Positions 1-64,000 of a DNA stretch of 64,000 nucleotides are shown in pieces. The DNA lies in contig NZ_CP011930.1 of NCBI RefSeq assembly GCF_001040945.1, positions 1,488,001 through 1,552,000 of the forward strand. The letters are read 5' to 3'. The notes below the pieces were generated by a model. That model had not been told where the DNA came from. It saw nothing but the letters and a program-made list of their open reading frames with translations, and did no database searches. This DNA is from Herbaspirillum seropedicae (GTDB lineage: Bacteria; Pseudomonadota; Gammaproteobacteria; Burkholderiales; Burkholderiaceae_D). A program made the translations under genes and the position numbers. Each line of letters opens with the position of its first letter. The first letter of the stretch is position 1.

Positions 1-1
1 C

Positions 2-1048
2 TGTTCCGACGGCAGCATCGGCGTAGGCGAGGGCACCACCATCGGCGGCCTGGCCTATGGCGCCGAGTCGCCCGAGGGCATGAAGCTGGCCATCGATACC
101 TATTTCGCTCCGCTGCTGCTGGGCGCGGACGCCAGCCAAATCCCGGCCATCATGGCGCGCCTGAACAAGGCCATCTGCGACAACCGCTTCGCCAAATGCG
201 CCATCGAGACGGCGCTCTTCGATGCGCTGGGCCAGCGCACTGGCCTGCCGGTGTCGCAGTTGCTGGGCGGACGTTCGCGCGAGAGCCTGCCCATCGCCTG
301 GACCCTGGCCTCGGGCGATACCGCCAAGGATATCGATGAGGCCGAGCGCATGCTGGCCCAGCGTCGTCACAACATCTTCAAGCTCAAGATCGGGCGCCGC
401 GAGGTGGACGCTGACGTCGCCCACGTGGCCGCCATCAAGAAGGCGCTGGGGGACCGCGGCGCGGTGCGGGTCGATGTGAACATGGCCTGGAGCGAGCTGG
501 AAGCCCAGCGCGGACTGGCCGGACTGGTCGATGCCGGCTGCGAGCTGGTGGAGCAGCCCGTGGCCTCGCCCCAGGCGCTGGCGCGTCTGAAGGGCCGGCA
601 CGCCATCGCCATCATGGCCGACGAATCCCTGACCGGCCCGGCCTCGGCGTTTGCGCTGGCGCGCATCGGCGGCGCGGATGTGTTCGCCATCAAGATCGAA
701 CAATCCGGCGGCCTGCGCGCAGCCCAGCAGGTGGCCGCCATCGGCGACGCCGCCGGCATCGAGCTGTACGGCGGCACCATGCTCGAAGGCGCCATCGGCA
801 CCATCGCTTCGGCCCATGCCTTCGCCACCTTCCGCGAACTGCAATGGGGGACCGAACTGTTCGGTCCGCTGCTGCTGACCGAGGAAATCCTGGCCGAGCC
901 CTTGCAGTACCAAGATTTCCAGCTGGCCATCCCCCACCGTCCCGGCCTGGGCATTACGCTCGACGAAGAGCGGCTACAGTATTTCCGGCGCGACCGCAAA
1001 CAGGGCGCGACAGTGACAGCAGTGAGGCCGGCCAAGCTGGCCGGATAG
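2..1048 (+). CDS. catB: Muconate cycloisomerase, 5' end cut by window edge
   Basis: Converts cis,cis-muconate to muconolactone in the ortho-cleavage branch of catechol degradation (cytoplasm). The reading frame is open from base 2, so the true start lies outside the window. The visible part shows the muconate-lactonizing/enolase-superfamily pattern: a KxK catalytic lysine motif (FKLKIGR), metal ligands in VDVN, VEQP and ADES, and a second lysine in AIKIEQSGG. The ATG at base 80 is internal, because the upstream codons already match the family (GTTIGGLAYG). It precedes catA by 46 bp and is probably co-transcribed with it. catC and a CatR/CatM regulator are not visible and may lie to the left. 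Confidence 0.93.
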   Translation, partial: CSDGSIGVGEGTTIGGLAYGAESPEGMKLAIDTYFAPLLLGADASQIPAIMARLNKAICDNRFAKCAIETALFDALGQRTGLPVSQLLGGRSRESLPIAWTLASGDTAKDIDEAERMLAQRRHNIFKLKIGRREVDADVAHVAAIKKALGDRGAVRVDVNMAWSELEAQRGLAGLVDAGCELVEQPVASPQALARLKGRHAIAIMADESLTGPASAFALARIGGADVFAIKIEQSGGLRAAQQVAAIGDAAGIELYGGTMLEGAIGTIASAHAFATFRELQWGTELFGPLLLTEEILAEPLQYQDFQLAIPHRPGLGITLDEERLQYFRRDRKQGATVTAVRPAKLAG

Positions 1049-1094
1049 AACAATAACCCCATCGGCAATCAATAAATCCAAAAGGAGACGCAAC

Positions 1095-2030
1095 ATGGCA
1101 GCCAAGATTTTCAGCACCCGCGAAGTACAAGATTTCCTGCGCCTGGCCAGTGGCCTGGACACCGAAGGCGGCAACCCGCGCACCAAGCAGATCGTCCACC
1201 GCATCCTGTCCGACCTGTTCAAGACCATCGAAGACCTGGAAATCACTTCCGACGAATACTGGGCCGGCGTGGCCTACATCAACCGCCTGGGCACGGCCCA
1301 CGAAGCCGGCCTGCTCTCACCGGGCCTGGGCCTGGACCGCTTCCTGGACATGCGCATGGATGCCGAAGACGCCGCCCTGGGCATCGCCGGCGGCACCCCG
1401 CGCACCATCGAAGGTCCGCTGTACGTGGCCGGCGCGCCGGTAGAACAGGGCTTCGCCCGCCTGGACGATGGCAGCGACAAGTCCGGCCAGACCATCATCA
1501 TGCACGGCACCGTCTACGGCGCCGATGGCAAGCCCATGCCGGGCGCCCAGGTCGAGGTCTGGCACGCCAACACCAAGGGCTTTTATTCGCACTTCGACCC
1601 GACCGGTGAACAGAAGCCCTTCAACATGCGCCGCACCATCATCACCGATGCCCAGGGCCGCTACAAATTCCGCAGCATCATGCCGACCGCCTACGGCTGC
1701 CCGCCGGCCGGCCCCACCCAGGGCTTGCTCAATGCCCTGGGCCGCCACGGCAACCGTCCGGCGCACATCCACTTCTTCGTCACTGCCGAAGGCCATCGCA
1801 AGCTGACCACCCAGATCAACATCGAAGGCGATCCGCTGATCTACGACGACTTCGCCTACGCCACCCGCGAAGGCCTGGTGCCGCCGCTGGTGGAGCGCAC
1901 CGACGCCGCCAGCATCAAGGCCGAAGGACTGGAGGGGCCGTTCGCCGAGATCGTCTTCGACATCAAGCTGACTTCGTTGGTCAACGGCGCCGACAACCAG
2001 ATCGTCGACCGTCCGCGCCTGGCAGCCTGA
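1095..2030 (+). CDS. catA: Catechol 1,2-dioxygenase (intradiol)
   Basis: Cleaves catechol between its hydroxyls to cis,cis-muconate using non-haem Fe(III). The 311-residue length is typical. The four iron ligands fall at Tyr164 (KGFYS), Tyr200 (MPTAY), His224 and His226 (RPAHIHF), the same numbers as in the Acinetobacter enzyme. The N-terminal helical linker domain (about residues 1-100) is intact. A strong ribosome site AAGGAGA lies at 1081-1087, just before the ATG. It sits between catB and benA. This enzyme should receive catechol both from benABCD and from the iac genes further right, so it is the meeting point of two routes in this window. Confidence 0.96.
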
Positions 2031-2043
2031 CGCTACCCCACCT

Positions 2044-2089
2044 GCCCCCGCCGTGCGCTGCGCCGCGATGCCTGTCATCGCGCGGGGGC
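2044..2089 (+). other. Hairpin in the catA-benA gap
   Basis: Inverted arms GCCCCCGC (2044-2051) and GCGGGGGC (2082-2089) enclose a smaller CGCGATG / CATCGCG stem (2064-2070 / 2076-2082). No T-run follows, so it is unlikely to be a simple terminator. It may act as an mRNA-stabilising or processing hairpin between catBA and benABCD. Confidence 0.4.
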
Positions 2090-2115
2090 GGCTTGCACCC
2101 TGGAGAGACCGCACC

Positions 2116-3504
2116 ATGAACACCACCGCCGCCGCCGATCGGTATGACGAGCTCGACACCCTGCTGCAGAGCGCCCTGCAGGAAGACAAGGACAATGGCG
2201 TCTTCCGCTGCCGTCGCGACATCTTCACCAACCCCGACCTGTTCGAACTGGAGATGAAGCACCTGTTCGAATCGAACTGGGTCTACCTGGCCCATGAAAG
2301 CCAGATCCCCGAGATCAACGATTACTACACCACCTGGATCGGCCGCCAGCCGGTGGTCATCACCCGCGACAAGAGCGGCCAGCTCAACGCCGTCATCAAC
2401 GCCTGCGCCCACAAGGGGGCCATGCTGTGCCGGCGCAAGCACGGCAACAAGAGCAGCTTCACCTGTCCCTTCCACGGCTGGACCTTTTCCAACAGCGGCA
2501 AGCTGCTCAAGGTCAAGGATGAGAAGACCACCGAGTATCCGGTCTCCTTCAACAAGAATGGCTCCCACGACCTGACCCGTGTGGCGCGTTTCCAGAGCTA
2601 TCGCGGCTTCCTCTTCGGCAGCCTCTCCGAGGACGTGCTGCCGCTGGAAGAGTACCTGGGCGAGACCCGTGTGATCATCGACCAGATCGTCGACCAGGCC
2701 CCCAATGGCCTGGAAGTCCTGCGCGGCAACTCCAGCTACCTCTACGACGGCAACTGGAAGATGCAGATGGAAAACGGCTGCGATGGCTACCACGTCAGCT
2801 CGGTCCACTGGAACTATGCCGCTACCATGAGCCGCCGCAAGGAAGGCGGCACCAAGGCCACCGACGCCAACAACTGGAGCAAGGCGGTGGCCGGGGTGTA
2901 TGGCTTCGAGAATGGCCACATCCTGCTGTGGACCAATACCCTGAACCCCGAAGTGCGCCCGATCTGGAACCAGCGCGAAGAATTGGCGGCCCGCGTGGGC
3001 CAGGCGCGCGCCGATACCATCGTGGCCCAGACCCGCAACCTGTGCCTGTATCCCAACGTGTTCCTGATGGACCAGTTCGGCACGCAGATCCGCGTGGCCC
3101 GTCCCATCAGCGTGGACAAGACCGAGATCAGCATCTTCTGCTTCGCTCCCAAGGGCGAGAGCGAGGAAGACCGCCGCGTGCGCATCCGCCAGTACGAGGA
3201 CTTCTTCAACGTCTCCGGCATGGGCACGGCGGACGACCTGGAAGAATTCCGCGCCTGCCAGGCTGGCTATGCCGGTTCGGCCGTGCGCTGGAATGACATG
3301 AGCCGCGGCGCGCCGCTGTGGAAGGAAGGTCCGGACGAGAACGCCCGCAAGATGGGCATGCACCCCAAGTTGAGCGGTGAGCGCAGCGAAGACGAAGGCC
3401 TGTTCGTCTGCCAGCACCACTACTGGACCGAACAGATGCGCAAGGCTGTGAAGAAGGAACGCGCCGCTGCACAGCAGGGATCACAACAAGGAGCACAAGC
3501 ATGA
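2116..3504 (+). CDS. benA: Benzoate 1,2-dioxygenase, large (alpha) subunit
   Basis: Terminal oxygenase subunit that dihydroxylates benzoate to the cis-diol with O2 and electrons from BenC. The 462-residue protein has a Rieske [2Fe-2S] site (C97-x-H99 and C117-x2-H120) and the mononuclear iron motif D223, H226, H231 in [13 protein letters not shown]. The ATG at 2116 follows GGAGAG at 2102-2107; an upstream in-frame ATG at 2053 lies inside the intergenic hairpin and lacks a ribosome site. The stop overlaps the benB start (ATGA). Sequence and gene order benABCD point to benzoate rather than anthranilate or toluate dioxygenase, but substrate range cannot be proved from sequence. Confidence 0.95.
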
Positions 3505-3995
3505 GCCAGTCCACCTCACTCAATGCCATCTGCGCCTTCCTCTACCGTGAAGCCCGCTACCTGGACGAGCGCCAGTGGGAGCAATGGCTGGAGCTGTACG
3601 CGCCCGACGTCGAATACTGGATGCCGGCCTGGGACGATGACGACCAGATCACCGAAGACCCCCAGCGCGAGATCTCGCTGATGTACTACGCCAACCGCGA
3701 TGGCCTGGAAGACCGCGTCTTCCGCATCAAGACCGAGCGTTCCAGCGCCTCCATGCCGGAGCCGCGCACCAGCCACATGATCGCCAATGTCGAGGTCCTG
3801 GACGAGCAGGGCGACGTCGTGGAGGTGCGCTACAACTTCCACACCCTGTCGCACCGCTACAAGATCACCGACCAGTTCTTCGGCACCGTGCTGGCCACGT
3901 TGCGCAAGGTCGAGGGCGGCTTCGTCATCGCCCGCAAGAAGATCGTGCTGAAGAATGACTATATCCGCCAGGTCATCGACGTCTATCACGTCTGA
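3501..3995 (+). CDS. benB: Benzoate 1,2-dioxygenase, small (beta) subunit
   Basis: Structural beta subunit of the alpha3-beta3 oxygenase. It is 164 residues, normal for the family, and has the SnoaL-like beta-subunit fold signature: [20 protein letters not shown] near the N-terminus and a conserved YWMPAW stretch. It carries no metal site, as expected. Its ATG overlaps the benA TGA by four bases, implying translational coupling and equal expression. A ribosome site AAGGAG sits at 3488-3493 inside the end of benA. Confidence 0.95.
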
Positions 3996-4015
3996 CCGGC
4001 AGCAGGAGACAGAAG

Positions 4016-5071
4016 ATGAGCAGCTATCGCATCGCCTTGAATTTCGAGGATGGGGTGACCCGCATCATTGATTGCGGCGCCAAGGAAAAAGTCCTGGATG
4101 CGGCCTTCCGCAATCGCATCAACCTGCCCATGGATTGTTCCGACGGCGTCTGCGGCACCTGCAAGTGCCGCGCCGAGAGCGGCCTCTACGACCTGGGCGA
4201 TGACTACATCGACGATGCGCTCAGCAGCGACGAAGCCGGTGCAGGCATGGTGCTGACCTGCCAGATGGTGCCGCAGTCCGACTGCGTCATCGCCGTGCCG
4301 GTCGCCTCGACCGCCTGCAAGACTGGCACCGCCAGTTTCACCGGCAAGGTGGCCGGACTCAGCGACCTGGGGGGCGCGGCCTTTGAACTGGTGCTGGAGG
4401 CGCCGGCCAATGCACCGGCCTTCCTGCCCGGACAGTACGTCAACATCGGCGTGCCGGGCAGTGGCCAGCACCGTTCCTATTCGTTCAGCTCGCCCTCGGG
4501 CGCGAGCCGCATGAGTTTCCTCATCAAGAACGTCCCCGGCGGCTTGATGAGCAACTGGCTGGCCGGCGCCAGCGAGGGGGCTACGCTGGAGCTGACCGGG
4601 CCGCTGGGCAGCTTCTACCTGCGACCGGTCAAGCGTCCGGTGCTGATGCTGGCCGGCGGTACCGGGCTGGCGCCTTTCCTGTCGATGCTGGAGGAACTGG
4701 CGCAGCAAGGACTGGATCAGCCGGTCCACCTGATCTATGGCGTCACCCGCGACCAGGACCTGGTGCTGGTGGAGCGTCTGCAAGCGCTGGCGGATCGTCT
4801 GCCCGGCTTCAGCTTCACCACCTGCGTGGCCGATCCCGCCACCACCCATGCACGCCAGGGCTATGTGACCCAGCACATGCCCGCTGCGGTGCTGCACGAT
4901 GGCAATGTGGACGTCTACCTGTGCGGCCCGCCGCCGATGGTGGAGGCGGTGCAGAAGCACTTCCAGGCCACGGGCATGCAGCCGGCCAGCTTCTATTACG
5001 AGAAGTTCGCCTCCAGCCAGCCGGCGGTGGCCTCAGCGTCGGCAGCGGCGGCAGCGGCGGCTGCAGTATGA
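4016..5071 (+). CDS. benC: Benzoate 1,2-dioxygenase reductase
   Basis: Passes electrons from NADH through FAD and a [2Fe-2S] centre to BenA. The 351-residue protein has an N-terminal plant-type ferredoxin domain with Cys41, Cys46, Cys49 and Cys82. A flavin-binding RSYSFSS motif and an NAD-binding AGGTGLAPFLSM motif follow. The C-terminus ends in an unusual Ala/Ser-rich tail of about 18 residues (from position 334) that looks like low-complexity slippage and probably does not affect catalysis. A ribosome site AGGAGA precedes the ATG. The stop overlaps the benD start. Confidence 0.94.
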   Translation: MSSYRIALNFEDGVTRIIDCGAKEKVLDAAFRNRINLPMDCSDGVCGTCKCRAESGLYDLGDDYIDDALSSDEAGAGMVLTCQMVPQSDCVIAVPVASTACKTGTASFTGKVAGLSDLGGAAFELVLEAPANAPAFLPGQYVNIGVPGSGQHRSYSFSSPSGASRMSFLIKNVPGGLMSNWLAGASEGATLELTGPLGSFYLRPVKRPVLMLAGGTGLAPFLSMLEELAQQGLDQPVHLIYGVTRDQDLVLVERLQALADRLPGFSFTTCVADPATTHARQGYVTQHMPAAVLHDGNVDVYLCGPPPMVEAVQKHFQATGMQPASFYYEKFASSQPAVASASAAAAAAAAV

Positions 5072-5856
5072 GCGCCGCCTCCATGAAAAGCCGCTTCGCC
5101 GGCAAGGTCGTCGTGGTCACCGGCGCCGCCCAGGGCATTCTGCGCGGCGTGGCGCTGGGCATTGCCGAAGAGGGCGGCCAGGTGCTGCTGGTGGACCGCG
5201 CCGAGTTCGTCCATGACGTGGCCGCGGAGGCCGCCGGTGGACGCGGCAAGGGCCTGGTCGCCGACCTGGAAAGCTATGCCGGCGCGCAGGCGGCCATGGA
5301 CGAGGCGGTGCAGCGGTATGGCCGCATCGATATCCTCATCAATGGGGTGGGCGGGGCCATCCGCATGCGTCCCTATGCCCAATACACGCCGACCCAGATC
5401 GACGCCGAGATCCGCCGCTCGCTCATGCCCACGCTCTATGGCTGCCACGCGGTACTGCCGCAGTTGTTGCAGCAGGGCCGGGGCGTGATCGTCAATGTGT
5501 CGTCCAACGCTACGCGCGGGATTCGCCGCGTGCCGTATTCGGCGGCCAAGGGCGGCGTCAATGCCCTGACCGCAGCGCTGGCCATGGAGTACGGCGAACT
5601 CGGCATTCGCGTGGTGGCGACCGCGCCCGGCGGTACCCAGGCCCCGCCGCGCCGGGTGCCACGCAATCCGGAGGGGGACAGCCAGCAGGAACAGATGTGG
5701 ATGCAAGAAGCCGTGCAACAGGTCACCGGTTCCAATTACTTCAAGCGCTATTCCACGCTGGAAGAGCAGATCGCACCCATCCTCTTTCTCGCCTCCGACG
5801 ACGCCAGCTACATCACCGGTGCAGTGCTGCCGGTGGCGGGCGGCGACAACGGTTGA
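5068..5856 (+). CDS. benD: Benzoate diol dehydrogenase (SDR family)
   Basis: Oxidises 1,6-dihydroxycyclohexa-2,4-diene-1-carboxylate to catechol with NAD+ and loss of CO2. The start at 5068 overlaps the benC stop (ATGA) and gives 262 residues, normal for BenD. Catalytic residues are visible: Ser145/Ser146 in NVSS and Tyr157-x3-Lys161 in PYSAAK. The C-terminal TAPGGT and YITGAVLPVAGGD blocks are typical. One oddity: the coenzyme loop reads TGAAQGIL (18-25), where the family has TGxxxGIG, so the third glycine is leucine. This may weaken NAD binding or be tolerated. Confidence 0.93.
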   Translation: MSAASMKSRFAGKVVVVTGAAQGILRGVALGIAEEGGQVLLVDRAEFVHDVAAEAAGGRGKGLVADLESYAGAQAAMDEAVQRYGRIDILINGVGGAIRMRPYAQYTPTQIDAEIRRSLMPTLYGCHAVLPQLLQQGRGVIVNVSSNATRGIRRVPYSAAKGGVNALTAALAMEYGELGIRVVATAPGGTQAPPRRVPRNPEGDSQQEQMWMQEAVQQVTGSNYFKRYSTLEEQIAPILFLASDDASYITGAVLPVAGGDNG

Positions 5857-5894
5857 ACCTTGTCAATTTTCTTTTCACCAGCTACGGAGCCGCC

Positions 5895-6311
5895 ATGTCA
5901 GACCGCCAGGCCATCATTCCCAAAGGAATGGAAGACGTCTACGAAAAGATCGGATACGCCCCCGCCGTGCGGGTGGGGCAGGTCCTGTATGTCTCCGGCC
6001 AGATCGGCCGGGGGCCGGACATGCAGCTGGTCGAACCGCGCGAAGCCCAGATCGTGCAAGCCTTCGAGAATCTCAAGCTGGTGCTGGCAACGGCCGGCGG
6101 CACGCTGGACGACATCGTCGATCTGACCACCTTCCACACCGACATGCGCGACCTGCCGCTGTTCATCAAGGTGCGCAACCGCTACCTGAGCCACTATCCG
6201 CTGCCCGCCTGGACCGCCATCGGCGCGCACATGCTGGGCGGCGCACCGGGTTATGTCATCGAGATCAAGGCGGTGGCGCACCTGCGCCCGGCAGGAGGCG
6301 GCGCATCCTGA
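5895..6311 (+). CDS. RidA/YjgF/YER057c-family protein
   Basis: A 138-residue protein of the RidA family, whose best-known members hydrolyse reactive enamine/imine intermediates. Visible family marks are the VGQVLYVSGQIG segment, NLKLVLATAGG and the FIKVRNRYL helix. The start follows GGAG at 5886-5889. It lies 38 bp after benD and 75 bp before benK, so it is likely in the ben operon. Members in aromatic operons often act on unstable products rather than on amino-acid enamines, so its substrate here is unknown. The arginine of the canonical RidA active site is not obvious, which argues for a diverged subgroup. Confidence 0.85.
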   Translation: MSDRQAIIPKGMEDVYEKIGYAPAVRVGQVLYVSGQIGRGPDMQLVEPREAQIVQAFENLKLVLATAGGTLDDIVDLTTFHTDMRDLPLFIKVRNRYLSHYPLPAWTAIGAHMLGGAPGYVIEIKAVAHLRPAGGGAS

Positions 6312-6386
6312 AGCAGGACCGGCCACGCGGCCAATCCATAAAACGTACTAAAAACAACGTACTGAAGACAACGACGGAGGAGACCT

Positions 6387-7754
6387 ATGAAGACACTGGA
6401 TGTGAGCCAGATCATCGATGGCGCACGCTTTACCAAGTTCCACTGGATGGTGATGTGCCTGTGCGCATTGCTGCTGGTGTTCGACGGCTATGACCTGTTC
6501 ATCTATGGCGCGGTGCTGCCGGTGCTGATGAAGGAGTGGTCGCTCTCGCCGGTGCAGGCCGGCGCACTGGGCAGCTATGCGCTGTTCGGGATGATGTTCG
6601 GGGCCTTCATCTTCGGCCCGCTGGCTGATCGCATCGGCCGCAAGAAGGGCGTGGCGATCAGCTTCGTGCTCTTCAGCGTCTCCACCTTCCTGAGCGGGTT
6701 TGCGACCTCGCCCACCGAGTTCGGCGTCTATCGCTTCCTGGCCGGCCTGGGTTGCGGCGGCCTCATGCCCAACGCCGTGGCGCTGATGAATGAATACGCG
6801 CCCAAGCGCCTGCGCAGCACCCTGGTGGCCATCATGTTCAGCGGCTACTCGCTGGGCGGCGTGCTGTGCGCCGGCCTGGGCATCTGGATGCTGCCCAACT
6901 TCGGCTGGCAATCGATGTTCTTCGCCGCCGCCGTGCCGCTGGTGCTGCTGCCGGTGATCCTGTGGAAGCTGCCCGAATCGGTCGGCTTCCTGCTGCGCCA
7001 GGGCCGCCTGGAACAGGCCCGCGCCATGCTCACGCAGGTCGATCCGCAGGCGCGCATCGCGACCGATACCCAGCTGGTGCAAGCCGATGTCAAGGGCGCG
7101 GGCGCCCCCATGCTGCATCTGTTCAAGCAGGATCGCGCCGTCGGTACGCTGATGATCTGGGTCTCCTTCTTTTGCTGCCTGTTGATGGTCTACGCGCTCG
7201 GCTCCTGGCTGCCCAAGCTCATGGCCAGCGCCGGCTACAGCCTCGGTTCCTCGCTGTCCTTCCTGCTGGCGCTGAACTTCGGCGGTGTGGTCGGCGCCAT
7301 CGGCGGCGGCTGGCTGGGTGATCGCTTTACCCTGCCCAAGGTGGTGGTGAGCTTCTTCACTGTCGGTACGGTGGCCATCGCGCTACTGGGTTTCAATAGT
7401 CCTACGCCGGTGCTGTACCTGCTCATCATCGTGGCCGGCGCCACCACCATCGGCACGCAGATCCTGCTGTATGCCAACACCGCCCAATTCTATCCGCTGG
7501 CGATCCGCTCCACCGGACTGGGCTGGGCCTCGGGCGTGGGCCGCTCGGGCGCCATCGTCGGCCCCTTGCTGGGTGGCGCACTGATGGCGGCGGCCCTGCC
7601 GCTGAAGATGAACTTCCTGGTCTTCGCCATCCCCGGCCTGGTGGCCGCGCTGGCCATGGGCCTGTTCATGTTGCGCTACCGCCATGGCAGCCAAGCTAGC
7701 CATGCTGCCCCGGCGGCGAAGGCGCCGCCTGCGGCCGCCTCGCGTAGCGTTTAA
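6387..7754 (+). CDS. benK: Aromatic acid:H+ symporter (MFS), benzoate type
   Basis: Inner-membrane proton symporter of the AAHS branch of the major facilitator superfamily, here most likely importing benzoate. It is 455 residues with about 12 hydrophobic segments. The AAHS mark DGYDLFIYG is in the first helix, and the loop 2-3 signature GPLADRIGRKKG is present. A very strong ribosome site GGAGGAG lies at 6376-6382. Position after benABCD and before benE supports benzoate as cargo. PcaK-like transport of 4-hydroxybenzoate cannot be excluded from sequence alone. Confidence 0.88.
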   Translation: MKTLDVSQIIDGARFTKFHWMVMCLCALLLVFDGYDLFIYGAVLPVLMKEWSLSPVQAGALGSYALFGMMFGAFIFGPLADRIGRKKGVAISFVLFSVSTFLSGFATSPTEFGVYRFLAGLGCGGLMPNAVALMNEYAPKRLRSTLVAIMFSGYSLGGVLCAGLGIWMLPNFGWQSMFFAAAVPLVLLPVILWKLPESVGFLLRQGRLEQARAMLTQVDPQARIATDTQLVQADVKGAGAPMLHLFKQDRAVGTLMIWVSFFCCLLMVYALGSWLPKLMASAGYSLGSSLSFLLALNFGGVVGAIGGGWLGDRFTLPKVVVSFFTVGTVAIALLGFNSPTPVLYLLIIVAGATTIGTQILLYANTAQFYPLAIRSTGLGWASGVGRSGAIVGPLLGGALMAAALPLKMNFLVFAIPGLVAALAMGLFMLRYRHGSQASHAAPAAKAPPAAASRSV

Positions 7755-7818
7755 GATCGGTCTGGCAGCTAGGCGGTCCGGCGCCTGCGGGCGGCGCCGG
7801 ACCATTTTGCTTTGGTAC

Positions 7819-8088
7819 TAGAACCCATTTCATAAATAGGCGTGAGATGCGTTCTGCCCAGAAAGGGCGCTGGCAAGGCGCGCGACGCGTCGTGTGGCGA
7901 TGCCACACGCAAGGAGCGCAACGCGGCCAGCGCCCTTTCTGGGCAGAACCCGGAGGGAGCGGCCCGTTTGGGCGAATTGCTGCGTTACGAGTGGGTCAAG
8001 ACGCCCAGTCTTGACCCAAATTCGCGCCTTGCACTTCATCCCAAACGGGACTCGCTCGCACTCACGCCTATTTATGAAATGGGTTCTA
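7819..8088. repeat. 270-bp nested palindromic, MITE-like element
   Basis: The ends are 28-bp perfect inverted repeats (7819-7846 and 8061-8088, starting TAGAACCCATTTCATAAATA). Inside are a 24-bp perfect inverted repeat (7851-7874 / 7926-7949), whose loop holds a CGTGTGGC hairpin (7891-7909). A second module has arms CCCGTTTGGG (7963-7972 / 8040-8049), GCGAATT (7972-7978 / 8019-8025) and TGGGTCAAGAC (7992-8002 / 8008-8018). No credible gene lies inside; open frames across it are by-products. The dinucleotide AC flanks both ends, which may be a short target duplication. It fills the benK-benE gap and could be a non-autonomous mobile element or a structured RNA. Confidence 0.8.
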
Positions 8089-8121
8089 ACTGTGGACGAC
8101 ATGTGCAGCGGAGAACGCGCA

Positions 8122-9291
8122 ATGGTGCAACGACAAGGCTCGCTCACAGCGTGGGTGGCCGGTTTCCTGGCAGTGCTCATTTCCTATGCCGGTCCGCTGG
8201 TGATCTTCGTGCAGGCCGCGCATGCCGGGCAGGTGCCGCAGGCGCAGCTGGTGTCCTGGGTGTGGGGCATCTCGATGGGCGCTGGCGTGAGCGGATTGCT
8301 GTTGAGCGGCTGGTTCCGGCTACCCATCATCACGGCCTGGTCGGCCCCGGGGACGGCGCTGCTGCTGAGCCTGTTTCCCGGCATCAGCATGCCCGAGGTG
8401 GTGGGAGCCTACCTGATGGCTGCCGTGTTGCTCATCCTCATCGGCGTGACCGGCTATTTCGAGAAGATCCTGGCCTTCATTCCCAAGGGCATTGCGGCGG
8501 GCATGATGGCGGGCATCCTGTTGCAGTTCGGCCTGCAGGCCTTCCGCTCCAGCGTGGCCGCGCCGCTGATGGTGGCGGCCATGCTGGCGGCCTATCTGGC
8601 GGGCCGCCGCTGGTGGCCGCGCTACGGCATTGTGGTGGTGGCGCTGACCGGCTTTGCGGTGGCCTTTGCCAGCGGCCAGACTGCGCTGGGCGCATTGCAG
8701 CTGCAACTGGCCGAACCGGTCTTCATCGCGCCCCATTTCAGCGTGGGCGTGTTCTTCAGCCTGACGGTGCCGCTCGTGCTGGTCAGCCTGACCGGCCAGT
8801 TCCTGCCCGGCATGGCGGTGCTGCAACTGGCCGGCTACCATCCCTCCACCCGCGCCGTGGTCACCGGCACCGGGCTGGCCTCGCTGGCCACGGCCTGCTT
8901 TGGCGGCATCACCATCGTGCTGGCGGCCATCACGGCTTCGCTGTGCACTGGCAAGGACGCCCACCCCGATCCGGGCAAGCGCTATATCGCCGGTATCGCC
9001 AATGGCGTCTTCTATCTCATTGGCGGCACCTTTGCGGCCTCCATCGTGACGCTCTTCACCGCCTTCCCCAAGGAGTTGATCGCCGCATTGGCCGGCCTGG
9101 CGCTGATCGGCGCGATCGTCTCCAACATCCGCCTCATGAGCGAGGAGGGCGACTATGTCGAGCCTTCGGTCATCACCTTCCTCGCCACCGCCTCCGGCAT
9201 GACGCTGTTCGGCCTGGGCGCAGCCTTCTGGGGTGTGATGGTGGGCATGGCGGCCTATTGGCTCATTGGCCGCCCCGTTCAGAAAAAATGA
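8122..9291 (+). CDS. benE: BenE-family benzoate/H+ symporter
   Basis: A 389-residue inner-membrane protein of the BenE family, thought to import benzoate by proton symport. It is hydrophobic throughout with about 12 predicted segments and the family marks FIPKGIAAGMMAGILLQFG and TACFGGITIVLAAITASLCTG. The start at 8122 is chosen because GGAGAA at 8110-8115 is well placed. Longer in-frame starts to the left run through the palindromic element and read as non-family sequence. It is a second benzoate importer beside benK. The element between them may uncouple its expression from the rest of the operon. Confidence 0.9.
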   Translation: MVQRQGSLTAWVAGFLAVLISYAGPLVIFVQAAHAGQVPQAQLVSWVWGISMGAGVSGLLLSGWFRLPIITAWSAPGTALLLSLFPGISMPEVVGAYLMAAVLLILIGVTGYFEKILAFIPKGIAAGMMAGILLQFGLQAFRSSVAAPLMVAAMLAAYLAGRRWWPRYGIVVVALTGFAVAFASGQTALGALQLQLAEPVFIAPHFSVGVFFSLTVPLVLVSLTGQFLPGMAVLQLAGYHPSTRAVVTGTGLASLATACFGGITIVLAAITASLCTGKDAHPDPGKRYIAGIANGVFYLIGGTFAASIVTLFTAFPKELIAALAGLALIGAIVSNIRLMSEEGDYVEPSVITFLATASGMTLFGLGAAFWGVMVGMAAYWLIGRPVQKK

Positions 9292-9309
9292 AAACGCATG
9301 GAGACTGCA

Positions 9310-10578
9310 ATGAATCCGCAAGACTTCTTCGACCCGCTGGCCAGCGAGGTGCTGGCAGTGGCCCCGACGCGCGCGCATGACCTGGCGCGCCTGCGCGTGC
9401 TGGCGCAGCGGCACGCCGCGCCCACCGTCACCGTGGTGGGCAAGTACAACCACGGCAAGAGCCGCCTGCTCAATGAGCTGGTGGGGCGCGACGTGTTCGC
9501 CGTGGCCGATCGCCGCCAGACGGTCACGCTGTCCGAGCATCATCATGCCGAACTGCGCTGGCTGGACGCCCCCGGCCTGGATGCCGATGTGGCCGAGCAG
9601 GACGACGGCCACGCCCAGCAAGCCATCTGGCTGCACGCCGATATCCGCCTGTTCGTGCATGCCGCCAAGGAGGGCGAGCTCGACGCCGCCGAGCGCAAGC
9701 TGCTGCAGACCCTGCGGGAGGACCAGCTGCGCACCCGGCGTCAGACCCTGTTCGTGCTGACCCAGGTCGACCAGATGAGCGACGAGGAGCAACTGGCCAA
9801 GGTCAGCGCCGCTATCGAGGCGCAGGCGCACGGATTGGCGCTGCATCCGGTCTCGGCCACCCGTCATCGCAATGGCGTGGAAGGCGGCAAGCAGCTGTTG
9901 CTCAACAAGAGCGGCATCCCGGCCCTGCAAGCGCTGCTGCGCGAGGTGGTGCAGCAAGTGCCGGCCGCGCGCCAGCATGAGCAGGCAGTGCTCTTTGCCG
10001 ACATCGGCGAGCAGTTGCAGCAGCAGCAGGCCGCCGCGCAAGCGCAATGGCAGGCGCTGCAGCAGCGCCAGCAACAGCAGCGCCAGCAATTCGAGCAAGG
10101 CTTGCAGAGCGTGCTGGAGAGCATCCACCAGGACCTCCTGCCCATCGTCGAGCTGCAAGGCGAGGATCCGGCGCTGACACCTGACACGGCAGCCGATGAG
10201 TTCAGGCTCACCGCCGGCAAGCGCGAGCGGGCGCGCATCCACGTGGCCTATTCACGCGCCTGCATCGCCATTCGCGCTCACCTGATCCAGCACGGTGTGG
10301 AAGGCTTGCCCGCTGACCAGCGCACCTCCGTGGCCAGCCTGGACACGGTGATGGTGGCGGTGATGGGCATCTCGGTCAAATACCGCGCCGACCTGCGCCG
10401 CCGCTTCTGCGAGCCGGCCGGACAGGCACAGCTGATGCAATCCTTCCTGCATTACTACGAACTCTCAGAGGACCAGCAAGCCTTGCAGCAGGCGCTGGCG
10501 CAGGCGCAGTCCGAGCAGCAGGCCAACACCCGCGCACTGGAGGCGCTGCAGCGGCTGCGCCAAGGGGCGAGCGCATGA
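9310..10578 (+). CDS. Dynamin-like GTPase, first of a tandem pair
   Basis: A 422-residue GTPase-domain protein. It shows a P-loop GKYNHGKS (44-51), a G3 motif DAPG (86-89) and a G4-like TQVD (151-154). Helical sequence follows, with a strongly Gln-rich coiled-coil stretch at about 230-280. GGAG at 9300-9303 favours the ATG at 9310 over the one at 9298. Its stop overlaps the start of the next GTPase (ATGA), so the two are translationally coupled. Bacterial dynamin-like proteins often come as adjacent pairs that co-assemble on membranes; whether this one does is inference. It lies 18 bp after benE but has no obvious link to benzoate. No transmembrane segment is visible. Confidence 0.78.
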   Translation: MNPQDFFDPLASEVLAVAPTRAHDLARLRVLAQRHAAPTVTVVGKYNHGKSRLLNELVGRDVFAVADRRQTVTLSEHHHAELRWLDAPGLDADVAEQDDGHAQQAIWLHADIRLFVHAAKEGELDAAERKLLQTLREDQLRTRRQTLFVLTQVDQMSDEEQLAKVSAAIEAQAHGLALHPVSATRHRNGVEGGKQLLLNKSGIPALQALLREVVQQVPAARQHEQAVLFADIGEQLQQQQAAAQAQWQALQQRQQQQRQQFEQGLQSVLESIHQDLLPIVELQGEDPALTPDTAADEFRLTAGKRERARIHVAYSRACIAIRAHLIQHGVEGLPADQRTSVASLDTVMVAVMGISVKYRADLRRRFCEPAGQAQLMQSFLHYYELSEDQQALQQALAQAQSEQQANTRALEALQRLRQGASA

Positions 10579-12113
10579 ACCGGCAGGAGCAGCAGTTCAT
10601 CGACGCCATCGGCCGCACCGGCCAGGGCGAGGCCGACTTGCAGCCGGTGCTGGCGGCTTTGCGCGGCTGGCTGTCGGCGCTGGACCAGGCCTTGCAGGAC
10701 GGGCGCATCGACGCGGTCGGCTTGCAGCCCGGCAGTGCCTTGGCCCGGCGTATCGCTGGCCTGCATGACGACCTGGCGCGCCAGGCGCAGCGCCGCCAGC
10801 AGCAATGGATGGCGCTGGCGCCGGCGCGCGCGCTGGCGCAGCGTTTCGAAGGCAAGCTGATGCTGTTGGTGTTCGGCAAGTTCAATGCCGGCAAGAGTTC
10901 GCTGTGCAATTTCCTGGCCCAGCGTTTTCGCCAGCGCGGTCAGGCCGTGCAGTATTTCCATCTGCAGGATGGGCAGTTGATCGAGAGCGCCAGCGCCTTC
11001 CATGAAGGCGCCACCGAGACCACGGCGCGCTTGCAAGGGGTCTGCCTCGGCGATGGCCTGGTGCTGCTGGATACGCCCGGCCTGCACTCGGCTACCGATG
11101 ACAACGCCGCCCTGACCCAGCGTTTTCTCGACAGCGCCGATGCCGTGCTGTGGCTGACCAGTTCGACGTCGCCGGGCCAGGTGCAGGAACTTGACGAGCT
11201 GGCGCGCGAACTGCGCCGTGGCAAGCCTTTGCTGCCGGTGCTCACGCGCAGCGACGTCATCGATGAAGACGAACTGGACGGCCAGATCGTCAAGCGCCTG
11301 CGCAACAAATCCCCGGCCAATCGGGCCGACCAGGAAGCCGATGTGCATGCCCGCGCCCGCGACAAGCTGCAGGCCCTGGGCGTGGCCTTGAGCCAGCTCA
11401 AGCCACCGGTCTCATTGTCTGCGCATGTGGCCCGCACCGAGGGCGCGGATGCCGCAGCGATGGAGGGGGCGGGGTTTGATCGCTTCTATGCGGCGCTGTC
11501 GGCGTTGCTCGCACCGGCGCTGGCCTATCGGGATCGCAAGCCCGCCGAAGTATTGCTGCATCACCTGCAGGAAGACGTGCTGGCGCCCTTGCTTGGACAG
11601 ACCCTGCCGGCCCTGCAGGCCTTGCAACAGTTGCTGGAGCAGGAGCAGGCGACGCTGCCCGCCCAATGTGCGCGCATCGTGCAGCTGGCCTGGCGCGAGA
11701 TCATGCCGGGCCTGCCGGCCTTGCTGGAACAGCACGCCGCCGCAGACGACCTGGCCGCCGTGCTGGACACCGTGCAGCCGCTGATGATGCACGCCTTTGA
11801 GCGCCACGCCCGCGCTGTGCTGGACAGTCATGTGCTGGCCGCACCGGCGGCGCAGGGCATCGTCTTGCCCGCTGACGCCGGCTACGAGAGAGCCTTCGCA
11901 GACGACTTGCCGCCGTCCTATGAAAAGCTCTACGACGCCCTGGGCCAGGCCATCCAACTGAGCCTGGAAGCGCTGGCCGAGACCACCGGCCAGGTCTGCG
12001 CCGCCCGCCTGGAGGCCTTGAGCGCGGCGGTGCATCGCAAGCAGCAGATCATCCACCGTTACACCGGCCAACTGGGCGAGATTGAACAGGGCCTGCGACG
12101 CCCCGGCCTGTAG
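10575..12113 (+). CDS. Dynamin-like GTPase, second of a tandem pair
   Basis: A 512-residue protein with an N-terminal helical segment of about 90 residues before the G domain. The G domain has P-loop GKFNAGKS (101-108), G2 threonines at 149-150 (ETT), G3 DTPG (166-169) and G4 TRSD (224-227). A long helical C-terminal half (about 310-512) resembles the stalk or paddle of bacterial dynamin-like proteins. It overlaps the previous GTPase gene by four bases. The two partners differ in layout: the first has a short N-terminus and a Q-rich coil, this one a long N-terminal extension. This fits a hetero-oligomeric pair for membrane remodelling or stress response, but function is unproven. Confidence 0.78.
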   Translation: MNRQEQQFIDAIGRTGQGEADLQPVLAALRGWLSALDQALQDGRIDAVGLQPGSALARRIAGLHDDLARQAQRRQQQWMALAPARALAQRFEGKLMLLVFGKFNAGKSSLCNFLAQRFRQRGQAVQYFHLQDGQLIESASAFHEGATETTARLQGVCLGDGLVLLDTPGLHSATDDNAALTQRFLDSADAVLWLTSSTSPGQVQELDELARELRRGKPLLPVLTRSDVIDEDELDGQIVKRLRNKSPANRADQEADVHARARDKLQALGVALSQLKPPVSLSAHVARTEGADAAAMEGAGFDRFYAALSALLAPALAYRDRKPAEVLLHHLQEDVLAPLLGQTLPALQALQQLLEQEQATLPAQCARIVQLAWREIMPGLPALLEQHAAADDLAAVLDTVQPLMMHAFERHARAVLDSHVLAAPAAQGIVLPADAGYERAFADDLPPSYEKLYDALGQAIQLSLEALAETTGQVCAARLEALSAAVHRKQQIIHRYTGQLGEIEQGLRRPGL

Positions 12114-12115
12114 AA

Positions 12116-12164
12116 CTCATTTCATCCACGGGCATCTCACGGCTACGATGATGGATGAAATGAG
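12116..12164 (+). terminator. Possible terminator hairpin after the GTPase pair
   Basis: Perfect 13-bp arms CTCATTTCATCCA (12116-12128) and TGGATGAAATGAG (12152-12164) flank a 23-nt loop just after the GTPase stop. A pyrimidine-rich TCTTTCTTAATTTT run follows at about 12177-12190. The long loop and the gap before the T-run make it a weak terminator; it could also be an operator-like palindrome. Confidence 0.4.
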
Positions 12165-12292
12165 GCCGGCATTAAGTCTTTCTTAATTTTCCAGGTCTAC
12201 AGTCAAGTCATCGGAAGCCCAACCGTCGGGCAGATCCGGTCCACCGCCTCAGGCGGCGCGCTTTTCATCCTGAACCACGATAAGGAGCCATC

Positions 12293-12706
12293 ATGGACAT
12301 CAACAAGATCACCGCCATCAGCGCCATCGTCTTCGGCCTCGCAGGCCTGGCCGCACCGCTCACCCAGGCCCAGGAGATGCAGGGCTCGGTGGCCTACATG
12401 AACGGCGGCATCGGCGCCGGCGAGCAGCACAAGCTGCGCGAGGCGGCCAAGGACTACAACCTGCGCCTGCTCTTTTCGGAAGCCAAGGACGGCGCTTTCG
12501 TCAGCAACGTCAAGCTGACCGTCAGCGATCTGCACGGCAAGAGCGTCTTCACCCTGCCCAGCGCAGGACCGATGACCAACCTGAAGCTGCCGTCCGGCGA
12601 ATATGAGGTCACCGCCATCTACAACGGCGTCAAGAAGACCAGCAAGGTCAGCGTGGGCGAGAAGCCGGCATCGCTGAGCTTCAACTGGGCGCATCAGGAC
12701 AACTGA
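12293..12706 (+). CDS. Exported carboxypeptidase-regulatory-like protein
   Basis: A 137-residue protein with a signal peptide (hydrophobic stretch about 8-24, likely cut after TQAQ). The mature part resembles a small beta-sandwich of the carboxypeptidase-regulatory or Ig-like type (FVSNVKLTVSD, LPSGEYEVTAIYNGVKKTSKV), as in secreted hypothetical proteins of Burkholderiales. AAGGAG at 12281-12286 supports the start. It is probably periplasmic. It stands alone between the GTPases and the cytochrome b module, with its own upstream gap. No catalytic motif can be seen and no specific function is assigned. Confidence 0.75.
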   Translation: MDINKITAISAIVFGLAGLAAPLTQAQEMQGSVAYMNGGIGAGEQHKLREAAKDYNLRLLFSEAKDGAFVSNVKLTVSDLHGKSVFTLPSAGPMTNLKLPSGEYEVTAIYNGVKKTSKVSVGEKPASLSFNWAHQDN

Positions 12707-12803
12707 CGCCCGCCCTCCCTTGGGTCACTGCGCTCCCCGGCAGGCATGCTGACGGGGAGCGTCGCTGCGTCGCTGGATCGTTGTTTTCGTCATGTGGGAA
12801 AGA

Positions 12804-12838
12804 TGACATTTTTGTCACTCAAATGTCATTCGAATGAC
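12804..12838. promoter_or_regulatory. TGTCA/TGACA repeat cluster (operator candidate)
   Basis: Four TGACA/TGTCA-type half sites begin at about 12804, 12813, 12824 and 12835, roughly one helical turn apart. They include the inverted pair TGACATTTTTGTCA (12804-12817) and the perfect palindrome GTCATTCGAATGAC (12825-12838). They lie 54-88 bp upstream of the start at 12892, where a response-regulator or repressor site would sit. Confidence 0.55.
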
Positions 12839-12891
12839 GTGCTGGGCTGCCTAGAATCAGGTTCCCCTTCAATGACGTCTTCCAGGTTCCC

Positions 12892-13521
12892 ATGATGAAA
12901 AAACTACTGCCTCAAGTCTTTCGCGGTGCATTGATCCCGGCGCTGCTGGCCAGTCATCTGCTGGTCCCCGTCGCGCTGGCGCAGACCCCGGCGCTGGTCG
13001 GTATCCGCGGCACTATCGTCTCGGTCGGCAAGGATCAGCTCGTCGTCAAGAGCAACAAGGGCGCCGAGCAGAACGTGGCGCTGGACAAGGACACCCGCGT
13101 GGCCGCCATCTCCATTGCCAACATCAGTGACATCAAGCCCGGCAGCTATATCGGCGCGGCCGGCATTCCCCAGCCGGATGGCTCGCAGAAGGCGCTGGAG
13201 GTGCATGTCTTCCCGCCCGCCATGGCCGGCACTGGCGATGGTCATCGTCCCTTCGACCTTGCCCCCAACAGCACCATGACCAACGGCACCGTGGGCGACG
13301 TCATCGCCAGCAATGGCCGCACCCTGACGCTGAAGTACAAGAACGGCGAAAAGAAGATCGTGGTGCCCGAGGATGTGCCGGTGGTCAACATCGAAGCCGG
13401 TGACCGTTCGCTGCTGGCCGCCGGTGTCAAGGTAGTGGTGCGCGCCCGCAAGAATGCCGACGGCAGTCTCACCGCCGCCAGCGTCAGCGCCGGCAAGAAC
13501 GGCATCACCCCGCCGATGTGA
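12892..13521 (+). CDS. Exported protein with repeated small beta-domains (DUF5666-like)
   Basis: A 209-residue protein with a clear signal peptide (to about residue 31, VALAQ). Two similar OB-like beta segments follow: GIRGTIVSVGKDQLVVKS at about 38 and GTVGDVIASNGRTLTLKY at about 135. Each starts with a GT(I/V)-x-V pattern, which is typical of DUF5666-like exported proteins. A second ATG at 12895 is equally possible. It is followed at once by the cytochrome b and molybdopterin genes, so it probably belongs to that periplasmic redox module, perhaps as a binding or maturation partner. That role is inferred from position only. Confidence 0.72.
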   Translation: MMKKLLPQVFRGALIPALLASHLLVPVALAQTPALVGIRGTIVSVGKDQLVVKSNKGAEQNVALDKDTRVAAISIANISDIKPGSYIGAAGIPQPDGSQKALEVHVFPPAMAGTGDGHRPFDLAPNSTMTNGTVGDVIASNGRTLTLKYKNGEKKIVVPEDVPVVNIEAGDRSLLAAGVKVVVRARKNADGSLTAASVSAGKNGITPPM

Positions 13522-13535
13522 CAAGGAGGGCGACG

Positions 13536-14150
13536 ATGTCCCGACCACCCGTTCTTCATCCGCTGGCCGTACGCATTGCCCACTGGCTCAATGCCTTTGC
13601 CATCGCCTGCATGATCAGCAGTGGCTGGGGCATCTATAACGCCTCGCCCCTCTTTCCCTTCAAATTCGCTTCCTGGATGACCCTGGGCGGCTGGCTGGGC
13701 GGTTCCATCGCCTGGCACTTCGCGGCGATGTGGCTGCTGGTGGCCAATGGCTTGTTCTATCTGCTCTATGGCGCGCTGAGCGGCCACTTCCGCCGCCACC
13801 TGCTGCCCGTGCGGGCCGGCGAGGTCTGGCGCGACGCCGGGCAGGCGCTGCGCTTAAAACTGCCGCACCAGCCCGGCGTCTACAACGCCGTGCAGAAGCT
13901 GCTGTATTGGGCGGTGATGCTGCTGGGCATCCTGGTGGTGCTGTCCGGCTTGGCGCTGTGGAAGCCGGTGCAGCTGGACTGGCTGGCCGATCTCTTTGGC
14001 GGCTTCGACTTTGCGCGCAAGGTCCACTTCGCCGCCATGGCGGGCATCGCCGCCTTCGTGGTGGTCCACCTGGCGCTGGTGGCCATCGTGCCCAGGACGC
14101 TCATCCCGATGTTCACCGGCGGCCATGACAAGAAGGCCAATGCATCATGA
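13536..14150 (+). CDS. Membrane cytochrome b561-type subunit
   Basis: A 204-residue membrane protein with four to five hydrophobic helices. Histidines suit haem b ligation: HPLAVRIAHWLNA near the N-terminus, IAWHFAAMW mid-protein, KVHFAAMAG and VVHLALVAIVP near the end. It resembles the cytochrome b561 or hydrogenase-type b subunits that pass quinol electrons to periplasmic oxidoreductases. AAGGAGGG at 13523-13530 favours the ATG at 13536 over the one at 13518 that overlaps the previous stop. Its stop overlaps the start of the molybdopterin gene, so the two probably form one complex. Confidence 0.85.
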   Translation: MSRPPVLHPLAVRIAHWLNAFAIACMISSGWGIYNASPLFPFKFASWMTLGGWLGGSIAWHFAAMWLLVANGLFYLLYGALSGHFRRHLLPVRAGEVWRDAGQALRLKLPHQPGVYNAVQKLLYWAVMLLGILVVLSGLALWKPVQLDWLADLFGGFDFARKVHFAAMAGIAAFVVVHLALVAIVPRTLIPMFTGGHDKKANAS

Positions 14151-14923
14151 AAGACAAGGACGACAAGCACGCGCCGAAGACGGAAAAGATCCTGCTGGCC
14201 GACCATCGCCCGGCTCTGGTGCAGGTGCAGCGCCGCCTCATGCTGCGCTCGGCGCTGTCGCTGGGGGCGCTGTCCATGCTCTCGGGCTGCGACCTGCAGG
14301 ACAATGACAGCGTGGACAAGGTGCTGTGGGCCATGTCGCGCTGGAATGATCGCGTGCAGGCGCTGCTGTTTCGCAGCCACAAACTGGCGCCCACCTATGC
14401 GGCCAGCCAGATCACGCATCCTTTCCCGTTCAACGCCTTCTATGACGAGTTCAATGCGCCCGACATCGATGGCAGCGACTGGAAGCTGGAAGTCTCGGGC
14501 CTGGTCAGCGACAAGCGCAGCTGGACGCTGGAGCGCCTGCGCGCACTGCCGCAGGCCGGCCAGATCACCCGTCACATCTGCATCGAGGGCTGGAGCGCCA
14601 TCGGCCAATGGTCCGGCGTGCCGCTGCGGCTGTTCCTGCAGGCGGTGGGTGCGGACCTGACGGCCAGGTATGTCGGCTTCAAATGCGCCGACCGCTATTA
14701 CTCCAGCCTGGACATGCCCACCGCGCTGCATCCGCAGACCATCCTCGCACTCGACTTCGGCAAGGAGGCCTTGCCGACACAGTATGGCTATCCCCTCAAG
14801 GTGCGCGTGCCGACCAAGCTGGGTTTCAAGAATCCCAAGCATGTGGTGGCCATCTTCGTGAGCAACCAGAACCCTGGCGGCTATTGGGAAGACCAGGGCT
14901 ACAACTGGTTCAGCGGCATCTGA
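14147..14923 (+). CDS. Tat-exported molybdopterin oxidoreductase (sulfite-oxidase/MsrP fold)
   Basis: A 258-residue protein of the sulfite-oxidase-type molybdopterin family. The signal region holds a twin-arginine motif RRLMLRS and then a lipobox LSGC (about residue 48), so it looks like a Tat-exported lipoprotein facing the periplasm. The Mo-ligand cysteine is in RHICIEGWS, followed by the family marks IGQWSGVPL and GYPLKVRVPTKLGFK. It overlaps the cytochrome b gene by four bases (ATGA). By analogy with MsrP/MsrQ it may be a periplasmic reductase fed by quinol electrons, but its substrate is not predictable from sequence. Confidence 0.85.
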   Translation: MKDKDDKHAPKTEKILLADHRPALVQVQRRLMLRSALSLGALSMLSGCDLQDNDSVDKVLWAMSRWNDRVQALLFRSHKLAPTYAASQITHPFPFNAFYDEFNAPDIDGSDWKLEVSGLVSDKRSWTLERLRALPQAGQITRHICIEGWSAIGQWSGVPLRLFLQAVGADLTARYVGFKCADRYYSSLDMPTALHPQTILALDFGKEALPTQYGYPLKVRVPTKLGFKNPKHVVAIFVSNQNPGGYWEDQGYNWFSGI

Positions 14924-14944
14924 ACCGACAGGCGGGCGATCGGC

Positions 14945-17869
14945 TCATGGCATCGGCATGGCGCGCGAACGTGCGATGGCGGCTTCCACACCTTGCCAGG
15001 CCGGCTTGCCGGCGGCGAATTCGCTGCGCAGATAGGCCAGCAGGTCCACCATCTGTGCATCGCTGAAACTGTTGGCGAAGCCAGGCATGTAACCCAAGGC
15101 AGGATTGGCCGGTTCGCGGATGCCATGCAGGATCACGTGGACCAGGTTGTCAGGCGTATCGCTGTGCAGATTGGTATTGACCCGCAGCGAGGGTTTGACG
15201 CCGAACAGGGTCGGGCCGGTGCCTTCCTGGTGGCAAGCCGCACAGGCCCCTGCGAACAGGCGCTGGCCATTGGCCCGTGAGCGCAGCTCGGCCGGGCTGG
15301 GCGCTTGCGCGGCCGATGCCGGTACGGGCGCCGCAGGGCTGCTGGCTGCGCCGGACTGGAACGAAGCCAGGTAATGCGCGATGGCGCGCACGTCACCCGG
15401 CGGCAACTGCGCCAGCTCGGCCACCACTGGCGCCATCGGCCCGGCTGCGATGCCATGCCGTGCAGAGAAGCCGGTGCGCAGATAGGCAAACAATTCTTCC
15501 TCCGTCCACGGCGTGGGTGACTTCGACAAGGCCGTCAGCGCCGGCGCCTCCCAGCCATCGACCATGCCGCCGCCCAGGTAGTGGCGTCCCCCTTTTTCGG
15601 CCCCGAGCGCATTGCGTGGCGAGTGGCAGGCCGCGCAATGGCCAGCACCTTCGACCAGGTAGGCCCCGCGGTTCCACAGGTCCGAGCGCGCCGGATCGGG
15701 CTGGAATACCTGGGGATCATGGAACAGCGTATTCCAGCCCGCCAGCAAGGGCCGCAGATTGAAGGGGAAGCGCAAGTCATTGGCCGGCGGCGTGCTGGCC
15801 ACGGCCGGCTGCGCCATCAGGTAGGCATAGAGCGATTGCATGTCGGCCTCGCTGATCTTGGCGAAGGCGGTATAGGGGAAGGCCGGGTAGAGATGCCTGC
15901 CGTCGCGGTGGATGCCTTCGCGCATGGCGCGTTCAAAGGCGGCGTAGGACCAGTTGCCGATGCCGGTGTGCTCGTCGGGCGTGATGTTGGTGCTGTAGAC
16001 GGTGCCGAAGGGCGTCTGCAAGGCGTGGCCGCCGGCGTTGGTCGCCCCGCCCGGCGCGGTGTGGCAGACCGCGCAATCACCCGCCAGCGCCACCCGTCGT
16101 CCCCGCTCGATGGTGGCGGCCGAGTAGAGGTCGGGATCGGGACGTGCGATGGGCGCGATCTCGCTGCGCCAGGGCATCGCCAGGGTCAGCGTAGCGCCCA
16201 CGGCCGCCACGGCCGCGCCCAGCCAGCCATATTTGCGCCAGCGCTGCGCGCCGCTGGCGGGCGCGGATGCGTTCAAGGCCAGCCGGATCTGCTCGCCGGA
16301 AAAGGGCGCCTGGCGCAGCCGCACGCCAGTGGCGGCATAGACAGCATTGGAGATGGCCGCCGCCGCCGGCAGCGTAAAGGCCGCGCCGGCATTGAGCTGG
16401 ATGTTCTGCAGGGCCGCCGGTGTCCCCACCAGTTCGACCGTCGGCAGTGCGGTGCGCTGGGGCAAGCCGAGCGAGGAGGGCAGGGTGGACGGCAGGCCCG
16501 CTTCGCTCGACCAGGCGTCGAAGCCCTGGCCGCCATGCATGCTCTGCGCCAGCGCCAGCCGGGCCTGCTGGTCGAGCCGTTCGGCGTTGGCTTGCGCCAG
16601 CACAGGGCTGGTGGCGGGCGCTTGCCCGGCGGCGCGTACGTCGTGTCCGGCGGTGACCTTGGTCACGCTCAGTTCGCCGGAGGCTTCGTCGTATTCCACC
16701 TCGGCGACCCAGGCCGACCAGCTCTGCACGGGCTGGCCGGCGTGCTGCTCGATCGTGCTGGCATAGGCGAAGCCGCGTCCGCGCAAGCGGCCGCCCTGGC
16801 GCTGGCCTTGCTGCCGGGCGGGATGCCAGCGGGCGCCGTGCGCCACCGAACGGATCAGGTCCCTGCCGTGGCTGTCGGGCAGGTGGGCCAGGCGATACTG
16901 GACCGGATCCTGCCCCAGGCGCTGCGCCACTTCATCCAGAAAGACTTCCTGCGCAAAGCAGGTGGCGGCGACCGGCACGCTGGCCTCCAGCGCAGCGCTG
17001 ACATGCACGCTGCGCCAGTCATAAGGCGGGGCCAGCGCCGCGCCATCGATGGCGGCAGCGTCCTGCAGCGCATAGGCGGTCTCTGTCAGCAGCCAGGCCA
17101 GTGGGGGCGCGGGGCTGTCCTGGGTAATGTCCAATGTGGTGTTGCCCAGCGCGCCATCCTCATCGAATTCGCCGCGCAGGTGCAGCGAGGTCGAGAGGGC
17201 CGGCGCTTCTGCGGGCGTCAGCGCCAGCGAGACCGCTTCGCCACACTGCTGGCACAGCAGCGCCGCCACACCGGCCACATCGGAGGCGGCGCGATACTCG
17301 CGGGCGTCGGCGGGTGCGCGGTGGCTGCGCACTTCGATCTGGGCGACGGGCAGAGCGAGCAAGCCCGCGACTTCGAGCGCGATGGCGGCGGGATTGCCGA
17401 AGGGCAGATCGATGCGCATGCCTGTTCCGCTGGGTGCCGCCAGGGCTACCACGTCGGGGGACGAGAGGGTGGCTTCGCCATCCTGCCATTGATAGTCGGC
17501 TTCCAGCGTGAGGTCGTACAGGCCTTCTTCTTCCTTGCCGCGCTGATAAAGGCTGTGCGCCTGGCGTGGGCGTAGCGCCCGGTCGTCGTCGGCCGGCGTG
17601 CTCCAGCGCGGCTTGAGCAGGGCGCAGGCCTGGCGCGCCTGGGCGTCGCTGTCGGCGATGACGGCCAGCAGGTGGCGCTGTTGCACCAGCCTGTGCACGC
17701 CGGGCAATCCCAGCGCGGCGTCCACGTCCACGCCTTGCAGGCGCGCGCCGGTATAACGCTGCGATTGCCAACCCAGCACCGGCGGCAGGGCCAGCCGGGC
17801 ATGGCGCAACGAGGCTAGGGAGGCGGGCGTGGCGGTGGCCGTCGCACGCAAGTCGACGCTGCCCATCAT
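14945..17869 (-). CDS. Triheme cytochrome c protein fused to a degenerate Mo-hydroxylase domain (NicB-like)
   Basis: A 974-residue protein matching the carboxyl half of nicotinate dehydrogenase NicB. Residues about 20-530 resemble the xanthine-dehydrogenase-type molybdenum subunit but lack the N-terminal block with the GHVDLGTG-type motif. Where the family has GxGE near the end, this protein reads NAGA (493-496), so the catalytic glutamate is alanine. A membrane segment at about 547-566 follows, then three haem c sites: C599-x2-C602-H603, C745-x2-C748-H749 and C876-x2-C879-H880. It starts within the nicA stop (ATGA on the minus strand). It is probably the membrane electron-exit subunit of the nicotinate hydroxylase, paired with NicA and the Mo subunit at 22173. 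Confidence 0.85.
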   Translation of the reverse strand: MMGSVDLRATATATPASLASLRHARLALPPVLGWQSQRYTGARLQGVDVDAALGLPGVHRLVQQRHLLAVIADSDAQARQACALLKPRWSTPADDDRALRPRQAHSLYQRGKEEEGLYDLTLEADYQWQDGEATLSSPDVVALAAPSGTGMRIDLPFGNPAAIALEVAGLLALPVAQIEVRSHRAPADAREYRAASDVAGVAALLCQQCGEAVSLALTPAEAPALSTSLHLRGEFDEDGALGNTTLDITQDSPAPPLAWLLTETAYALQDAAAIDGAALAPPYDWRSVHVSAALEASVPVAATCFAQEVFLDEVAQRLGQDPVQYRLAHLPDSHGRDLIRSVAHGARWHPARQQGQRQGGRLRGRGFAYASTIEQHAGQPVQSWSAWVAEVEYDEASGELSVTKVTAGHDVRAAGQAPATSPVLAQANAERLDQQARLALAQSMHGGQGFDAWSSEAGLPSTLPSSLGLPQRTALPTVELVGTPAALQNIQLNAGAAFTLPAAAAISNAVYAATGVRLRQAPFSGEQIRLALNASAPASGAQRWRKYGWLGAAVAAVGATLTLAMPWRSEIAPIARPDPDLYSAATIERGRRVALAGDCAVCHTAPGGATNAGGHALQTPFGTVYSTNITPDEHTGIGNWSYAAFERAMREGIHRDGRHLYPAFPYTAFAKISEADMQSLYAYLMAQPAVASTPPANDLRFPFNLRPLLAGWNTLFHDPQVFQPDPARSDLWNRGAYLVEGAGHCAACHSPRNALGAEKGGRHYLGGGMVDGWEAPALTALSKSPTPWTEEELFAYLRTGFSARHGIAAGPMAPVVAELAQLPPGDVRAIAHYLASFQSGAASSPAAPVPASAAQAPSPAELRSRANGQRLFAGACAACHQEGTGPTLFGVKPSLRVNTNLHSDTPDNLVHVILHGIREPANPALGYMPGFANSFSDAQMVDLLAYLRSEFAAGKPAWQGVEAAIARSRAMPMP

Positions 17870-18348
17870 TGCCTTCCCCGCTGCAGTTCGACGGCGCGCA
17901 GTGCGGCCCGCAGGATTTCCACATGGGTGCCGCAGCGGCAGAGGTTGAAGTCCAGTTCGTGACGGATCTCGTCTTCGCTGGGCGTGGGGGAGCGCAGCAG
18001 CAAGGCCTTGATGGTCATGATCATGCCGTTGAGGCAGTAGCCGCACTGCGCACCCTGTTCATCGATGAAGGCTTGCTGCACCGGGTCCAGACGGCCGTCC
18101 TGTTCCAGTCCATCGAGCGTGGTGACGTGGCGCGCGGCCACGCCGGCCAGCGGGATCACGCAAGAACGCGCCGCCACCCCATCGACCAGCACCGTACAGG
18201 CGCCGCATTCACCCAGGCCGCAGCCGAACTTGGGGCCGTTGAGGCAAAGGTCGTTGCGCAACACGTTGAGCAGCGGCGCATCGGCGGCGATGTCCAGGCT
18301 GACCGGGACGCCGTTGACATGGAAGGTGATGGGTTCTTGCTTGTGCAT
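17866..18348 (-). CDS. nicA: Nicotinate dehydrogenase [2Fe-2S] subunit
   Basis: A 160-residue two-cluster ferredoxin subunit of the nicotinate hydroxylase, which makes 6-hydroxynicotinate. The plant-type cluster uses Cys43, Cys48, Cys51 and Cys63, and the second (helical) cluster uses Cys102, Cys105, Cys137 and Cys139. This is the standard pattern of xanthine-oxidase-family small subunits. It is first in a leftward two-gene unit, coupled to the triheme gene by an ATGA overlap. Its promoter should lie in the 401-bp divergent gap shared with nicE. Related isoquinoline and picolinate dehydrogenases look alike; the surrounding nic genes decide the assignment. Confidence 0.87.
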   Translation of the reverse strand: MHKQEPITFHVNGVPVSLDIAADAPLLNVLRNDLCLNGPKFGCGLGECGACTVLVDGVAARSCVIPLAGVAARHVTTLDGLEQDGRLDPVQQAFIDEQGAQCGYCLNGMIMTIKALLLRSPTPSEDEIRHELDFNLCRCGTHVEILRAALRAVELQRGRQ

Positions 18349-18500
18349 GGTCTCTCTGTTGCTGCAGGCGCCTCGGGGGCGCTGGTGGAATGGTCGTCAG
18401 CGCATGGTGAAGCATCCTTCATGCCAATGCGCTTGCTGCGGGGAGTATGCCTGTGCTCGCAGGGACTGTCAGGCTGACCTCCTTCCTGGTCTGGAAAAGA

Positions 18501-18511
18501 GTGTACACATT
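18501..18511. promoter_or_regulatory. nic operator-like box 1 (nicA side)
   Basis: GTGTACACATT, whose first eight bases are a perfect palindrome. It is the same core as the boxes at 25939 and 30256. Likely bound by the MarR-type NicR or an unseen regulator (inference). Confidence 0.55.
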
Positions 18512-18688
18512 GAATAATGCCAAGTAAATCGCAAATTTCCATGCTGCATTGCGCGGTCTCGAACTGGTGCGAGATGGGGTCGGAAACTCCCGTATTTGGT
18601 GCTGCATCGCACATAAATAGGGAATTGCCCGGTTCTGCTGGTGCGTGTGAAAAACGCTGTTGCAAAGATCCGGGAAATGATTAAATAT

Positions 18689-18701
18689 AGTGTATGCATT
18701 A
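18689..18701. promoter_or_regulatory. nic operator-like box 2 (nicE side)
   Basis: AGTGTATGCATTA, preceded by AAATAT, 49 bp before the nicE start. It shares the GTGTAYGCATT core and AT-rich flank with the other nic gaps. Confidence 0.55.
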
Positions 18702-18749
18702 CAAATTAGCGAACTTCGCATGACCACGGCAGATCAAGGAGAACCTCAC

Positions 18750-19505
18750 ATGCAGCAGCGTCTTTACCGTATCGGGCAAATCGTCCCCAGTTCCAACACC
18801 ACCATGGAGACCGAGATCCCGGCCATGCTGACGGCGCGCCAGGCGATCCGCCCCGAGCGTTTCACCTTCCACTCCAGCCGCATGCGCATGAAGAAGGTGG
18901 TCAAGGAAGAGCTGGCGGCCATGGATGGTGAGTCCGATCGCTGCGCCGTCGAGCTTTCGGACGCTCGCGTGGATGTGTTGGGTTACGCCTGCCTGGTGGC
19001 CATCATGGCCATGGGGCGCGGCTATCATCGCCAGTCCGAGCAGCGCCTGACCGCCCACACCGCCGCCAATGGCGCCGACGCACCGGTGGTCACCAGCGCC
19101 GGCGCGCTCATCGATGCCTTGAAGGTCATCGGCGCGAAGAAGATCGTGGTCGTGGCGCCCTACATGAAGCCCTTGACCGAGCTGGTGGTCGATTACATCC
19201 GCCATGAAGGGTATGAAGTGCTGGACTACCGTGCGCTGGAAATCCCCGACAACCTCGACGTAGCCCGTCATGACCCGGCCAGGCTGCCTGCCATCGTGGC
19301 CCAGATGGATACCAGCCAGGTCGACGCCATCGTCCTCTCGGCCTGCGTGCAGATGCCCTCGCTGCCGGTGATCGCCCAGGTCGAGGCGATGACCGGCAAG
19401 CCCGTCATCACCGCGGCTGTGGCCACGACCTACGCCATGCTCAAGCGCCTGGAGCTGGACCGCATCGTGCCGGGCGCGGGTGCGCTGCTCTCCGGCGCTT
19501 ACTGA
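18750..19505 (+). CDS. nicE: Maleate isomerase
   Basis: Isomerises maleate to fumarate, the last step of the nicotinate pathway. The 251-residue protein belongs to the Asp/Glu racemase-like family. It has the two catalytic cysteines at Cys81 (GYACLVAIM) and Cys199 (LSACVQMPS), within one residue of the numbering I recall for the P. putida enzyme. The N-terminal IGQIVPSSNTTMETE block is typical. AAGGAGAA at 18736-18743 favours the ATG at 18750; an in-frame ATG at 18690 lies within the operator region. It is first of a rightward operon with nicD, nicX, nicF and the Mo subunit. Confidence 0.93.
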   Translation: MQQRLYRIGQIVPSSNTTMETEIPAMLTARQAIRPERFTFHSSRMRMKKVVKEELAAMDGESDRCAVELSDARVDVLGYACLVAIMAMGRGYHRQSEQRLTAHTAANGADAPVVTSAGALIDALKVIGAKKIVVVAPYMKPLTELVVDYIRHEGYEVLDYRALEIPDNLDVARHDPARLPAIVAQMDTSQVDAIVLSACVQMPSLPVIAQVEAMTGKPVITAAVATTYAMLKRLELDRIVPGAGALLSGAY

Positions 19506-19515
19506 GAGGTGCGCC

Positions 19516-20349
19516 ATGCATAGCCACTCCAGTAGCTTCCTCTACGGCGCCAACGTCCAGGCCAACGGCATCCGTCAGCATTACCTGCGCTATGGCGGCA
19601 ACGACGGTGCGCGCGCCAGTCGCGACGCCGTCATCATCCTGCCCGGCATCACCAGTCCTGCGGTGACCTGGGGCTTTGTGGGCGAGCGCTTCGGCCAGCA
19701 ATTCGATACCTATGTGCTGGATGTGCGCGGCCGTGGTCTGTCATCGGCTTCCGATACGCTGGACTACAGCGTGGACGCCCAGGCCGCCGACGTGATCGCG
19801 CTGGCCCAGGCGCTGGGCCTGTCGCGTTACGCCATCGTCGGCCATTCCATGGGCGCACGCATCGGTGCGCGCGCCGCACGCCAGACGCCGCAGGGATTGA
19901 CGCGGCTGGTGATGGTGGACCCGCCGGTGTCCGGCCCGGGCCGCCGTGCCTATCCGTCCAAGCTGCCCTGGTATGTGGATTCGATGCGCCTGGCGCGCGC
20001 GGGCTGTTCGGCCGAGCAGATGCGCGCCTTCTGTGCGACCTGGACCGAGGAACAGTTGCAGTTGCGCGCCGAATGGCTGCATACCTGCGACGAGCGCGCC
20101 GTCATCGCCAGCTTCGAGGAATTCCATACCGGTGATTTCCATGCCGACCTGCCCGCGCTGCGCCTGCCGGTGATGCTGATGCAGGCCTCGCGCGGCGACG
20201 TCATCCTGCCCGAGGATGTGGCCGAGATCCGCAGCCTGCTGCCGCAGGTGGTGGTGAGCCGCGTGGAAGAGGCCGGCCACATGATTCCCTGGGATAACGA
20301 GGCCGGTTTCTACGCCGCCTTCCGCGACTTCCTCGGCGCAACGCTGTAG
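19516..20349 (+). CDS. nicD: N-formylmaleamate deformylase
   Basis: An alpha/beta hydrolase of 277 residues that removes formate from N-formylmaleamate to give maleamate. The triad is visible as Ser111 (GHSMG), Asp135 (MVDPPVSG) and His255 (EEAGHMIPWD). Each lies ten residues later than the published P. putida NicD triad (101/125/245). The oxyanion region ILPGITSP is conserved. The ATG at 19516 lies 10 bp after nicE, with GAGAGGTG just before it. It sits between nicE and nicX in the same operon. Confidence 0.93.
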   Translation: MHSHSSSFLYGANVQANGIRQHYLRYGGNDGARASRDAVIILPGITSPAVTWGFVGERFGQQFDTYVLDVRGRGLSSASDTLDYSVDAQAADVIALAQALGLSRYAIVGHSMGARIGARAARQTPQGLTRLVMVDPPVSGPGRRAYPSKLPWYVDSMRLARAGCSAEQMRAFCATWTEEQLQLRAEWLHTCDERAVIASFEEFHTGDFHADLPALRLPVMLMQASRGDVILPEDVAEIRSLLPQVVVSRVEEAGHMIPWDNEAGFYAAFRDFLGATL

Positions 20350-20388
20350 ATCCCGTTCATCGAATGATCGATTGCAAAGGAGAACACC

Positions 20389-21444
20389 ATGGCCGTCAGC
20401 GACCATGACCTGATCAGCGCCTGGCAACAGGTGCTGAGCTTGTCCAGGCTGGAGGCGGGACAGATCGTCACCGTCCTCACCAGCAGCACTACCCATCCGC
20501 AGACCCTGTCCACCGCCATGACCGCCGCTGCGCTCATGGGCGCGACCGTCAATCGTCTGGACCTGCCGCCGGTCAACGCGGAAAAGGCCCTGAGCCGCGA
20601 CTCGCTGGCCTACCTCGGCACCACCCCGCTGACCGGCAACCGCGCCGCCATCGCCGCCCTCCAGGAAAGCGACCTGGTGCTGGACCTGATGACCCTGCTG
20701 TTCTCGCCCGAGCAGCACGAGATCCTCGCCACCGGCACCAAGATCCTGCTGGCGGTGGAGCCGCCCGAGGTGCTGGTGCGCATGGTGCCCAGCGAAGATG
20801 ATCGCCGCCGCGTGGCACAGGCGGCGCGCCTGCTGGAAGGCAAGCGTGAGATGCACATCAGCTCCGACGCCGGCACCGACCTGCGCTGCCCGCTGGGCGA
20901 GTTCCCGGTGATCCAGGAATATGGCTTTGTCGACCAGCCGGGCCGCTGGGACCACTGGCCCAGCGGATTCGTGCTGACCTGGCCCAATGAGCGGCAGACC
21001 AACGGCACCCTGGTCATCGACCGGGGCGATATCCTCTTGCCCATGAAGTGCTATGCGCAGGAAGCCATCGAGGTCACCGTGAAGGATGGCTTCGTCACCC
21101 GTATCGAAGGCGGGCTCGACGCCGAACTGCTGAGCGACTACATGGCCTCCTTCAAGGATCCGGAAGCCTATGCCATGTCGCATATCGGTTGGGGCCTGCA
21201 ACCACGCGCGCAATGGTCCACCCTGGCCATGTACGACCGCGAGGCCACCATCGGCATGGATGCCCGCGCCTACGAAGGCAATTTCCTGTTCTCCTTCGGT
21301 CCCAACAATGAAGCCGGCGGCAGCCGCACCACGGCCTGCCACATCGATATCCCGCTGCGCCGCTGCACGGTGGCGCTCGATGGCGTGCCAGTGGTCAAGG
21401 AGGGCAAGGTATTGGACGGCTTCGTCTACGGCAATTCGAAATGA
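20389..21444 (+). CDS. nicX: 2,5-Dihydroxypyridine 5,6-dioxygenase
   Basis: Opens the ring of 2,5-dihydroxypyridine with O2 to N-formylmaleamate, using non-haem Fe(II). The protein has 351 residues. The iron ligands fall at His265 (AMSHIGWG), His318 and Asp320 (TACHIDIPL), identical in number to P. putida NicX. A ribosome site AAGGAGAA precedes the ATG. It lies 39 bp after nicD. The match of ligand positions makes this one of the firmest calls in the window. Confidence 0.96.
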   Translation: MAVSDHDLISAWQQVLSLSRLEAGQIVTVLTSSTTHPQTLSTAMTAAALMGATVNRLDLPPVNAEKALSRDSLAYLGTTPLTGNRAAIAALQESDLVLDLMTLLFSPEQHEILATGTKILLAVEPPEVLVRMVPSEDDRRRVAQAARLLEGKREMHISSDAGTDLRCPLGEFPVIQEYGFVDQPGRWDHWPSGFVLTWPNERQTNGTLVIDRGDILLPMKCYAQEAIEVTVKDGFVTRIEGGLDAELLSDYMASFKDPEAYAMSHIGWGLQPRAQWSTLAMYDREATIGMDARAYEGNFLFSFGPNNEAGGSRTTACHIDIPLRRCTVALDGVPVVKEGKVLDGFVYGNSK

Positions 21445-21488
21445 GGCCAGCCGGCGATGGCCGGCAGCCTCCCGCAAAGGAAGATACG

Positions 21489-22112
21489 ATGCACAAGGAA
21501 GTGGAAACCTACCAGCGCCAGGGCTTTGGCCAGACGCTGGAAATGAAGCCGCCGTTCGGGCTGCTGATCGTCGATTTCGTCAACAGCTTCGCCGATCCGC
21601 AGCAGTTCGGCGGCGGCAACATCCCGCAGGCCATCGAGCGCACGCGCAGCCTCCTGGCGCACGCGCGCCAGCAAGGCTGGCCGGTGGCGCACAGCCGCAT
21701 CGTGTTTGCCGATGATGATGCTGACCGCAACATCTTCGGCATGAAGGTGCCCGGCATGGTGACCCTCAAGGAAGACCTGCCCGGCAGCGCCATCGTGCCG
21801 CAACTGGCCCCGGCCAACGGTGAACTGGTGGTGCGCAAGACCGTGCCGTCGGCGTTCTTTGGCACCTCGCTGGCGCCGTGGCTGACGCAGCATGGTGTGC
21901 AGACCCTGCTGGTGGCCGGCGCCGTGACCAGCGGTTGCGTGCGCGCCAGCGTGGTGGACGCCATGTCCTGGGGCTTCCGCCCGCTGGTGGTGTCGGATTG
22001 CGTGGGCGACCGCGCCCTCGGCCCGCACGAGGCCAATCTGTTCGACATGGCGCAGAAGTATGCGGCCGTGATGCCGCTGGACGAGGCCATGCAGGTGGTC
22101 GGCCAGCGTTGA
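21489..22112 (+). CDS. nicF: Maleamate amidohydrolase
   Basis: Hydrolyses maleamate to maleate and ammonia. The 207-residue isochorismatase-like protein has the expected triad Asp29 (LLIVDFVNSF), Lys117 (VVRKTVPSAFF) and Cys150 (AVTSGCVRAS). AAAGGAAG at 21476-21483 supports the ATG at 21489; an upstream in-frame ATG at 21441 would add residues unlike the family. It follows nicX by 44 bp. Its product maleate is the substrate of NicE. Confidence 0.93.
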   Translation: MHKEVETYQRQGFGQTLEMKPPFGLLIVDFVNSFADPQQFGGGNIPQAIERTRSLLAHARQQGWPVAHSRIVFADDDADRNIFGMKVPGMVTLKEDLPGSAIVPQLAPANGELVVRKTVPSAFFGTSLAPWLTQHGVQTLLVAGAVTSGCVRASVVDAMSWGFRPLVVSDCVGDRALGPHEANLFDMAQKYAAVMPLDEAMQVVGQR

Positions 22113-22172
22113 TGTCTGCAGCGGGCAAGGCCGGTGCGGACCCGATGAATGTGACATGCAAGATGCGCTGAC

Positions 22173-24452
22173 ATGCAAGCAATGAACCCTACCGCCCCGA
22201 CCCCGCGCGAGGCCCGCCGCCAGCTGCTCTCGCGCAGCGACGTGCTGCTGGTGACGCGGGCCCCCCAGCCGGGCGTGAAGCCCGCGCCCGGCCAGCCGGG
22301 GGCGGCGTCTTCCTATGTGCAGCCCTTGCCGGATGTGTTCGTGGCCATCCTGGGCGAGGGACAGGTGCTAGCCTTCAATGGCCACGTCGACCTGGGAACC
22401 GGCATCCGCACCTCGCTGGCGCAGATTGTGGCCGAAGAGTTGAGTCTCTCCATGGAGCAGGTCAGCATGATCCTCGGGCATACCGAGGAGGCGCCCAACC
22501 AGGGGCCGACGATTGCCAGCGCCACCATCCAGATTTCCGCCATGCCGTTGCGTAAGGCCGCCGCCCAGGCGCGCGAGCACCTGCTGGCGATGGCCGCTGC
22601 GCGCTGGGCGACGCCGGTCGGGCGTCTGCGCGTGGAGGCGGGCTGCATCATCGATGCCGACGTGGCGGGGCGCACTATCAGTTATTTCGAATTGCTGCGC
22701 GGGCAACGCATCGTGCTCACGCTGGAACCCGGCGAGGTGCCGCTCAAGCCGGTGAGCCAGTACACGCTGGTGGGACGTAGTTCGCAGCGGGTCGATATTC
22801 CGGCCAAGGTGCGCGCGCAGCCTGTGTATGTGCATGATGTGCGTGTGCCTGGCATGCTGCATGGCCGCGTAGTGCGCCCGCCGCATCCTGGCCGCGACGG
22901 CGGGGATTTCGTCGGCCGCAGCCTGCTGGCGGTGGATCGCCAATCGGTGGCCCACATTCCCGGCCTGGTCGCGGTGGTGGTGGAGGGGGATTTCATCGGC
23001 GTGGTGGCCGAGCGGGAAGAGCAGGCGCAACGCGCCATGCGCGAACTGAAGGTGCAGTGGAAGAGCATCCCGCCGCTGCCGCCCATGGACGACCTGGAAG
23101 CGCGCCTGCGCAGCCTGCCCGCCCGGCGGCGCGAGCTGGTGCGCCAGGGCGATCCGGACGCCGCCAGCGCCAGCGCCGCTGGCCACATCGAGCGGACCTA
23201 TGTCTGGCCCTATCAGCTGCATGCATCCATCGGGCCGTCTTGCGCGGTGGCGGACTGGCGGCCGGAAGGCTTGACGGTCTGGTCCGGCACCCAGAATCCC
23301 CATGTGATGCGCATCGACCTGTCGCGCCTGTGTGATCTGGACGAAGGCAGCATCGAAGTGATCCGGCTGGAAGCCTCGGGCTGCTATGGCCGCAATTGCG
23401 CAGACGATGTGGTGGCCGATGCGGCCCTGTTGTCACGCGCCGTAGGACGGCCGGTGCGGGTGCAGCTCACCCGTGAGCAGGAACACGCCTGGGAGCCCAA
23501 GGGGGCGGCCCAGCTCATGGACGTGTGCGGCGGCGTCGACGCCCAGGGGCGGCTGTCGCACTATCGCTTCCAGACCCGTTATCCCTCCAATGATGCGCCG
23601 GTGCTGGCCTTGCTGTTGACCGGCAAGATCGCGCCAGAACCGCGCGTGCTGGAGATGGGCGACCGCACCGCCGTGCCGCCCTATGCCTACCCGCATATGC
23701 AGATCGATTGCGATGATGTCGCGCCCATCGTGCGCGCCGGATGGTTGCGTGGGGTGTCGGCCATGCCCAATTCCTTTGCTCACGAGGTCTTCATCGACGA
23801 ACTGGCCGAGCTGGCCGGAGCGGACCGGCTGGCTTTCCGGCTGGCGCATCTGCCGGACCAGCGCGCCAGCGAGCTGTTGCAGGCGGTAGCGCACAAGGCG
23901 GGATGGGTCGCGCATGCCCAGGGCTCGCGCGGGCAGGTACAGGCCGACGGCAAGCTGCGCGGACGCGGCATCGCCTATGCGCGCTACGTCCATAGCAAGT
24001 TTCCGGGCTTTGGGGCGGCCTGGTCGGCTTGGGTCATCGATGTCGAAGTCGATCCGGTCACAGGCGCGCTGGCCGTCACCTCGCTGGTGGTGGGCCAGGA
24101 TACCGGCATGATGGTCAACCCGGCCGGGGTGCGCCATCAGATGCACGGCAATATCCTGCAATCCCTGAGCCGGGTGCTGAAGGAACGGGTGGCCTTTGGG
24201 CCGCACGGCGCCAGCAGCCTGGAGTGGGGCGCTTACCCCATCCTGCATTTCACCGAAGTGCCGCCCATCGAGATCGTGTTGATGGAGCGCCAGGACCAGC
24301 CGCCCATGGGCGCCGGCGAATCGGCCTCGGTGCCGAGTGCGGCGGCCTTGTCCAATGCGCTCTTCGACGCCACCGGCAGACGCCTGCGCCAGCCGCCCTT
24401 CAATGCGGAGTGCATCCTGGCGGCGCTGCAGGAACCGCTGGCGGCGGGGTGA
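22173..24452 (+). CDS. nicB: Molybdenum-binding catalytic subunit of nicotinate hydroxylase
   Basis: A 759-residue xanthine-dehydrogenase-family molybdenum subunit, probably hydroxylating nicotinate at C6. It has the N-terminal cofactor motif GHVDLGTGI (70-78), the hammerhead region at about 210-290, and the catalytic glutamate in GAGE (Glu716). Unlike P. putida NicB it has no cytochrome c domains; these are in the leftward protein at 14945-17869. A second ATG at 22182 is equally plausible and no clear ribosome site decides. It ends the nicEDXF operon, 60 bp after nicF. The job is inferred from context; related enzymes act on picolinate or isoquinoline. Confidence 0.85.
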   Translation: MQAMNPTAPTPREARRQLLSRSDVLLVTRAPQPGVKPAPGQPGAASSYVQPLPDVFVAILGEGQVLAFNGHVDLGTGIRTSLAQIVAEELSLSMEQVSMILGHTEEAPNQGPTIASATIQISAMPLRKAAAQAREHLLAMAAARWATPVGRLRVEAGCIIDADVAGRTISYFELLRGQRIVLTLEPGEVPLKPVSQYTLVGRSSQRVDIPAKVRAQPVYVHDVRVPGMLHGRVVRPPHPGRDGGDFVGRSLLAVDRQSVAHIPGLVAVVVEGDFIGVVAEREEQAQRAMRELKVQWKSIPPLPPMDDLEARLRSLPARRRELVRQGDPDAASASAAGHIERTYVWPYQLHASIGPSCAVADWRPEGLTVWSGTQNPHVMRIDLSRLCDLDEGSIEVIRLEASGCYGRNCADDVVADAALLSRAVGRPVRVQLTREQEHAWEPKGAAQLMDVCGGVDAQGRLSHYRFQTRYPSNDAPVLALLLTGKIAPEPRVLEMGDRTAVPPYAYPHMQIDCDDVAPIVRAGWLRGVSAMPNSFAHEVFIDELAELAGADRLAFRLAHLPDQRASELLQAVAHKAGWVAHAQGSRGQVQADGKLRGRGIAYARYVHSKFPGFGAAWSAWVIDVEVDPVTGALAVTSLVVGQDTGMMVNPAGVRHQMHGNILQSLSRVLKERVAFGPHGASSLEWGAYPILHFTEVPPIEIVLMERQDQPPMGAGESASVPSAAALSNALFDATGRRLRQPPFNAECILAALQEPLAAG

Positions 24453-24475
24453 GCAGGCCTCGCGCAGGGCCGGGT

Positions 24476-24916
24476 CTACTCCTCGATCATCTTGCGCAGG
24501 AGGAACACCAGCGCCACGCGTTCAGCCGGATTGAGGTTGCCATAGGTCGCCTCGCTGATCTGGGCGGCGAAGGGCACGGTGTCGGCCACCAGCGTGGCGG
24601 CGCTCTTGCTGAGCGACACCAGCACCTTGCGGCGGTCGGCCTCGTCGTGGGACAGCTCGATCAGGCCGCGTGCCTTGAGGCGCTCCACGATGCCGCGAAT
24701 GGTGGCCTGGTCGATGGCGGTCACCTTGACGATGTCCGACAGCGAGCAGGTCTCCAGGTCGCGGATGGCGCACAGGGTCACGAACTGCGCGGCCGTCAAC
24801 TGCGAATCCGGGATGTGCTGCTGGAAGATAGCGGCATGGCGCTGGTAGGCGCGGCGCAGCAGGTGGCCGATCTGGTCGGAAAAGTGATATTGGGCAGAAA
24901 CGGTCTTCTTGGTCAT
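24476..24916 (-). CDS. nicR: MarR-family repressor, NicR-like
   Basis: A 146-residue winged-helix regulator. The recognition region SLSDIVKVTAIDQATIRGIVERL and the wing DEADRRKVLVSLS are visible. In P. putida, NicR represses the nicC/nicX units and is released by 6-hydroxynicotinate; the same role is inferred here. It is convergent with the Mo subunit gene (23 bp apart) and divergent from the flavin-reductase gene at 25135. The start at 24916 is chosen by comparison with family length; an ATG at 24943 would add nine residues. The repeated GTGTAYACATT boxes are candidate operators. Confidence 0.8.
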   Translation of the reverse strand: MTKKTVSAQYHFSDQIGHLLRRAYQRHAAIFQQHIPDSQLTAAQFVTLCAIRDLETCSLSDIVKVTAIDQATIRGIVERLKARGLIELSHDEADRRKVLVSLSKSAATLVADTVPFAAQISEATYGNLNPAERVALVFLLRKMIEE

Positions 24917-25134
24917 GGGCACCGGAGATGAGTGGCTCGGCATGCCCTGGTCGCCGGCGGCGAGCAAAGGGCAGCTGTTGATTCTAATGTCCTGTTTGCC
25001 CGCTGTATACGTGGCAGAGGCCAGACCCGCTGCGGTCCCTGAGGAAGCCTTGGCGCGCTGGCGCGTCGGCGCGGTCCGTTTGGTGATGGGGGCAGGGCGT
25101 GTTGCTGTGGTTTTCATCGGAGAGGTAGGCAAGT

Positions 25135-25749
25135 ATGTTGATTGATTTCGCAGGGCTCAAGCCCGTCGAGGCTTATGAATGGATGTCGTCGCTGATCGTG
25201 CCGCGGCCCATCGCCTGGGTCTCGACCCTGGATGCGCAGGGACGGGCGAACCTGGCGCCCTTCAGTTTCTTCCAGATGGTCACCGGCAAGCCGCCCACCT
25301 TGCTGATCTGTCCCTTGTTGCAGCGCGGCGGCAAGCTCAAGGATACGGTGCTCAATATCGATGAGCGCGGCGAGTTCGTGGTCAATCTCGCCGCACCCGC
25401 GCAGGCCGCGCAGCTCAATGAGACGTCCTTTCCCTTCGAGGCTGGCGTCAGCGAGTTCGAGGCCTGCGGCGTGACCGCCGCGCCCAGCCAGAGGGTGGCG
25501 CCGCCCCGCGTGGCGGCCGCTGCGGCCAGCTTCGAGTGCAAGCTGGCCATGCTGGAGCCGTACCCGCGCCACGCGCCGTCTTGCCATCTGGTGTTGGGCG
25601 AAGTGCTGGTCGCACACGTCCAGGATGACTTGCTCGATGCCGATGGCAAGCTCGATCCGGGCAAGGTCGATCTGCTCTTTCGCATGGGCGGCGAGTGGTA
25701 TGGCCGCAGCATCAACGCCGCCAATTTCACCTTGCCGCGTCCACGCTGA
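25135..25749 (+). CDS. Flavin reductase-like (flavoredoxin) protein
   Basis: A 204-residue FMN-binding split-barrel protein. Typical marks are VPRPIAWVSTLDAQGRANLAPFSFF, ERGEFVVNLA and a C-terminal YGRS motif. Such proteins reduce or bind FMN, often to feed a monooxygenase. NicC carries its own FAD and uses NADH directly, so it does not obviously need this partner; the role in the nic cluster is unclear. GAGAGG lies upstream of the ATG. It may be divergently transcribed from nicR. Similar genes occur near pyridine and nicotinate genes in other proteobacteria, but that is from memory and untested. Confidence 0.8.
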   Translation: MLIDFAGLKPVEAYEWMSSLIVPRPIAWVSTLDAQGRANLAPFSFFQMVTGKPPTLLICPLLQRGGKLKDTVLNIDERGEFVVNLAAPAQAAQLNETSFPFEAGVSEFEACGVTAAPSQRVAPPRVAAAAASFECKLAMLEPYPRHAPSCHLVLGEVLVAHVQDDLLDADGKLDPGKVDLLFRMGGEWYGRSINAANFTLPRPR

Positions 25750-25938
25750 TCGGACTGGCCGTGCTGCTCCTGCAGAGGCGTCGTCGATCCATCGACGGCG
25801 CGCGCTGTTGCTGACACTCCATTGACGTTCTTGCATCCTGCTTGCCCACTCGGCGCAAGCAGAAACGCCAGCGCTGTCGCGATGTCGTGGTGCACAACGC
25901 ACTGTGCTTGTGCAGTTTTCGCGTTTCGCATTAATATG

Positions 25939-25949
25939 GTGTATACATT
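25939..25949. promoter_or_regulatory. nic operator-like box 3
   Basis: GTGTATACATT with flank TAATATG before it and ATAAATAATAA after. It is the closest match to the shared core and about 280 bp before the chemoreceptor start. Confidence 0.55.
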
Positions 25950-26100
25950 ATAAATAATAAATCTGTAAGCGGCTTTGGAATCGCCGTGGAGACAAGCTGG
26001 ATTCCCTGTTATATCCCCATTTAATCCATATTAATCCGGCCTTGGCGCTGCCTTCTTGCGCTCGGTCAAAGCTGGTCTATATTTTGCTTACACGCTAAAT

Positions 26101-26116
26101 ATAGAGTGTGTGCGTC
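26101..26116. promoter_or_regulatory. nic operator-like box 4 (diverged)
   Basis: ATAGAGTGTGTGCGTC. It shares ATAGAGTGTGT with the box at 30250-30266. It sits about 110 bp before the chemoreceptor start and could overlap a promoter. Confidence 0.4.
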
Positions 26117-26226
26117 ATAAAAAATAATTGGTGAGTCGCGCTTGCGCCATCCCGTTGGTATGGACCGAGGATGTTGCGCGAGAACTGCCGTCAGCATGAT
26201 CTGGCGGCGCCGCACAGGAGAGGAAG

Positions 26227-27837
26227 ATGTTGTCGCTACCCGCTACGCAAGATCCACGGCTGCCGGTGCTCGGCCATGGAAACGAGGATGTCCAGGCCGA
26301 CATGGCCTTGGGCGAGGATGAGTATCTGATCACCCGCACCGACATCGAGGGGCGGATGGTCTATGTCAATGCGGCCTTCGTCAGGCGCAGCGGCTACGCC
26401 GCTGATGAGTTGCTGGGGCAGCCGGCCAGCATGATGTATGCGCCTGATACGCCGCCCGAACTGGGTGCGGACCTGTGGCGTACGGTCAAGGCGCGCGGTG
26501 CGTGGACCGGGGTGATGCGTCATCGCGGCAAGGATGGCCGCTGCTTCTGGGCCAGGGCCACCATCACCCGCACCATGGTCGATGGTGCGCACGTCGGCCA
26601 TACCACCGTGCGCACCCGCGCCGCCGATCACGAGGTGCGCCGGATGCGCGCCTTCACCGCTGCGCGCCGACGCGGCGCGGGACGCTGGTGGGAACTGCGG
26701 GAAGGGCGGCTGGGCTTGCGCGGCATAGGCCGCTTGCTGCGTATCAGCCTCAGCCCCACGCTGGCCTGGCGCATGCGTTTTGCCCAAGGCCTCAATGCTG
26801 CGCTGCTGCTGGTGGCGCTGCTCTGGTTGACGGGTTCGGGTGGTGCGGCCGGATGGCAGGGGGTGGTGATCGTGCTGCTCGCGCTCTGGCAGGTGCTGGT
26901 GCTGGCGCTGGCGGCGCGACGCGTGAGCCGGCCGGTGGAGGGGATGTTGAGGCATGCGCGCAGCATCGGCGCGGGCGATCTCACGCAGGTGGTGGCTCAG
27001 CAGGGTGGCCGCGATGACGAGGTCGCCCGCCTGGCGATGAGCATGGATGTGATGCAGAAGAGCCTGGCCAGCCTGGTGCGCGACTTGCGCGAAGGCGTGG
27101 CCACGGTGGGCGGGGCGGCAGCGGAAATTTCCGACGCCAACATGGACCTGGCGGCCCGCACCGAAGAGACCGCTGCCGCCGTCGAGCAAAGCGCCCATCG
27201 CATGGCCGAGCTGGACAGCGCCGTGCAGCGCAATGCCGTCAGCGCCGGCCAGGCGCACGGGCTGGCCACGGCGTCGGTGCAGGCCGCTGAAGCCGGCAGC
27301 GAGCTGGTGCGTCAGGTGATCGGCAGCATGGATGAGATCTCACGCAGCGCCAGCGGCATTGCCGAGATTTCCTCGGTGATCGAGGGCATTGCCTTCCAGA
27401 CCAACATCCTGGCCCTCAATGCCGCCGTCGAGGCGGCGCGCGCCGGGGCGCACGGACGCGGGTTTGCCGTGGTGGCCAGCGAAGTGCGCAGCCTGGCCCA
27501 GCGCAGCAGCGATGCGGTGCGCCAGATCAGCCAGTTGCTGGCGCGCTCGGGCAGCGATGTGGCCAATGGCGTGAACCTGGCAGGCCAGGCGGGCGAGAGC
27601 CTGGAACAGATTGTCGGGCTGGCGCGCAAGGTCGGCGTGACCGTCGGCGAGATCAGTGAGGCCTCGCGCCAGCAAGGCGGCGAGATCACGCACATCAATC
27701 AGGTCATTGGACAGATCGACGACGCTGTGCGCCAGAACGCTGCCATGGTCGAGCAGGCGGCCGCTGCCGCTGCGGCGCTGGCCGAGCAGAGCCGGCGGCT
27801 GGAGCAGTCGGTGGCGATGTTCCGTACGCGCCAGTAG
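26227..27837 (+). CDS. PAS-domain methyl-accepting chemotaxis protein (Aer-like)
   Basis: A 536-residue receptor. An N-terminal PAS domain (about 30-130, [19 protein letters not shown]) faces the cytoplasm. Two hydrophobic segments at about 193-228 form a membrane hairpin, then come HAMP (about 230-285) and the signalling domain with the hairpin tip [22 protein letters not shown]. There is no periplasmic ligand domain, so like Aer it probably senses redox or energy state, or an internal metabolite. It has no C-terminal CheR-binding pentapeptide. Its place inside the nic cluster suggests energy-taxis during nicotinate use (inference). AGGAGAGGAAG precedes the ATG. Confidence 0.87.
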
Positions 27838-27930
27838 GCGCGGCAAGGATTTCCAGAAGAAGCCCGGTCGACCGGGACGGCAAGGCAGTGGCGGTACCTC
27901 CAACACATCAAATCAAAGGGATGAAGAAAC

Positions 27931-28971
27931 ATGAAAAAGGCATGGGCAGTCGGCGTGGCAAGTCTGTTGTGCGCGGGTGGCGCGCTGGCGCAATCCAACG
28001 TCACCCTCTATGGCGTGATCGATACCTACATGGGTTACACCAATGCGACCGGCAAGGGCTCGGTGGCCTCGCTGGACAGTGGCGGCTACCAGGCCAGCCG
28101 GGTGGGTTTCAAGGGCAGCGAAGACCTGGGCGGCGGACTGCGCGCCAACTTCCAGATGGAAAATGGCTTTGCTTCCGATAGCGGGGCCATGCACGATAGC
28201 ACCCGTCTGTTCAACCGCCAGTCCTGGGTCGGCCTGGGCAACGAGCTGGGCGAGTTGCGCCTGGGACGGCAGAATTCGCCGGGCTTCCTGATGATCGCGC
28301 GCCTGGACGCCTTTGCGGGCGCGACCTATGCGTCCTTCCTCAACAACGTCTCGGCCTACACGCCGCGCTACGACAACGTGATCGGCTACCTCTCGCCGGT
28401 GATGCGCGGCTTCAGGGTGCAGGCCTACTATGGGCTGGGTGAGCAGACCGCGCCGCGCAACGGCCTGTCCACCGCCATGCTGGCGGGGGAGTATGAGAGC
28501 GGCCCGCTCTACCTGGGTGTGAGCAGCTCGGCCCAGAACAGCGCCAATGACAACATCACCATCCGCTCCACCTTTGCCGGCGGCGCCTATGATTACGGCA
28601 GCGGCAAGGTCTTCCTCGGCTATTACCGTGGCAACAACCTGGGTGCGGCGGCCAGTGCCAATACGCCCGGTTCGTACTACAGTGCCTATTCGCTGTCGGC
28701 CAACTATCGCCTGACTGGCCAGGCCACGCTCGGCGCTGGCTATGGCTGGGCCAAGGACAGCACCGGTGCGGGCCGCAATGCGCGCCAGTTCAGCCTGATC
28801 GGCACCTATGACCTGTCGCGCCGGACCATGCTCTACGCCACCTATGCTCACCTGGCCAACAACAATGGCGCGAGCTTCTCGCTGGCGGGTGCGGCGCCGA
28901 TCACCAAGAATGCGCCGGTCTCGGGTGGCACGGTCAATGGGGTTCAGGTGGGTATCCGCCATCTGTTCTGA
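27931..28971 (+). CDS. General porin (OmpC-like, betaproteobacterial)
   Basis: A 346-residue outer-membrane trimeric porin. It has a signal peptide cut near ALA-QSN, the strand-one motif NVTLYGVIDTYMGY, and the loop motif FNRQSWVGLGNELGELRLGRQ. It ends in IRHLF with the terminal Phe needed for insertion. It lies 93 bp after the chemoreceptor and 30 bp before xdhC. It may help nicotinate or related acids cross the outer membrane, though general porins are rarely selective. Confidence 0.88.
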   Translation: MKKAWAVGVASLLCAGGALAQSNVTLYGVIDTYMGYTNATGKGSVASLDSGGYQASRVGFKGSEDLGGGLRANFQMENGFASDSGAMHDSTRLFNRQSWVGLGNELGELRLGRQNSPGFLMIARLDAFAGATYASFLNNVSAYTPRYDNVIGYLSPVMRGFRVQAYYGLGEQTAPRNGLSTAMLAGEYESGPLYLGVSSSAQNSANDNITIRSTFAGGAYDYGSGKVFLGYYRGNNLGAAASANTPGSYYSAYSLSANYRLTGQATLGAGYGWAKDSTGAGRNARQFSLIGTYDLSRRTMLYATYAHLANNNGASFSLAGAAPITKNAPVSGGTVNGVQVGIRHLF

Positions 28972-29001
28972 GTTTGTGATGTTCTGAAGAGGAGTCAAGC
29001 A

Positions 29002-30039
29002 ATGGACAGCATCGACCTCGATGTACTCAAGCGCAGTCAGCAGTGGCTTGAGGCTGGCCGTGGCGTGTTGCTGGCCACGGTGGTGCGCACCTGGGGTTCG
29101 GCGCCACGGCCGGTCGGGGCGATGCTGGCCTTGCGTGACGATGGTGCGCTGGTGGGATCGGTCTCGGGCGGTTGCATCGAGGATGATCTCATTGCCAGCG
29201 TGCAGCGCGATGGCATCGTGCCGCAGCGGCCGGGGCGGCTGGTCTATGGCGTCGATGCCGACCAGGCGCATCGCTTTGGCCTGCCCTGTGGTGGCACCCT
29301 GGAGCTGGTGACCGAACCCTTGTCGGCGCAGAGCCGCATCGGCGAGTTGCTGTCCATGCTGGCCGAAGGGCGCTTGGTGCACCGGCGGCTTTGCCTGCGC
29401 AGTGGCGAGGTGCGTCTGGAGTCGGCACCTGCGGGCAGCAGCCTGCAGGTGGATGCGCATGCGCTGGTGACGGTGCATGGTCCGCGCTATCGCCTGCTGG
29501 TCATCGGTGCGGGAGAGCTGTCGCGCATCCTCTGTGCGATGGCGCTGGCGCTGGATTTCCAGGTGACGGTCTGTGATCCGCGCAGCGAGTACCTCGATCA
29601 GTGGGACCTGGCGGGCGTGGAGCTGGTGCGCAGCATGCCCGACGACACCGTGGATGCGATGCAGCCCGATGCCTGTTCGGCCGTGCTGGCCTTGACGCAC
29701 GATCCCAAGCTCGATGACCTGGCGCTGATGCAGGCGCTCAAGACGCCGGCCTTCTATGTCGGTGCGCTCGGTTCGCGCGCCAACAACCATGCCCGACGCG
29801 AGCGGCTGCGGCTGTTCGATCTCACTGCTGCGCAGCTGCAGGCGCTGCGCGGACCCGTGGGGATCTTCATCGGCAGCAAGACACCCGCCGAGATCGCCAT
29901 TTCTGTCATGGCCGAGATCGTGGCCGTGCGTAATGGCGTATTGCTGCCACGCGTGTGGGGTGTTGAAGAGGCCAAGTCGCTGCGTGGGGCGCCTGCTGCT
30001 GAGTCTTCGGGAAGTGCGTGCAGATTGCGTCATGGGTAG
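29002..30039 (+). CDS. xdhC: XdhC/CoxI-family molybdenum cofactor insertion protein
   Basis: A 345-residue protein that loads mature Mo cofactor into xanthine-oxidase-family enzymes. It has an N-terminal XdhC/CoxI domain (RTWGSAPRPVGAMLAL and SVSGGCIEDDL) and a C-terminal Rossmann domain (YRLLVIGAGELSRIL; YVGALGSRAN). It likely serves the NicAB-type hydroxylase. It sits 30 bp after the porin with a GAGGAG ribosome site. With the MobA-like gene at 33080 it gives the cluster its own cofactor maturation set. Confidence 0.88.
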   Translation: MDSIDLDVLKRSQQWLEAGRGVLLATVVRTWGSAPRPVGAMLALRDDGALVGSVSGGCIEDDLIASVQRDGIVPQRPGRLVYGVDADQAHRFGLPCGGTLELVTEPLSAQSRIGELLSMLAEGRLVHRRLCLRSGEVRLESAPAGSSLQVDAHALVTVHGPRYRLLVIGAGELSRILCAMALALDFQVTVCDPRSEYLDQWDLAGVELVRSMPDDTVDAMQPDACSAVLALTHDPKLDDLALMQALKTPAFYVGALGSRANNHARRERLRLFDLTAAQLQALRGPVGIFIGSKTPAEIAISVMAEIVAVRNGVLLPRVWGVEEAKSLRGAPAAESSGSACRLRHG

Positions 30040-30087
30040 GGATGGCGAGTCTGGGGCAATCTTTGTCCGATTCCTGTAAACAATAAT

Positions 30088-30098
30088 GTGTACGCTTT
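30088..30098. promoter_or_regulatory. nic operator-like box 5
   Basis: GTGTACGCTTT, flanked by AATAAT on the left and AAATT on the right, in the 291-bp xdhC-nicC gap. It is about 230 bp before the nicC start. Confidence 0.45.
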
Positions 30099-30249
30099 AA
30101 ATTGCGTTGTGCGGGATCTTGTTTCATGGCGCCCGTGCGCTCCCCGTATGGCCGCACCAGTATGGGGTTGTTATGCCTATTAATGGGCGTAAATTGCACT
30201 GCAATGCAGCAAGAAAAATCTCTTCGATAAACATCTATTCTTTTAAAAA

Positions 30250-31485
<1,236 letters not shown>

Positions 31486-31620
31486 GCGCTTGGTTGATTG
31501 ACCGCCGGGCCCGCTTCGAGGGAAAGCGAGGAAGGCCCGGCTCTTGCATCGTGTCGCCGGTCACCACCGGTACGGTAGCCAGGACGCCTGGCGCCGTTTT
31601 GAACATTTGAGGAGAGTTGC

Positions 31621-32937
31621 ATGTCCACGCTACCCGCGTCAGTGGAACAGGGGCTACAGGCCGCCGGGGTCGGGAAGTTCCAGTATCGCTTGTTCGTCAT
31701 CTTCGGTCTGGTCTGGCTGGCCGATGCGATGCAGGTCCTGTCCATCGGCTTCTCGGCGCCGACCATCGCCAAGACCTTCGGCCTGACCGTGCCGCAGGCA
31801 CTGCAGACCGGCACCATGTTCTTTGTCGGCATGCTGCTGGGCGCGTTCGTCTTTGGCCGCCTGGCCGACCGCATCGGCCGCCGTCCGGTGCTCATGGGGG
31901 CGGTGGTGATCGATGCCTGCTTCGGCGTGGCCTCGGCCTTCGCGCCTGATTTCACCTGGCTCTTGGCCTTGCGCCTGCTGACCGGGATCGGCGTGGGCGG
32001 CACGCTGCCGGTGGACTACACCATGATGGCCGAATTCCTGCCCAGTGCGCGACGCGGGCGCTGGCTGGTGATGCTGGAATCGTTCTGGGCCATCGGCACC
32101 ATCTGCCTGGCCGTGCTGGCGCTGGTGGCGGTGAGCTGGGGCAATGACGCCTGGCGCGTGATCTTCTTCGTCACCGGCCTGCCGGCCCTGGTGGGCGTGG
32201 TATTGCGCTTCTATGTGCCGGAGTCGCCGATGTATCTCAACCGCAGCGGCAAGTCCGACGCCGCGCGCCAGGTGCTGGAGCGGGTGGCCAAGGTCAATGG
32301 CAGCAGCACGCCGATCCCGCCGCTGCAACCCGAGGTGGTGGAGCGCAAGCCCATGAGCGCGCTGTTCTCGGCTGCCCTGCGCCGCCGCAGCCTGTCGCTG
32401 TACCTGGCCTGGGGCTTGATCTCGATTGCCTACTATGGGGTGTTCGTCTATCTGCCGGTCAAGCTGGGTTCGGAAGGCTTCGGTTTCATGCGTGGCCAGA
32501 TCTTCCTGATCTTCCTGGCGCTGGTGCAGTTACCCGGTTATGCGTTGTCGGCCTATGGGGTGGAGCGCTGGGGCCGCAAGCCCACGCTGGTGGGTTTCCT
32601 GGTGCTCTCGGCGGTGGGCTGCATGCTCTACAGCCTGGGCAAGGACCCCATGCTGGTGGTCGGTTCCACGCTGTTGTTGAGTTTTTCCCTGCTGGGTACC
32701 TGGGCCGCGCTGTACGCCTTCACGCCCGAGGTCTATCCCACCGACCTGCGCGCCAGCGGCATGGGCACGGCCGGCGCGGTGGCCCGCTTTGGCGGCCTGT
32801 TCGCCCCGGCCATCGTGGCGCCCGTCATGGCCAGCCATTTCACGCTGGCGCTGGCGATGCTGTCGGCCTTCCTGGTGGCAGGCGCCGTGGCCATTCTTTG
32901 CGTGGATGTGGAGTCGCGCAATCGTGCGCTGGAGTAG
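31621..32937 (+). CDS. nicT: MFS nicotinate transporter
   Basis: A 438-residue major facilitator protein of the AAHS/sugar-like branch with about 12 hydrophobic segments. The loop 2-3 motif FGRLADRIGRRP is present. It also has an acidic first helix (WLADAMQVLSIGF) and PTDLRASGMGTAGAVARFGG in the second half. It follows nicC by 135 bp with GAGGAGAG before the ATG. Position suggests import of nicotinate or 6-hydroxynicotinate. A strong terminator follows. Substrate is inferred from context. Confidence 0.85.
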   Translation: MSTLPASVEQGLQAAGVGKFQYRLFVIFGLVWLADAMQVLSIGFSAPTIAKTFGLTVPQALQTGTMFFVGMLLGAFVFGRLADRIGRRPVLMGAVVIDACFGVASAFAPDFTWLLALRLLTGIGVGGTLPVDYTMMAEFLPSARRGRWLVMLESFWAIGTICLAVLALVAVSWGNDAWRVIFFVTGLPALVGVVLRFYVPESPMYLNRSGKSDAARQVLERVAKVNGSSTPIPPLQPEVVERKPMSALFSAALRRRSLSLYLAWGLISIAYYGVFVYLPVKLGSEGFGFMRGQIFLIFLALVQLPGYALSAYGVERWGRKPTLVGFLVLSAVGCMLYSLGKDPMLVVGSTLLLSFSLLGTWAALYAFTPEVYPTDLRASGMGTAGAVARFGGLFAPAIVAPVMASHFTLALAMLSAFLVAGAVAILCVDVESRNRALE

Positions 32938-32975
32938 TGGAGACTGCGCGCCAGTCCTCTGGCCGGTTCAAGGAG

Positions 32976-33001
32976 AGCCACCGCATGCGGTGGCTTTTTT
33001 T
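32976..33001 (+). terminator. Rho-independent terminator after nicT
   Basis: A 20-bp perfect palindrome AGCCACCGCATGCGGTGGCT (32976-32995) followed by a run of seven to eight T. It lies 39 bp after the nicT stop. Confidence 0.9.
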
Positions 33002-33079
33002 GTTGCTGCGCTGACTGGCCACGGCAGTTCATTAAGTTCTTTTGAGAGGCGGCCGGAAATTCTGTCGGCTGGGAATCTG

Positions 33080-33697
33080 TCATCTCTGAGATTGCGCCAG
33101 CACCCGCACCCGGCGCAGATCCTCTGCCGTATCCACATCGGCAAAGATGCCCTCGTCCATCACCTCCAGTTCCGTCACCGGATGTGTCTTCAGCAAGGCG
33201 CGTGCGCCCTGGTCGCCGTGCAAGGCCAGCAGGGCGTCCAGGTGAGCGCGTCCGAATCCGACCGGGTGGCCGCGCCGGCCCTGCATGACCGGGGCCACGA
33301 TGGGCGCGCCGGCGGCCAGCGCGTCGCGCAGCAGGCAGAGGGTGGACAGGTCCACGCACGGCATGTCGGCCAGCGCCACCAGCCAGCCCGAGGCCTGTGC
33401 GCTGTGCTGCACGCCGCATCGCAAGGACGCGCTCATTTCCCGCGATGACGCTGGCGCGGGCATGCAGACCGCGCAGCCTTGCGCGCGCAGGGCCTCGGCC
33501 AGCGCGCCCGGTCCGGGCACCACGGCCAGCACCGGCATCACCTCCAGCAACGCGGCCGCGGCCGCAGTGGCGACCATGCCTGGCCGTCCGTCATGGTGCG
33601 GGAAGGCTTGCAGCAGCTTCTCTTCGCGCGCATCGAAGCGGCTGCCGCGGCCAGCTGCCAGGAGCAGGGCGATGGGTGGGGAGGAGGGGATGGTCAT
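33080..33697 (-). CDS. MobA-like (MocA-type) molybdopterin nucleotidyltransferase
   Basis: A 205-residue nucleotidyltransferase. The N-terminal signature LLAAGRGSRF is followed by the catalytic lysine region EEKLLQ; ALADMPCVD and GRRGHPVGFGRAHLDAL are typical of MocA/MobA-like enzymes. It probably adds CMP to molybdopterin, making the cytosine dinucleotide cofactor used by xanthine-oxidase-type hydroxylases. The start at 33697 (MTIPSS) is chosen because the longer frame adds unrelated residues. It is convergent with nicT and probably belongs functionally to the nic cluster. Confidence 0.82.
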   Translation of the reverse strand: MTIPSSPPIALLLAAGRGSRFDAREEKLLQAFPHHDGRPGMVATAAAAALLEVMPVLAVVPGPGALAEALRAQGCAVCMPAPASSREMSASLRCGVQHSAQASGWLVALADMPCVDLSTLCLLRDALAAGAPIVAPVMQGRRGHPVGFGRAHLDALLALHGDQGARALLKTHPVTELEVMDEGIFADVDTAEDLRRVRVLAQSQR

Positions 33698-34100
33698 GGA
33701 GTCTGGGCGGAAGGAATGCCGGCGGGAAGGTGCTATTGTGCCCAACTTATCGCACTGCCGCTTCCTCGGCGGAGATGCGCTCAGGTGGCGTTTCGACCAC
33801 GCTGGAGCAGGTCGCCAACAGATGTTTATGTTTTTTATTTCATAACATTTTCATCTCCCCTGTGTTCTGCACGCCACGCTGCACGCTGCTTTACCGCTAT
33901 GCCTTGCTTTTTCGGCATGGGACATTTCTTAATTTTGATATAGTCGGCAACGTAAGGCACTTCTAGAATCGATTGCGTGACAGCAACGCAGGCACCAGTC
34001 TTGCTAGCTCGGCATGGGGGGCAAGCCGGCTGGGACGGAAGCAGGGTGGGATCCGTCCCCCGGGATGCCGGGAATAACGCGGAAGCGATGGAAAGAATCA
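33698..34100. other. 403-bp intergenic region before a chemoreceptor
   Basis: No gene is seen. An AT-rich stretch at about 33825-33965 (for example TTTCTTAATTTTGATATAGTC near 33925) probably holds the promoter for the chemoreceptor at 34101. I see no clear operator. Confidence 0.4.
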
Positions 34101-35648
34101 ATGATCAAGGACATACGTATCGGCTCGCGCCTGGGGGCGGGCTTTGCGGTAGTGCTGGTGTTTTCGATGGTGGTGGCGGCCGTGGGGATATGGCGGCTCA
34201 AGACCGTGGCGGTGCAGACCCAGCAGATGATGGACGTGCCGCTCAAGACCGAACGCCTGGTCTCGCAATGGAACACGCTGCTGTTGATCGCCATCCAGCG
34301 CACCACCACCGTGGTCAAGAGCCACGATCCTGAACTGGAAGCCTTCCTTGCCAAGGAGGCCGCGGCCTCCAGCAAGGAATCGGCCCAGACCCTCAAGGAT
34401 GTGGAGCAACTGCTGGCCAGCGAGGAAGAAAAGAAGATGTTTGCGGCCATCAATGTGGCGCGCAAACAATTCCTGACCATTCGTGACCAGATCTACGCGG
34501 CCAAGAAGCAGGGCGACGCGGCCCAGGTCGAGGAGCTCTACCAGAAGCAATATGTGGGCATCGCCAAGTCCACCCAGGACGCCATGCGCGCCCTGCTGGA
34601 CTTCGAGCGCGCCCGCATCGACCAGATTTCCGCCCAGATCCAGCAGGACGCCTCATCGAGCCAGCACCAGATCATGCTGCTGGAAGTGGTGATCCTGCTG
34701 TGCGGCATTGCCTTCGCGGTCTTGCTCACGCGCAGCATCACCCGGCCCGTGCATGTGGCGCTGGCCATTTCCCAGCGCGTTGCCGCAGGCGACCTGACCT
34801 CGCGCGCCCAGGCGATGGGGCGCGACGAACTGGGCCAGCTGGTGGCGTCGCTGCAAGGCATGAGCGAGCGCCTGCATGGCGTGGTCTCGACCGTGCGCCA
34901 TGGCGCCGACAGCATTGCCATGGCTTCCGGCGAGATCGCCAATGGCAACCTGGATCTCTCGGCCCGGACCGAAGAACAGGCCGGCGCGCTGGAACAGACG
35001 GCGGCGTCCATCGAAGAACTGACTTCCAGCGTACGCACCAATTCCGACAATGCGCACCAGGCCAATGAACTGGTCAGCACCGCCGCGTCAGTGGCGGGCC
35101 AGGGCGGCGCGGTGATGGATCAGTTGATCTCCACCATGGCCACCATCAATGATTCCTCGCGCAAGATCGTGGACATCATCGGGGTGATCGATGGCATCGC
35201 CTTCCAGACCAATATCCTGGCCCTGAACGCCGCCGTCGAAGCAGCCCGCGCCGGCGAGCAGGGGCGCGGCTTTGCGGTGGTGGCTTCCGAAGTGCGGGCG
35301 CTGGCCCAGCGTTCGGCGGCGGCGGCCAAGGAAATCAAGCAGCTCATCGACGATTCGGTGGGCAAGGTCAGCGCCGGCAGCACGCTGGTGGAGCAGGCCG
35401 GCAAGACCATGCAGGAAGTGGTGGGCAGCGTGCAGGGTGCGCATACGCTGGTGGGCGAGATCAGTACCGCCAGCCGCCAGCAGGCCGAAGGCATCCACCA
35501 GGTCAACCAGGCCGTGGGACAGATGGATGGCGTGACCCAGCAGAACGCCGCGCTCGTGGAGCAAGCCGCGGCGGCCGCCAAGTCGCTGGAAGACCAGGCT
35601 GCGCAACTGAAGCGGGCAGTGGCCTTCTTCTCCCTGCAGGCAGCATAA
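34101..35648 (+). CDS. Methyl-accepting chemotaxis protein, 4-helix-bundle sensor
   Basis: A 515-residue classical chemoreceptor. Membrane segment 1 is at about 12-32. A periplasmic helical domain with Lys/Glu-rich helices spans about 33-190, like the 4HB_MCP family. Segment 2 is at about 193-213, then HAMP and the signalling domain with [27 protein letters not shown]. The ATG at 34101 is chosen because the upstream in-frame extension is not membrane-like. It stands between the nic and iac clusters, so it may sense an aromatic acid or auxin, but the ligand cannot be read from sequence. Confidence 0.88.
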
Positions 35649-35699
35649 AGCCGCCGCCGGCCCGTCCGGGCCGGCGCGATGCGTTTCGGCGGGGGTAGG

Positions 35700-35760
35700 C
35701 TGCCTTGGGCAGCCTCAAGCAGCCTTAAGCAGCTTTATGCAGCCTTAGGCAGCCGCAGGA
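35700..35760. repeat. 10-bp tandem repeat over a stop codon
   Basis: About six imperfect copies of a 10-bp unit (consensus AGCCTTAAGC) lie end to end. They encode the last residues (LPKAA) of the leftward regulator gene and contain its TAA stop. The repeat goes on past the stop, so unit gain or loss could alter the C-terminus. Confidence 0.65.
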
Positions 35761-36376
35761 AGTCGCTGCCGAAATCCATCAGCACGTCACGCACCAGCGT
35801 GGCCGTGCTCTGGCAGCCCAGCTTGTCCTTCACACTGGCGCGATGCACGTCCACCGTCTTGACGCTGATATTGAGTTCGCGGGCGATGAGCTTGCTGGAC
35901 TGGCCCATGATGACCTTTTCCAGGATCTCGCGTTCACGCGCGGTCAGCGTCTTCAGGCGCGCCTTGAGCTGCTGGCGACGCGTGCGGGCCTGCATGTTGC
36001 CGGCCACGTGCTTGAGCGTCATCTGGATGCGCTCCAGCATCTGCTGGGAGTTGTAGGGTTTTTCCAGGAAGTCGACCGCGCCGTTGTGCAGTGCGCGCAC
36101 CGACATCGGGATGTCGCCGTGTCCGGAGACAAAGATCACCGGAATGTCGGCGCCGATCTCCTTCAAGCGATCCTGCAGCTGGAAGCCGCTGATCTCGGGC
36201 ATGCGCACATCCAGGATCAGGCAGGACAGGCTGTTGGCGTCGTAGGCCTTGAGAAAGGCTTCCGGTCCTTCGAAGCATTCGGTGCGGATGTTGACCGAGC
36301 TCAGCAGCCAGGCCAGCGACGTGCGCACGGCTTCGTCATCATCAACGATGTAGACCACCGGCGGGTTGGTTTCCAT
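35735..36376 (-). CDS. FixJ/LuxR-family response regulator, probable iac regulator
   Basis: A 213-residue response regulator. The receiver domain has the acidic pocket VDDDEA, phospho-acceptor Asp56 (LILDVRMP), and KP near 107-108 (EKPYNS). A LuxR-type helix-turn-helix ends the protein (LTAREREILEKV, ISVKTVDVHRASV). GAGGAG suits the ATG at 36376 better than the one three bases upstream. No kinase gene is adjacent; the PAS kinase at 44532 is the likely partner, and auxin clusters of Burkholderiales use such a two-component pair. It is divergent from iacG. Its last codons are in a 10-bp tandem repeat. Confidence 0.85.
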   Translation of the reverse strand: METNPPVVYIVDDDEAVRTSLAWLLSSVNIRTECFEGPEAFLKAYDANSLSCLILDVRMPEISGFQLQDRLKEIGADIPVIFVSGHGDIPMSVRALHNGAVDFLEKPYNSQQMLERIQMTLKHVAGNMQARTRRQQLKARLKTLTAREREILEKVIMGQSSKLIARELNISVKTVDVHRASVKDKLGCQSTATLVRDVLMDFGSDFLRLPKAA

Positions 36377-36551
36377 CATTACTCCTCGTCTCGTCAAAAT
36401 GGAGCCGGTGTGCACCGGCGCTATTTCCGACCCTCTCGATTTCTTGATGGTCCGGTCGGCACAAATCAAAACACCACGTTTTGATCTATGCAAAAAACAG
36501 GCCTGAAATTCTTGGGATCAGCGACACTTTAACACTGCCACCGGGGGTGTG

Positions 36552-36573
36552 ATCTAGGTATTTTTACCTAGAT
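36552..36573. promoter_or_regulatory. Palindromic operator candidate before iacG
   Basis: ATCTAGGTA-TTTT-TACCTAGAT, a perfect 9-bp inverted repeat with a 4-bp spacer. It lies in the 316-bp gap between the regulator gene and iacG, about 120 bp from the iacG start. It is a natural binding-site candidate for the FixJ-like regulator. Confidence 0.6.
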
Positions 36574-36692
36574 GGTCTGCCGCAATCCCCGGTGGGGCGG
36601 GCATGTGGCACGCATTGTCTGCACCATGGGCATGCCTTAACCTGCTGTTATCGAGCGCCGTGCATCATCGGCGTGCAAACCAGGGAGTCCCC

Positions 36693-37265
36693 ATGAGCGC
36701 CAACGCAGTGCAAACCGCCACCGTCCATCCATCCACCTCCGCTGCCAGCGCGGCCCGTCCAGCGCTGGCGCCGGAGCAGCTGGAATTCCGTCATGCCATG
36801 GCGCACCTGCCGGCGGCGGTGTCCATCATCACCACCAACGGCGAGGGCGGCCGCTGCGGCATCACCGCCAGTGCGGTGTGTTCGGTCACCGATACGCCGC
36901 CCACCATCCTGGTCTGCATCAACCGCAGCAGCGCCATGCATGAGGTGTTCAGGAAGAATGGGCGGCTCTGCGTGAACGTGCTCTCGGACGAACTGGAACA
37001 ACTGGCCATGCATTTCTCCGGTGCAACCAAGGTCCCCATGGAGGAACGTTTCGCCTGGGATATCTGGGAGCAGCCGGGCGAACTGGATCAGCCGGTGCTG
37101 GCTGATGCGCTGGTGAAACTGCAGGGGCGCATCCGCGAGTTCAAGGAAGTGGGCACTCACTCCGTCATGTTCGTCGAGCTGGCCGAGGTCAAGGTCAATG
37201 AGAAGAAGGATAGCCTCATCTACTTCAACCGGTTGTTCCATAAGGTCAAGCGCACAGCGCTGTAA
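36693..37265 (+). CDS. iacG: NADH:flavin reductase, IacG-like (HpaC type)
   Basis: A 190-residue FMN-binding split-barrel protein of the HpaC type, which supplies reduced flavin to a two-component monooxygenase. Marks are FRHAMAHLPAAVSIITTNGEGGRCG, SAVCSVTDTPPTILVCINR and a conserved NVLSDE. The probable partner is IacA, which is about 9 kb away here, an unusual split. AGGGAG precedes the ATG at 36693. An earlier in-frame ATG (36603) has no ribosome site. A strong terminator follows. Confidence 0.85.
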   Translation: MSANAVQTATVHPSTSAASAARPALAPEQLEFRHAMAHLPAAVSIITTNGEGGRCGITASAVCSVTDTPPTILVCINRSSAMHEVFRKNGRLCVNVLSDELEQLAMHFSGATKVPMEERFAWDIWEQPGELDQPVLADALVKLQGRIREFKEVGTHSVMFVELAEVKVNEKKDSLIYFNRLFHKVKRTAL

Positions 37266-37287
37266 ATCTTTTAGCAAGGATACAAAG

Positions 37288-37328
37288 ATGAATGCCGTTC
37301 AGCGTAATGCTGAACGGCATTCATGCTT
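37288..37328 (+). terminator. Rho-independent terminator after iacG
   Basis: A 16-bp stem (ATGAATGCCGTTCAGC / GCTGAACGGCATTCAT) with a 5-nt loop at 37304-37308, followed by GCTTTT. It starts 22 bp after the iacG stop. Confidence 0.88.
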
Positions 37329-37395
37329 TTGCGCGTGTCTGTTTGCTTAATAAAAAGACCGTTCGGACAGAGAGGGAGTCGATGCAGTCCTTATA

Positions 37396-37768
37396 CCGTT
37401 CGGACTGAGTCGTCGCGCAGCGGCGTATCGAAGACGCACCAGGGCCGCAACCAGCGCTGCGCCTTCGATACGGCCCTGCGGGCCTACTCAGTCCGAACGG
37501 AAGGAGATAGGGACGATGCAACCCCGATACCGTTCGGACTGAGTAGCCGCGCAGCGGCGTATCGAAGACGCACCAGGGCCGCAACCAGCGCTGCGCCTTC
37601 GATACGGCCCTGCGGGCCTACTCAGTCCGAACGGAAGGAGATAGGGACGATGCAACCCCGATACCGTTCGGACTGAGTAGCCGCGCAGCGGCGTATCGAA
37701 GACGCATTCATGGTCGCAACCAGCGCTGCGCCTTCGTACGGCCCTGCGGGCCTACTCAGTCCGAACGG
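37396..37768. repeat. Array of three palindromic repeats, 134-bp period
   Basis: Three 105-bp units (37396-37500, 37530-37634, 37664-37768) each begin CCGTTCGGACTGAG and end CTCAGTCCGAACGG, a perfect 14-bp inverted pair. Inner CGTATCGAAG / CTTCGATACG arms give a long hairpin. Units are joined by a 29-bp spacer that is identical between units 1-2 and 2-3. Unit 3 has lost one base in an inner arm. A partial CCGTTCGGAC lies at 37369. This resembles REP/BIME clusters common in proteobacterial gaps. It separates iacG from the leftward iacF and may stop transcription from both sides. Confidence 0.85.
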
Positions 37769-37779
37769 TCTATGGGGCC

Positions 37780-38736
37780 TCAGAGATCCAGCACCAGCAT
37801 CCCCGACCTGGCCCGCGAGACGCAAGTGCAGATCTGGTCATTGGCCGCCTTCTCCTTCTTGGACAGGCAATTGTCGCGATGATCCGGTTCGCCCTCCAGC
37901 AGCGGCACCACGCAGGTGCCGCAAATGCCTTCGCGGCAGGAAGTATCGATGACGATGCCCTCGCGCGCCAGGATGTCGACGATGGGAATGCCCACCGGAA
38001 TCTGCACCACCTTGCCCGAGCTGGCCAGCTTGACCTCGAAGGCGCCATCGCCGCCCGCTGCAGCCGGGGCCGCCGGCGCGGCCTGGAAGTGCTCCAGGTG
38101 GATGGCCTCTTCGCTGCGCGTGGCGGACGCGCACTTGACCACGGCGTCCATGAAGGGCGCAGGGCCGCAGGTGTAGACGTGGGCTTCTTTGCTGCCGGCT
38201 TCCAGGCAGACGGTGAGGTAATGCTCCATCTGCGCCGGCATGACGGCATAGTGGAAGCGCACATGCGCGGCAAAGGGCGCATTCTCCAGCAGGTCGGCAA
38301 AGGCCGCATGTTCGCGCGCGCGCACGAAGTAGTGCAGCGTGAAGCGCTTCTCTTCGGCCCACAGGCGATAGGCCATCGCCAGCAGGGGCGTAACGCCAAT
38401 GCCGGCGCCAAAGAGCAGATGCTCCGGGGCGCTGGCGTCAAGCGCGAAGAGGTTGCGCGGTGTGCCCACTTCCAGCTCCATGCCCGCCTTGACCACATCG
38501 TGCAGCGCCGCCGAGCCGCCGCGCGAGGCGCTCTCGCGCTTGACGGCGATGGTGTAGCCGCAACGGTCTTCCAACGGTCCGCACAGCGAGTATTGGCGCA
38601 TGATCCCGGTCGGCCCGGTGACGTCGATGTGCGCGCCCGGCTCATAGGCCGGCAGCGGTGCGCCATCGGCGCGCACCAGGCGGAAGGAACGGATGTCGCC
38701 GGTTTCGTCGGTGAGGGTGTCTACGATCAGTTTCAT
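37780..38736 (-). CDS. iacF: Oxygenase reductase, IacF-like (phthalate-dioxygenase reductase type)
   Basis: A 318-residue reductase with FMN domain (RQYS 47-50), NAD domain (GAGIGVTP 110-117), and a C-terminal [2Fe-2S] ferredoxin domain. The cluster uses Cys267, Cys272, Cys275 and Cys303 (CREGICGTC). This order, with iron-sulfur last, differs from benC and marks the class IA/VanB type. It feeds electrons to the IacCD oxygenase. An Ala/Pro-rich linker joins the domains at about 219-228. It is last in the leftward iacH-iacC-iacD-iacF order, 55 bp after iacD. Confidence 0.87.
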   Translation of the reverse strand: MKLIVDTLTDETGDIRSFRLVRADGAPLPAYEPGAHIDVTGPTGIMRQYSLCGPLEDRCGYTIAVKRESASRGGSAALHDVVKAGMELEVGTPRNLFALDASAPEHLLFGAGIGVTPLLAMAYRLWAEEKRFTLHYFVRAREHAAFADLLENAPFAAHVRFHYAVMPAQMEHYLTVCLEAGSKEAHVYTCGPAPFMDAVVKCASATRSEEAIHLEHFQAAPAAPAAAGGDGAFEVKLASSGKVVQIPVGIPIVDILAREGIVIDTSCREGICGTCVVPLLEGEPDHRDNCLSKKEKAANDQICTCVSRARSGMLVLDL

Positions 38737-38791
38737 GAGGCCAATACTCGTCGGTTACTCGTCGGTTCGATGCGGATTGCGGTGCCGCAGT

Positions 38792-39292
38792 TCAGAGCAG
38801 GAAGCCCAGGGCGTTGAGGCTGTCCATGGAGTTGATCAGGCGGATCACCTTCTGCTCGATCTTCGGACCCTGCGGCGTAAAGCGCAGGCGGTGCGTGACA
38901 TTGGCCACGAACATGGTGTGCTGCTGGCGCTTGTAGCCCACCAGCACCTGGGCCGAATTGATTTCCACCAGTTCTTCCGACAGATGCACCGGCGCGAAGC
39001 GCGAGACCGTGCGCACGGTGGCCGCCGCATCCACCGCCGACATCGCATGCCCCGAGGTCAGGCGCTCGATGCGGATCTTGCGCATGTGGGCATTGTCGTA
39101 GGCGTAGTTCAGGGTGGCGGCGTAGTCGGTGGTCTCCGGATCGATCGGCACGACGTAGTAGCCATCTTCGCTCCACAGGTCTTGCCAGGCGGCGTAGTCC
39201 TTGCGGTCCAGCAGTTCGGCTTCCTTCCAGATGAAGGCGATGGCGCGCGCCATCGGTGCGGGGAGGCCTTGCAGGGTGTCTTGTTGGCTCAT
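38792..39292 (-). CDS. iacD: Ring-hydroxylating dioxygenase beta subunit, IacD-like
   Basis: A 166-residue beta subunit. The N-terminal FIWKEAELLDRKDYAAWQDLW pattern and the RIERLTSGHAMS segment are typical. It has no metal site, as usual. The ATG at 39292 lies 5 bp after the iacC stop. It has clear but low similarity to benB, which fits an old duplication. It works in the oxygenase that turns the opened auxin intermediate to catechol. Confidence 0.86.
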   Translation of the reverse strand: MSQQDTLQGLPAPMARAIAFIWKEAELLDRKDYAAWQDLWSEDGYYVVPIDPETTDYAATLNYAYDNAHMRKIRIERLTSGHAMSAVDAAATVRTVSRFAPVHLSEELVEINSAQVLVGYKRQQHTMFVANVTHRLRFTPQGPKIEQKVIRLINSMDSLNALGFLL

Positions 39293-39297
39293 GGTGA

Positions 39298-40584
39298 TCA
39301 CTTCTCCATCATCTTTTTCCACATGGCATAGGCTTCGCGCATGCCGGTTTCATCGGTCGAGTGCGACACCTTGTCGCCGTTGTCGTCCACCCACTCACGG
39401 TTCAGGCCGCGGTTGACCAGGATGGGCGCATCGCGGCCGGCGTGGGAGCCGGCCTGCACGCGTTCCCAGGCTTCGGCGTCATCGGGGCTGCCGAAGCCGA
39501 ACGGGCCCTGGAAGTGTTCGTGGATGCGCAGGCGTTCGCGGTTGGCGATCTCGGGTCCGCCATCCATGCCCAGGGCGACGTGGCGGATCTGCGTCTCGCC
39601 CACCGACACCGGATGCAGCACCCGGAAGAAGGACATCGACATGGCCACATTGGGGAACAGGTTCAGGTTGAAGCCCGCGCCATGGAGCGACCGCACGATG
39701 CGGCGCACCTGTTCGGGCGGCATGGTCTTGGACAGTTCTTCGGTCACATGGGCAAAGCGTTCCTGCAATTGCTCGCTGCCGTCATCCACGTCCAGGTCCA
39801 CGTGCTCGGGCACCATGATCATGACGCTATGGCCATTGCCCAGCGAGCGGGTGATGGATTGATCATCGGTCATGAAGGAGAGCATCTCGGAGGTCTCTTC
39901 ATCCACCGACGACAGGAAGGTCTTGTGCACCACCGGGAAGTGATAGCCATCGGTGGTGTTTTCCAGCTGGATCTTCCAGTTGCCCTTGAAGCTGAACTTG
40001 TGCTCGCCCTGCACCTTGATGGGGAAGCCCGCGCCCTGCTTCATGAACAGGTCGATCCACTTCTTGGCGTGGCCGAGGAAGTCCGACAGCGGTTCGATCT
40101 CCTGGTTGAAGGAGGCGAAGATCATGCCGTGGTAGCTTTCGCAGCGCAGGCTTTGCAGCGGCAGGTCGGCCTTCTCGATCACGTCTTCATAGCCTTCCGG
40201 ATAGGGCAGGCCGCGCAGCTTGCCATCCAGGCCATAGGACCAGCTGTGGTAAGGACAGGTGAAACCGGTGGCATTGCCCTTGTGCTTTTCGCAGACGGTG
40301 GCGCCGCGATGGCGGCAACGGTTTTCCAGCACGTTGATCTTGCCGGTCTTGTCGCGCACCACGATGACCGGCTGGCGGCCGATCTGGGCGGTCTTGAAGT
40401 CGCCGGGGTTCTTGATCTCGCTTTCATGGGCGACCCAGATCCAGGTCTTGTAGAAGATCTTGTCCATCTCCGCTTCGAAGAGGGCCGGATCAGTGTAGAG
40501 CGAAGGATCCACCACCGCATCCTGGACCAGGTCGGCATAGGATGAATCGGTCTTGCGCGGGTGGAAGCGTAGCGGTGCGTTCAT
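39298..40584 (-). CDS. iacC: Ring-hydroxylating dioxygenase alpha subunit, IacC-like
   Basis: A 428-residue Rieske oxygenase subunit. The [2Fe-2S] ligands are C90-x-H92 and C110-x2-H113; the mononuclear iron site is Asp212, His215 and His220 in NTTDGYHFPVVH. In the Iac pathway this enzyme acts late and leads to catechol, which CatA at the left end of the window can cleave. It starts the dioxygenase trio in leftward order alpha, beta, reductase. It is distinct from benA in size and sequence. Terephthalate- or anthranilate-type oxygenases are the main alternatives; the iac neighbours favour auxin. Confidence 0.87.
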   Translation of the reverse strand: MNAPLRFHPRKTDSSYADLVQDAVVDPSLYTDPALFEAEMDKIFYKTWIWVAHESEIKNPGDFKTAQIGRQPVIVVRDKTGKINVLENRCRHRGATVCEKHKGNATGFTCPYHSWSYGLDGKLRGLPYPEGYEDVIEKADLPLQSLRCESYHGMIFASFNQEIEPLSDFLGHAKKWIDLFMKQGAGFPIKVQGEHKFSFKGNWKIQLENTTDGYHFPVVHKTFLSSVDEETSEMLSFMTDDQSITRSLGNGHSVMIMVPEHVDLDVDDGSEQLQERFAHVTEELSKTMPPEQVRRIVRSLHGAGFNLNLFPNVAMSMSFFRVLHPVSVGETQIRHVALGMDGGPEIANRERLRIHEHFQGPFGFGSPDDAEAWERVQAGSHAGRDAPILVNRGLNREWVDDNGDKVSHSTDETGMREAYAMWKKMMEK

Positions 40585-40665
40585 GGCTTTCTCCAGTGGC
40601 TTGCTGTCGTTGTCGGTGTTGATCTTGTTGCGAGCTTGTTACGGTCTGGTGACGGTCTGGTAACG

Positions 40666-41832
40666 TCAGGGCAGGCGCTTGAGCACCTGTTCCAGATGCA
40701 GGCCCAGCGCGCAGAGGCGTTCATCCTCACCCTTGCGGCCGACCAGTTGCAGGCCGGCCTTGAGCGGGCTGCCGGCAATGGGCACCGGAATGCTCAGCGC
40801 CGGATGGCCGGACAGGTTGAAGGGGCGCACCAGCGAGGACAGCATCAGTACCGATGTCCCCTGGCGGATCGCTTCCAGCGTCGGCGGCAGCGCCGGCAGG
40901 GTGGGCAGCAGCAGGGCGTCGGCATCGGCCAGGGCGGCGTCGATCTCTGCGCTGAAGGCCGTGCGCACGGTTTCGGCGTGGGCGACTGCCGCGTCGCTGG
41001 TGCTGGCTGCGGCCGACAGGCGTTTCTCGATATCGGCGCCCAGCTTGCCCAGGCCCAGCAGATGGCCGAAGGCGTCGTGGGTCTCGCGGTTGATGAGGGT
41101 CATGCCGGCGTCGAAGGCGGCCTGCATGTGCTGCGGCGTCCAGGGCGAACCTTCCCAGCCGCTGGCGGCAAAGGCAGCGGCCACCGCCTCGGCGATCTCG
41201 GTATCGGCCTGCACGGTCACCAGCTTCACACGCGCATGGGCCGCAGGCGTGCTGGCGGCGGCGCGGTCAAAGCCCGGCGTGATGCTGGCCATGGCGCTGA
41301 TGATGAGGTCCATGCTGCGTGAGAACGGTCCCAGGCAATCCAGGCTGCTGAGCGCCGGATAGGCGCCGGCGCGGCTGACGCGCCCGAAGCTGGGCTTGAA
41401 GCCAATCACGCCGCAGCAGGCGGCGGGCAGGCGGATCGAGCCGCCGGTATCGCTGCCGATGGACACATCCACCAGGCCCGCGCCGACCGCCGAGGCCGAG
41501 CCGCTGGAGGAGCCGCCGGTCATGCACGCGGGATCTTGCGGATTGACGGCGGTGCCGTTCCATTCATTGATGCCGGTCATGCCATAGGCCAGCTCGTGCA
41601 TGTTGGCGCGCGCGGTGATCTGCCAGCCGGCCTCGAGCAGCCGGGCGACTACGTCGGCATGGGCGCTGGCCGGCGGCGCATCGGCCAGCGCGGCGCTGCC
41701 GCCGCAGGTGGGCTGGCCGGCGATGTCGATGCAATCCTTGATGGCCACCGTAGGACCGCTGCCGCCCAGGTGAAAGCGCGAGAGCAGGGCGTTGCCAGTG
41801 CCGGGGACGGTGCGTGGGGTGGCGGCGTTCAT
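40666..41832 (-). CDS. iacH: Amidase-signature hydrolase, IacH-like
   Basis: A 388-residue amidase-signature enzyme. The Ser-cisSer-Lys site is visible: Lys in VAIKDCID, the Gly/Ser block MTGGSSSGSASAVGAGL, and the nucleophile in GSDTGGSIRLPA. In the Iac pathway an amidase is thought to open the lactam ring of the oxidised indole intermediate. The start at 41832 overlaps a possible 40-codon gene upstream (ATGA). It is first of the leftward units; the 81-bp gap to iacC has no terminator, so they may be one operon. Lactam opening is inferred. Confidence 0.82.
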   Translation of the reverse strand: MNAATPRTVPGTGNALLSRFHLGGSGPTVAIKDCIDIAGQPTCGGSAALADAPPASAHADVVARLLEAGWQITARANMHELAYGMTGINEWNGTAVNPQDPACMTGGSSSGSASAVGAGLVDVSIGSDTGGSIRLPAACCGVIGFKPSFGRVSRAGAYPALSSLDCLGPFSRSMDLIISAMASITPGFDRAAASTPAAHARVKLVTVQADTEIAEAVAAAFAASGWEGSPWTPQHMQAAFDAGMTLINRETHDAFGHLLGLGKLGADIEKRLSAAASTSDAAVAHAETVRTAFSAEIDAALADADALLLPTLPALPPTLEAIRQGTSVLMLSSLVRPFNLSGHPALSIPVPIAGSPLKAGLQLVGRKGEDERLCALGLHLEQVLKRLP

Positions 41833-41951
41833 CCTGCCGCTCCCAGGCAGGCAATGCGCGCCTGCTGCTGCAGGGCGGCGACGGCGGCGCGGCCGCTGCG
41901 CTTGGGCAGCGGGGCGGGCTGGCGCGGGGTAGAACTGGGCTGAGGTGTCAT
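41829..41951 (-). CDS. Possible 40-residue leader or small protein before iacH
   Basis: An ATG at 41951 opens a 40-codon frame ending in an ATGA overlap with iacH. The product is Pro/Ala/Arg-rich with a helical C-terminal part (GRAAVAALQQQARIACLG). Some amidases of this type have a small partner gene just upstream, which this resembles in position only. There is no clear ribosome site. It may be a translational-coupling leader or chance. Confidence 0.35.
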   Translation of the reverse strand: MTPQPSSTPRQPAPLPKRSGRAAVAALQQQARIACLGAAG

Positions 41952-42060
41952 GGCGCATCCATCTAAAAGTTGCCTTGCAGGCCGACAATCCGCGTCCGGC
42001 GCAGGATGCAGGCGGTTTCCCTGGCTGATGTGAAGCATTTTAAAAGTCGCCTTAAAATAG

Positions 42061-42071
42061 ATCAAATTGAT
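42061..42071. promoter_or_regulatory. LysR-type box near iacH/LysR promoters
   Basis: ATCAA-A-TTGAT, a perfect inverted repeat that fits the T-N11-A style of LysR boxes. It lies in the 339-bp divergent gap (41833-42171) between iacH and the LysR gene. The same 13-mer AGATCAAATTGAT recurs before the porin at 44350. AT-rich TAAAATATTTTT follows. Confidence 0.65.
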
Positions 42072-42171
42072 GTAAAATATTTTTCGCATAAGCGGCATGG
42101 ATAGTGATGGCCGCTTTCCTTTATCGGGCTCAGGCCCCTCGCGACCCCAGCGACCCCATCCGGAGACTGCA

Positions 42172-43101
42172 ATGGCGACCTTCAACAACATGGACCTGAA
42201 CCTGCTGCGCGTCTTCCAGGCCATTGCCGATGAACGCAGCCTGACGCTGGCGGGCAATCGCCTGCACCTGTCGCAGCCGGCGGTGAGCTATGCGCTGGGG
42301 CGCTTGCGGCAGATCTTCGACGACCCGCTGTTCATCCGTACCAAGGAAGGCATGCAGCCCACCCCGGCCGCGCTGGAACTGGCCAAGCCCATCAACCGAG
42401 CCTTGCAGGCCGTGCAGGATGCGCTGCGCTATACCGAGCGCTTCGACCCGGCCCAGAGCACGCGGGTGTTTCGCGCCTCGATGACGGATGTGGCCGAGAT
42501 GATGTTCCTGCCGGACCTGTGCGAAATCCTGACGGCCCAGGCGCCGGACGTGCGTCTGCAGGTCGAGCAGGTGCCGCCGGCCCATCTGGAAGAAGCGCTG
42601 CGCACCGGCCAGCTCGACTTCGCCTTCGGCAACCTGCCGGCCTTGAAGCCCGTGACTTGTCACGAACTGCTGTTCCGCGAGACCTATGTCTGCCTGATGC
42701 GTCAGCGCGATGGCTTGCCGCAGCGCGCCCAGCTGGAGCTCGATGAATTCCTGGCGATGTCGCATGTGCTGGTGGAGTCGGCCGAGAGCAGCCACCACCA
42801 GGTCGAGAATTCCTTCCAGAAGCTGGGCGTGCAGCGCCGCATCAGCCTTTCCATTCCGCACTTCACGGTGCTGCCGCGCATCCTCGGCAAGTCCGACCTG
42901 GTGGCCACCGTGCCGGCGCGCATCGCCCGGCTCTTCCATAGCGAACATCCGGGGGTGTTCGTCTCCTACCAGTTGCCGGTCAACATTCCCGTGGTCGAGG
43001 TCACGCTGCACTGGCACCAGTCCTTCGACCATGACGCCGGCAACAGCTGGTTGCGCCAGATCGTCATCGACCTGCTGCAGCAATACGGCCGCAGCAGCTG
43101 A
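42172..43101 (+). CDS. LysR-family regulator, probable iac activator
   Basis: A 309-residue LysR protein. The N-terminal helix-turn-helix is MDLNLLRVFQAIADERSLTLAG with HLSQPAVSYALGRLRQIF. The effector domain runs from about residue 95. It resembles the NodD/LinR/NahR-like subgroup. CGGAGA precedes the ATG. It is divergent from iacH, the classic LysR layout, and both the shared gap and the porin promoter carry an ATCAAATTGAT box. It probably responds to auxin or a metabolite and controls iacHCDF and the porin (inference). Confidence 0.86.
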   Translation: MATFNNMDLNLLRVFQAIADERSLTLAGNRLHLSQPAVSYALGRLRQIFDDPLFIRTKEGMQPTPAALELAKPINRALQAVQDALRYTERFDPAQSTRVFRASMTDVAEMMFLPDLCEILTAQAPDVRLQVEQVPPAHLEEALRTGQLDFAFGNLPALKPVTCHELLFRETYVCLMRQRDGLPQRAQLELDEFLAMSHVLVESAESSHHQVENSFQKLGVQRRISLSIPHFTVLPRILGKSDLVATVPARIARLFHSEHPGVFVSYQLPVNIPVVEVTLHWHQSFDHDAGNSWLRQIVIDLLQQYGRSS

Positions 43102-43110
43102 GGCTGCTGC
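43091..43110. terminator. Hairpin between convergent LysR and porin genes
   Basis: GCAGCAGC-TGAG-GCTGCTGC, an 8-bp stem overlapping the LysR stop. There is no T-run on either side, so terminator function is uncertain. Confidence 0.35.
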
Positions 43111-43148
43111 AGCCGTCGTCATGACCGCCGGATGTGGCAACAGCAGCG

Positions 43149-44207
43149 TCAGAAGCGATGACGCATGCCCAGGCGCAGCGCGGTCTGGTTGCCGGTGGCG
43201 GACTGGATGCCGCCGCCGAAGACCGGATAGGCGTTGTAGCCCTTGTCGCGGTCATAGACCGCGCCCACGTAGAGATCGGTGCGTTTGGAGATCTTGTAGT
43301 CCACCGTGGCCACCAGGGCCTGGGCATTGCCCACGCCCTGGTTGCGCTTCTGGAACTGGTAGGCGGCGGCCAGATCCCACAGCGGCGTCAACGCATAGAC
43401 CGTACCCAGTTCATAGGTAGTGGCCTTGGCGCTGGTATTGGTGTTCTTGACCTGGGTGACCACGCCGAAGGGCGTGAAGGCGCCGATCTGGTAGCGCGCA
43501 CCGCCACCGTAGATGCGGGTGGAGAAGCTGCCGGTGCTGTCCTTGATGTCGGTGTAGGCCAGCGCGCCGCTGAAGGGGCCGTTGTCGTACTGGCCAGTGG
43601 CGCTGACGGTGCGACCGGCATTGTTGTTGCCAGCGGTCTCGCCCAGGCCGACCATCGCCCCGAAGCTGAAGCCGCCGAACTTGGCGCTGTTGTACTTGAT
43701 CGAGTTGTTGGTGCGATCGCCCGCATAGATGTGGTTGTTCAGCGCCGTGCCGTGCGCCGCGTCGGCATGCAGGCCCCAGCCGAAGGAGCCGGCCGGCGAC
43801 AATGCGCCCATGGCGTACTGGCCGCCGATGTTGGCCATGAAGTCGTACTGGCGGCCCACGCTGAGCGAACCCCATTGCGTGCTGCCCAGGCCGACGAAGG
43901 ATTGGCGGCCGAACAGGAGCCCGCCCTGGCCCAGGCTGCCGTCATCGGCGCCGAAGCCGGTTTCCAGCGTGAAGAAGGCATTCATGCCGCCGCCCAGGTC
44001 TTCGGTCCCCTTGAAGCCGATGCGGCTGCCCTGGGCGATGCCGCTATCCATGCGCAGCAGTCTGGCGCCACCGCCGCCGCTCTTGGGGGCGCTGGAATAG
44101 TAGGTCAGGCCGAGGTCGATCAGGCCGTAGATGGAAACGCTGCTCTGGGCATGCGCCGTCGTCGCGCCGCCCGCGAGCATCGCGGCGACCAGTAGTGTCT
44201 TCTTCAT
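43149..44207 (-). CDS. General porin (OmpC-like), second copy
   Basis: A 352-residue outer-membrane porin with a signal peptide cut after AHA-QSS, strand-one motif SVSIYGLIDLGLTYY, and GRQSFVGLGSTQWGSLSVGRQ. It ends MRHRF with the needed terminal Phe. It is clearly related to the porin at 27931 but not a recent duplicate. The 324-bp upstream gap (44208-44531) holds an ATCAAATTGAT box and no other gene. It may aid entry of auxin or aromatic acids. Confidence 0.88.
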   Translation of the reverse strand: MKKTLLVAAMLAGGATTAHAQSSVSIYGLIDLGLTYYSSAPKSGGGGARLLRMDSGIAQGSRIGFKGTEDLGGGMNAFFTLETGFGADDGSLGQGGLLFGRQSFVGLGSTQWGSLSVGRQYDFMANIGGQYAMGALSPAGSFGWGLHADAAHGTALNNHIYAGDRTNNSIKYNSAKFGGFSFGAMVGLGETAGNNNAGRTVSATGQYDNGPFSGALAYTDIKDSTGSFSTRIYGGGARYQIGAFTPFGVVTQVKNTNTSAKATTYELGTVYALTPLWDLAAAYQFQKRNQGVGNAQALVATVDYKISKRTDLYVGAVYDRDKGYNAYPVFGGGIQSATGNQTALRLGMRHRF

Positions 44208-44351
44208 GTAGCAAGCTCTCCCTGTGTGCTGTATGGCTGGCGGCGCTGCGAAGCAGGCCGCTGGCTGTGATACGCGGTCTTGCCGGACTGCGTGGCGGAC
44301 ATGACGGTGGGGTGTCATGTGCAGGCATCATAGGAAGCGCATTTGCGTCAG

Positions 44352-44362
44352 ATCAAATTGAT
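44352..44362. promoter_or_regulatory. LysR-type box before the porin
   Basis: ATCAA-A-TTGAT, identical to 42061-42071 including the preceding AG. It lies about 145 bp upstream of the porin start, the only notable site in the 44208-44531 gap. Confidence 0.6.
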
Positions 44363-44531
44363 ACAGCGGATAGCGTCAATAAGCCTGGTTCATGCGCGCG
44401 CCCGGCAGTGGCCGTTTTCTCTGCTCCGGTGCATCAAGGTACGCGCAGGCAATGAATTCATGCGCGCTGGCACCATGCAGGTGCGCATGATCACCAAGGC
44501 GGCGCGTGCGCGGCGGCGGCTAAAGGATTCT

Positions 44532-46058
44532 TTAGTTGTGGCGCTGGACCAACGGTAGCGTGAAACAGAAGCGCGTGCCGCGCACCTGCGCCGGCTGCGC
44601 CCAGATATCGCCACGATGGCGCGCAATGATGTTCTTGCACAGCGCCAGCCCGATACCATTGCCGCTGACCTTGGATGAAAAGAAGCCATCGAAGAGACGC
44701 TCGCGATGACCGGCATCGATGCCGCGTCCTTCGTCGGCCACCGTCAGGAGCGCCTGCTGATCCTTGCGCGCAAGGCTGATGCAGACGCGCCGCTGGTTTT
44801 CCGGGAAGTGCGACATTTCCTCGATGGCGTTGAAGGCCAGGTTCAGGATCACCTGGCCGATCAGGACTTTCTCGCAGCTCACCACCAGCGCTTCTTCACT
44901 GGCTTGCACCTCCAGCTGGACCCGGCCTTCGGCGGCGCGCATCTCGATGAACCAGCGCACCTCGGCCAGCACTTCATTGAGATCGATGAGGCCCTCGCTC
45001 TGCTCCAGCTTGACCACGTATTCGCGCACGCTCTTGATGATGGCGGCGGCATGGTCGACCTGGCGGCCGGCGCTCTCCAGTCCCCAGATGATCTGGCCGG
45101 CCTGCTCGCGCAGGGCCTCGCTGTGATTCAGGCGCAGCACCGAGCCTTCCAGGAAATTGCGGATCGCCGCCAGCGGCTGTGACAGCTCGTGGGCAATGGC
45201 GGTGGCCATCTCGCCCATGGCGTTGTGGCGCGCCAGGTATTCCAGCGCGGCCTGGTCGCGGCGACGCGCTTCCTCGGCCTCGACCTGGTCGGTGATGTCG
45301 TGGAAGTGCAGCAGATGGCCCTTGAGGTCGTTCTCGATCTCGATATAGCGGCACACCGCATGGTGCCAGCGCACCAGTCCATCCTTGCGGGCGATGCGAT
45401 AGCGCAGCGGGAAGCTGATCGCGTCCGGCAGCGCCAGCGTGAGCAGTTCCTGCAATTCCTCCTGCGAATCGGGCAGGCATTGCTCGACGAAATTCTTGGG
45501 CGGATTCTGGCCGGGTCGCACGCCCAGCAGCTTGCGGCCCGCATCGCTGAGATACTCGATGCCGCCATCGGGACGCAGCACCGCCACGCCTTCATCGGAG
45601 TCCTGCATGAATTCCTTGAGACGGCTTTCCAGCTTCTTCATCTCGCGCCGTATCTGTTCCTCGCGGGCGATATTGCGGAACTGCACCATGATGACATCGC
45701 GCTCGGTCAGCGGCACCAGCGTGGCGATCGCCTCGGACAGGATCTCCTCGCCGTTCTTGGCGCGATAGCACCATTCCACCATGTTGCTGCCATGCAGCGT
45801 GGCGTCGTGCAGCCACTTGCGGCCGATCTCGCGGCGATACTCGTGCGATTGCCGGCTCATGTCCGGCGCCTTCAGCGGCAGCAGCTCTTCCAGCGTAAAG
45901 CCCAGCACCTGGCAGGCCGAGGGATTGGCCCAGAGGATGGACTTGGTCTGGGCGTCATGCAGGATGATGCACATGGGCAGTGCATCCATCATGCGGCGGA
46001 AATCATCGAGGCCGAAACGGATGGGATCGTCCTCGGGGGCGGCAGTGGGTTCTGGCAT
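44532..46058 (-). CDS. PAS-domain sensor histidine kinase, probable iac sensor
   Basis: A 508-residue soluble kinase with no membrane helix. It has a PAS domain at about 18-130 (MCIILHDAQTKSILWANPSA), a second PAS with PAC at about 145-265, the phospho-acceptor His290 (AIAHELSQPLAAIRNFLEG), and an ATPase domain with DEGRGID and NGIGLALC. It is FixL/DctB-like. No regulator gene adjoins it; the FixJ-like regulator at 35735 is the natural partner. It is divergent from iacA. It likely senses a cytoplasmic signal such as auxin or an intermediate (inference). Confidence 0.86.
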   Translation of the reverse strand: MPEPTAAPEDDPIRFGLDDFRRMMDALPMCIILHDAQTKSILWANPSACQVLGFTLEELLPLKAPDMSRQSHEYRREIGRKWLHDATLHGSNMVEWCYRAKNGEEILSEAIATLVPLTERDVIMVQFRNIAREEQIRREMKKLESRLKEFMQDSDEGVAVLRPDGGIEYLSDAGRKLLGVRPGQNPPKNFVEQCLPDSQEELQELLTLALPDAISFPLRYRIARKDGLVRWHHAVCRYIEIENDLKGHLLHFHDITDQVEAEEARRRDQAALEYLARHNAMGEMATAIAHELSQPLAAIRNFLEGSVLRLNHSEALREQAGQIIWGLESAGRQVDHAAAIIKSVREYVVKLEQSEGLIDLNEVLAEVRWFIEMRAAEGRVQLEVQASEEALVVSCEKVLIGQVILNLAFNAIEEMSHFPENQRRVCISLARKDQQALLTVADEGRGIDAGHRERLFDGFFSSKVSGNGIGLALCKNIIARHRGDIWAQPAQVRGTRFCFTLPLVQRHN

Positions 46059-46285
46059 GGGCGTCTCGTTGGTCTGGTTCCTGCCTGACGGGAAGCGCGC
46101 CCTGGTGCAGTCATGCAGTCATGCCATCCTGCAGTGGGGTCACGGCGTCCAGGCAGGGCGTCTAGGGGATTTCTTTAGCGCACTCATCCTCTTCCCCTAA
46201 AAAAGCTGCAGCGCTCCCGATTGAACCGGGATACGCCGCTCCCTACACTCGACTTCATTCTGATGCAAGCCACCTGGAGAATGCA

Positions 46286-47446
46286 ATGTCCGTGATGGAA
46301 AACCCGGCCGCGCTGGCGGCCCGTGAAGAAGACGCCCTGGCTCCGCTGCTGGCCGAGATCCGCGCGCGCCGCGATGAGTTCGCCGCCCAGCGCTTCGTGC
46401 CCAAGGATTTCATCGCGCAGTTGAAGAAGGCCGGCGTCTATCGCGCCGCCACGCCGCAATGCTTCGGCGGCAGCGGCATGTCGCCCATGGGCTTTCTGCA
46501 ATTGATCGAAAGGATTTCCGCAGCCGACGCCTCCGTGGGCTGGGTCGCCAGTTTCGGTTCGGCCTCGGTCTACCTGGCCGCGCTGCCCAGGGAAACCCAG
46601 GCCAAGCTCTACGCCAAGGGACCGGACCTGACCTTTGCCGGCGGCCTCTTCCCGATCCAGCCCGCCACCCAGGTCGAGGGCGGCTGGATGGTCGATGGCA
46701 CCTGGAAGTTCGCCAGCGGCAGCAAAGGCGCTGACGTGCTCGGCGTGGGCATCGGTGCGGCCGTTCCCGGCCAGGCCGGCTCCAAGCCGCGCACCGCTGT
46801 GCTGCCGCCGGAACAGGTCGAGATCATCGACAACTGGGATGTCATGGGGCTCTTGGGCACCGGCAGTCACGACCTCAAGGTGTCACAGCAATTCGTCCCC
46901 GAGGAATGGACCTTCATCCGCGGCGGCGAGCCCACCATCGATGAGCCGCTGTATCGCTATCCCACCATCGCCTATGCCGCGCAGGTGCTGGCCGTGGTCA
47001 ACCTGGGCGTGGCGCGCGCGGCCATCGACGAGATCAACCAGATGTCGGGCGGACGCGTGGCCATCACGGGCGCACCCAAGCTGGCCGACCGCTCCTACGT
47101 GCGCATCGAAGTGGCCAAGGCCGAAGCGAAGCTGCGCTCGGCGCGCGCCTTCCTCTATGACGCCACCGGCGAAGTATGGAATTCCATCCTCGCCGGCAAT
47201 CCGGTCACGCCCGAGCAGGTCAGCCTGTTGCGCCTGACCGCCGTGGAAATCGCCAAGGTCGGCAATGAAGTCACCCAGGCCATGTTCGGCCTGGCCGGCA
47301 CCACCGCCATCTACAGCCACCACCCGCTGCAGCGCTACCTGCGCGACGCCGCCGTGGTCAAGCAGCATGCCTTCCTGGGCGAGGGCATCTATGACGGCGC
47401 CGGGGCGGTTACGCTGGGCGTGCCGCCGATGCCGGGCTTCCTGTAA
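46286..47446 (+). CDS. iacA: Flavin-dependent indole-3-acetate monooxygenase, IacA-like
   Basis: A 386-residue acyl-CoA-dehydrogenase-fold monooxygenase that uses reduced flavin from a separate reductase. Visible marks are RAATPQCFGGSG, ISAADASVGWVASFGS, WKFASGSKGAD and WDVMGLLGTGSHDLKV. IacA begins auxin breakdown by oxidising indole-3-acetate and can make indigo from indole. GGAGA at 46275-46279 supports the ATG at 46286. It is first of iacA-iacB-iacE and divergent from the kinase. Other two-component hydroxylases of the HpaH type are the main alternative. Confidence 0.87.
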   Translation: MSVMENPAALAAREEDALAPLLAEIRARRDEFAAQRFVPKDFIAQLKKAGVYRAATPQCFGGSGMSPMGFLQLIERISAADASVGWVASFGSASVYLAALPRETQAKLYAKGPDLTFAGGLFPIQPATQVEGGWMVDGTWKFASGSKGADVLGVGIGAAVPGQAGSKPRTAVLPPEQVEIIDNWDVMGLLGTGSHDLKVSQQFVPEEWTFIRGGEPTIDEPLYRYPTIAYAAQVLAVVNLGVARAAIDEINQMSGGRVAITGAPKLADRSYVRIEVAKAEAKLRSARAFLYDATGEVWNSILAGNPVTPEQVSLLRLTAVEIAKVGNEVTQAMFGLAGTTAIYSHHPLQRYLRDAAVVKQHAFLGEGIYDGAGAVTLGVPPMPGFL

Positions 47447-47517
47447 GCCGCTGAGTCCTTTCTTCTTGCGTACCTTTACGTATTTACTGATTACCCAGTT
47501 ATCACCCCGGAGCCTCC

Positions 47518-47889
47518 ATGAGCCAAGTCCCCAGCAATGATAAAGAACCGCTGCGCGTCCTCTTCTGTGTCGGCGTGACGCAGAACTTCTTTGACCTGCC
47601 CGCCACCGAGACCGGTCCGGTGTGGCAGGCCTATGGCCAGATGATGACCGCCCTGGCCACCATGGAGGGCATCAAGGTGCTGGGCACCATGGATGATGAC
47701 CGCCTGATGGTGGGCAAGTCCGATGATGCGCCCTGGACCTTCTACATCATGGCCGACGTGGCCGACCTCGACACGGTGGTGGCCGCCTGCAACCTGTTCC
47801 GCACCACCATGGTGGGCCAACACCGGCTGTGGAAGTACGGCAAGATCGAAGCCCGCGTGGGCCGCGCCCTGATCATCCAGGGCGCTTGA
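47518..47889 (+). CDS. iacB: IacB-like small protein
   Basis: A 123-residue protein. It starts in the VLFCVGVTQNFFDL segment and has a ferredoxin-like fold pattern (beta-alpha-beta) similar to small dimeric alpha-beta-barrel proteins such as the YciI or antibiotic-monooxygenase group, but I do not recognise a catalytic motif. Its size and position between iacA and iacE match IacB, whose role is unsettled; published work found IacE active without it. It lies 71 bp after iacA and 2 bp before iacE. Confidence 0.72.
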   Translation: MSQVPSNDKEPLRVLFCVGVTQNFFDLPATETGPVWQAYGQMMTALATMEGIKVLGTMDDDRLMVGKSDDAPWTFYIMADVADLDTVVAACNLFRTTMVGQHRLWKYGKIEARVGRALIIQGA

Positions 47890-47891
47890 TC

Positions 47892-48635
47892 ATGGACAAG
47901 AAGATTGCGCTGGTCACCGGCGCCGCGCGTGGCCTGGGGGAAAGCATCGCGCGCAAGATGCACGCAGCCGGCTACAAGGTCGCGCTGGCGGACATCGATC
48001 TTGAACAGGTCTCGGCGGTAGCCGCCAGCCTCGACGCCAGCGGCGCCACGGCCATGCCGCTGGCGCTGGACGTGCGCCGCAAGCCCGACTTCATCGCCGC
48101 CTGCGACGCCATCGAACTGCGCTGGGGCGGGGCGGCGGTGCTGGTCAACAATGCCGGCCGCTCACGCGTGGCGGCGCTCATGGAGATCACTCCCGAGGAG
48201 TGGGACGAGGTCACCGCCATCAACATGAAAGGCACGTTTCTTGCGTGCCAGGTGTTCGGCAAGCGCTTCGCTGATCGTGGTTACGGCCGCATCATCAATA
48301 TCGCTTCATTGGCCGGCCAGAATGGCGGCACCGCCACCGGCGCGCACTATGCCGCCGCGAAGGGCGCGGTGCTGACGCTGACCAAGGTCTTTGCACGCGA
48401 ACTGGCCGGTGCGGGCGTGACGGTCAATGCGATCTCGCCGGGGCCGCTGGATTTGCCCATCGTGCGCGAGATCGTCCCGGCCGACAAGCTGGCCGCGACC
48501 ATCGCCACCATTCCGGTCAAGGCCCTGGGCGAACCGGACTTCATCGCTGACGCCGTGCTGCTGCTGGCTTCGCCAGAGGCGGGGTCGGCCACCGGCGCCT
48601 GTCTCGACATCAACGGCGGCCTGTACATGCGTTGA
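47892..48635 (+). CDS. iacE: SDR-family enzyme, IacE-like
   Basis: A 247-residue short-chain dehydrogenase fold. The coenzyme loop TGAARGLG (9-16), NNAG (86-89), Ser139, and Tyr153-x3-Lys157 are all present. IacE was reported to convert 2-oxoindole-3-acetate to 3-hydroxy-2-oxindole-3-acetate, an unusual job for this fold. It is tightly coupled to iacB (2-bp gap). A plain NAD(P)-dependent reductase is the alternative. The first gene of an ABC importer follows 95 bp later. Confidence 0.83.
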   Translation: MDKKIALVTGAARGLGESIARKMHAAGYKVALADIDLEQVSAVAASLDASGATAMPLALDVRRKPDFIAACDAIELRWGGAAVLVNNAGRSRVAALMEITPEEWDEVTAINMKGTFLACQVFGKRFADRGYGRIINIASLAGQNGGTATGAHYAAAKGAVLTLTKVFARELAGAGVTVNAISPGPLDLPIVREIVPADKLAATIATIPVKALGEPDFIADAVLLLASPEAGSATGACLDINGGLYMR

Positions 48636-48730
48636 TGCCGAGCGGTCTTGCGCTGCTCTCGATTTGCTGTTCCAGATGGATGACGCCTCGGGAAAGCCCG
48701 TCATCCTCGCCACCAACAAGGGAGAAACAC

Positions 48731-49888
48731 ATGCTGCACAAACGCCTGATTGCCGCTGTCGTACTGCTGGGGATGAGTTCGCTGGCCATGCATCCTGCCC
48801 TGGCCCAGGTCAAGGTCGGGGTCGTGACCTCGTCCACCGGACCGGTTTCGCTGGTGGGCATTCCACAAAAGAATACGGTGCCGCTGCTACCCACCAAGAT
48901 CGGCGATCTCAAGGTGGAGTACATCTCGCTGGATGACGCCAGCGATCCGACCAAGTCGGTCACCGAGATCAAGAAGCTGATCGCCGAACACAACGTCGAC
49001 GCCATCATCGGCCCCAGCGGTTCGCCCAATGCCATGGGCGTGATCTCCTTCGTTGCCGAAGCCGGCGTGCCCTTGCTTGCGCCGGTGGGAACGGCTGCAG
49101 TGGTGCTGCCGATGACCGAGCAAAAGAAGTGGGTCTTCAAGACCACCCAGAACGATGACCTCATCGCCAAGGCGCTGGTGGACCAGATGGTCAAGACCAA
49201 GGTCAAGACCGCCGGCTTCATCGCCGTCAACGATCCCTTCGGCGAGAACTGGGCGCGGGTCTTCAGCGACCTGGCCGCCAAGAACAACATCAAGATCGTC
49301 GCCAACGAGCGCTACCAGCGCACCGATACCTCGGTGACTGCGCAGAGCCTGAAGATCGTTGCCGCCAATCCCGACGCCGTGCTGGTAGCCGCGCCGGGAG
49401 CGGCCACGGTGCTGCCGCAGACCACGCTGTTCGACCAGGGCTACAAGGGCAAGATCTACCAGACCCATGGTGCGGCCTTGCCGGCCTTCCTGCAACTGGG
49501 CAAGAACAAGGTCGAAGGCACCATCCTGGCGGCCAGCCTGATGCTGGTGCTGCCGGAGATCCCGGACAGCAATCCTTCCAAGAAGGTCGCCACGGACTAC
49601 ATCGAGGCCTACAAGAAGATGTACAACGCCGTGCCGGCCACCTTCGGCGCCAATGTCTATGACGCCGGCCTGCTGCTGGAAAAGGCCATTCCGGTCGCCG
49701 CCCGCAAGGCCAAGCCGGGCAGCAAGGAATTCCGCGCCGCCCTGCGCGATGCGCTGGAGAACACCAAGGAAGTGGTGGGCACCCAGGGCGTCTACAACAT
49801 GAGTGCGACCGACCACAGCGGATTCGATGACCGTGGGCGTGAACTGATCACCGTCAAGGGTGGCAACTGGGCGCTGCTCAAACAATAA
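48731..49888 (+). CDS. ABC importer substrate-binding protein (branched-chain amino-acid type)
   Basis: A 385-residue periplasmic binding protein of the LivJ/LivK-like family. The signal peptide ends near PALA-QVKVG, and the two-lobe pattern [14 protein letters not shown] and [16 protein letters not shown] is typical. Family members near aromatic genes often bind aromatic acids rather than amino acids. Position right after iacE suggests auxin or an indole acid as ligand (inference). GGAGAA supports the ATG at 48731. It starts a four-gene importer unit. Confidence 0.86.
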
Positions 49889-50025
49889 GAACGGTGCTTG
49901 CTTCGCTGTCCTGGCCTCCACCAAGGACGGCGGAGTTTTTCCTCTCCACACGCATCCCGAACCTGGCGCGCCGCTCCTGGCGATCTGGCTGCTCTGCAGC
50001 GCGCCGGCTCCACAAGGAAGTCGCA

Positions 50026-51060
50026 ATGAATCTCCAAATCGTGGCGCTGCTGGGACAGGACGGCATCACCAACGGCGCGATCTATGCGCTGTTGGCGCTG
50101 TCCATCGTCCTGGTCTTCACCGTCACCCGTATCCTCTTGATTCCGCAGGGCGAATTCGTCTCCTTCGGCGCGCTGACCATGGGCATGATGCAGAACGGCC
50201 AGCCGCTCACGGTGGCCTGGCTCTTGGTGGCCATGTGCCTGGGCGCCTGTGCCTTCGATCTCTACGACATGTGGCGCACCAGTCGCCGCCGTCCCAGCCT
50301 GTGGCTGCCGGCCAAGCTGGCCTATGCCGCCGTGGTGGGCGGGGTGGCGCTGTCGGTCAACTTCGCCACCCTGCCCATGCTGGTGCAGATCGCCATGACG
50401 CTGCTGTTGCTGGTGCCGCTGGGACCGCTGATGTATCGCATGGCCTTCCAGCCCATCGCCACCGCTTCGCCGCTGGTGCTGCTGATCGTCTCGATTGCCG
50501 TGCATGTGGCGCTGGTGGGCGTGGCGCTGCTGGTGTTCGGCCCGGAAGGGGCGCGCACCGCGCCCTTCACCGAGGCGGCGCTGGAGCTGGGCAGCCTGCG
50601 CTTGTCCAGCCAGGCGCTGTGGGTGATCTGCGTATCGCTGCTGTTGATCGTGGGCCTGTTCCTGATGTTCGAACGCACCCTCTACGGCAAGGCCTTGCGG
50701 GCGGCTGCGCTCAATCGCATGGGGGCGCGGCTCATGGGTATCTCGCCGGTGTTTGCGGGCAAGGCCATGTTCCTGCTGGCGTCCTTGATCGGGGTGATGT
50801 CGGGCGTGCTCATCGCGCCCATCACCACGATCTACTATGACTCCGGTTTCCTGATCAGCCTCAAGGGCTTCGTCGGCTCCATCATCGGCGGGCTGGTCAG
50901 CTACCCGCTGGCGGCCGCCGGCGCCCTGGCCATCGGCCTGATCGAATCCTTCTCCACCTTCTGGGCCAGCGCCTACAAGGAAATCATCGTCTTCGTGCTG
51001 ATCATTCCCATCCTGCTATGGCGCTCTCTCACCACCCGTCATGTGGAGGAAGAAGAATGA
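50026..51060 (+). CDS. ABC importer permease (LivH type)
   Basis: A 344-residue inner-membrane permease with about eight to nine helices. The N-terminal [23 protein letters not shown] and the conserved [14 protein letters not shown] loop are typical of LivH. Insertions at about 65-90 make it longer than average. AAGGAAG favours the ATG at 50026. Its stop overlaps the next gene (ATGA). Confidence 0.88.
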
Positions 51061-52940
51061 AGACCTCTGCCTTCTCGCTGTCCCCGCGCGTCGCGCTGGG
51101 CCTGTTCATCGTATTGCTGGCGCTGGCGCCGTTGGTGCTGCCGCCGTTCTACATGACCTTGTTGAACAACATCGGCCTGGCCTCGCTGGTGGTGCTGGGA
51201 CTGGTGCTGCTGACCGGCGTGGCCGGGCTGACCAGCTTCGGCCAGGCGGCTTTCGTCGGGCTCGGGGCCTACTTCTCGGCAGCGCTGTCGGCCAAGGTGT
51301 TGCCGCTGCCCGAGGCCCTGCTGTGGTTGCAATCGCCGTGGCCGGCGCTGGCCGTGGCGCTGGTGCTGACGGCCTTGCTGGCCTTTGCCGTGGGCAGCGT
51401 CACGCTCAAGCTCTCCGGGCATTACCTGCCGTTGGGCACCATCGCCTGGGGCATCAGCCTGTACTTCATCTTCGGCACGCTCGAGAGCATGGGCGGGCAG
51501 ACCGGCATGTCGGGCATTCCCTCCATTGCCTTCCTGGGCGTCGTGCTCGATTCCGACCGCGCCATGTTCGGCCTGATCTGGGTGGCCGTGCTGCTGGGCG
51601 TGGCGGCCTTGCGCAACCTGCTGGATTCACGCGAAGGGCGGGCCATCCGCGCGCTCAAGGGCGGCATCGTGATGGCCGAGGCCATGGGCGTGAACACGGC
51701 GCGCATGCGCATCGTGGTCTTCGTCATCGCTGCCGTGCTGGCGGCGCTGTCGGGCTGGCTGTATGTCCACATGCAGCGCTTCGTCAATCCTTCCCCCTTC
51801 GGCCTGGGCTTTGGCATCGACTATCTCTTCATGGCGGTGCTGGGCGGGGCCAGCCATGTGTGGGGCGCGGTGCTGGGCTCGAGCCTCATCGTGGTGCTCA
51901 AGGAATGGCTGCAAGGCCTGTTGCCAGTGGTGCTGGGCCGCTCCGGCAACTTCGAGACCATCGTCTTCGGTCTCTTGATCGTGGTGCTGCTGCAGCGCTC
52001 GCGCGAGGGGATCTGGCCTTACCTGGCGCGGCTGGCGCCGGTGCGCACGCGCCGCCTGGTGATCGATGCCCAGGCCGAGGCGCTGCCGCGCCGTCCCATG
52101 CCTACGCCGCAGGAAGTGGTGCTGGATGTGCGTAGCGTCACCCGCAAGTTCGGTGGGCTGGTGGCCAACAACAACATGAGCCTGAAGGTGATGGCCGGTG
52201 AAGTGCTGGCCCTGATCGGTCCCAATGGTGCGGGCAAGTCCACGCTCTTCAACCAGATCTCGGGCGTGGATACACCGACCTCGGGCAGCGTGCAATTCCG
52301 CGGGCAGGAGGTCACCGGTCGTGGTTCACGCCACATCGCCGGGCTGGGCATGAGCCGCAGCTTCCAGCATGTGCGCCTGATGCCGCGCATGACGGTGCTG
52401 GAGAACGTGGCCATCGGCGCTTACCTGCGCGGCCAGCGTGGTGTGCTGGCGTCGATGCTGCGCCTGGACCGCAAGGAAGAAGCACGCATCCTCGCCGAAG
52501 CCGCCCGCCAGATCGAGCGGGTGGGGCTGAAGGCGCAGATGTACGAGCTGGCGGGCGCGCTCTCGCTGGGCCAGCAGCGCATCCTGGAAATCGCCCGGGC
52601 GCTGGCGGCGGACCCCTGCCTGTTGTTGCTCGATGAACCGGCGGCCGGCCTGCGCCTGGGCGAGAAGCAGGCGCTGGCGGAACTGCTGCGCAAGCTGCGC
52701 GGGGAGGGCATGGCCATCCTGCTGGTGGAGCACGACATGGACTTCGTGATGGAACTGGTGGACCGCATCGTGGTGATGGATTTCGGCCAGAAGATCGCCG
52801 AGGGCTTGCCCGCGGATATCCAGAACAATCCTGCGGTGCTGGAAGCCTACCTCGGTGTGGCCGATGAAGAGGCCGATGAAGGAGCCACCGCCGCGCAACC
52901 CGACACCGCCATGGCGGCAGGAGCACATCATGGGCAATAA
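51057..52940 (+). CDS. Fused ABC permease (LivM) and ATPase (LivG)
   Basis: A 627-residue fusion. The first part (about 1-330) is a LivM-type permease ([20 protein letters not shown]). The second (about 355-610) is an ATP-binding subunit with Walker [10 protein letters not shown], signature LSLGQQR, Walker B LLLLDEP and a switch histidine in LLVEHDMD. The fusion keeps the pair at equal dosage and is a known family variant. It overlaps both neighbours: ATGA with the permease and 11 bp with the LivF gene. Confidence 0.9.
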
Positions 52941-53679
52941 GGTACTGGAAGTACGTGACCTGTCAGCGGCCTACGGCAAGGTCGAGGTGCTCGCCGGCAT
53001 CGACCTGTCGGTGGAGCAGGGCAAGATCGTGACGGTCATCGGTCCCAATGGCGCGGGCAAGACCACGCTGCTCTCGGCCATCATGGGCGTGCTGCCCTCG
53101 CGCGGGGCGATGGCCTTCGACGGCGCCATCCGCCACTCGCCAGAAGTGGAAGAGATGGTCGCGGCCGGCATGACCCTGGTGCCGGAAAAGCGTGAGCTGT
53201 TCGCCGAGATGAACATCGAGGACAACCTCATGCTCGGCGCTTTTCAGCGCTATCGCACCGGCCAGCGCGATCATGCCGCCACGCTGGAGGAGGTCTATAC
53301 GCTCTTCCCGCGCCTGCGCGAGCGCCGCAGCCAGCAGGCCGGCACGCTCTCTGGCGGGGAGCGCCAGATGCTGGCGGTGGGCCGTGCACTGATGGCCAAG
53401 CCGCGCCTGCTGATGCTGGACGAACCCAGCCTGGGCCTGGCGCCGCTGATCGTGCGCGAGATCTTCCGCATCATCGCCGAGCTGCGCCGCCGTGGCGTCT
53501 CCATCCTGCTGGTGGAGCAGAACGCGCGCGCCGCGCTGCAAGTGGCCGACTATGGCTACGTGCTCGAGAACGGCGCGATCCGCATGCACGGTCCGGCCAG
53601 CCAGCTGGCCCATGACCGCCGCGTGATCGAGGCTTACCTGGGCTTGTCCGGCAAGCACCAGGACAAGCTCGCTGGCTGA
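52930..53679 (+). CDS. ABC importer ATPase (LivF type)
   Basis: A 249-residue ATP-binding subunit with Walker A GPNGAGKTT, signature LSGGERQ, Walker B LLMLDEPS and a switch region LLVEQNAR (Q/N form typical of LivF). It overlaps the fused gene by 11 bp and ends 19 bp before a ketopantoate-reductase-like gene, so it is in the same operon. It partners with the LivG half in the heterodimeric motor. Confidence 0.9.
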   Translation: MGNKVLEVRDLSAAYGKVEVLAGIDLSVEQGKIVTVIGPNGAGKTTLLSAIMGVLPSRGAMAFDGAIRHSPEVEEMVAAGMTLVPEKRELFAEMNIEDNLMLGAFQRYRTGQRDHAATLEEVYTLFPRLRERRSQQAGTLSGGERQMLAVGRALMAKPRLLMLDEPSLGLAPLIVREIFRIIAELRRRGVSILLVEQNARAALQVADYGYVLENGAIRMHGPASQLAHDRRVIEAYLGLSGKHQDKLAG

Positions 53680-53698
53680 ACCGGAGCAGGGAGCTTCC

Positions 53699-54760
53699 AT
53701 GAGTGACGATTCCATTTCCCCTTCTGCCCCTTCTGCCCCGCTGCGCATCTGCATCGCCGGCGCGGGCGCCATCGGCGGTACGCTGGCAGTGCGCCTGGCC
53801 GCCGCCGGCCATCAGGTGAGCGTGCTGGCGCGTGGCCAGACCTTGCAGGCCATTCGTGAACACGGCCTGACGCTGCACGACCTGCATGGCACGGCCCACG
53901 CCCGGCCAGCCGCCGATCATCGGCCCTCGTTCGGCGTGCAGGACGTGATCTTCCTCTGCGCCAAGAGCCAGGACATGGCGGGCCTGCTGCCGCAGGTCGC
54001 GCCGATGGTAGGCGAGACGACGGTGGTGATCCCCACCAACAACGGTGTGCCCTGGTGGTATTTCCACCGCGAAGGCGGACGCTTCGATGGCCAGACCGTG
54101 AAGGCCGTCGATCCCGAGGGCGCGCTGGCCGCAGCGCTGCCCCTGGCGCAGATCATCGGCAGCGTGCTGTTCATCACCGCCGAGGTGGAGAGTGCCGGCG
54201 TGATCCGCTCCGTCAATCCTCATCTGATGGTGCTGGGCGAGCCTTCCGGCGAGATGAGCGAGCGCCTCCTGCGGGTGCGTGCGGCGGTCGAATCGGCCGG
54301 CATCGAAGCCCGCGCCACCGACCGTATCCGCGACAAGCTGTGGACCAAGATCATTGCCAACATCAGCACCAATCCGCTCTCGGTCATCACCCAAGGTACG
54401 CTGCAGCAGCTGTACGGTTTGCCGGAGTTGCGCGAGGTGGTCAGCCAGATCATGCGCGAGACCCTGCTGGTGGCGTCCAGCCATGGTGCGCGGGTGGATA
54501 TCGATCCGCTCACCTTCCTGCAGTTGGGCGAGGCCATGGGGGCTTTCCGTACTTCCATGCTGCAGGACCTGGAACGCGGCCGTCCGCTGGAGCTGGCCGC
54601 CATCGGCGACGCCGTGCTGGAGATGGCCGAGCGTTACGCCATCCCGATGCCGATCACCCGCGCCATCGTTTCGCTGGCGCGCTTTCGCGGCGAAGCGGCG
54701 CAACAACAGAGAGCGCCGCAGACACCAGCAGCGCCGCAGCCGGCGGCGCGGGCTGCCTGA
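53699..54760 (+). CDS. Ketopantoate reductase (ApbA/PanE)-like dehydrogenase
   Basis: A 353-residue NAD(P)-dependent enzyme of the 2-dehydropantoate 2-reductase family. The Rossmann motif GAGAIGG (near residue 21) and the helical C-terminal domain with KLWTKIIANISTNPLSVIT are visible. The C-terminus has a Gln/Pro/Ala tail (about 335-353). Given its operon with iacABE and the importer, a role in side-chain metabolism is more likely than pantothenate synthesis, but its substrate is unknown. Its partner is probably the aldolase-like gene 38 bp downstream. Confidence 0.8.
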   Translation: MSDDSISPSAPSAPLRICIAGAGAIGGTLAVRLAAAGHQVSVLARGQTLQAIREHGLTLHDLHGTAHARPAADHRPSFGVQDVIFLCAKSQDMAGLLPQVAPMVGETTVVIPTNNGVPWWYFHREGGRFDGQTVKAVDPEGALAAALPLAQIIGSVLFITAEVESAGVIRSVNPHLMVLGEPSGEMSERLLRVRAAVESAGIEARATDRIRDKLWTKIIANISTNPLSVITQGTLQQLYGLPELREVVSQIMRETLLVASSHGARVDIDPLTFLQLGEAMGAFRTSMLQDLERGRPLELAAIGDAVLEMAERYAIPMPITRAIVSLARFRGEAAQQQRAPQTPAAPQPAARAA

Positions 54761-54798
54761 GCAGGATCACTGATTCAGAGGATCAAGGAGTGACATCG

Positions 54799-55575
54799 AT
54801 GGACATCATGCAATACAGCTATGGGGCCGTGCAGCCCGCCCATTGCAGCGACGAGGAATGGGCGCTGCGCATCCAGTTGGCGCACTGCTATCGCCTGGTC
54901 GATTACCTCGGCTGGACCGAGATGATCTTCAACCACATCTCGGTGCGCGTGCCGGGGCCGGAGCATCATTACCTGGTCAATCCCTTTGCGCTGAACTACA
55001 ACGAAGTGACCCCGGCCAACCTGCTCAAGGTCGGCCTGGATGGCCACCTGGCCGAGCCCTCGGACTACCAGGCCAATCCCGCCGGATTCGCGCTGCACAG
55101 CGCCATCCATGGCGCCCGCGATGACCTGCGCTGCGTGATCCACACGCACACCACGCCGATCTCGGCGGTGACGATGAAGAAGAGCGGCTTCGCGCACAAC
55201 GACTTCTACGGCGCGCAACTGTTTGGGCGCATCGGCTATCACGACTTCGAGGGCATCACCCTGTTTGCCGAGGAAAAGGAGCGCATGCTGCAAAGCCTGG
55301 GCGAGAAGCACATCCTGGTCTTGCGCAACCATGGGGTGGCGGTGTGCGAGAGCGATATCGAGCGCGCCTTCTTCCTGCTGTGGACGGTGCAGCGCGCCGC
55401 CGAGATCCAGGTGGCGGGTCGATCCATGGGGGGCGAGGATCAGGTCTTGCAGGATGACGTGCGGCAGAAATGCGCGGACCTGACCCAGCAGCTCATTCGC
55501 AATGACGGGTTTGCGGTGATTTTCTTTGCGGCGATTGTGCGCAAGATGTTGAAGGGGCTGTATCAGGTGCATTGA
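54799..55575 (+). CDS. Class II aldolase/adducin-like protein
   Basis: A 258-residue protein of the fuculose-aldolase/adducin family. Zinc-ligand histidines are in VIHTHTTP and RNHGVAV, and an N-terminal FNHISVR motif is present. The start at 54799 follows AAGGAG at 54785-54790. The family's catalytic glutamate is not obvious, so it may be a decarboxylase- or hydrolase-like member. It ends the iacABE-importer operon. It may process a released side chain (inference). Confidence 0.8.
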   Translation: MDIMQYSYGAVQPAHCSDEEWALRIQLAHCYRLVDYLGWTEMIFNHISVRVPGPEHHYLVNPFALNYNEVTPANLLKVGLDGHLAEPSDYQANPAGFALHSAIHGARDDLRCVIHTHTTPISAVTMKKSGFAHNDFYGAQLFGRIGYHDFEGITLFAEEKERMLQSLGEKHILVLRNHGVAVCESDIERAFFLLWTVQRAAEIQVAGRSMGGEDQVLQDDVRQKCADLTQQLIRNDGFAVIFFAAIVRKMLKGLYQVH

Positions 55576-55584
55576 CGGCGCAAG

Positions 55585-56193
55585 CTACTTGCATTTTCCG
55601 CTGGCGGCCCGGTACAGGATGCCCGGTAGCGCAAGCAAGCCGCCCGCTTGGTTCTCGCTCAGGCAGTCGGGAATGGCCGCTTCCCGGATGCCTTCGGCCA
55701 GGACATCCTTTGGCCTGGAGAGCGTCAGCTTGCGGTCGGCGGGATCGGGCGTGTTGCTGTTCGGGTGCAAGCCTCTGGCCTTGCTGGCATTGGCAGGCAA
55801 GCTCAGCACCAGGCCGCTATCCTGTCCGCCCGTCGGCGCTGGGGGCAGATCATGGTTGTCCGCAACCATGCCATCGCTCTTCTGGGGCCTGCTTGCAAGC
55901 GCTGCCGCGCTGGACGACTGCGCCGCTGCATCAGCAGCGTGGTTGGCAGGTGGCGGGGCCAAGCGTGGCCGGGTGGCAGCAGGCTTTGCGTTGGCCGGAG
56001 GCAGCGGGGAGGGCGATGGGAGGGATGGTCTTGGCTGGACATACAGGATGCCGGTGAGGGGACGCGGACCATCGATATCGCGCTGGTCTGAAAGGGATTG
56101 CTGGGCGATAAACACGACGCCCCCGGCGTGGAGCAAGATGCTGGCGATGATTCCCAATAGCCATGGTCTAGGCATCCCTTTCCACTGAGTCAT
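55585..56193 (-). CDS. Proline-rich single-pass membrane protein (TonB-like layout)
   Basis: A 202-residue protein with a short cytoplasmic tail, one hydrophobic segment at about 9-28 (WLLGIIASILLHAGGVVFIA) and a Pro/Ala/Ser-rich periplasmic stretch (about 50-90). The C-terminal part carries two cysteines. It looks like a TonB or TolA-type spanning protein, but no TonB C-terminal domain is clear. AAAGG at 56203-56207 favours the ATG at 56193. The gene is convergent with the aldolase gene (9-bp gap). I do not recognise the family. Confidence 0.6.
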   Translation of the reverse strand: MTQWKGMPRPWLLGIIASILLHAGGVVFIAQQSLSDQRDIDGPRPLTGILYVQPRPSLPSPSPLPPANAKPAATRPRLAPPPANHAADAAAQSSSAAALASRPQKSDGMVADNHDLPPAPTGGQDSGLVLSLPANASKARGLHPNSNTPDPADRKLTLSRPKDVLAEGIREAAIPDCLSENQAGGLLALPGILYRAASGKCK

Positions 56194-56403
56194 CGTACGC
56201 ATCCTTTTGTCCCCAAGCTCGCGATGAGCTGACAGCTGCTCGTCTGAATTTCTCGGCGCTGAGTGCAGCTCCGGTAGACCGTGCACTCCCCCCCAAGGTT
56301 GAGGGCGTCAGTCTCCGGTCCCTGCTGGACTTGCTCAATGGAAGGATTTCTATTTTTCGCGGGTTTAACTATCAGCGCTCACCGTCGCCCAGCTGAGCGC
56401 CGA

Positions 56404-57009
56404 TCAATCCACAGCATAGGCCGCCAGGAAGGTCTCCACCGCCCGACCGACCATACGCTTCATGCGCGGTCGAGAGATCGCGCTTTCCAGTCCCAGCATC
56501 ATCGGCTTGACCGTTTCGCAATCAAGCAGGGCGCATAGCTGCAGCGTAGCCAGCATGGGGTCGGCCTGCTTCAGGCGACCGGCTTGCATCTGCCGGCTGA
56601 GGAAGGCGGCGATGCGCTCCATGCCCAACTTCGGGCCGCTTTCGTGGAAGCGCCGGCCAATGTCGCTGCGGCCGGATTCGGCCACGATCATCCTGTGGGT
56701 CTGCAAGGTGCTCTCCTGGCACAGGAAACTGACCGCCTTTTCGCCAAATACCTGCAAGGTCTTCTGCAGATCGCCGGTGTCTTTCTCCAGAGCCGCCAGG
56801 GCCGGCTCCATCTGTTTCTTCGCCTGTTCGTGGGTGACGGCCACGAACAGTTCTTCCTTCGATTTGAAATAACTGTACAGCGTCCCCTTGGAGCCGCCGA
56901 TGCGCGCTGAAATGCCCGCCATCGACGCGCCTTCGAACCCTTCTTCCAAAAATACTTCGGCCGCAGCGGCAAGAATGGCGTCGCGCCGCTCGGCAGTCTT
57001 TACCCTCAT
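56404..57009 (-). CDS. TetR-family repressor, divergent from RND pump
   Basis: A 201-residue TetR protein. The DNA-binding region is near the N-terminus (RRDAILAAAAEVFLEEGF, GGSKGTLYSYFKSKEELF). The ligand domain is AcrR/TtgR-like. It is divergent from the adaptor gene across a 145-bp gap that holds a palindrome ATACCG-N7-CGGTAT, its likely operator. It should repress the pump in the absence of ligand. Confidence 0.86.
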   Translation of the reverse strand: MRVKTAERRDAILAAAAEVFLEEGFEGASMAGISARIGGSKGTLYSYFKSKEELFVAVTHEQAKKQMEPALAALEKDTGDLQKTLQVFGEKAVSFLCQESTLQTHRMIVAESGRSDIGRRFHESGPKLGMERIAAFLSRQMQAGRLKQADPMLATLQLCALLDCETVKPMMLGLESAISRPRMKRMVGRAVETFLAAYAVD

Positions 57010-57099
57010 TTACAAGTCTCCATCATCAGTGCTGCTACGTGTCTTTTTCGTACAGATGTGTTCAGTATTGCTTGACCGGCTGGAATATGTCAATTAATA

Positions 57100-57118
57100 A
57101 TACCGTACAGTTCGGTAT
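57100..57118. promoter_or_regulatory. TetR-type operator candidate
   Basis: ATACCG-TACAGTT-CGGTAT, a perfect 6-bp inverted repeat with 7-bp spacer, 37 bp before the adaptor start. A weaker relative (CGTACAGATGTGTTCAGTATT) lies at about 57048-57068. Confidence 0.65.
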
Positions 57119-57154
57119 CGTTATAAACATATCTTCCCTTCCGGAGAATCCTTC

Positions 57155-58357
57155 ATGCGCACACCTCCCATTCCCAAGCCTGTCGCCGCGCTGACTGCGC
57201 TGGCCATCCTCAGCGTGCTCAGCGCTTGCGGCAAGCCGCCTGGCGGTGCGCCGCCTGCCGCTGGCACGCCGGTGCTGGGCGTGGTGACGGTGCATGCGCA
57301 GCCGGTGGAATTGCACACCGAGTTGCCGGGCCGTACCTCGCCCTACCAGATCGCCGACGTGCGCCCGCAGGTCAATGGCATCATCAAGGCGCGCAGTTTC
57401 CGTGAGGGCAGTGATGTCAAGGCGGGGCAGGTGCTGTACCAGATCAATCCGGCCAGCTACCAGGCCGCTTATGACAGCAGCGTAGCGGCCCTGGCCAAGG
57501 CCGAGGCCAGCGTCAGGACGGCCCGCCTGAAGGCCAGCCGCTACAAGGAGCTGGTCGCCATCAAGGCGGTCAGCCAGCAGGATTACGATGATGCCGTGGC
57601 CTCCCTGGGCGAGGCGGAGGCCGATGTCGGGTCGGCCCGCGCCAATGTGCAGACCAGTCGCATCAATCTCGATTACGCCAGGCTCGACGCGCCCATTTCC
57701 GGTCGCATCGGCAAGTCCAGCGTGACGCCGGGCGCGCTGGTGACGGCCAACCAGACCACGGCGCTGACCACCATCCAGCAGCTCGATCCCATCTATGTGG
57801 ACGTGACCCAGTCCAGCACCACCTGGCTCAACCTGAAGGAGGCCCTGGCCAATGGCCAGCTGGAGAAGTCGGGCAATGGCGCCAAGGTCAGGCTGGTCCT
57901 GGAAAACGGTCGTACCTATGCGCAGGAAGGAACCCTGCAATTCTCTGATGTGACGGTCAACCAGGACACCGGCGCGATCACCCTGCGCGCGATCTTCCCC
58001 AATCCCAAGACCGACCTGCTTCCGGGCATGTATGTGCGTGCGGTGTTGCAGGAGGGCGTGCGCCAGCAGGGCCTGCTGGTGCCGCAACAGGCGGTCAGTC
58101 GCGATGGCGCGGGCAAGCCGGTGGCCTTCGTGGTCAATGCCCAGGGCGTGGTGGAGCAGCGTGCGCTGGTGACGGACCGCGCCATTGGCGACCAATGGCT
58201 GGTCAGCAGTGGCCTCAAGGAAGGGGATCAGCTGGTGGTCGATGGCCAGCAGCGCGCCAGTGCGGGGGCCAAGGTGAAGGTGGTGCCGTGGACGCCCAAG
58301 GCCAGCCTCGCCAGTGTGGCCAACACCGCTGCCAGCGCTGCCGCTGGCGCGCATTGA
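57155..58357 (+). CDS. RND efflux periplasmic adaptor lipoprotein (AcrA/MexA type)
   Basis: A 400-residue membrane-fusion protein. The lipobox LSAC places the lipid-bearing cysteine at residue 25. A lipoyl/hairpin/beta-barrel order follows ([37 protein letters not shown]). It links the inner-membrane pump to the outer channel. It starts a three- to four-gene operon; a start codon for the pump lies 16 bp after its stop. It resembles Ttg/Mex/Ame pumps for solvents and aromatic drugs. Confidence 0.92.
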
Positions 58358-58373
58358 ACAGCGAGGACAGATC

Positions 58374-61300
58374 ATGGCCCGCTTCTTCATTGACCGCCCC
58401 ATCTTCGCCTGGGTGCTCGCCATCATCGTCATGCTGGCCGGCATCGTCTCGGTGCTGACCTTGCCGATTGCCCAGTATCCCGCCATCGCACCACCGGCCA
58501 TCGCCATCACGGCCAATTATCCCGGCGCATCGGCCAAGACGCTGGAAGACACCGTGACCCAGATCATCGAGCAAAAGATGAAGGGTCTGGACCGCCTCAG
58601 CTACATGGCCTCCACCAGCGAATCCTCGGGCAGCGTGACCATCACGCTGACCTTCGAGAACGGCACCAATCCAGACACGGCCCAGGTGCAGGTGCAGAAC
58701 AAGCTCTCGCTGGCCACGCCCTTGCTGCCTTCGGAAGTGCAGCAGCAGGGCATCACGGTGACCAAGTCGGCCACCAACTTCCTCAACGTGCTGGCCTTTA
58801 CCTCGGAAGATGGCAGCATGAGCGGTTCGGACCTCTCCGATTACGTGGCGGCCAATGTGCAGGACGCCATCAGCCGGGTGGAGGGGGTGGGAGATACGAC
58901 GCTGTTTGGCTCGCAATACGCCATGCGCATCTGGCTCGATCCCAACAAGCTCAACAGCTATGGCTTGACGCCCCTGGACGTGAAGAACGCCATCCAGGCG
59001 CAGAACGCCCAGGTGTCATCGGGCCAACTGGGCGGCCTGCCGGCTGCGGAGAACCAGCAGATCAACGCGACCATCACCGCCCAGACGCGCCTGCGCACGG
59101 CTGACCAGTTCCAGAACATCGTCTTGCGCACCCTCACCGGCGGCGCCCAGGTCAAGCTGCGCGATGTGGCCCGCATCGAACTGGGCAGCGAGAGCTATAC
59201 CTCGGTGGGTCGCTACAACGGCAAGCCTGCGGCCGGCTTGGCCATCAAGCTGGCCACCGGCGCCAATGCGCTCGATACCGTCAAGGCCATCGACAAGCGC
59301 GTGGCCGAGCTGGAGAAGTTCTTCCCGACCGGCATGAAGGTGCAGAAGCCCTATGACACCACGCCCTTCGTGCGCATCTCCATCGAAGAAGTGGTGCGTA
59401 CTCTCATCGAAGCGGTGGTGCTGGTGTTCCTGGTGATGTACCTGTTCCTGCAGAATTTCCGCGCGACCCTCATCCCGACCATTGCCGTGCCGGTGGTGCT
59501 GCTGGGGACCTTTGGCGTGCTGGCGGTGTTCGGTTTCACCATCAATACCCTGACCATGTTTGCCATGGTGCTGGCCATCGGCCTGCTGGTGGACGATGCC
59601 ATCGTGGTGGTGGAAAACGTCGAGCGGGTGATGTCCGAAGAGGGCCTGCCACCCAAGCAAGCCACCCGCAAGTCCATGGGCCAGATCAGCGGCGCACTGG
59701 TGGGCGTGGCGCTGGTGCTGGCGGCGGTGTTCGTGCCGATGGCTTTCTTCAGTGGGTCTACCGGGGTGATCTATCGCCAGTTCTCCATCACCATCGTCTC
59801 GGCCATGACCCTCTCGGTACTGGTGGCCCTCGTGCTCACGCCAGCGCTGTGCGCCACGCTGCTCAAGCCAGCGGCCAAGGGCCATGCGCTGGCGACGACC
59901 GGTTTCTTCGGCTGGTTCAACCGTCAGTTCGACCGCAGCAATATCCGCTACCAGGGCATCGTGCGCCACATGCTGGGACGCGGCTGGCGCTACATGGCCG
60001 CTTACGCCGTGCTGCTGGCGCTGGTGGTGGCGGGCTTCATGAAGTTGCCGGTGGGCTTCCTGCCGGACGAAGACCAGGGCACGCTGTTTGCCATCATGCA
60101 GTTACCCTCGGGCGCGACCAAGGCGCGCACCGATGAGGTGATCCGCCAGGTCGAGCAGCATTTCCTGGTGGACCAGAAGGAGGCCGTCTCCGGCGTCTTT
60201 GCGGTGTCCGGCTTCAGCTTCGCCGGCAGCGGCCAGAACATGGGCTTTGCCTTCATCAAGCTCAAGCCCTGGGATGAGCGCAAGGGGCCGGGACTGTCGG
60301 TGACCGACGTGGCGGCCAAGGCCGGTGCGGCCTTCGCCAACATCCGTGATGCTCGTGTGTTTGCCTTCGCGCCGCCGGCGGTCTCTGAACTGGGCAACGC
60401 TACCGGCTTCGACCTGATGTTGAAGGATGAGGCCAATCTCGGTCATGCCGCCCTGATGCAAGCGCGCAACCAGTTGCTGGGCGAGCTGATGCAAGACAAG
60501 CGCCTGGTGGCGGTGCGCCCCAATGGTCTGGAAGATACGCCGGAGTTTCGTCTGAGCGTCGATACCGACAAGGCCGGCGCGCTGGGTGTAGCGATGTCCG
60601 ACATCAATGACACCATCGCCACCGCTTGGGGCAGCAGCTACGTCAATGACTTCATCGACAAGGGCCGGGTCAAGAAGGTGATGCTGCAAGGTGATGCGCA
60701 GTACCGCATGCTGCCCTCCGATGTGGATCGCTGGTATGTGCGCAACAGCGCCGGCACCATGGTTCCGTTCTCGGCTTTCTCGACGGCCTCGTGGACCTCG
60801 GGCTCCCCCCGCCTGGAGCGATATAACGGTGTGCCCTCCATGGAAATCCTCGGCATGGCGCTGCCGGGCGCAGCCTCCAGCGGCGAGGCCATGGCCATCG
60901 TCGAAGCGGCGCTGGCCAAGATGCCGCCGGGCATCGGTTATGAGTGGACTGGCCTGTCGCTGCAGGAAAAGGCTTCCAGCGGCAAGACCGGCATCCTCTA
61001 TGGCGTTTCCATCCTGATCGTGTTCCTGGCGCTGGCGGCCTTGTATGAAAGCTGGGCGGTGCCGTTCTCGGTGATCCTGGTGGTGCCGCTGGGGGTGTTC
61101 GGGGCGCTCTTGGGCGCGATGCTGACCTGGAAGATGAACGACGTCTACTTCCAGGTGGGGCTGTTGACTACCATCGGCCTGGCCTGCAAGAACGCCATCC
61201 TGATCGTCGAATTCGCCAAGGATCTCTACGAGCACGGCAAGAGCCTGGTGGAGGCCACCATGGAGGCGGTGCGCATGCGACTGCGACCTATCCTGATGAC

Positions 61301-61523
61301 TTCGCTGGCCTTCATCCTGGGCGTGCTGCCGATGGTGCTGGGCAGTGGCGCTGGCGCCGGTGCGCAGCATGCGCTGGGCACGGCGGTGATTGGCGGGATG
61401 CTCTCGGGCACGGTGCTGGCGGTGTTCTTCGTGCCGCTGTTCTTCGTGATCATCATGACACTGTTTGGCCGCAAGCCGGCTGACGCGCCGCAAGGCCAAC
61501 CTGCCATTTCCCCGGAGCATTGA
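58374..61523 (+). CDS. RND efflux inner-membrane transporter (AcrB/MexB type)
   Basis: A 1049-residue proton-driven exporter of the HAE-1 family. The N-terminus [14 protein letters not shown], the proton-relay helix [18 protein letters not shown] with paired Asp, and the second-half [17 protein letters not shown] are all present. Twelve membrane helices and two large periplasmic loops fit the usual length. GCGAGGAC precedes the ATG at 58374. Likely cargo is hydrophobic or aromatic compounds; specificity is not predictable. Confidence 0.95.
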
Positions 61524-61524
61524 G

Positions 61525-63021
61525 ATGAAGCCTTCCCTTTCTACCCGTTCCCCGGTGCTGCCCATGATGTTGCCGGTGATGCTGGCCATGCTGCTGGGTG
61601 GCTGCACCCTGATGCCTGACTACCATCGTCCCGACGCCCCGGTGGCGGCGCACTTTGCCGGCGCCGACAGCAAGAACGCAGCCGGCGCCAGCAGCGCGCC
61701 AGTGGTGGCCGATATCGGCTGGCGCGATGTCTTCACCGATCCTTCCTTGCAGCAGGTCATTGCGCTGGCGCTGGAGAACAACCGTGACCTGCGCGTGGCC
61801 GTGCTCAACATCGAGAAGGCGCGCGCCCAGTATGGCGTGCAGCGCGCGGCCCTGTTCCCCTCCATTAAGGCGGCCACCAGCGAAACGGCCAGTCGCACAC
61901 CGGGCGATCTCTCCAGCACCGGCAGCGCCCTGACCAGCCGCAGCTATACCGCTACGCTGGGCTTCAGCGCCTACGAGCTGGATCTGTTCGGCCGCGTGCG
62001 CAGCCTCAAGGAGCAGGCGCTGCAATCCTTCCTCTCCACTGCCGAGGCGCGCCGCAGTACTCAGATCAGTCTGATTGCCGAAGTGGCCACCGCCTGGCTG
62101 ACCCTGGCGTCGGACCAGGATCGCCTGCGCCTGGCCCAGGACACCCTGGAAAGCCAGAGCAGCAGTTACGCGCTCACGCAACGCAGTTTCGAACTGGGCT
62201 CGTCCTCTGCACTGACCCTGCGGCAGGCCCAGACCAGCGTGGAGAGCGCCCGCGTGGATGTGGAGAGCTATACCGCCCAGGTCGACCAGGACCGCAATGC
62301 GCTGGTGCTGTTGGTGGGCAAGGACTTGCCGACAGCGCTGTTGCCGCAGGGCCTGCCCGATACGCGGCTGGCTGCGGCCAGCCCGCTGGCGACCATCCCA
62401 CCGGGACTGCCCTCGGACCTGCTGCAACGGCGCGCTGACATCGTGCAGGCCGAACGCGACCTGCGCGCGGCCAATGCCAACATCGGCGCGGCGCGCGCGG
62501 CCTTCTATCCCAGCATCACCCTGACCGTCAATGCCGGTACTGCCAGCGCCCGTCTGGCGGGCTTGTTCAAGGGGGGATCGGGATCGTGGAGCTTCGTGCC
62601 GCAGATTTCCCTGCCCATCTTCGACGGCGGCGCCAACCAGGCCAACCTGGATATCGCCACCGTCAGCCGCGACATCTCGGTGGCGCAATACGAGAAGGCC
62701 ATCCAGACCGCCTTCCGCGAAGTCTCCGACGCCCTGGCCCAGCGCAATACCCTGGGCCGCCAGCTACAGGCCCAGGAGGCGCTGGTGCAGGCCAGCGACG
62801 AGGCCTTCCGCTTGTCGCAGGCGCGCTACCACAGCGGGGTGGACAGTTACCTCACGGTGCTGGATTCGCAGCGCACGCTGTACTCGGCGCAGAAGAACCT
62901 GATCGGCACCCAGCTCTCGCGCTGGACCAATCTGGTGACCTTCTACAAGACCCTCGGTGGCGGCTGGGTGGAGCGTACGGGAACGCCGGCGGCCAGCGAT
63001 ATTGCCACGCAGGAGCCGTGA
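61525..63021 (+). CDS. RND outer-membrane channel lipoprotein (NodT/OprM type)
   Basis: A 498-residue outer-membrane factor. The lipobox LGGC gives a lipid-modified Cys27, and the first mature residues [13 protein letters not shown] are typical. The repeated coil-and-strand layout ([18 protein letters not shown] and GFxA-type repeats; [13 protein letters not shown]) marks the family. It begins 1 bp after the pump stop. The gene overlaps the next regulator by one base. Confidence 0.93.
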
Positions 63022-63635
63022 TGGCGCGCGCCGACCAGACCCGGGCGCTCCTGCTCGATGCCGCCCTGGCGGCCTTCGCCCGACGTGGTGTGCGCGCCAC
63101 CACGCTGGAACATGTGGCGGCCAGCGCGGCGTTGACGCGGGGGGCGGTGTATTGGCATTTCCCGGACAAGAAGGCGCTGGTGACGGCGGTCTTCGAGGAG
63201 ATGCGTTGGCCCTTCGAGCTGGGTGAGGATCTGTCGGCTTACCATGCCTGCGACAATCCGCTGGGCTTGCTGCGCGAAGTCCTGTGGCTGCAGATGCGTC
63301 AAGGCGTGGCCGACCTGCGGCAGCGTCGGCGCATGGAAATCGTGCTGCGCTATCGGGGCACGCCCGAGCTGCCAGAAGAGTTGTCGCTGCGTCTGGAAAC
63401 GATGATCCTGCGTGCCGTGAGCGAGCTGACCGCGGTCATCAACATCGCCTATGAGCGCGGCACCTTGCGACGCGGGCTCACGCCCATCGACGTGGCGCGC
63501 AGCATCGTGGCCGCCAGCCTGGGTGTCATTGCCGAAAACATGGATGATGCCCAGGCCGCACCGGAAGGCTATTTCTATCTCACCCCAGGGCTGGTGCTGG
63601 TGGGGGCCAGCACGCTGGCGCTGGAGGACGCCTGA
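63021..63635 (+). CDS. TetR-family regulator at end of RND operon
   Basis: A 204-residue AcrR/TtgR-like repressor. The DNA-binding helix region is FARRGVRATTLEHVAASAALTRGAVYWHFPDKKALV. Its ATG shares one base with the channel stop (TGATG), so it is co-transcribed with the pump. A second regulator in addition to the divergent TetR gives the operon two controls, one of them autoregulatory. It may respond to a different ligand. Confidence 0.88.
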   Translation: MARADQTRALLLDAALAAFARRGVRATTLEHVAASAALTRGAVYWHFPDKKALVTAVFEEMRWPFELGEDLSAYHACDNPLGLLREVLWLQMRQGVADLRQRRRMEIVLRYRGTPELPEELSLRLETMILRAVSELTAVINIAYERGTLRRGLTPIDVARSIVAASLGVIAENMDDAQAAPEGYFYLTPGLVLVGASTLALEDA

Positions 63636-64000
63636 GCGGCCAGGGCAGGGTGAGTGGCGACGGGCTTTCCTGTCTGTGTTCTCGCCATGATTTAATCGTT
63701 TATATCAAATGTATCGATTTATCGTGGTTATTTTATAAAAGCGGGGAGGGTGTTGCCGCCCTGCAAGCGCTGATCAATCCCCGTTACTCCTGTCGGGTCG
63801 ACCGGTGGCGATTCCGTTTGATGCTCCATCAGGCCAGTGTTTGGAGGGATTTTCTTCCCCTCGTCGCCAGGTCGGCTGCTTGCCTTTCCAACAAGCTGTG
63901 GCGGCAATGCCTCGCCAAAACTCATATAAAAACATATTTATCGAATATATTAAATAAATCGTTTACAGTTGTCTGGACGAGTTCGTGAATCGGGCTCAAC
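63636..64000. other. 365-bp AT-rich end of window, no gene seen
   Basis: After the TetR gene the sequence turns AT-rich (about 63690-63740 and 63920-63970, with ATCGATTTATCG and ATATTAAATAAATCG). Open frames here are short and lack ribosome sites or family-like sequence. It is probably the promoter region of a gene to the right. Confidence 0.5.

Follow-up and report, generated by a model that had tools for sequence, protein, structure and literature searches.

The nic cluster and its two molybdenum-subunit paralogues

The window analysed, the whole 64,000-nucleotide stretch of Herbaspirillum seropedicae DNA, contains what is, judged from its sequence, a complete nicotinate (maleamate pathway) cluster housing two molybdenum (Mo)-subunit genes, nicB1 and nicB2. 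Two sets of genes diverge from a 341-base intergenic region (18349–18689). Leftward, on the minus strand, lie the gene for the small 2Fe-2S subunit NicA (17866–18348; Pfam Fer2 and Fer2_2) and that for NicB2 (14945–17869). Rightward, on the plus strand, lie genes for a NicE-like maleate isomerase (18690–19505; Pfam Amdase), a NicD-like alpha/beta hydrolase, N-formylmaleamate deformylase (19480–20349), the 2,5-dihydroxypyridine 5,6-dioxygenase NicX (20389–21444; matching 7cn3_A with E = 7.5e-124), a NicF-like isochorismatase-fold hydrolase, maleamate amidohydrolase (21441–22112) and, fifth in the run, NicB1 (22173–24452). Beyond nicB1, a MarR-family regulator of NicR/BpsR type is encoded on the minus strand (24476–25132), followed by a flavin-reductase-like protein, a chemoreceptor and a porin, and then by an XdhC-type maturation factor (29002–30039, plus strand), a NicC-like FAD monooxygenase, 6-hydroxynicotinate 3-monooxygenase (30256–31485, plus), a NicT-like MFS transporter (31621–32937, plus) and a MobA-like nucleotidyltransferase, probably serving Mo-cofactor maturation (33080–33745, minus). 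The names nicC, nicD, nicE, nicF and nicT, like that of the regulator, were assigned by analogy to annotated clusters. The original prediction placed the two Mo-subunit genes on opposite strands around one control region; the two sets of genes do run outward from the 341-base gap, but the description is loose, nicB1 being the fifth gene of its run. An inverted-repeat search of 18349–18689 and 24453–25134 revealed no convincing operator for the MarR regulator, the control region containing one 7-base inverted repeat. On the other side of nicB2, at 12892–14923 (plus strand), a DUF5666 protein, a cytochrome b561 and an Oxidored_molyb (sulfite-oxidase-type) protein are encoded consecutively, the last being a second, unrelated molybdoenzyme adjoining the nic cluster. 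A pair of adjoining, overlapping dynamin-like GTPase genes is found at 9298–12113 (plus strand).

NicB1 (759 aa) has the features of a catalytic Mo subunit: the MoCoBD_1 and MoCoBD_2 domains, GHVDLGTG at residue 70 and GAGE at 713–716, in which Glu716 was confirmed. A Herbaspirillum seropedicae protein (P0062) matches it at 99% identity. It is haem-free, with no CxxCH site, and when it was compared with the 120 listed of its 8000 homologues the N-terminal block motif was present in all and CxxCH in none. NicB2 (974 aa) has a different layout, in which a domain with the Mo-subunit fold of the xanthine oxidase family (residues ~1–540; coding stretch 16232–17869, used as a query of 546 residues) is followed by a hydrophobic helix (~547–565) and by three CxxCH sites for c-type haem, at residues 599, 745 and 876. 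Its ATG overlaps the nicA stop codon as ATGA, which supports 17869 as the start. Where NicB1 reads MGAGESA, NicB2 reads LNAGAAF and thus lacks the GxGE catalytic glutamate, and neither motif search nor alignment found a GHVDLGTG-like N-terminal cofactor block in it; it is therefore not a fused NicB, in which an intact Mo domain and the haems share one chain. The two proteins, 30% identical over 563 columns (E = 2e-43), are by this similarity paralogues. A search of the complete 5.51 Mb genome gave no further Mo-domain match of comparable strength and six additional haem-only matches. In all these respects (two paralogous open reading frames in one cluster, an intact rightward protein, and a leftward one with three haem sites, no N-terminal block and NAGA in place of GxGE) the locus is as the original prediction described it. 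The membrane helix that it also attributed to NicB2 is less clear-cut. The helix lies where the alignment with the membrane subunit 8gy3_A starts, which makes membrane insertion of NicB2 likely, but its hydropathy is only moderate, the best windows of the protein falling elsewhere, and its AlphaFold confidence is low. Pfam recognized only cytochrome domains in Herbaspirillum NicB2, missing the Mo domain, and NCBIfam gave only weak matches to its tail, which accounts for the database naming of NicB2-like proteins as just c-type cytochromes.

Loss of catalytic motifs in NicB2-type proteins

The Mo regions of 70 NicB1 (B1), 48 fused NicB and 79 NicB2 (B2) sequences were aligned. The B2 set comprised the Herbaspirillum protein, 30 of 59 listed proteins and 48 loci, and is not unique by species; the fused NicB set comprised 28 of the same 59 proteins and 20 loci, with P0050, a NicB whose start is missing, excluded from the classes. 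Since the 59 listed proteins were sorted once their motifs were visible, the contrast between classes is for these partly one of choice; the loci, by contrast, were classified by profile score. Three of the 51 B2 loci are off the alignment, one being in pieces (L102) and two cut by contig ends (L094 and L096). GHVDLGTG was present in all 70 B1 and all 48 fused NicB sequences and in none of the 79 B2; the same counts (70/70, 48/48 and 0/79) were obtained for GxGE at its aligned position, so that the predicted glutamate-to-alanine change and missing block are borne out, and NAGA is not the normal state of catalytic subunits. Among the loci sorted by profile score, the N-terminal block was absent from 51/51 B2 and both motifs were present in 20/20 NicB. 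The loss is not a matter of chance, as it is repeated in 48 B2 loci chosen by profile score rather than by motif. A shift of the catalytic glutamate to a nearby position was considered and rejected: the Glu716 column is E in every B1 and NicB sequence and in 5 of the 79 B2 (P0034, L099, L111, L108 and L103), none of which has the GxGE context; P0034, the nearest to a retained glutamate, reads SESAS. A single GxGE, off the aligned position, occurs in L058.

The loss in NicB2 extends, by this alignment, well past the change of one residue. Further motifs gone from B2 are PNQGPTIAS, HASIGPSCAVAD, GCYGRNCADDV, WEPKG and RAGWLRGVS (mean identities 0.04–0.21), while LRGRGIAYA, AWSAWVIDV and VPSAAALSNALFDATG are retained (0.63–0.72). 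Of the 212 columns that are at least 97% invariant in B1 and NicB, the B2 majority retains 67 and loses 145, and many of those retained are glycine, alanine, tryptophan or proline. To judge from these patterns, residues ~1–540 of NicB2 are a pseudo-Mo domain in which the fold is retained and the cofactor motifs and catalytic glutamate are gone. Selection on B2 is relaxed but purifying, with dN/dS well below 1 in pairs that overlap, three of which have dS >1.5 in some part and none of which includes the Herbaspirillum gene. A simple pseudogene is argued against by these values and by the open frames of 48 of the 51 B2 loci. Two loci lack a single continuous frame: in Paenalcaligenes niemegkensis (L110, 6372–9330) one frame encodes the dead Mo domain and a second, overlapping one the haem part, reflecting a frameshift, a sequencing error or two genes, and in Cobetia crustatorum (L102, 388–3421) NicB2 is spread across three frames and is either broken or badly sequenced. 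In four Burkholderia/Caballeronia loci (L108, L113, L099 and L111) the dead domain scores poorly against the B2 profile (151–185 bits), and in the first two it is also clearly shorter.

Distribution, known relatives and descent

Scanning genome contigs with a single query detected no relative. A scan with the B1 alignment gave 581, of which the best 80, those nearest to NicB1 and hence a non-random sample, were analysed. Twenty of these 80 loci hold a fused NicB, every record being from Paraburkholderia or Burkholderia, and 60 hold B1. Of the 60 B1 loci, 54 also have B2, or failing that its Mo-like part, each time with NicA (in L067 and L069 only the B2 start, at a contig end); in six (L035, L060, L066, L089, L095 and L109) B2 was not found, the search being genome-wide for all but L109. 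In 48/48 split loci that could be measured, NicA adjoins NicB2 in the same direction and B1 lies on the opposite strand, up to ~6 kb away. B2-bearing genera among these best 80 include Acidovorax, Bordetella, Delftia, Achromobacter, Comamonas, Cupriavidus, Azoarcus, Pusillimonas, Alcaligenes, Caballeronia and Cobetia. On a plasmid of Pseudomonas BYT-1, an unannotated match to residues 195–972 only (L033, 8001–10358) follows directly after an IS6100 transposase. A more even census, of 250 genomes sampled evenly across Burkholderiales, found five (G000, G174, G244, G277 and G160) in which one contig carries both B1 and a B2-like stretch, haems being observed in the Herbaspirillum locus, L122 and L128 only. 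Three genomes (G219, G143 and G212) have frames of 1416–1460 aa, a length fitting fused NicB, and two (G134 and G174; loci L120 and L121) have a set of FeS, Mo and plain cytochrome genes, one genome thus holding two kinds. A long B2-like match without B1 was found at threshold in none of the 250 genomes except G185 (30%, 745-aa frame).

The three-part split is already known, and a reading of the arrangement as new is not supported. The genes nicA, nicB1 and nicB2 are named in Delftia (PMC4572682), the enzyme is called tripartite in Burkholderia gladioli and Bordetella (PMC10269826), a new hydroxylase of three components, NahAB1B2, is cited for Pusillimonas (PMC6346535), and two Mo-containing subunits are mentioned for Alcaligenes faecalis JQ135 and credited to Zhang et al. 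(PMC6403243). The systems of Delftia Cs1-4, Bordetella, B. gladioli NGJ1 (NicA-NicB1-NicB2) and Pusillimonas sp. T2 (NahAB1B2) have the same three genes and cluster type as Herbaspirillum; in named relatives from Delftia and Bordetella, as in Herbaspirillum, B2 adjoins NicA and B1 is on the other strand. The Herbaspirillum locus has the sequence features of this type, namely a 2Fe-2S gene beside the haem subunit, a separate, complete and haem-free Mo subunit, a second subunit with a Mo-like domain and three haem sites, and a nicotinate cluster around them; no structural difference was found, and Herbaspirillum is another host genus. What stands of the prediction is its reading, on sequence grounds, of a three-part enzyme with a catalytic NicB1 and a haem-bearing NicB2 whose Mo-like domain is dead. 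That deadness goes unmentioned in the passages seen of the four papers above, and prior notice of it elsewhere is quite possible.

Two other arrangements bear comparison with the split enzyme. Fused NicB, the P. putida type, has the same Mo fold followed by a helix and three haems as NicB2 has, but in one chain with both catalytic motifs intact; the single chain is stated for P. putida in PMC10269826, as had been predicted, and was verified in Paraburkholderia, Azorhizobium and Xanthobacter and on plasmids of Pantoea, Azospirillum and Pseudomonas BYT-5. In L120 and L121, FeS, Mo and trihaem cytochrome genes are consecutive, and the Mo subunit is 51–56% identical to NicB1; the trihaem subunit is likewise separate but, unlike NicB2, has no Mo-like domain. 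The genome of L121 also carries a B1/B2 system (L122). These sets are perhaps like NdhSLM of Comamonas testosteroni JA1, a likeness of reported subunit sizes only (21, 82 and 46 kD), the 46 kD part being called a flavoprotein in a review. The cytochrome chain of the Gluconobacter oxydans membrane aldehyde dehydrogenase (PDB 8gy3), of only 444 residues, is too short to hold a Mo-like domain.

A rooted Mo-domain tree was built from 52 hand-picked rows (including 13 B2, 15 NicB and 17 B1); a second set consisted of 88 thinned rows. B1 formed a single clade (support 100/99), sister to the Paraburkholderia fused NicB (100/97) within a paraphyletic NicB, and B2 a single clade (100/100) whose branch, 1.43 changes per column long, falls inside the NicB range (97/92). 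In the tree of haem domains (43 rows), one group (86/91) unites B2 with NicB, and the plain cytochromes from L120 and L121 lie next to it; a branch separating B2 from the rest appeared in just 25% of bootstraps. Taken together, the two trees indicate that NicB1 and NicB2 probably both descended from fused NicB, the likely ancestor of each. One simple duplication, with B1 and B2 as sisters, was rejected (P = 0.012), weakly given the long branches; a B2+NicB clade was also rejected (P = 0.032), B1+NicB without B2 was retained (P = 0.16), and all three tests are limited by the length of the B2 branch. As both the B1+B2 and the B2+NicB clades were rejected, B1 and B2 may not derive from a single duplication, the placement of B2 on its long branch being unsure.

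Proposed working of the enzyme and role of the pseudo-domain

The reading we consider probable as a whole is that of a NicA-NicB1-NicB2 hydroxylase of the known type, in which NicB2 carries a pseudo-Mo domain, both Mo subunits descend from fused NicB, and the pseudo-domain serves as a surface that holds NicB1. In such an enzyme all three parts would be needed to turn nicotinate into 6-hydroxynicotinate. From its sequence and what is known of the family, NicB1 would bind the Mo cofactor and hydroxylate nicotinate; NicA, with its 2Fe-2S clusters, would receive the electrons, and the three c-type haems of NicB2 would take them from NicA and pass them to the respiratory chain. NicB1 would have arisen from fused NicB by loss of the cytochrome, and NicB2 by loss of the catalytic half, the pseudo-domain most likely surviving as a protein surface that tethers the cytochrome part to NicB1. 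The c-type haems are attached in the periplasm; inspection by eye revealed no evident export signal in NicA or NicB1, and the Mo part appears to be cytoplasmic, so that electrons would have to cross the membrane.

That the dead domain is a docking module, as originally proposed, is plausible and our best guess. When the distances of proteins among 40 loci were compared, the partial correlation of the pseudo-domain with B1 was 0.49 (bootstrap 0.39–0.57), the highest for the pseudo-domain, whose values with its own haem part and with NicX were 0.23 and 0.09, and the link to B1 persisted with ranks and raw distances (0.56 and 0.57; 41 loci). The control was NicX alone, NicD and NicF having failed (correlations 0.08–0.25), probably because of paralogues. 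The lead did not survive the removal of the most diverged pairs: with pseudo-domain pairs more than 0.7 apart dropped, the pseudo-domain–B1 value fell to 0.27, no higher than pseudo-domain–NicX (0.31), B1–haem part (0.35) or B1–NicX (0.27). With a mean distance of 1.37 versus 0.46, the pseudo-domain is roughly threefold more divergent than B1, and it is shorter in a few loci. In principle it is not needed, since the L120 and L121 gene sets manage without it.

Some of these observations would suit a pseudo-domain that is a folded stub for the stability, membrane insertion or haem maturation of NicB2 and makes no specific contact with NicB1. We hold this to be unlikely, although it would agree with the relaxed yet purifying selection, with retained residues of the kind a fold core would show, with the existence of plain cytochrome relatives, with the shortest pseudo-domains (L108, L113 and L103) and with a B1 link that no longer leads once distant pairs are removed; the same plain cytochromes suggest that haem maturation needs no stub, and in the full set the pseudo-domain tracks B1 above its own haem part. 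Less probable still is a landing site for NicA, which would then bridge to NicB1. The constant adjacency of nicA and nicB2 fits such a site, as do raw distances, which link NicA equally to the pseudo-domain and to the haem part (0.31 each), but fused nicA-nicB has the same gene order, which may be merely inherited, and corrected distances favour the haem part (0.40) over the pseudo-domain (0.12). That NicB1 and NicA-NicB2 belong to separate enzymes or pathways, as their opposite strands and distance might suggest, is extremely improbable, given that both lie within one complete nic cluster and co-occur, that B1 alone would have no electron outlet and B2 alone no active site, and that the enzyme is described as tripartite in PMC10269826.

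Docking to NicB1 remains the preferred role. A fuller scenario, which we advance tentatively and as somewhat more likely to fail than to hold, is that the split came about without breakage of the gene: two whole fused copies decayed in complementary fashion, one being stripped of its cytochromes and the other of its cofactor block and active site, with the remaining pseudo-Mo domain pairing with its active relative and holding the cytochrome. If this is true, the xanthine oxidase family includes a pseudoenzyme subunit that is fixed in many Burkholderiales and also occurs in a few gammaproteobacteria (Cobetia and Alloalcanivorax). To our knowledge, no pseudo-subunit of this kind has been described in molybdenum hydroxylases, a literature search aimed at it, which yielded only one paper, on mouse AOX1 mutants, being thin ground for absence. 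With the split itself known, what remains of interest is that a pseudo-Mo domain is widespread and conserved, and that fused enzymes appear to have decayed in complementary ways. Nature provides three variants of one enzyme, namely fused NicB, a split form whose second Mo domain is dead and a split form with a plain cytochrome, and their comparison could reveal how electrons leave the FeS subunit for c-type haems and why the dead domain has been retained.
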